Shown here piece after piece: positions 1 through 23,092 of a DNA stretch of 23,092 bases. The notes under the pieces are model-generated. The model worked only from the letters and a program-made list of their open reading frames with translations, was not told the origin of the DNA and did no database searches. Both the position numbers and the translations under genes were made by a program. Numbering within the stretch: position 1 is the stretch's first letter; every line of letters begins with the position of its first letter. The stretch comes from a virus: IMG/VR virus record IMGVR_UViG_3300022074_000394, positions 1 to 23,092 of that record. One strand, written 5' to 3'.

Positions 1-2
1 TA

Positions 3-3000
3 TTCGACTACGCAAAACATAATGGGCACCAAAACTATATTGATGTCGGCTTGCTTTTGAGAGAGCGAGTCTTTAGTGAGCGAGTGTTTGGTCTATTTAA
101 TGCCAATAATAAGTTGAAAAAAGCTGAATTGCCCCCTCCGCCTACTGACGATACAGGCCTTAATTACACTACATATATTAAGTTTTGTCCTGGAGCTGGC
201 TCGCATAAAATGAATACAGATCCAACTTATGTCACCGATATAAGTGATCCAAATATTACAGACTGCCAAATTAATGATGGTGGCGAATCTTATAATCCAA
301 ATCTAGTTTATAGAGTAGAAGTTTACATTGTCAGAAAATCTTCATTTGGAGTTAGTTCAGATGTGAATTATCGATCCTGCATAACTAACATTGATGCTTT
401 TGCATCTATATCTAAAGATGGTAAAGTGGATGGTGTTTTTATAACTAATGTGCCAGATAATTGTGTTTATGATTCTGCCTCTGGAGGTTATACTCCAATT
501 TTAATTAAAAAAGATAATAACTCTAATTTAGCAAACCCTTTTGGGGATAATAATTTTTCAAATTATGCAGATATCGGAGTGTATCTCAACATTGATCCTA
601 GTGAGCGAAGTCAGACTATGTCTGTCACTTTTAATTCAGGAAGGGTTAGCAGAGACATTTTAAAGTTGGATAATGAATCAGATTTTAGATTTGATGGGGG
701 CAATGAAGGTCAAGATAACACTTGGACTAATTTTATTCAAAATAAAGCCACTGGATTTTCTTTCCCTGCATGCGGGGTAGCACCTCAATTAGTTAAAAAT
801 GTATTCGGAAAATATGTAGCATATAGAGATATACTGGTCAAGGGGTTCAGTTCGCCCAACATTTCAAAAACATTGGGATGGATGAGTGGTAATGAATATG
901 CCAAGATACGCCTCGAGCTTGAAGTTATAAATCTTAATCAAGATGATAATAACAAATTGAACAGCAATCCTTTTGCATCCTCTCGCTGGGATGAGCATTT
1001 TGTGCCTTCTACTAATTTGTTTTGTACGGGTAGAATTAAATCTTTTGACCTCGAGAATCCTGGTGGAGGCTATGTAGATTCATTAGGTAACTCAGCTAAT
1101 GCTCAGCAAGCTTCTCTTAATATTTATAACGATTCGTTTGGCGTTTCCAGCGTTACTGTTTCAACAATTAATCAGGGTAACTTAGGATATAGACCCAATA
1201 GTGCAATTACTTTGTATCTCGGTTTTAGTTATGAAAATAATGAAGACTTAATTCCAAATAGCCTTAATCCTATACTGCAACACAGTAAATATAATTTCAA
1301 TAGTCTTTATACTGCGAAAATAGAGCTTAAAACAGACAGTTATGGTTCGATTTCTTCAAGGCTTGATGATATAAAAATTATCGATTCTGGTTATACCCAT
1401 AATTTTATATCCGTTCCCGCTAACTATGGGGAAGCAAATTTTGAAGATGTAACTCTTAATCTAAAATCAACAATTCCTTCTGGCTTATCTATTGACCCAA
1501 CTTTGCCTGAAGGCTTCTTGTCATTCAATGAAGATTTTGTAGCCTCAAACACTTGGACTGAACTTGAAAATACAAATTACGCATGGTATTCATTGCCAGA
1601 GTCAAGCTCTGATTGGAATGCAATTTACGGCAACCTTGATCCTGAGATTAGCTTTCCTAAAGAAGCACTAAAACTTTTAGTACGAAAGCAAGATGTAATC
1701 AATGGATCTATAGTTAAAATTTTCGAAACTCAAGCGGGAAAAGGTTTCTCTAAATTTCCTAGCAGTGATAATATCTTACCTAGTTCAGACAAATCAATTA
1801 TTGTTTTTAATGTCCAAACCGATCATGAAGGCAGATTAAGTGATATATCAATCAATCAATCAATTGATGCATTAGGTTATGCTATTGAGGATAATAATGT
1901 AGAAATCAATATTTCCGCCCCTCCAATTACCGTTGCGCAGAAACCTGCTGCCCCTTCAGTAGAAATCGATAAGCATGGGTGGGCTAGATCTATATATCTA
2001 AACTCTACTCCTATAAGGGACAAAGATGGGCGTTTTAATTTTTCTAATTTTGAATATGACTTTATTGGAGGTTATCATCAAAATGCTGGCATTAATACTA
2101 CACCAATACAAGGCTTCCTTCCCATACAAAGCTCGCCAGATAATCCAAACATTAATAAAAATAATATATCTCAGGGAATGAGATCTTTGCTAGAGAAAGA
2201 GTTCAGATTACCTGCTCAAACACATTTTGTGAATTATAAACTATATGGCCCTCGTAACAATGGAGAGAAAGATTATTTTTATACACATACGATTAAAAAT
2301 CCTGAAATTTCTGTCATTGCATTGAATATTAAAGTAAACCAGCTTCATCACATATATGAGGGAGATGAATCTATTGTTTATTTAAATTTAAATCCCTTGA
2401 TTGGAGCTCTTTTAGGTTTTTTGTTTATGAAAAAACTCGCAGAGACAGGTGTGAGGAGCATTTCTGCTGCAGATCCTGTAGTAATTCCATTACAAGGTCG
2501 AGTTTATGTTCCTCCTTGCTCACCAGGATATGGGGAAATATTGCCTGGCTCTACAGCAACGGGATTCAACAGAAACGCTCCTTCTCTAGCAGATGCTGCC
2601 GATGCCGCAAAGTCTGAATTTTTGCAGTCGGCAATAGTTGGTGCAGCATCTCTTGCTGGAGCTATCTTTGGGCATATGATAGGTGATAAGCTTAAATGTA
2701 CTGATGGTGGCGGAAACTTTTTATGCATTAAGATGGGGGAAATAATTAAGAATAGCGGAGAAATATGGCCAGCTAAATTAATATTCGATGTGGAGTACGG
2801 AATTGAAGGCTTTGCAATGCTAAAAAGAAGCATAAAGATTCAAGGCTGTGCAACAAGCCCCTATATTAAAGATATAATTTTACCTATTTCGTTTGATCAG
2901 CTTAAAAGCGACTACGAAGCTCAATACCCCAGGAGCTCTAATCCAGAATTATGGAGTGCTTTTGATCGTGAAAACGTCTTTAACTCCGTTGAAGATAAAC

Positions 3001-4451
3001 GTAAAAGAAATCGCCTTATACAATTTTACAGAACAACAAGAGAAATGGATCCTGTAAATAATGGTATTGCAGATGCTCGAAATAAACTTGATGTAGAACT
3101 AGCTTCAGTAACAGAGCATGTTGCTGGATTTTTCTCTTACCCAAATACTGCTATGTTTGCCTCCAGGATTAATGGAAAAGATATGCCTCAAGCTCCGCGT
3201 CGTGAATTTTTAATAAAAGGTAAAATGGTTAAAATACCAAATGGGTATTCGCCATCAAATGGAAGTTATGGTCCAGATAGCTCTAGAGCTAATTCGTTTT
3301 TTAATGAAGAAATAGCTTGGACAAGTAATCCTGCATGGATTATTTATGATTTACTGACTAATCCAATTTACGGATTAGGCAAGTATGGAATCACTGATGA
3401 GCAAATTGATAAATGGTCATTTTTTGAGTTTGCTCGTCGAGCAGATGAAGCGGTGGATGTATTTATTGACGGCATTGAAACCAAGGAAAGAAGATATATG
3501 TGCAATCTATATGTCGATACAGAAAGAGAAGCTTTTAGTTATATTAAAGATTTAATGAATATATATAGCTCAAAAATTAATTTTAGTGGAGGAAAAATAT
3601 ATATTAGTACTGATAAACCATCTGATCCAGTTATGCTTTTTACTAATTCAAATGTGAGTTCAGATGGCTTCATTTACTCCACTATACCACAAACCAATAG
3701 AGTTACTGCTGCTACAGTAGACTACTTAGATGAGAGAGATAACTATATGCAAAAAACAGAGTATGTAGAAGATGAGGCTGGCATCCGAGAGCATGGGTAC
3801 CGACATGCAAAAATTGCAGGTATTGGAATTACTCGAAAAGGTGAAGCTAATCGATTGGCTACGAGTAAAATAATGAGTAATAAAATCGAGACGGAAGTCA
3901 TCTCTTTTACAGTTGGTCTACATGGAGGCTACCTGAGAATTGGAGATGTAATTGAGGTCATGGATAACAATAAAGTATCTCAGCATTCAGGAGGTAGAAT
4001 CGCATCAAGGATTAATGATTTTACTATTGAAATAGATATTCCTACTGACGCTATTACTGGAGCCACAAAAATTTATATTCAAAATTATGCTGAATCAACA
4101 GAATCTACTGACTCCAACGATGGCAATCGACCAAGTCAATTCTCAGAATACGATATTAGTTCAATGAACGCCTTCGAAGTAACAGTAGCTGAATCTCTAC
4201 ATGAATCGGTGAAGAATTCCTACGTATGGATGGTTAAGGATTATGATGATGCAAATAATGACCCGATCAAAAGCTCTCAGTATAGAATCAAGGAAATTAT
4301 CGAAACCGAAAACTCTCAATACAAAGTTACAGCATTATTGTATGATGCGAAAAAATATAATTACATCGACGGCGTCACCTATGCATCGGAAGATGACGAG
4401 TATGAGGGTCATGATGTGGACACTTCCCATATAGAAGGTGGAGAATCATGA
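3..4451 (+). CDS. Tail tip / central hub protein, lambda gpJ type (5' partial)
   Basis: Distal tail protein that forms the tip hub and contacts the host. The frame is open from base 3, so the gene starts left of the window; the TTG at 51 is not a convincing start. Numbering from that TTG, residues about 1020-1430 follow lambda gpJ closely in order: a YPNTA motif near 1030, NPAWIIYDLLTNPIYGLGK (nt 3330-3386) followed by a DKW, a YVEDEAGIREHGYR segment, and a GD-I-E strand pair. The region before it is unlike lambda: residues about 75-640 hold several short beta-rich units marked by a G-x-G-Y-like turn (near 77, 338, 377, 446, 562, 608). Two glycine-rich hydrophobic segments follow at about 777-797 and 860-878. 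The end overlaps the next gene by ATGA. The gpJ assignment is firm; the function of the N-terminal units is unknown. Confidence 0.88.
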   Translation, partial: FDYAKHNGHQNYIDVGLLLRERVFSERVFGLFNANNKLKKAELPPPPTDDTGLNYTTYIKFCPGAGSHKMNTDPTYVTDISDPNITDCQINDGGESYNPNLVYRVEVYIVRKSSFGVSSDVNYRSCITNIDAFASISKDGKVDGVFITNVPDNCVYDSASGGYTPILIKKDNNSNLANPFGDNNFSNYADIGVYLNIDPSERSQTMSVTFNSGRVSRDILKLDNESDFRFDGGNEGQDNTWTNFIQNKATGFSFPACGVAPQLVKNVFGKYVAYRDILVKGFSSPNISKTLGWMSGNEYAKIRLELEVINLNQDDNNKLNSNPFASSRWDEHFVPSTNLFCTGRIKSFDLENPGGGYVDSLGNSANAQQASLNIYNDSFGVSSVTVSTINQGNLGYRPNSAITLYLGFSYENNEDLIPNSLNPILQHSKYNFNSLYTAKIELKTDSYGSISSRLDDIKIIDSGYTHNFISVPANYGEANFEDVTLNLKSTIPSGLSIDPTLPEGFLSFNEDFVASNTWTELENTNYAWYSLPESSSDWNAIYGNLDPEISFPKEALKLLVRKQDVINGSIVKIFETQAGKGFSKFPSSDNILPSSDKSIIVFNVQTDHEGRLSDISINQSIDALGYAIEDNNVEINISAPPITVAQKPAAPSVEIDKHGWARSIYLNSTPIRDKDGRFNFSNFEYDFIGGYHQNAGINTTPIQGFLPIQSSPDNPNINKNNISQGMRSLLEKEFRLPAQTHFVNYKLYGPRNNGEKDYFYTHTIKNPEISVIALNIKVNQLHHIYEGDESIVYLNLNPLIGALLGFLFMKKLAETGVRSISAADPVVIPLQGRVYVPPCSPGYGEILPGSTATGFNRNAPSLADAADAAKSEFLQSAIVGAASLAGAIFGHMIGDKLKCTDGGGNFLCIKMGEIIKNSGEIWPAKLIFDVEYGIEGFAMLKRSIKIQGCATSPYIKDIILPISFDQLKSDYEAQYPRSSNPELWSAFDRENVFNSVEDKRKRNRLIQFYRTTREMDPVNNGIADARNKLDVELASVTEHVAGFFSYPNTAMFASRINGKDMPQAPRREFLIKGKMVKIPNGYSPSNGSYGPDSSRANSFFNEEIAWTSNPAWIIYDLLTNPIYGLGKYGITDEQIDKWSFFEFARRADEAVDVFIDGIETKERRYMCNLYVDTEREAFSYIKDLMNIYSSKINFSGGKIYISTDKPSDPVMLFTNSNVSSDGFIYSTIPQTNRVTAATVDYLDERDNYMQKTEYVEDEAGIREHGYRHAKIAGIGITRKGEANRLATSKIMSNKIETEVISFTVGLHGGYLRIGDVIEVMDNNKVSQHSGGRIASRINDFTIEIDIPTDAITGATKIYIQNYAESTESTDSNDGNRPSQFSEYDISSMNAFEVTVAESLHESVKNSYVWMVKDYDDANNDPIKSSQYRIKEIIETENSQYKVTALLYDAKKYNYIDGVTYASEDDEYEGHDVDTSHIEGGES
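4435..4443 (+). promoter_or_regulatory. Shine-Dalgarno site for the fibre gene
   Basis: AAGGTGGAG lies 4 nt before the ATG at 4448 and inside the end of the tail-tip gene. It supports real initiation at the ATGA overlap rather than a sequencing frameshift joining the two genes. Confidence 0.7.
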
Positions 4452-6748
4452 GTTTACCTAATACAGGACAAGTCGCTTTAAGTTGGCCTGAAGCTTTAGA
4501 TGTTGATGGCTATAGTTTAAATTTATATAAAAATAACGGTTTTTTTCATCATGCTGTAACAACTGGTTTGTCTTATACAGTATCAGGCTTAAAAGAAGGA
4601 GATACTGTATTCGCTCAAGTTTATGTGGTCGATGATGATGTTACTTCCAACATACTCTATCACCAAACTAATTCTGAACATGTTGATATTTATAATTTTA
4701 ATTTAGGCGGCAATACAATCACCTTTGACTCTTTAGTGTTTAATGGTGAAAACTACCCAATTTACACAAACTTATCCTCTCTTGATTCTCACATTTTTTA
4801 TGTTAATCAAGATAATCAAATTAAAGTAAATGTAAAATCTCCCAGAGATAATAGTATTATTGACATTCTTAATCCTGAACCTTTTTTTTCTGGTATTAGT
4901 TTTGAATTTTATTCTGATAGCGGTATAGTATCATCTGGCAACTTAACTAATTTTGAAACTAGTTTTCTTAATAGTAATGGAGATCAACTTATTACAGGTA
5001 AATTTATTGCCAACGATATCTACAGCGGCTCCACTACAGGTTATATAAAATTATATAGCCCCCCAACTAACGCAACAAGCATAGAGGTCTACCATTCCGT
5101 TAACCCTCAAGATAGTAGCGAGATTAATGCGGAGGTCTCTTATAACTATAGGCCTGATTCAATAGATTATTTTTTATACAGCGGATTGAATGACTCTCAA
5201 TATTTTTATAGTGGACATTCAGATTCGATAGATAACTTTCGATTCAACTTAAACTCAGGCGAATCAGCTTACCTTGGAGTTAGATCTATTCGTTGGGGAA
5301 TAAATCAAACTGAATATAGGTTACCTTCAATCGTTTCTTCGAATGTTATATCAAGAGAAGAAGTTGCTCTTGCTAATGAAATCGGAACGATACAGCTCAA
5401 TAAAACAGAGTTGGGAACTTTTTCTATTCAAGCTCCATATGTAAAATATAATGGTTCTGATTCTTATCTAACTCTATCTATTGATTCTAATTCTGGCTCT
5501 TCGTATGACTCAAATTCTTACTTTACGGGCATTTTCTCAGGTAGCGTGGATTATGAATTCGATTATTTAAATTTAAGAACTGGAACACATGAAGATTTTT
5601 ATGTTAATGTCAAGCTGTACCAAAGTGGCACTAACAATTTAGAAGATAGTCAAACAGACTTTATCAATGTGCCAAGTAATTTCATAGATGATGTTGTTTT
5701 TTTATACAATTACTCCGAGGGATTTTCGAACTTTAACATTAATTCGATTCCAATGTATGATCACACTGGCATTAATATACTTTATTCTGGCAATGGCTAT
5801 ACGGGTTATGACCTATATTCGGGTGAAGCTGTCATTTATTCTGGTCAATATCCAGAGTTTAATATTAAAATGGTATCCGCTAGTGATAATTCAACTTTAT
5901 TGCAAAAATCTTTTTCGGGCTCAGGGGTAACTCCTCAAGTATTTCTTCAAGAAGTGCCTTTTGGGACAATTGATTCAACGGTCAATTTTACCGTTAGTAA
6001 TTTTACTTTAAAAAATAACATTAACAATATTAAAATTTACAGAAAGCCCACTATCATTAAAACTAGCGGAACTTTAAACTCTTATCTTTCGGGTGTAATG
6101 TCTTTTGATGATTATACTGGCTACGATTATGTCAATGAAGAGCTAGGTCTTTTCACCGATTACTCACCAGAAGGAATCAAGAGAAATCAAGAGTTTCTTG
6201 TAACAGGTAATGGGTATACAGGGATATATGAAAGCGGTAGACATTTTTTATATAAAGTTATCCCAGAAAACGGTTTCGGGACTGGTATTGGCACGGAAGC
6301 GGCCTTTTCATTTCCTTCCAATAATATAACTATTTCCAATGAAATCAAGCAAGTTCAATCTGAAGTTGACATTGTTCAAACCGCAAGTAATGTCTCGAAT
6401 ATTGAGTCTAATGTTACGACCCTTGAATCAAATATAAATACCCTCGATACTCTAGTAAGTGGCTTACTTGAGGATTCTGTATTTATTACTGGAAGTCAAA
6501 ACATCTCTGGAGTTAAATATTTTGATGACTCTATTTATATTACTGGCTCTGGAAATCATATTCACTGCAATGAACCTACTACGGGAACGCATGCGGTTAA
6601 TAAAAATCATTTAGATACATTAATATCTGGATTACAATCTAGCATCAATAGCTTACAATCAGACGTTACTCTACTTATGAATGAAGTTTTTCCTAGCCCA
6701 ACTCCATCTTTTACTCCTACCCCAACTCCAACTCCAACACCTATTTAA
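4448..6748 (+). CDS. Tail fibre-like protein with N-terminal fibronectin III domain and Pro-Thr C-terminus
   Basis: Probable receptor-binding fibre attached to the tail tip. Residues about 1-75 look like a fibronectin type III domain (a VALSWPEA strand, YSLNLYKN, then LKEGDTVFAQVYVVDD). The middle, about 75-620, is beta-rich, Asn/Ser/Tyr-rich and repeatedly uses the word YSG. Residues about 630-675 form a likely trimeric coiled coil (SNIESNVTTLESNINTL). Then comes a fibre-type motif (TGSQNISGVKYFDD, near 680), a second short coil at about 718-745, and a C-terminal tail of TP dipeptides. The ATGA overlap with the tail-tip gene and a good Shine-Dalgarno site indicate translational coupling. In lambda gpJ, fibronectin III domains follow the hub in the same chain, so here gpJ appears split in two. 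The fibre role is well supported; the ligand is unknown. Confidence 0.75.
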   Translation: MSLPNTGQVALSWPEALDVDGYSLNLYKNNGFFHHAVTTGLSYTVSGLKEGDTVFAQVYVVDDDVTSNILYHQTNSEHVDIYNFNLGGNTITFDSLVFNGENYPIYTNLSSLDSHIFYVNQDNQIKVNVKSPRDNSIIDILNPEPFFSGISFEFYSDSGIVSSGNLTNFETSFLNSNGDQLITGKFIANDIYSGSTTGYIKLYSPPTNATSIEVYHSVNPQDSSEINAEVSYNYRPDSIDYFLYSGLNDSQYFYSGHSDSIDNFRFNLNSGESAYLGVRSIRWGINQTEYRLPSIVSSNVISREEVALANEIGTIQLNKTELGTFSIQAPYVKYNGSDSYLTLSIDSNSGSSYDSNSYFTGIFSGSVDYEFDYLNLRTGTHEDFYVNVKLYQSGTNNLEDSQTDFINVPSNFIDDVVFLYNYSEGFSNFNINSIPMYDHTGINILYSGNGYTGYDLYSGEAVIYSGQYPEFNIKMVSASDNSTLLQKSFSGSGVTPQVFLQEVPFGTIDSTVNFTVSNFTLKNNINNIKIYRKPTIIKTSGTLNSYLSGVMSFDDYTGYDYVNEELGLFTDYSPEGIKRNQEFLVTGNGYTGIYESGRHFLYKVIPENGFGTGIGTEAAFSFPSNNITISNEIKQVQSEVDIVQTASNVSNIESNVTTLESNINTLDTLVSGLLEDSVFITGSQNISGVKYFDDSIYITGSGNHIHCNEPTTGTHAVNKNHLDTLISGLQSSINSLQSDVTLLMNEVFPSPTPSFTPTPTPTPTPI

Positions 6749-6750
6749 TT

Positions 6751-7143
6751 ATGAACTCAAACAGCTTCAATGTAGAGAATTTAAAACCTGATACAGATCA
6801 AGAAAGGCGGTTTTTAAGAAAGCTTTTCAAATCCTTTTCACACACAAAAGAAGAAACTAAAGTTCAGTCAAATCAATTGTGTAATAAAATATTAAATGGG
6901 TTAAGTAAAGAATGCGAAAATAAAGGTATAAAATTACCTAAATCTGACATCGAAAAATCCTACAAACATTTAATTAGCTTCGAGAAGGAAAACGGTGTCA
7001 GGCTACCCGTAGTTAGTTTATTTGAGCAGATGCTATCTGACCCAGACTCTCAGAATGAAATACGTTATTTTAAAGATTTTTACTTTAGTGCAAAACAAAA
7101 ATACATAGAATTAGAAGAATCTGAAGATATAAACAATTTTTAG
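6751..7143 (+). CDS. Small charged protein of unknown function
   Basis: I do not recognise this 130-residue protein. It is soluble, highly charged and predicted mostly helical, with no signal peptide or membrane segment. It begins 2 nt after the stop of the fibre gene, with no visible Shine-Dalgarno site, so it is probably translated by reinitiation from the upstream gene. It is the last gene before the promoter-like element of the glycosyltransferase operon. Its position suggests a tail-assembly accessory protein or fibre chaperone, but that is context only. Confidence 0.6.
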   Translation: MNSNSFNVENLKPDTDQERRFLRKLFKSFSHTKEETKVQSNQLCNKILNGLSKECENKGIKLPKSDIEKSYKHLISFEKENGVRLPVVSLFEQMLSDPDSQNEIRYFKDFYFSAKQKYIELEESEDINNF

Positions 7144-7159
7144 GCACATATCAGCCAAG

Positions 7160-7178
7160 CATAAGTGTATACTTATGT
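7160..7178 (+). promoter_or_regulatory. Putative phage promoter with overlapping dyad, upstream of the glycosyltransferase operon
   Basis: GTGTATA at 7165-7171 gives a -10-like TATACT (7168-7173) that ends exactly 5 nt before the ATG at 7179. No Shine-Dalgarno site and no recognisable -35 hexamer are present. The element sits inside an inverted repeat, CATAAGT-GTAT-ACTTATG (7160-7177), which could be an operator. The same core and spacing occur at other gene starts in the window. The predicted transcript begins at or next to the start codon. Confidence 0.55.
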
Positions 7179-8258
7179 ATGGATATATTGCTAACCGCAG
7201 ATTTTCGTAAAGGCTTATTTACTAATGGCCTTCAACAGAATATTGTTTTTTTAAGCAAACTTCTTCAAGAGCTGGGTCACAACCCCATGATAGTTGTAAA
7301 TCACTCAATAGATGAGTGTATCGATCCCCCTACTGGCATTTTGATTATGAATATAGATGAAGTTTATGATTATAATTATGATTATATTCTTCAGACATCA
7401 TTTACAATAGAAGCCGATATAATGTCTCGACTAAAGGAAAAGAGTCCTAGATGCAAAAATATACATATATATTATGGTAATGGAATGCTTTCTGCAATAG
7501 AATTAAGCCTTGAACTTTCCGACAGAAGGATGATCCCAATTAACCCTGCGTTAGTTGATGAAGTTTGGATTTCTCCTCATTATGAATTTTCAAAATCTTT
7601 TTACCAAACATACTATAAAACGAGCAGAGTCTTAACTATTCCTTATATATGGGATTCATTTTATGTGGATATCCATGAAGAGATATGGAACAAAGAGGGT
7701 AAAAGCTGTAAGTATGACCCAGGCGCGCCTAAAAATATAGCCATCGCAGAGCCAAATTTAAATTTCACAAAAAATGCTGTCCCCCCGATATTCCTAATAG
7801 AAGAATTGTACTCTCGCAATCCTGATCTTATTGAATCAGTTAATGTATATTGCTCGTCTAGATTGAAAGAAAAACACTATTTCCAGCAATTATTGAATTG
7901 TACTAAACTCCACAAAGATGGAAAAATCAATTTATTAAATCGCCATAAAATGAGTAAGATTCTATCTAGCGACTGTAGTGTTTTACTTTCACATAACTTC
8001 ATGAACGGTTTAAATTACACATATCTTGAGGCGTTACATTTTAATGTTCCATTAATTCATGACTCAACATATATCCAGGAAGCGGGCTACTATTATCCTC
8101 TTTTTGACTTTCAAAGTGGAGCGAGAGCTTTGGAAAAAGCATTGACTTTGCATGATGAAAATTTAGAAACTTACGAACAAAAAGCTAAAAATATATTACG
8201 CAAATACTCCCCACACAACCCTTTAGTAATCGAAGAGTACAAGAAGTTATTTATATGA
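7179..8258 (+). CDS. DUF2827-type glycosyltransferase (first of a tandem pair)
   Basis: Probable GT-B-fold glycosyltransferase acting in the cytoplasm; donor and acceptor are unknown. The 359 residues show the pattern I associate with DUF2827 proteins: NGLQQNIVFL near 16-25, VDEVWISPHY at 126-135, an EPN motif at 191-193, SHNFMNGLNYTYLEAL at 271-286, PLIHDS followed by GYYYP at about 291-307, and a terminal YSP-NP motif at about 343-348. Length fits a single-domain member. It is the first gene after the promoter-like element and overlaps the next gene by ATGA. The next gene is a clear paralogue with every one of these motifs in the same order, so the two arose by duplication. DUF2827 is largely uncharacterised; family membership is from memory of its motifs. 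Confidence 0.72.
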   Translation: MDILLTADFRKGLFTNGLQQNIVFLSKLLQELGHNPMIVVNHSIDECIDPPTGILIMNIDEVYDYNYDYILQTSFTIEADIMSRLKEKSPRCKNIHIYYGNGMLSAIELSLELSDRRMIPINPALVDEVWISPHYEFSKSFYQTYYKTSRVLTIPYIWDSFYVDIHEEIWNKEGKSCKYDPGAPKNIAIAEPNLNFTKNAVPPIFLIEELYSRNPDLIESVNVYCSSRLKEKHYFQQLLNCTKLHKDGKINLLNRHKMSKILSSDCSVLLSHNFMNGLNYTYLEALHFNVPLIHDSTYIQEAGYYYPLFDFQSGARALEKALTLHDENLETYEQKAKNILRKYSPHNPLVIEEYKKLFI

Positions 8259-9367
8259 AAATAGGTATAACTTTAGACATGTCTATTTCTTTTTGGGCAA
8301 ATGGAATGCAACAACATATAGTTTTTCTTTATGATTTATTTAAGAGAATGGGTCACGAATGTTACTATATAACACGACAGCCTCCGAAGAATAAAATACA
8401 CCTTAAACATAAAGCTATGGTTTTTGATGGTTTAATTAGAGATAAGAATGAAAAATTAGATTTGCTTATTATTGCTGGTTACGATATTGATTATAATGCT
8501 TACAGAATATTAAAAGAAAGAAATCCAAATCTTAAAATTATAATTGCCTATTTTTCAAATAAGTTTTATGTAGATAATTTCAATATTATGATGAAAAATC
8601 AATACAAAAATATTGATCTAAAGCTGAACCCAAAATCTACAAGTCAGTACATTGATCAAGTATGGGTCCTGCCTCATCATAAGTCGGGAATTGAATATAT
8701 TAAAACATACCACGACATAGATAATGTGGTAATTACCCCTATGATCTGGGAGCCTTCTTTTATTCAGGATAAAATTGTGGAACTTAAAAAAAATAACTTG
8801 AGCCCGTTCTTTCGTTCAGATCGAGTAAATAAAGTGTGTGTGTTTGAGCCAAATATCCACCCAATGAAAACATGCCTTATTCCATTAATGATCTGTGAAC
8901 GGCTTGAATCGATGAAACCTAAATCCTTAAACTCGGTCAATGTTTTTTGCGCTGAAAAGATAAGGTCTCAGGAATATTTTGAAGTTTTTGCTAACAGACT
9001 TAATATTGTCCAGAAAGATAACTTTTGCTACTTCAACAATCGCTGGTCGTCATTAAATACTTTGAGTAAATTTGGAAGTACGGTAGTTAGTCATCAAATT
9101 GACTGGGAGTTTAATTATGCTAATTTTGAGCAATTATATATAGGTTTACCTTTAATACATAACTGTCCGAGCCTCTGCGATGTTGGATATTATTATGAGG
9201 GGCATAATATTAAAATGGGTGCCAATCAATTATATAATGCTATCTTAAATCATGATGCAACTAAAGAGCAATATATTGAGCAGGCTCGAGAAAAATTAAA
9301 AGAATTTAGCCCTTTTGAGGGAAAAAATATTTTTGAATTTACCAAATTATTAAATGAAATTAAATAA
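8255..9367 (+). CDS. DUF2827-type glycosyltransferase (second of a tandem pair)
   Basis: Paralogue of the preceding gene and likely a GT-B glycosyltransferase. Matching motifs over 370 residues: NGMQQHIVFL at 16-25, IDQVWVLPHH at 133-142, FEPNIHPMKTCLIPLMICE at 197-215, SVNVFC at 227-232, VSHQIDWEFNYANFEQL at 278-294, PLIHN followed by GYYYEG at about 299-316, and an FSP near the C-terminus. The two copies differ strongly outside these blocks, so the duplication is old and the substrates may differ. Its ATG overlaps the stop of the first copy (ATGA), and its own end overlaps the next gene by 14 nt, giving a tightly coupled three-gene glycosyltransferase operon. Confidence 0.72.
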   Translation: MKIGITLDMSISFWANGMQQHIVFLYDLFKRMGHECYYITRQPPKNKIHLKHKAMVFDGLIRDKNEKLDLLIIAGYDIDYNAYRILKERNPNLKIIIAYFSNKFYVDNFNIMMKNQYKNIDLKLNPKSTSQYIDQVWVLPHHKSGIEYIKTYHDIDNVVITPMIWEPSFIQDKIVELKKNNLSPFFRSDRVNKVCVFEPNIHPMKTCLIPLMICERLESMKPKSLNSVNVFCAEKIRSQEYFEVFANRLNIVQKDNFCYFNNRWSSLNTLSKFGSTVVSHQIDWEFNYANFEQLYIGLPLIHNCPSLCDVGYYYEGHNIKMGANQLYNAILNHDATKEQYIEQAREKLKEFSPFEGKNIFEFTKLLNEIK

Positions 9368-12300
9368 AATTGATAAAAGTTTTTTTATAAACCTAGACCG
9401 AAGAGTTGATCGATTAGATCACATTAACAAAAACCTGCCATTTGACGCAGTTAGATTTAGTGCGGTAGATGCTAACAATCTAGACCTTAATGAACAAGTC
9501 GAGAATTTGTTCCATCGATGTCTGGATAAATTAACGAAAGCTGAAATAGCCTGTTCTCTCAGTCATTATATGCTATGGAAGCAATTAACTGAAGATGATT
9601 CAAGTGAAAATTATTTAATATTAGAGGATGATGTTGTGTTTAAAGATGGGTTTACTCAATTCTGGAATCACGTTTATAGCAATTATTTACCAGAAGATTA
9701 CAACTTAATTTACTTAGGCGGATGCCAGCCTTGGAATAAGCCTCATTACGGGAAAATATTAAAGAGTCATAATGAATATTTCTGTACCGTAAGGAGGAAT
9801 AACTTTTTCACTAAAGATGATCACTATTTTCATATGAATGCTCAATCTTATATTATTAGTAAGCGAGCTGCCCAACTTATGTGTGATCATTTAGAAAGAT
9901 TTGGGTTTGATTTAAAGAAAGGTCAAGGTCAAGATATTTTTATGGTAAAGTTTTTTGATAATAACCCCAAGTCAATTCTTCACCTCAATCCCCTTATGTC
10001 TTACCAGATTCATGAAGAAAATGATAATATAGAAAAAGACAAAAATTCAGATATAAGATCTGCAGAGGAGAAGTTTGGCGAGGAAAAAATTAAAGAAAAG
10101 ATTGATAAAATATCAGTTATTATTCCAACTGTTTGGATGGCGAATGACTTTCTTGTACAATCATTACTGGAATTAGATAAAAATGATAGTGTTCTTGAGG
10201 TTATTGTTATTAATAATAAAACTTCTAATACGCCTAGATGGATCAATTCTTTTCAAAAAGTCAGAGTGATTAAGCAAGAGCCTGGCCTTTATTTTAATGC
10301 GAGTGTAAATTTGGCAGTTCCTTTATGCAGGAGTAATATATGTTGTATTTTCAATGATGACATTACAGTCGATCAAGATATATTTAAATTTGTAATTGAT
10401 AATTATAATAAAGAATCTGGCTGCATGTTTATATCTCCAGACAGCATTAACTCCAAAACTTTAACAGCTCCAGAATTAAAAGAGCACCCCACCTGGCCTC
10501 CACATGGATCTGGGATGCTAATGTTTTTTAATCAATCTCATTTTACAAAAATCCCAAAACAATTAGTGCATCATTTTGGCGATAATTTTATATTTTCATC
10601 TTTTTTTGCTCTAGGGTTTAGAAATTATTTAATAAAAGGCTTCGCGGTAAATGGTTTAACTTCGGCAAGTCAAACATCTTCCGTATTCCCGACCATTAGA
10701 GAAGATTGGCGTGTTCATAAGGAAGTTTTTGAGAATATGACATATTATACCAAAGGCTCTAATTATGAATTTCCAAAAATTAAAACAATATCGAACAAGG
10801 AAATCCCTAAAAAAATTCATTTATCATGGAGGAATAAAAATGTACTAGACTCAGATTATGAGTTAATTAAAAAAGGGGCAAAAAACTTACAGATACTAAA
10901 CCCAGATTGGGATATCGAAGTTTACGATGACGAAGATATTAATAAGTGCTTAAGAGATTCATTGAATAGTGATGATTGGGAGTTAATTAAAAACAAAAAA
11001 ATCACAGAAAAGACGGACCTTTGGAGATTGCTCAAAACCTATAAGGAAGGCGGATTGTATATTGATATTGACAGGTATATAGATACGCCTATCTCTGAAA
11101 TAATTAACCCCGAAACAACATGTGTTTTGCCGACATATCAAGATGTAGATTTCTCTCAAGATTTCATTTTAACTTGTCCCGCAAATCCAATTATAGAAAA
11201 AGCTATAGCTAATAATATAAAATATAGAAAAGAAGGTAAACCTTTATTTTTTACTGGTGTCTACTCTTATATGCGCTCAGTTTGTGAAATGTTGCAACCA
11301 ATAAGCTTTCAGGGTTTAGAGAAATTAGATTGGGAAAAAGCAGAGCAGAACAGCATTCCAGATAGAGGAGATAATCCTGAATATTTTAACGATATCAGAG
11401 AAAAAATTAATGCCTGCAAGCATATGAAGACGTACAGAGAATCTGGCCCAGAGAATCATATATTATACAGAAATATTAATAAAGATTTTAATATTAGAAT
11501 TTTTGAAAAGGATAAGGCTGATTTTTACAATGGCGAGAAAGTAATTCACTGGAATACTGATACACAAAAACAGCATGAAGCATTGCAGGTCAAGTCATCA
11601 AATGAGCCAGTCTCATTAAATAGCAAAAAAGAATCTTTTATGAAACTCGCAAGCATGTGGCCAAATTTTTTAGACAAACCAAAGGGCTACACTAAAAAAA
11701 CCTTGCCTGTTGTTGATTGGCTTACTTATTGTGACAAAAATATTTCGCATCCTCAGCCAGATAAAGGCCTGTTTAGCTGTTATAATGGAGGTAAGGAAAT
11801 AGCAATCGTAATGATGTATACTCCAAACATATATGATTTTGCTGTATATTCCGAAAAAAGCATTAGGCAGTATGCAGAACATCAAGGTTATACACTGTAT
11901 GTATATAGAGACAATTTAAATAAATCGCAACACCCAAATTGGTCTAAGCCTCAGGCATTATTGAATCATATAGGCGGTCATAGCCATGTTATCTGGATGG
12001 ATTCAGACACTTTAATTTTTAATCCAGAAAAAAAATTTAGTGATATTATTGATAAATATTCTAATAAATATATTATTGCATGCAAAGACATTGGGGGTGA
12101 GAACGGATCTTTATTCAATAGTGGAGTGTTAATTTTTAAAAACCACCAATATATTAAAAATTTAATTACTCGATGGCGAGACTTTAACTGCGATAAAAGT
12201 TCTTTATATTCAAGCGGCGGAGATCAGGAAGTTTTATGCAATATAGTTAAGCGTAGCGATTCTACTGGTTTTAATCGTAAAATTTTACCATCTAGTGCAT

Positions 12301-12407
12301 TCAATACTGATCCGCGACTAGTGAATAATGATACATTTATTTTACACTTCATGGCTTATCCTGCAACCCTTAAAAAGATCTTTATGTCTTACTGGCATTC
12401 AGAATAA
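9354..12407 (+). CDS. Four-domain glycosyltransferase fusion (GT25-, GT2-, GT32- and GT34-like)
   Basis: A 1017-residue chain with four glycosyltransferase-like domains in series. Domain 1 (about 1-215) resembles GT25 LPS transferases: FFINLDRRVDRLDHI, CSLSHYMLW and LILEDDV (acidic EDD at 91-93). A charged linker (about 218-250) leads to domain 2 (about 252-470), GT2-like, with ISVIIPT and CCIFNDDI (DD at 335-336). Domain 3 (about 486-735) resembles GT32: KKIHLSW at 486-492, then TDLWRLLKTY and GGLYIDID (DxD at 571-573). Domain 4 (about 815-1017) resembles GT34: a WSKPQAL motif, VIWMDSD (DxD at 883-885), FNSGVLIF, GGDQEVL. All four keep acidic metal-binding motifs, so all may be active. There is no signal peptide or membrane segment, so it is probably cytoplasmic. 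It could build an oligosaccharide on one acceptor. Domain families are confident; sugars and acceptor are unknown. Confidence 0.85.
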   Translation: MKLNKIDKSFFINLDRRVDRLDHINKNLPFDAVRFSAVDANNLDLNEQVENLFHRCLDKLTKAEIACSLSHYMLWKQLTEDDSSENYLILEDDVVFKDGFTQFWNHVYSNYLPEDYNLIYLGGCQPWNKPHYGKILKSHNEYFCTVRRNNFFTKDDHYFHMNAQSYIISKRAAQLMCDHLERFGFDLKKGQGQDIFMVKFFDNNPKSILHLNPLMSYQIHEENDNIEKDKNSDIRSAEEKFGEEKIKEKIDKISVIIPTVWMANDFLVQSLLELDKNDSVLEVIVINNKTSNTPRWINSFQKVRVIKQEPGLYFNASVNLAVPLCRSNICCIFNDDITVDQDIFKFVIDNYNKESGCMFISPDSINSKTLTAPELKEHPTWPPHGSGMLMFFNQSHFTKIPKQLVHHFGDNFIFSSFFALGFRNYLIKGFAVNGLTSASQTSSVFPTIREDWRVHKEVFENMTYYTKGSNYEFPKIKTISNKEIPKKIHLSWRNKNVLDSDYELIKKGAKNLQILNPDWDIEVYDDEDINKCLRDSLNSDDWELIKNKKITEKTDLWRLLKTYKEGGLYIDIDRYIDTPISEIINPETTCVLPTYQDVDFSQDFILTCPANPIIEKAIANNIKYRKEGKPLFFTGVYSYMRSVCEMLQPISFQGLEKLDWEKAEQNSIPDRGDNPEYFNDIREKINACKHMKTYRESGPENHILYRNINKDFNIRIFEKDKADFYNGEKVIHWNTDTQKQHEALQVKSSNEPVSLNSKKESFMKLASMWPNFLDKPKGYTKKTLPVVDWLTYCDKNISHPQPDKGLFSCYNGGKEIAIVMMYTPNIYDFAVYSEKSIRQYAEHQGYTLYVYRDNLNKSQHPNWSKPQALLNHIGGHSHVIWMDSDTLIFNPEKKFSDIIDKYSNKYIIACKDIGGENGSLFNSGVLIFKNHQYIKNLITRWRDFNCDKSSLYSSGGDQEVLCNIVKRSDSTGFNRKILPSSAFNTDPRLVNNDTFILHFMAYPATLKKIFMSYWHSE

Positions 12408-12440
12408 TTAAAAAAAAATTTCCCAAAATTAATTTTTGAT

Positions 12441-12453
12441 TGTAACATAAAGT
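12441..12453 (+). promoter_or_regulatory. Putative promoter of the repeat-protein gene (variant element)
   Basis: TGTAACAT at 12441-12448 places a -10-like TAACAT (12443-12448) exactly 5 nt before the ATG at 12454, the same spacing as at three other genes. TTCCCA at 12420-12425, with a 17-nt spacer, is a weak -35 candidate. No Shine-Dalgarno site. This is the most divergent copy of the element, so confidence is lower. Confidence 0.35.
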
Positions 12454-13305
12454 ATGGCAAAGATATTCTCTACGGAGAGATTATCTCTGAATGGCGATAA
12501 TATTCGCATTCAGTCGACAGGCGCTAAGAAGTTTGATATTACAGACTCGAATAATAGCGTTCTGATTAGTCGCGACAGCATTGAAGCTGCTCATTCCAGC
12601 CTTAACGTTCAGGATGTTGACTTTGCTTCCAGCTTAACCGCTGTGGATGCTGAAGGTAACTCTAGCCTTAACGCTCAGGACATTGAGTTTGCTTCCAGCT
12701 TAACTGCTGTGGATGTTGAAGGTAACTCTAGCCTTAACGCTCAGGATATTGAGTTTGCTTCCAGCTTAACTGCTGTGGATGTTGAAGGTAACTCTAGCCT
12801 TAACGCTCAGGATATTGAGTTTGCTTCCAGCTTAACTGCTGTAGATGTTGAAGGTAACTCTAGCCTTAACGCTCAGGACATTGAGTATGCTTCCAGCTTA
12901 ACTGCTGTGGATATTGATGATGCTTCTAGCCTTAACGCTCAGGATATTGATGACGCTTCTAGCCTTAACGCTCAGGATATTGATGACGCTTCTAGCCTTA
13001 ACGCTCAGGATGTCACAAATACCTCTAGCTTAATGGCTGAAATTAACGAAACTAACAACAGCATTGATTCTAATGATGTTGTTGCTTTATCCGAGGCTCT
13101 TGGAGCAGGTATTGACTCTAAAACAGTTTCATTTGCAAGAGATTTTACTTCTGTACCAAGTGTTTCAGCTACACTGTTCAACGGTTCAGGAGATCCAATC
13201 ATTGGTACAATGGTTAGCGAAATCACCACAGGCGAGTGTACTGTAGTATTCTCTGATGATCTTCCATCTGCGAATTACGAATTAAAAATCTTGGCTTCTA
13301 TATAA
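12454..13305 (+). CDS. Ser/Asp-rich 11-residue repeat protein with lectin-like C-terminal domain
   Basis: Probable virion fibre or decoration protein. Residues 48-201 are fourteen uninterrupted 11-residue units of form SSLxAxDxxxx. The first ten alternate between two types (SSLNAQDIEFA and SSLTAVDVEGN), making a 22-residue higher-order unit; later units are simpler (SSLNAQDIDDA). The repeats contain no lysine, arginine, cysteine or proline and are strongly acidic. Residues about 223-283 form a compact beta domain (VSFARDF, PSVSATLF, DPIIG, VVFS, ANYELKILA) that matches the C-terminus of the connector-like gene on the other strand. Codon use looks less AT-rich than the glycosyltransferase genes, suggesting high expression. 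A promoter-like element precedes it and a strong terminator follows. The repeat fold (beta-solenoid or hendecad coil) is unresolved. Its position directly after six glycosyltransferase domains makes it a candidate acceptor. Confidence 0.7.
   Translation: MAKIFSTERLSLNGDNIRIQSTGAKKFDITDSNNSVLISRDSIEAAHSSLNVQDVDFASSLTAVDAEGNSSLNAQDIEFASSLTAVDVEGNSSLNAQDIEFASSLTAVDVEGNSSLNAQDIEFASSLTAVDVEGNSSLNAQDIEYASSLTAVDIDDASSLNAQDIDDASSLNAQDIDDASSLNAQDVTNTSSLMAEINETNNSIDSNDVVALSEALGAGIDSKTVSFARDFTSVPSVSATLFNGSGDPIIGTMVSEITTGECTVVFSDDLPSANYELKILASI
12595..13056 (+). repeat. Tandem coding repeats, 14 x 33 bp with a 66-bp higher-order period
   Basis: Fourteen in-frame 33-bp units run without interruption. Units 1-10 pair into five 66-bp units (12595-12660, 12661-12726, 12727-12792, 12793-12858, 12859-12924). 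The second to fourth are almost identical at DNA level, including synonymous positions, which indicates recent duplication or gene conversion. Four 33-bp units follow, the last one degenerate. Confidence 0.92.
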
Positions 13306-13328
13306 GATTTTTATTAATCATTAACCTA

Positions 13329-13356
13329 GGTAGCCCTTTCGGGGGCTACCTTTTTT
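13329..13356 (+). terminator. Rho-independent terminator after the tail/glycosyltransferase arm
   Basis: A perfect 8-bp stem, GGTAGCCC (13329-13336) and GGGCTACC (13343-13350), with a 6-nt TTTCGG loop, followed by six T (13351-13356). It lies 24 nt after the stop of the repeat-protein gene and separates it from the J-domain gene. Confidence 0.92.
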
Positions 13357-13357
13357 A

Positions 13358-13372
13358 TGTGTATAAAACATT
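13358..13372 (+). promoter_or_regulatory. Putative phage promoter of the J-domain gene
   Basis: TGTGTATAAAA begins 2 nt after the terminator's T-run. GTGTATA is at 13359-13365 and the -10-like TATAAA (13362-13367) ends exactly 5 nt before the ATG at 13373. There is no Shine-Dalgarno site, and the -35 position falls inside the terminator hairpin, so recognition must rely on the GTGTATA core. The terminator implies a fresh start is needed here, which supports the call. Confidence 0.6.
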
Positions 13373-14050
13373 ATGGACGATTGGACAGATCTTTTCAAGA
13401 AAAGACCAAAAGATGAACTTGGAGCATATACTCCCGAGAATGCTCAATTTAAAGAATCGAATGAGGTTTCGCGCGAAATAAATGAAGAAGCTCACAAAAA
13501 AGCTTTAGATAAAAAATTTAAAAAACTCAAGTATCAAATATCTTACTTGGATCTAGAGCTAGAGGATACTACTGCAAACTTTAAGCATGCACAAAAAACT
13601 TTCATACAGACAATGTTTGAGTATTGTTCTCGCAAGAAAATAAATTCTCCATTTGAAACTTTTGAATCTAAATCTCAAAAAGCCAAAGATAACCCCAAGC
13701 AAATTAAGGAGCTTTATAGAGAAATTGTTAAAATTACTCACCCAGACAAGAATCGCAATTTATCGGATGCAGAATCTGAATATATGGCCGAACTATACTA
13801 TGAGGCTAGCGAAGGTAAAACTTCTGGAGACTTTCATAAAATCTTAAGTGTTGCAATGGATTTAAATATAGAAATCCAAAATATAAACCCAGAGATACTT
13901 AACACTATGAAATCCGAGATTAAAAAAATGAACAAGAAAATATCAAAAATGAAAAATGATATTATGTATAAATGGTTTTACTCAAATCCAAATCAACAGC
14001 AGAAGATATTTCAAAATATCACTAAAAACTGCAAGCCAATTAATCAATAA
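13373..14050 (+). CDS. J-domain (DnaJ-like) protein
   Basis: Likely a co-chaperone that recruits host DnaK (Hsp70). The diagnostic HPD tripeptide is at residues 123-125, after a helix II sequence (ELYREIVKIT) and before helix III (about 134-147, SEYMAELYYEASEG). The J-domain is internal, about 85-165, rather than at the N-terminus. It is flanked by a charged coiled coil at about 40-75 and a Lys/Met-rich helix at about 175-205. There is no glycine-phenylalanine linker or zinc-finger region, so this is a J-domain protein of the DnaJ class III type, not a full DnaJ. It is transcribed alone, from a promoter-like element right after a terminator, and its 3' end overlaps the convergent connector-like gene by 11 bp. 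A role in head or tail assembly, or in taking over DnaK, is inference. Confidence 0.75.
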   Translation: MDDWTDLFKKRPKDELGAYTPENAQFKESNEVSREINEEAHKKALDKKFKKLKYQISYLDLELEDTTANFKHAQKTFIQTMFEYCSRKKINSPFETFESKSQKAKDNPKQIKELYREIVKITHPDKNRNLSDAESEYMAELYYEASEGKTSGDFHKILSVAMDLNIEIQNINPEILNTMKSEIKKMNKKISKMKNDIMYKWFYSNPNQQQKIFQNITKNCKPINQ

Positions 14051-14936
14051 TAAAAGCCGCGACTTCTAAGGCGTAGTTGTTTGAAGGTGTTTTTGAAGAG
14101 AACACAAATCTAACTCCACCTAGTGATACTGCACCTTCTATCCTGTAAGCTATAATTGGGTCATCTTCATCAGCACTTCTCAATGTTGCTAATACTGTGG
14201 GCGTTGTTTGCGGGCTAAATTCATTTGACCAATCAATAAATATTGAATCCTGACCTTGTGGTATAATTGTGGTTTTTGCATATCCCTTAATCTTACTTGC
14301 TGCAATATCAAGCTTAATCTGATCAATTTGACTCTGTAGGTTATCCAACTGAGCAACAGCTTCTTTGAGATCTTCAACTTCCTGTACAAGATCTTTACTT
14401 TCTTGTATTTGATAATTGGCATCTTCTACTCCACCATCAACACCTGCAACTTGTAGGGGTAGTGATCCATACATATTATATGAATGAACCATTTTTTCTA
14501 ATAACGCCATTGCATCTCTTGAGGAGTCTTGAAAGATTTTTGCAGAGGCATTTTTAGATGTAGATGTAGCTATGGATCTTCTTATTGAAGTATCGCCCTC
14601 TCTTAGTTCTACCCAATCTGTCACTCCAGCTGTAGTAGTTGTAGTTGAGGAAGTTACTGTTGCATTGCGTAAAACATTTCTAGCTTGCTTTTGCATATAG
14701 TCTTTTAAATAAAGCTGAGTAAAGATGGCCTTTTCTTCATATTGAAGAGCTGGCTCTACTTCGTCTTTAGTTTTATTTAAATGAAAATCTGTATTCAATA
14801 AAGTGTTAAGTTGCCCCAGATTAACATCAAGGTAACCTGAGATCAGAAGAGCATTCCTCTCTCTTTCTAGAGATGAAGAATGATCTCCGAACTCAATGTC
14901 CCATATATGATATGCTAGCTCGCCGAGCTGATTCAT
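14040..14936 (-). CDS. Putative head-tail connector with fibre-like C-terminal domain
   Basis: Probable virion protein, 298 residues. The N-terminal part (about 1-165) is helical: LISGYLDVNLGQLNTLLNT at about 31-49, EEKAIFTQLYLKDYMQKQA at about 67-85, DWVELREGD at about 106-114, then LEKMVHSYNMYG near 145-156. Its place after the coat gene suits a connector or adaptor, but that is partly recalled pattern. A coiled coil follows at about 178-215 (LVQEVEDLKEAVAQLDNL). Residues about 230-298 form a beta domain (PTVLATL, DDPIIAY, RFVFSSKTPSNNYALEVAA) that matches the C-terminus of the repeat protein on the plus strand. The start ATG overlaps the stop of the SAP gene (TAATG) and lacks a Shine-Dalgarno site, implying translational coupling. 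An adaptor carrying a surface-exposed fibre domain is unusual; a neck or head fibre is the alternative. Confidence 0.6.
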   Translation of the reverse strand: MNQLGELAYHIWDIEFGDHSSSLERERNALLISGYLDVNLGQLNTLLNTDFHLNKTKDEVEPALQYEEKAIFTQLYLKDYMQKQARNVLRNATVTSSTTTTTAGVTDWVELREGDTSIRRSIATSTSKNASAKIFQDSSRDAMALLEKMVHSYNMYGSLPLQVAGVDGGVEDANYQIQESKDLVQEVEDLKEAVAQLDNLQSQIDQIKLDIAASKIKGYAKTTIIPQGQDSIFIDWSNEFSPQTTPTVLATLRSADEDDPIIAYRIEGAVSLGGVRFVFSSKTPSNNYALEVAAFIID

Positions 14937-15322
14937 TATTCGTTAATGATTCTTAGTATTTCTTCAGCTTTTTTTGATTTTGGATCAACAATAGGCTTAG
15001 ATGATGTGCTTGCGCCGTACCTTCCATTAGTCCTATTTTCGTACTCTTTAATTAATTTGTTTTTTAGAGTTGTTTTTGTTCCAGAAGGAAATACTCCAGC
15101 TTGCACTGCAATTTCCTGAAGCTGCGAGAGGCCCATAGTGGAAACCGCATCCTCAAAGCTCTCTCCGCTAGCCAATTGAAATGGATCTCTCTTGCTAACC
15201 GACATTAATTCTTCTACTGTTTTTGCAACATCTTTACGATCATCTGCTTTTTTACCATCTGCATATTGCATTGGTTTCTTTGTAGAAGCTTTTTTAGTTG
15301 TTTTCTTTTTACTTGTTGCCAT
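14936..15322 (-). CDS. Small basic SAP-motif protein
   Basis: A 128-residue protein with a very basic N-terminus (MATSKKKTTKKASTKK), followed at about 68-97 by a SAP-like helix-turn-helix (LQEIAVQAGVFPSGTKTTL then KLIKEY). SAP motifs usually bind DNA, and small SAP-like proteins are common beside phage coat genes. It may contact DNA at the head portal or act in connector assembly. The gene lies after the coat-gene terminator, has its own promoter-like element, and ends in a 1-nt overlap (TAATG) with the connector-like gene, so these two form a small separate operon. Confidence 0.6.
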   Translation of the reverse strand: MATSKKKTTKKASTKKPMQYADGKKADDRKDVAKTVEELMSVSKRDPFQLASGESFEDAVSTMGLSQLQEIAVQAGVFPSGTKTTLKNKLIKEYENRTNGRYGASTSSKPIVDPKSKKAEEILRIINE

Positions 15323-15344
15323 AATAAGTCTTATATTTTAAAGT

Positions 15345-15364
15345 TGTATACACATATAATATGT
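15345..15364 (-). promoter_or_regulatory. Putative phage promoter of the SAP/connector operon
   Basis: Read on the minus strand, TGTGTATACAA has GTGTATA at 15353-15347 and a -10-like TATACA at 15350-15345. It is 22 nt from the ATG, so unlike the other copies it predicts a leader of about 15 nt. An imperfect 13-bp palindrome, ACATATAATATGT (15352-15364), overlaps its upstream edge. It lies just after the coat-gene terminator, where a new start is needed. Confidence 0.5.
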
Positions 15365-15373
15365 TTAATAAAC

Positions 15374-15402
15374 AAAAAATCCACCGAAAAGGTGGATTTT
15401 TT
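15374..15402 (-). terminator. Rho-independent terminator after the major capsid gene
   Basis: A perfect stem, ATCCACC (15379-15385) and GGTGGAT (15391-15397), with a 5-nt loop. It is extended to 12 bp by six A (15374-15379) pairing with six T (15397-15402). It is symmetrical and could act in both directions, but only the minus strand has a gene ending here, 26 nt upstream. Confidence 0.92.
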
Positions 15403-15427
15403 GATAAAGAATATTGATTACAATATC

Positions 15428-16537
15428 TTACACTACGATACCGAAAAGAGCTCGGTTGTCAAGAATCATACGACCTTCTTCAACAGATCCATAGTATCCG
15501 ATCTTGGACTGGCGAACACTGTATTGATCGTCAGCAACCAAGGAGAACTCGGAACCCGTTTCAGAATCGGTAGCAACTGCACGAAGCATAGACTCAACAC
15601 GCTTGTCAAGACCAATAACGATTTCGTGATCAGCATCAGCAAATCCTACACCAGTCGAAACACGGTTAGCATCACTGTCAAGAGCTTCGAAAAGCTTATT
15701 GAAGCGTTGACCTTTACCCATTTCTTGAAGCTCCATGATATTAATACCATAGAACTCAGGAATACCACCGTTAGAATAAACAGCCTCACGCATACTATCA
15801 GTAGCTGCGATGTCTGTGTTATTTCCGCGAGTGTTAATTGGGTTGTAAGCCATTTCACGAAGACCTTGTACAACTTCAGGAGAAACGATAAGGTCAGTTA
15901 CTCCACGACCACCAAGACCGCCTTCAGGTGTTCCACCTGTCCATGCAGTATTGATACGTTTACCAAGAGTAAGAAGCTTGTTGAAGTCGTCAAGGATTAG
16001 ACGAGATTGTCCAACGTTAGCAGCGACATTGATGTGTGACTTACCTTTAGTTGAAGCTTCTGCGAGAGCACCAAGCATAAGAGTTGCAGAATTGCGCTCT
16101 TGCTTAAGTAGAACTTCTTGTGCTACACGAGTAAAAGATTTACTGATAACGTCCATGCGGGAGCGTTGAGCATAACGTTTATCGAAATCAACGGCACTAT
16201 CAAGGCGATAGGTTGTGAATTTCATTTCACCACCGATAGGTGTTACAGTGTTTGTGGGAAGACCTCCAGGCACTGCTTGACTCCATACTGTGACATAGTC
16301 TTCGTCAGTAACGTCATAGTAAAGATCCATAGGAATGCTTGGGCTTTCATCCGCACTAAATTGAAAGTTTGAGAAAAGATTACTCAAGGTTGGAGCTTGA
16401 TTAATAACCTTTGCGAGAACTGGTCCAATAAATTCTGCTAGAGCAACTTGAGCTTCGTATGCGACATCACGATTTTTGGATGCCATAGCTTTTACTAGCT
16501 CGACTTGTTCTTCTGTTCTTTTTAATGTAATTTTCAT
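15428..16537 (-). CDS. Major capsid protein
   Basis: Main shell protein of the head, 369 residues, with an HK97-type fold expected from position and pattern. The N-terminal helix and arm (about 1-60) lead to an extended-loop-like segment with IPMDLYYDVTDED and VWSQAVPGGLP, then a long spine helix (about 130-165, SFTRVAQEVLLKQERNSATL). A peripheral-domain segment has a GGLGGRGVTDLIVSP motif near 208-222, and C-terminal beta strands (EIVIGLDKRVESMLRA, YYGSVEEGRMIL) complete it. It lies after the decoration gene in the usual head order and ends at a strong terminator. A purine-rich site (AAAGAAAGG) sits 13 nt before the ATG, rather far. Codon use is visibly less AT-rich than most of the window, as expected for a highly expressed gene. 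Confidence 0.88.
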   Translation of the reverse strand: MKITLKRTEEQVELVKAMASKNRDVAYEAQVALAEFIGPVLAKVINQAPTLSNLFSNFQFSADESPSIPMDLYYDVTDEDYVTVWSQAVPGGLPTNTVTPIGGEMKFTTYRLDSAVDFDKRYAQRSRMDVISKSFTRVAQEVLLKQERNSATLMLGALAEASTKGKSHINVAANVGQSRLILDDFNKLLTLGKRINTAWTGGTPEGGLGGRGVTDLIVSPEVVQGLREMAYNPINTRGNNTDIAATDSMREAVYSNGGIPEFYGINIMELQEMGKGQRFNKLFEALDSDANRVSTGVGFADADHEIVIGLDKRVESMLRAVATDSETGSEFSLVADDQYSVRQSKIGYYGSVEEGRMILDNRALFGIVV

Positions 16538-16567
16538 TTTTTAAATTTTACCTTTCTTTATTAAAAA

Positions 16568-17251
16568 TTATGCACAGTCGATTTTGACAATGTAATATGC
16601 TCCTTTTTGAAATCCAGCTTTTCCGAAAACATTAGTTCCACCTTGAGAACCAGCTTCGTCATCACGATCTCCGACAGCAAGAATTTGACCAACAATTTGG
16701 TTGGTTGCACTACCACGATCAACAGGCTCAACCTGACCATCTGCAGCGGTTTGCAATACTTGTCCAACTGTACCAGCTCCTGTAAGAGCGTCAGCTGAAA
16801 GAGTAACTAAACCTTTAGATAGAACAGGTACTGCTTCACCAGGAAGAACTCCGAAAAGTTCGTCTTTCTTTACTGGATTGTAAAGCAAGTTCTCGCCGTT
16901 TTCGTCGCGAGTAACGGTTTGACGAAGCGTGATTCCAATGCAGCTTTCGGTTGCAGTTCCAGCAGTTGGGGAAACACTAAGAGCTGCTTGAGGGTAAGTG
17001 TTGCGTCCAACATGTGGATAGTCAGTTTTTCCAAGCAAACTTGCTGGATTCGATGTTACATCTACTGGATCCCAGTCACCCGTAAGATCTCCTGCGGATA
17101 CGGTTACGAATACTCCAGCATCTCCTTGAGCTGTTGACCTTTTAGAAGAGTCAGACAGGTCGATAAAGTCACTAAGATTTCCAGCACTTTTGAATAAGTT
17201 TACGACATCATGTTCATCGTAATCTCTAAACGGTAATAGTCTAATAGCCAT
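16568..17251 (-). CDS. Capsid decoration protein (putative)
   Basis: A 227-residue, beta-rich, Gly/Thr/Val-rich protein between the protease/scaffold and coat genes, the usual place for a decoration or head-stabilising protein. Features seen: DAGVFVTVSAGDLTG near 44-58, a DENGENLLYNPV segment near 116-127, and a VGQVLQTAADGQ hairpin near 161-172. It ends in GAYYIVKIDCA. There are no membrane segments. AAAGGA lies 10 nt before the ATG, a normal Shine-Dalgarno site. Codon use resembles the coat gene, consistent with high copy number in the virion. The exact family is not recognised; a head fibre is the alternative. Confidence 0.65.
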   Translation of the reverse strand: MAIRLLPFRDYDEHDVVNLFKSAGNLSDFIDLSDSSKRSTAQGDAGVFVTVSAGDLTGDWDPVDVTSNPASLLGKTDYPHVGRNTYPQAALSVSPTAGTATESCIGITLRQTVTRDENGENLLYNPVKKDELFGVLPGEAVPVLSKGLVTLSADALTGAGTVGQVLQTAADGQVEPVDRGSATNQIVGQILAVGDRDDEAGSQGGTNVFGKAGFQKGAYYIVKIDCA

Positions 17252-17262
17252 TTTTAATTATT

Positions 17263-17268
17263 CCTTTA
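17263..17268 (-). promoter_or_regulatory. Shine-Dalgarno site for the decoration gene
   Basis: AAAGGA on the minus strand, about 11 nt before the ATG at 17251. It contrasts with the genes that follow the GTGTATA element, which have no such site. Confidence 0.6.
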
Positions 17269-17270
17269 TT

Positions 17271-18800
17271 TTAGTAGTTAATTGTTAAATTGTCTTCAGA
17301 AAAAGCTTTCTGAAACTTATCCTTCAAAGATAACTCTTTTTCAGAAGATTCAGCATTGTTATTAGCGACAACTTCTTCTTCTGCTTCTACAGAATCAATA
17401 GCTTCTTCAACTACTTCTTCTTCAGTTTCTTTGCCAGACTTAAGTTCTTCAAGTCTTTTTTCTACAGCCTCAGCAAGCTTTGAATTAAATTCTTCTTGCT
17501 GTTGAGCGATAAATTCTTTGTTCTGATGCTTAAGTACGACTTGAAGTTTTTCTTGGAAAGCTGCAAAAGCTTCTTCAGATTCATCAAGGTTCTTAAGTTC
17601 ACTAGCTACAACCTTACGACTTTCGTCATCAAGTTCATAGATGTCTTCTACCACAGACATTCTCGAATCAAAACGAGCGACTGCCTCTTGTTGTTTTTGG
17701 CTTTGCTCTAATTCAGAAACGCGCTCTTTTGCAGTTTCGAGTTCTTCACGAAGCTGCTTAACCTCTTCTGCATTTTCTTCTGCAGCCTTGGCCAGTTCAG
17801 CTTTTTCAGTCTCAAGCTTATCTTTCTCTTGCACAAAAGAATCATTGCGCTCAAGAATAGCGTCGTTAATAATTTTAGAAACGGTTGCCACAGCCTCTTC
17901 AGAAAACTTCTTATTAGAAGTCTGCTCTTCGAGGGCTGACACTAAGTTATTTAAAATTTCGTTATTGTCCATAATAGTACTTTTTTTGTTAATTACATTA
18001 GAATTGTTATTTTGTGAAATATTTTTTTTAGTTTTTTCGTGCTTTTCCTCAATTTCATGTTTTGCACTAACAGTCAAACCTTTCACCTCTGCTGCTGGAT
18101 TAGATGTAAATCCAATACCCAGAGGTAGGATTTGCCCTTTAATTAAGCGGTGTATAGGAGATCCGTCTTTCATTTTGCCCTCTCCCCCGAAACTTTTTAA
18201 GTTACCTTTTAATTCATCAATTATTTTTTCATCCTCAATAATCTCTGCTTCGCTCAAATTGTCGCTTCCGACAGCTAATACAAAATCATTAAAGCCGATT
18301 TCCCAGCTAGCTGAAACTTGGTGATAAAATTCACTTTCAGGATCAACTGACTGCTCAACAAGATTCGCAAACTGAGGATTTACAGTTTTATATATTAATG
18401 AAGCAAGTGCAATGTTAAATGGCTGATCCATTTCGGCAGCTTCTTCAGCTGTTATAAGTTCATTGTCAAGAAAGCTAGCAAAAGATGCTGATACTATGTG
18501 TCCAACTACTTTTTGTTTTTGATGTTCTATATTGGTTGGCTTGTGCTTAAATTGATTTAAAATTTCTACAGCTGACTGAGAGTTAATGCCATCTCCATTT
18601 TTATTAAACTTATTAACGAGAGCTCCATTAAATGCTACAGCTAGCAAATCTAAATTTTTATCAAGATCAACATCATCAGGTATAATCTCTTTTAAAGAAT
18701 CTAGTGAAGCCTTACTAATACCAATTTCAGGAGAATCAATTCCTCCAGAAGCTAAAATAGTATTAGAGAATTTTGTAGTATATTTAAATTTAGAACTCAT
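17271..18800 (-). CDS. Fused prohead protease and scaffold protein
   Basis: Head-assembly protein, 509 residues. The N-terminal part (about 1-245) looks like a prohead protease: a KPTNIEHQKQKVVGHIVSASF strand region with candidate catalytic His93, and a QVSASWEIGF segment with candidate Ser163 or Ser165. A low-complexity linker rich in Asn, Ser and Lys follows (about 255-276). The C-terminal part (about 277-509) is a scaffold: a long acidic coiled coil (about 320-375), a second helical region, a poly-Glu stretch (about 452-475) and a short C-terminal helix (LSLKDKFQKAF) of the kind that binds coat protein. Met277 begins the scaffold exactly at the linker end and could be an internal start, as in lambda C/Nu3, though no clear Shine-Dalgarno site precedes it. 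The gene follows portal, and a GTGTATA element overlaps the portal stop. Confidence 0.75.
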   Translation of the reverse strand: MSSKFKYTTKFSNTILASGGIDSPEIGISKASLDSLKEIIPDDVDLDKNLDLLAVAFNGALVNKFNKNGDGINSQSAVEILNQFKHKPTNIEHQKQKVVGHIVSASFASFLDNELITAEEAAEMDQPFNIALASLIYKTVNPQFANLVEQSVDPESEFYHQVSASWEIGFNDFVLAVGSDNLSEAEIIEDEKIIDELKGNLKSFGGEGKMKDGSPIHRLIKGQILPLGIGFTSNPAAEVKGLTVSAKHEIEEKHEKTKKNISQNNNSNVINKKSTIMDNNEILNNLVSALEEQTSNKKFSEEAVATVSKIINDAILERNDSFVQEKDKLETEKAELAKAAEENAEEVKQLREELETAKERVSELEQSQKQQEAVARFDSRMSVVEDIYELDDESRKVVASELKNLDESEEAFAAFQEKLQVVLKHQNKEFIAQQQEEFNSKLAEAVEKRLEELKSGKETEEEVVEEAIDSVEAEEEVVANNNAESSEKELSLKDKFQKAFSEDNLTINY

Positions 18801-18818
18801 AAATATGTTTATACACTA
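18801..18818 (-). promoter_or_regulatory. Putative phage promoter of the protease/scaffold gene
   Basis: On the minus strand, AGTGTATAAAC overlaps the portal stop codon (TAG at 18818-18816). The -10-like TATAAA (18813-18808) ends 7 nt before the ATG at 18800, predicting a leader of no more than a base or two. No Shine-Dalgarno site and no -35 match (AGCCAA at the expected place). Confidence 0.5.
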
Positions 18819-20870
18819 ATTTTGTTGTTTTTGGCTATGATATAATATAGCAGAAGGATATTGTGTCAACTCATTCTTTGCACTAATATCTAAAATATCA
18901 TTAATTGTTGAAAGTTCTGCGATCTTGTTTGTATTCTTAATGCAAGATAACATTGTGCGTTTCCATTGGCTTTTTTCTTTCGAACAAACTATTGATTCGC
19001 AAAGCTGCCCAATAAGTTGCTTTTGAGAATCGTCTATGCTTTTAAGTTTTTTATGTTTTTTAAAATTTTCCAAAGCATAAGATTCTAAATCTTGTATTTT
19101 ATATATAACTTCCTGAACATTATCCCTGCCATATTCTTCAGCGGCTTGTAATGGTATTTGATTTGTTCCACTAGGTCTACCTGGACTCTGTTGTGTCTTA
19201 TTTACAGTTTCGTCCGTTTTAGTGATTTGCTCTTGCTGTTGCTCTATCTGCTCCTCCTGAAGCTCTCTATCTTTCTCTGACTGTACGCTTTCAATCATTG
19301 GTATCCCACCAACCAGCGGATTATAATAACCTTTTTCTCTCTCCTCTACATAGCCTTCCTGAGATGCGCTTAAATCTTTTGGATTTGGGTACAGTCCAGT
19401 TTGCATGGATTTAATACCTTGCTCTGGAGTAAGTATTCCAATTTCTAGCAGTCTTGTGATAACTCTATGGAATTGAACTTCGTCTTTAATATCGATTTCT
19501 TCAAATTTTGCGGTTGGATAACTTTTTAACCCCATGTTTCTGCAAACTTCTTTAATTTGGGGTTGAAGAAAGTCATTTAAGAATGCATTCCTAGACTCTT
19601 TTAATCTCTCCAAGAAAATCTCTGCTTTGACTTGGGTGTTGGAAAACTTTTCGCTACCAACAATAATATTCTGCAATCCTTCTTTAATATCTTCGTTGAC
19701 AATCTTATACTTCTCTGCACCTAAAACTTTATTTAAATCTGGTATAACAAACTGAGCTTTAGTAGTATAGTCTGCAATTAAAGCTCGACCTACGCTTTCG
19801 TTCTTAAATAGCTCCTGCATAGCCTTAAGATTGTTTGGATTCACTCCACCCTTATCAGGCTCAGCCCCCATTGTAATCAATAGAATAACATTTTCAACAG
19901 TTCGGCAAATAGCTTGATCAATCTTTTTTAGTTCTATTTTCCAGTTTAAGTCATCTAATACGGGAAATCCAAAGGGCACCGCAAATGGCTCATAGTCCTG
20001 TTTTTTGTAAAATGAGTAGATTAGTTTTTGTGAATCAAGCTCAACCTTAATACCCTCTCTATTAAAAGATCCCTCTTTAACTTTTTTCTTCATCTCAGGG
20101 GTCAGTGACTCAAACACTTTTTTATCTTCTTCAGTCTTAGGGTCTCTTAATTTCTCTAACTCATAATCTGATAATACTTTTTTATATATGCCATCCTGGA
20201 ACGACGTAGCTTTCTCTATGACAATATCATAGGGATTAAGAAGCATATATTTAACTGGCAGCTGCCCAGACTTAAGGGTTTGTGATGCGTATACATAGTT
20301 TAATTTCAGCAAATCTTCCGAGCTAAATTTACCATCTACTCTATACAGAAATATATTTCCAGACCTATAATACTCGCGAAAATACTGATCTTTTATTTTC
20401 CATATATTAATTTTCTTAAGCCAGCCATCAATGAACTTTTTTGACTTTTCATTATCTCCCTCTAAATAGATTGGTGAATTTGAAAATTCAGCCATAATGT
20501 CTATTGCATTTCTGAAAATTGAAATATTAGCATAAGCTTTTTGACACAACTCAATTGCATCCCTGACATTCACTCCGTCAGCAGAATAATCATAAGGAAG
20601 TAATCCGTTTCTTATATTAGTATACTTGTCGGACTTTGGTTTTTTTGAGATTATGTTTCTCCTGCTTGTGGTAGTTCCATCATAACCAACTCTTCTATTT
20701 GTTGAAACAGTAGCTGAATTAGCTATCGCTTCTTGGGTATAAAAACTTTCGCCAGCTGTTTCAGGTAATGTATCGAGAAGGCTCGGCATCTCTTTTGATT
20801 GTGCACCCTGTACTGGCTTGAATTTATTCCAGTATTCCGATTTTTTATTGTATTTTCTTTTATTACTCAC
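18816..20870 (-). CDS. Portal protein
   Basis: Dodecameric portal through which DNA enters and leaves the head, 684 residues. Typical portal features: an N-terminal Ser/Thr-rich arm; a helical segment with VRDAIELCQKAYANISIFRNAID at about 98-120; and PIYLEG followed by WLKKINIW, EYYRSGNIFLYRV. A central stem region and LKESRNAFLNDFLQPQIKEV suit the wing/stem helices, and a Gln-rich C-terminal region (EEQIEQQQEQITK) suits the crown. It lies directly after terL in standard order. The start is GTG at 20870, supported by the promoter element whose -10 ends 5 nt upstream. No Shine-Dalgarno site precedes it, so a leaderless GTG start is implied. Confidence 0.85.
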   Translation of the reverse strand: MSNKRKYNKKSEYWNKFKPVQGAQSKEMPSLLDTLPETAGESFYTQEAIANSATVSTNRRVGYDGTTTSRRNIISKKPKSDKYTNIRNGLLPYDYSADGVNVRDAIELCQKAYANISIFRNAIDIMAEFSNSPIYLEGDNEKSKKFIDGWLKKINIWKIKDQYFREYYRSGNIFLYRVDGKFSSEDLLKLNYVYASQTLKSGQLPVKYMLLNPYDIVIEKATSFQDGIYKKVLSDYELEKLRDPKTEEDKKVFESLTPEMKKKVKEGSFNREGIKVELDSQKLIYSFYKKQDYEPFAVPFGFPVLDDLNWKIELKKIDQAICRTVENVILLITMGAEPDKGGVNPNNLKAMQELFKNESVGRALIADYTTKAQFVIPDLNKVLGAEKYKIVNEDIKEGLQNIIVGSEKFSNTQVKAEIFLERLKESRNAFLNDFLQPQIKEVCRNMGLKSYPTAKFEEIDIKDEVQFHRVITRLLEIGILTPEQGIKSMQTGLYPNPKDLSASQEGYVEEREKGYYNPLVGGIPMIESVQSEKDRELQEEQIEQQQEQITKTDETVNKTQQSPGRPSGTNQIPLQAAEEYGRDNVQEVIYKIQDLESYALENFKKHKKLKSIDDSQKQLIGQLCESIVCSKEKSQWKRTMLSCIKNTNKIAELSTINDILDISAKNELTQYPSAILYHSQKQQN

Positions 20871-20904
20871 AAGCTATTATACACAAAGTTAAAGTAAAAG
20901 TCTA
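20871..20904 (-). promoter_or_regulatory. Putative phage promoter of the portal gene
   Basis: On the minus strand, TGTGTATAATA carries a perfect -10, TATAAT (20881-20876), ending 5 nt before the GTG start. TAGACT (20904-20899) stands 17 nt upstream and matches four of six -35 consensus bases. It is the best match to a host sigma-70 promoter among the copies. Confidence 0.6.
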
Positions 20905-20917
20905 TAAAAGTTAAAAG

Positions 20918-22777
20918 TTAACTTATAAACATTGGCTGAAATGTGCTTGCTACATTATCGGCCTTAATGTTCTGCATGTCATGTAATACTTTCACCATCC
21001 AGGTTCCAAGCACTAAAGCTGAATAGGAATCTTTCCTCGCCTTATCTGGACCAGTCTGCCTTCTTAACTCCGTAGGTAGACCAAAAGTTTGAGTTCCTTG
21101 CGGTGAGGTTGTAATTTGAATTAAAGCACATTGATTTTTAGTCATATTTATCATATCGTACTGATGCTCTATGAAGTCGATCATTTTTGCTGCGCCAGCT
21201 TGCTTTTGCTCATCATCAGAAAGTCTTAAAAATTTAAGCTTATCTATGGGTATTTTTTTAGCTCTCTGCTTGTGGTATGCGTCATCTACAGCTCTAGCTC
21301 CAAACCAAATTTTTTTATGATCAAAGTTGGCTTGCAGTAACTCGTTAGCTCTCCGTATCCAGTCTGATGTAGGCTTGCGCAATATTAAATACTTATAATT
21401 TTTCTTATCGTATTGAATTTTAGCTGCCCTTAACTCATCTTTATATGTATCCATTTTATCAAATTCTCCATCGATACTCTTAATTTTAATATTTTGAGAT
21501 TTAAATAATTGCGATTCATTTACGGCATTAATAAATTGTACCCCTCCATTGTAATCTCCTACTATAGCTATAATATTAAAATTCTTAATTAAATAATGAA
21601 AGTAGAAGATGTGATCCCTCAAAGGAGTTCCAGACATGGCATAGGAATGAACTAAGGTTGAAGTGCCCCTGTCCTTATGGTACTTTAATATATGCATTGC
21701 AAAGTCATCACTACTTTCACTTTCAGACCAAGAAGGGTCAAAGGCCAGTATGTATTCATCCTCTGGATTGCCCTTAATTTCTACATGAGGCTCTTCCCCA
21801 TCCCTAACAGTGCAAGCTGCCATCCTAGAAGTCTTAAAGTATCCAGAGCTGTCATCTGTAAATAAAGCTCCAAACTCCCGCTCAAACTGGGATTGACTCA
21901 TTGTAGCTTTAGCTTGAGTAATGAGATTTTGATCGTATAATTGCTTTGGAGCGCAATCATAAGAAAACTGCATTATACATCTAGTAGCTTTATCTGTTTG
22001 ATTTTCTATTAAATCTTCAAATTGACTATACAGCTTATACATATATTCAAATTTATAACTAGCAGAAGATAGCATTATTAATTTATTGTTTGGCCAAACA
22101 TACCTTTCATCTTCTTTCATTTTGCCTTGATCTATTAATTTTGTTTCTAGATTGTACAAATCTTCTCTCTGAGTTGGATTTTCAACAACGGAAAGGAAGG
22201 GAACAATAACCTCATTGTAAATTCTTTCTGGCATCAATAAAAACTCATCAATAATAATTCGATGAAACCTAAAACCACGAAGTTTAGATCCGTCACCAAG
22301 AGGTAGAGCTCTGATTCTACTCCTGCCTATCTCCATTAGCCACTCGTCATTACTTTTTGATTTCTTAGTAATGCAATCGGCCAGCATTTTAGCTTCAGGC
22401 TTGCTGGCGATATCTTCTATTTTTTTGAAAATCTGCTTAGACTGCCTAAATGATGCAGCTAATATACCAATTTCAACACCCTGATTTAATATCGCATCAA
22501 GAAAAGCATATATGCCTGTCGTGAAAGATTTAGACATACCACGAGACCACACACCCATAAAATAGTCAGTCTCAAACATAGCCTTAATAGCCATGTGTTG
22601 AAAAGGAAACAAGTCCACTCCAGCAACCAAGTTGGTGGTAAATGTTATATTATCTTTTAAGAATTTATATAAATTTTCTTTAGCTTCATCTTCTTCAAGT
22701 AAGCCTTCTATATTAAAAATCTCCCTATTAATATCTTCCTTTTTTCTTCTGTTTTGATTACCTTGATTCCAAGCCAT
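20918..22777 (-). CDS. terL: Terminase large subunit
   Basis: Packaging motor, 619 residues. The ATPase half has a Walker A variant, WSRGMSKS, at 77-84, a Walker B, IIIDE, at 174-178 with the catalytic Glu, and a coupling motif LSSAS at 236-240. The nuclease half has an RNase H-like acidic triad: Asp347 (ILAFDPSW), Asp408 (AIVGDYNGG) and Asp498 or 499 (RAVDDAYHKQ). The length is normal for a full two-domain large terminase. The ATG follows the stop of the upstream ERCC4-like gene by one base (TAACATG), and a GAGGAG Shine-Dalgarno site stands 9 nt before it. A small terminase gene is not in the window. Confidence 0.93.
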   Translation of the reverse strand: MAWNQGNQNRRKKEDINREIFNIEGLLEEDEAKENLYKFLKDNITFTTNLVAGVDLFPFQHMAIKAMFETDYFMGVWSRGMSKSFTTGIYAFLDAILNQGVEIGILAASFRQSKQIFKKIEDIASKPEAKMLADCITKKSKSNDEWLMEIGRSRIRALPLGDGSKLRGFRFHRIIIDEFLLMPERIYNEVIVPFLSVVENPTQREDLYNLETKLIDQGKMKEDERYVWPNNKLIMLSSASYKFEYMYKLYSQFEDLIENQTDKATRCIMQFSYDCAPKQLYDQNLITQAKATMSQSQFEREFGALFTDDSSGYFKTSRMAACTVRDGEEPHVEIKGNPEDEYILAFDPSWSESESSDDFAMHILKYHKDRGTSTLVHSYAMSGTPLRDHIFYFHYLIKNFNIIAIVGDYNGGVQFINAVNESQLFKSQNIKIKSIDGEFDKMDTYKDELRAAKIQYDKKNYKYLILRKPTSDWIRRANELLQANFDHKKIWFGARAVDDAYHKQRAKKIPIDKLKFLRLSDDEQKQAGAAKMIDFIEHQYDMINMTKNQCALIQITTSPQGTQTFGLPTELRRQTGPDKARKDSYSALVLGTWMVKVLHDMQNIKADNVASTFQPMFIS

Positions 22778-22778
22778 G

Positions 22779-23092
22779 TTAAATTTCTCCTCTATCTATA
22801 TAGTATTGTAAGTCAACATTCCATAAACTTTTTCCTAATGTTAATATTTTAGGTATTATGGATTGTGAATTAGCTCTATTGCCAGTGAACACAAATTGAC
22901 AATAACCCTTATATTCATGAGTTAATACTCTCATATTATGATATATAAATTTTAAATTTGATTTATGAGGTCCAAACATATTATTTTTATAAATTTTATT
23001 TAAATCACTCTCTACAACAATAAATAAATAAGACTCAAATTGTTTTACTCTATCTAGTTCACGCTTAAACCTTTCAAATCCTCCAGACAATG
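22779..23092 (-). CDS. ERCC4-like nuclease fragment (5' partial)
   Basis: The frame stays open to the right edge, so the N-terminal part is missing; the TTG at 23090 is not trustworthy as a start. The visible 103 residues start with GGFERFKRELDRVK and a hydrophobic strand FIVVES, the pattern seen in ERCC4/XPF-type nuclease domains after the catalytic ERK motif. They continue with LTHEYKGYCQFVFTGNR near 56-72 and a terminal helix. The catalytic motif itself would lie outside the window. It is coupled to terL with one base between stop and start. A role in phage recombination or packaging-linked DNA cleavage is inference. Confidence 0.45.
   Translation of the reverse strand, partial: LSGGFERFKRELDRVKQFESYLFIVVESDLNKIYKNNMFGPHKSNLKFIYHNMRVLTHEYKGYCQFVFTGNRANSQSIIPKILTLGKSLWNVDLQYYIDRGEI

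Follow-up and report, generated by a model that had tools for sequence, protein, structure and literature searches.

A GTGTA element as the probable −35-less promoter of leaderless late and middle genes in a marine phage family

The window, that is the whole stretch of 23,092 nt analysed here, is a 23-kb viral contig carrying a head gene cluster on the minus strand together with a terminase. The terL gene (20918..22777, minus strand), led by a GGAG site, was assigned by a PHROG terminase match (E 3.7e-28). After it come a 684-aa gene at the portal position (18816..20870, minus), a 509-aa head-cluster gene (17271..18800, minus) and a 369-aa gene at the major capsid position (15428..16537, minus), the last of which is preceded by a Shine-Dalgarno (SD) site. 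Because the portal-, protease- and capsid-position proteins gave no PHROG match, these names, including protease/scaffold for the 509-aa product, are given by position only. A 128-aa gene (14936..15322) lies on the same strand, and the plus strand carries a 359-aa gene that is glycosyltransferase-like by appearance (7179..8258) and a 225-aa gene (13373..14050).

Relatives of the window terminase are encoded by 553 viral contig stretches. Among 50,697 named phage records, all terminase matches were below 60% identity and none covered 80% of the query, and the capsid-position protein found no match in named phage records. The virus family is large, abundant and marine, infects bacteria, and is seen here only as metagenome-derived contigs. 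A host assignment from four genome hits was not trusted, as the hits include bins of different phyla. At its right end the window shares 3.85 kb at 99.6% identity with one contig, L005, which extends past it.

The heptamer GTGTATA occurs eight times in the window for 2.26 copies expected, a number reached in one of 100 shuffles. Five copies lie on the sense strand just before genes starting at 7179 (+), 13373 (+), 15322 (−), 18800 (−) and 20870 (−), as the original prediction had stated; the remaining three (2286 minus, 11895 minus and 18150 plus) are antisense within genes. Chance copies, as the prediction noted, would be few and not clustered at gene starts; finding five of the eight at most 30 nt upstream of 14 starts has a chance of about 3e-9 in a simple binomial model, which ignores the AT-richness of intergenic DNA. 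We then scored the window with a weight matrix whose training left out the window and its nearest relatives, and all five real sites ranked among the nine best of about 46,000 positions.

Upstream of the 359-aa gene, the element (7165..7171, plus) ends its GTGTA 9 nt before ATG 7179 (gap 9), and the ortholog in one relative (G004) also carries it, at gap 10. The element of the 225-aa gene (13359..13365, plus; gap 9) directly follows a terminator-like hairpin (13328..13351, plus), and hairpin and U-tract recur before the orthologs. The portal-position gene has its element (20878..20884, minus) at gap 9 to GTG 20870. For these three genes the predicted transcript start falls on the start codon (7179, 13373 and 20870, respectively), so that their messages would be leaderless. 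At the 509-aa gene the element (18810..18816, minus) stands at gap 11 to ATG 18800, with a predicted start at 18802 and a 2-nt leader. The first G of this copy is at the same time the last base of the upstream gene's stop codon. The 128-aa gene carries a leadered version (15347..15353, minus) with GTGTA 26 nt before ATG 15322, a predicted start at 15339 and a 17-nt leader, and it is again preceded by a terminator-like hairpin (15373..15403, minus). Two copies thus follow strong terminator-like hairpins, as had been noticed from the sequence.

The −10-like hexamer ends exactly 5 nt before the start codon in four genes, as had been claimed (7179, 12454, 13373 and 20870), the distance being 7 nt at 18800 and 22 nt at 15322. 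One of the four, gene 12454, is preceded by the weak variant TTGTA (12440..12444, plus) at the same 9-nt gap, ranked 15th of the approximately 46,000 positions by the held-out matrix. As single-mismatch cores are barely enriched in the family, this site stays doubtful. Of the two −35 candidates proposed, that of the portal copy is present (TAGACT-17-TATAAT), and the weak one of gene 12454 was absent among the scan hits listed, which comprised all but the 16 weakest. Repeated ACTTT pentamers (20885..20917, minus) lie between the stop codon of terL and the element of the portal-position gene; they recur in many of the portal ortholog upstream regions and are a possible upstream activating box.

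In an unbiased count upstream of ORFs in relatives, GTGTA-containing 6-mers and 7-mers ranked top. We then examined 85 related contigs (1.5 Mb) with 930 non-redundant gene starts, picked mechanically and blind to the motif. At 9–20 nt upstream, GTGTA was the first of all 1024 5-mers (157 occurrences for 10.7 expected) and the 5-mers ranked next overlapped it. The gap was 9 nt in 56 genes and 10 nt in 26, with a tail to 17 nt and a sharp lower limit, gap 8 being found in 2 genes only. The four bases following the core were almost never G and the seven preceding it were A/T-rich; no further conserved element, and hence no −35, was found upstream of GTGTA in the relatives. Single-base variants of the core, ATGTA included, were scarcely enriched. 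The invariant part is GTGTA, while its TATAAT-like continuations vary. The same analysis of stretches of P-SSM2, HTVC008M, T4 and Staley gave no GTGTA signal. A replicate on a distant lineage (loci fetched with a putative sigma protein about 41% identical to that of L005, described below; 153 non-redundant starts) placed GTGTA first again (20 for 1.2 expected), with a gap mode of 9 (10 genes) and none at gaps 1–8; the listed gap-9 sites have a pyrimidine before the ATG.

Conservation was followed at orthologous genes, counting distinct upstream regions. GTGTA at gap 9–17 was found in 18 of 19 upstream regions of the portal-position gene, none of which has an SD-like site, and in 31 of 35 of the 509-aa head gene. 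For gene 13373 the element was present in four of five, and a terminator was visible upstream in those four. At the 128-aa gene it was placed farther off (gap 18–40 in 19 of 22), with an SD-like site in 9 of the 22. The three genes serving as internal controls behaved otherwise: no GTGTA at gap 9–40 in the 36 terL upstream regions, none at gap 9–17 in the 29 of the capsid-position gene (24 of which carry an SD-like site), and none in the 27 of a 227-aa gene. The observation of an element recurring before gene starts is thus confirmed, and is stronger than could be known from the window: the motif search in relatives, proposed at the outset as a check on position and strand bias, returned genome-wide enrichment, strand specificity and conservation at orthologous genes.

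A short and fixed motif could also be the operator of a repressor or activator, or a promoter recognised by an RNA polymerase of the phage instead of by a sigma factor; phiKZ and AR9 have short late promoters served by phage polymerases (PMC5312081), which counts for the latter. The reverse complement of GTGTA was not enriched upstream of the 930 starts (6 for 8.1 expected), and this strong strand asymmetry makes a symmetric operator unlikely; we accordingly rejected an operator or palindrome. As for a polymerase, a search of five long relatives for an Rpb2-type enzyme found none, while all 14 controls were positive, and the matches to the two-barrel catalytic motif in the 203- and 163-kb contigs all looked like chance. 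No multisubunit phage RNA polymerase was thus found; the search for a T7-type enzyme was also negative, with no control genome giving a match either. We regard this pair of alternatives as very improbable.

The distribution of the motif along the genomes was also informative. It is commoner where the upstream neighbour lies on the other strand (26/62) than in tightly packed same-strand genes (38/316; p 2e-7). In a 203-kb relative (G001) it is rare in a region of small genes at 114.9–152.5 kb containing rIIA and rIIB (3/82 versus 36/150; p 3e-5, for boundaries of this early-like region set after viewing the map). The intergenic parts of this region contain TTGACA 15 times for 2.4 expected, several then with −10-like boxes. 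The genes that carry the motif include those at the portal and head positions, tail and virion proteins, PhoH, ribonucleotide reductase and sugar-nucleotide enzymes. Judged by gene content, on which the terms early and late rest here, they would belong to the late class and probably in part to the middle one.

The position of the element relative to the start codon suggests where transcription begins. SD-like sites were found in only 2 of 153 genes with the motif at gap 9–17, in 20 of 39 at gap 21–34 and in 171 of 721 without motif, part of the deficit at gap 9–12 being due to the avoidance of G after the core. Immediately before the start codon, 55 of 56 gap-9 genes have a pyrimidine, versus 342 of 715 genes without motif (p 6e-16). 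When the start codon is 18–40 nt off, 29 of 48 genes nevertheless have a YR step at +9/+10, counted from the A of GTGTA, versus only 7–17 of 48 at the other offsets examined. A weak point is the gap 12–17 class, where no single YR offset stands out. These features suggest a transcription start 10 nt downstream of GTGTA, which for the modal (gap-9) class coincides with the start codon. Such a start would explain at once the SD deficit, the pyrimidine at −1, the YR step and the sharp lower limit of the gap. It would also account for the near-fixed distance between element and start codon, left unexplained in the original prediction, since leaderless transcription predicts a distance of this kind. 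The evidence for leaderless or near-leaderless mRNAs is indirect but concordant, as the gap cut-off, the absence of SD sites, the −1 pyrimidine and the YR step at +9/+10 agree.

A fixed distance to the start codon and the lack of SD sites in the same genes would also fit a translation signal, an RNA element recruiting the ribosome. Several observations speak against it: the distances are one-sided, the SD site returns in genes with a more distant element, the YR step at +9/+10 persists even with the start codon elsewhere, the motif is enriched at genes with an upstream neighbour on the opposite strand, and copies stand right after terminators. On the distances, the YR step and the strand-switch enrichment we rejected this explanation, which we hold to be extremely unlikely. 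The reading of GTGTA as a promoter is retained in what follows.

Which factor would read such a promoter? The relatives encode, about 2 kb upstream of terL, a protein of 225–260 aa with a sigma-70 region 2. All 23 aligned members match Sigma70_r2 (E up to 0.1, best 4.3e-6), and region 4 gave weak matches in 5 of 23 (best 0.0028). In L005 the gene lies at 1133–1831, that is 1.6–2.3 kb past the right edge of the window. One of seven long viral contigs (G003) showed no sigma in the Pfam search, yet the gene was found by tblastn (L059, L106). Between the two sigma regions there are four invariant cysteines (C88, C91, C103 and C115 in L005 numbering), a stretch that looks like a metal-binding insert. 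The AlphaFold model was of moderate quality (pLDDT 71, pTM 0.37); Foldseek against PDB returned mostly sigma factors or holoenzymes as leading matches, with weak E-values (best 0.03), and a PDB profile search gave no significant hit. No related sigma was found in named phage records. The best PHROG was phrog_1740, which holds phiEco32 gp36, at marginal E-values of 5.9e-5 and 0.0013 for two members (gp36 itself: 1.9e-45). Pairwise hhalign with gp36 was not significant, leaving no detectable similarity, and neither was that with T4 gp55. In L005, the gene set leading to the sigma gene opens with a gene having GTGTA at gap 9, which would make a positive loop. Since one or two further sigma-like proteins are encoded in G001 and in G002, both long relatives, the assignment of motif to sigma is likely rather than firm. 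On the basis of their co-occurrence, the conserved phage region-2 sigma is the likely reader of GTGTA.

Alternatively, GTGTA could be part of a −10 box read by a housekeeping or alternative sigma factor of the host on leaderless genes, the phage sigma doing another job. In Deinococcus-Thermus, cellular −10 boxes adjoining ORFs are documented to give leaderless mRNA (PMC12340547), and the element here is likewise placed for transcription beginning on or near the start codon; moreover, the window copies contain a TANNNT part similar to the −10 box of a host. The Deinococcus-Thermus box is a cellular TANNNT, whereas here it is GTGTA in a virus with its own sigma. Against a host factor, GTGTA is invariant while the TATAAT-like continuations vary, and the rII region of G001 has a TTGACA-type signal with few GTGTA sites. 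Phages lacking this sigma family also lack the GTGTA signal, though their hosts differ. A host sigma as the reader therefore appears unlikely.

The prediction had likened the logic of the element to that of the T4 late promoters (gp55/gp33/gp45) and supposed that it may need a phage factor. The likeness lies in a phage sigma, a −10-only element and late genes, and the enrichment, the strand specificity and the conserved sigma near the head genes support a promoter of this logic. The T4 system itself did not hold: the core is GTGTA and not TATAAATA, five long relatives gave no match to the gp55 family (phrog_234), to which T4 as the control matched at 2.5e-70, and a bacterial-type beta clamp (PF00712) was searched for and not found. 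We thus rejected the T4 late system as family, the −10-only logic still being common to both, and the interpretation is supported in outline.

A closer functional match would be phiEco32, whose phage sigma gp36 reads a single −10-like element, tAATGTAtA, with no −35 and a start 6–8 bp downstream (PMC8948821). Common to both are a phage-encoded sigma, a single −10-like element containing TGTA, the service of middle and late genes, and about the same start spacing as inferred for GTGTA. In contrast to phiEco32, the core here is GTGTA and adjoins the start codon, with sites departing from tAATGTAtA; at both phiEco32 sites examined there is a leader with an SD-like site; and the sigma here has four invariant cysteines. 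In the Thermus phage phiYS40, most middle and late transcripts are reported to be without leader (PMC3594737), a likeness to the mRNAs proposed here in what is another phage with another host, the candidate factor in our case being a phage sigma. By analogy, then, the system seems to work most like gp36-type promoters combined with phiYS40-style leaderless messages. No description of a GTGTA promoter code or of this sigma was found in the open-licence literature; new here are the invariance of the GTGTA core, the prediction that transcripts start on the start codon, the sigma candidate, and the scale, which spans the family.

Taken together, the promoter geometry, the start position and the SD absence are supported by sequence statistics, and GTGTA is probably a late/middle promoter that lacks a −35 and is read by a phage sigma, its transcripts being leaderless or nearly so. 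In the mechanism that we propose, GTGTA followed by four bases that are hardly ever G, with A/T upstream, would act as a single −10-like promoter for late and some middle genes. The specificity factor would be the conserved sigma whose gene lies about 2 kb upstream of terL, acting on the host core polymerase. RNA polymerase would start 10 nt beyond the final A of GTGTA, mostly on the start codon's first base or 1–8 nt ahead of it, so that the mRNAs would have little or no leader and no SD site; with an element at least 20 nt upstream, the leader would often hold one. Early genes would be read from ordinary TTGACA-type promoters.

Such a code would make the late operons of an abundant marine phage family predictable from sequence and their start codons correctable, and it names a likely specificity factor. 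More tentatively, and as a speculation to which we give less than even weight, this phage lineage may have built leaderless translation into its developmental switch: the late sigma would start transcripts on the start codons of late genes, with SD leaders retained by the early ones. If this were true, a swap of sigma would carry with it a different way of initiating translation, and the phage may tune the host ribosome as well. Confirmation of a phage sigma that also decides how translation begins would join two levels of control normally considered separately.

Upstream of the portal gene, the short interval from the terL stop to the GTGTA element (window 20885-20917, minus strand) is filled with repeated ACTTT pentamers. 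The same pentamers were found again upstream of many portal orthologs, and an activator may bind them ahead of the portal GTGTA. In the 203-kb relative G001, at about 155.88-155.92 kb, two divergent genes have in common the palindrome TACACTAGTGTA. Read from its sequence, this palindrome would constitute two GTGTA promoters placed back-to-back and overlapping. The 114.9-152.5 kb region of the same genome carries small genes, rIIA/rIIB and TTGACA-type promoters, and probably corresponds to early genes. G001 also encodes a tmRNA (66699-67062, equivalent to 6699-7062 of locus L088; Rfam RF00023, 130 bits), for which an unusual tag peptide, GNKNRVKAFGLKAKKLALAA, is predicted.

Within the window, three neighbouring genes (7179-12407) have the appearance of glycosyltransferases, as judged by sequence, and could possibly modify sugars of the virion or host surface. 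A 283-aa gene contains coding repeats of 33/66 bp (12529-13122) whose units encode SSLNAQD-like peptides, and an ORF running off the right edge (22779-23090, minus strand) gave a weak ERCC4-type nuclease match (E 1.9e-4).

The conserved phage sigma is encoded at 1133-1831 of L005, a relative's locus overlapping the right end of the window. In the sigma alignment (A2), four cysteines located between regions 2 and 4 (C88, C91, C103 and C115) are invariant, and this stretch is a possible metal-binding insert. Besides this protein, G001 and G002, another long relative, carry other, different sigma-like proteins, encoded on the minus strand of loci L086 (5896-6510) and L103 (6961-7539 and 3294-4439). 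The first gene (L005 178-762) of the set leading to the conserved sigma gene is itself preceded by GTGTA, 9 nt before the start codon, and the phage sigma may thus drive its own synthesis.
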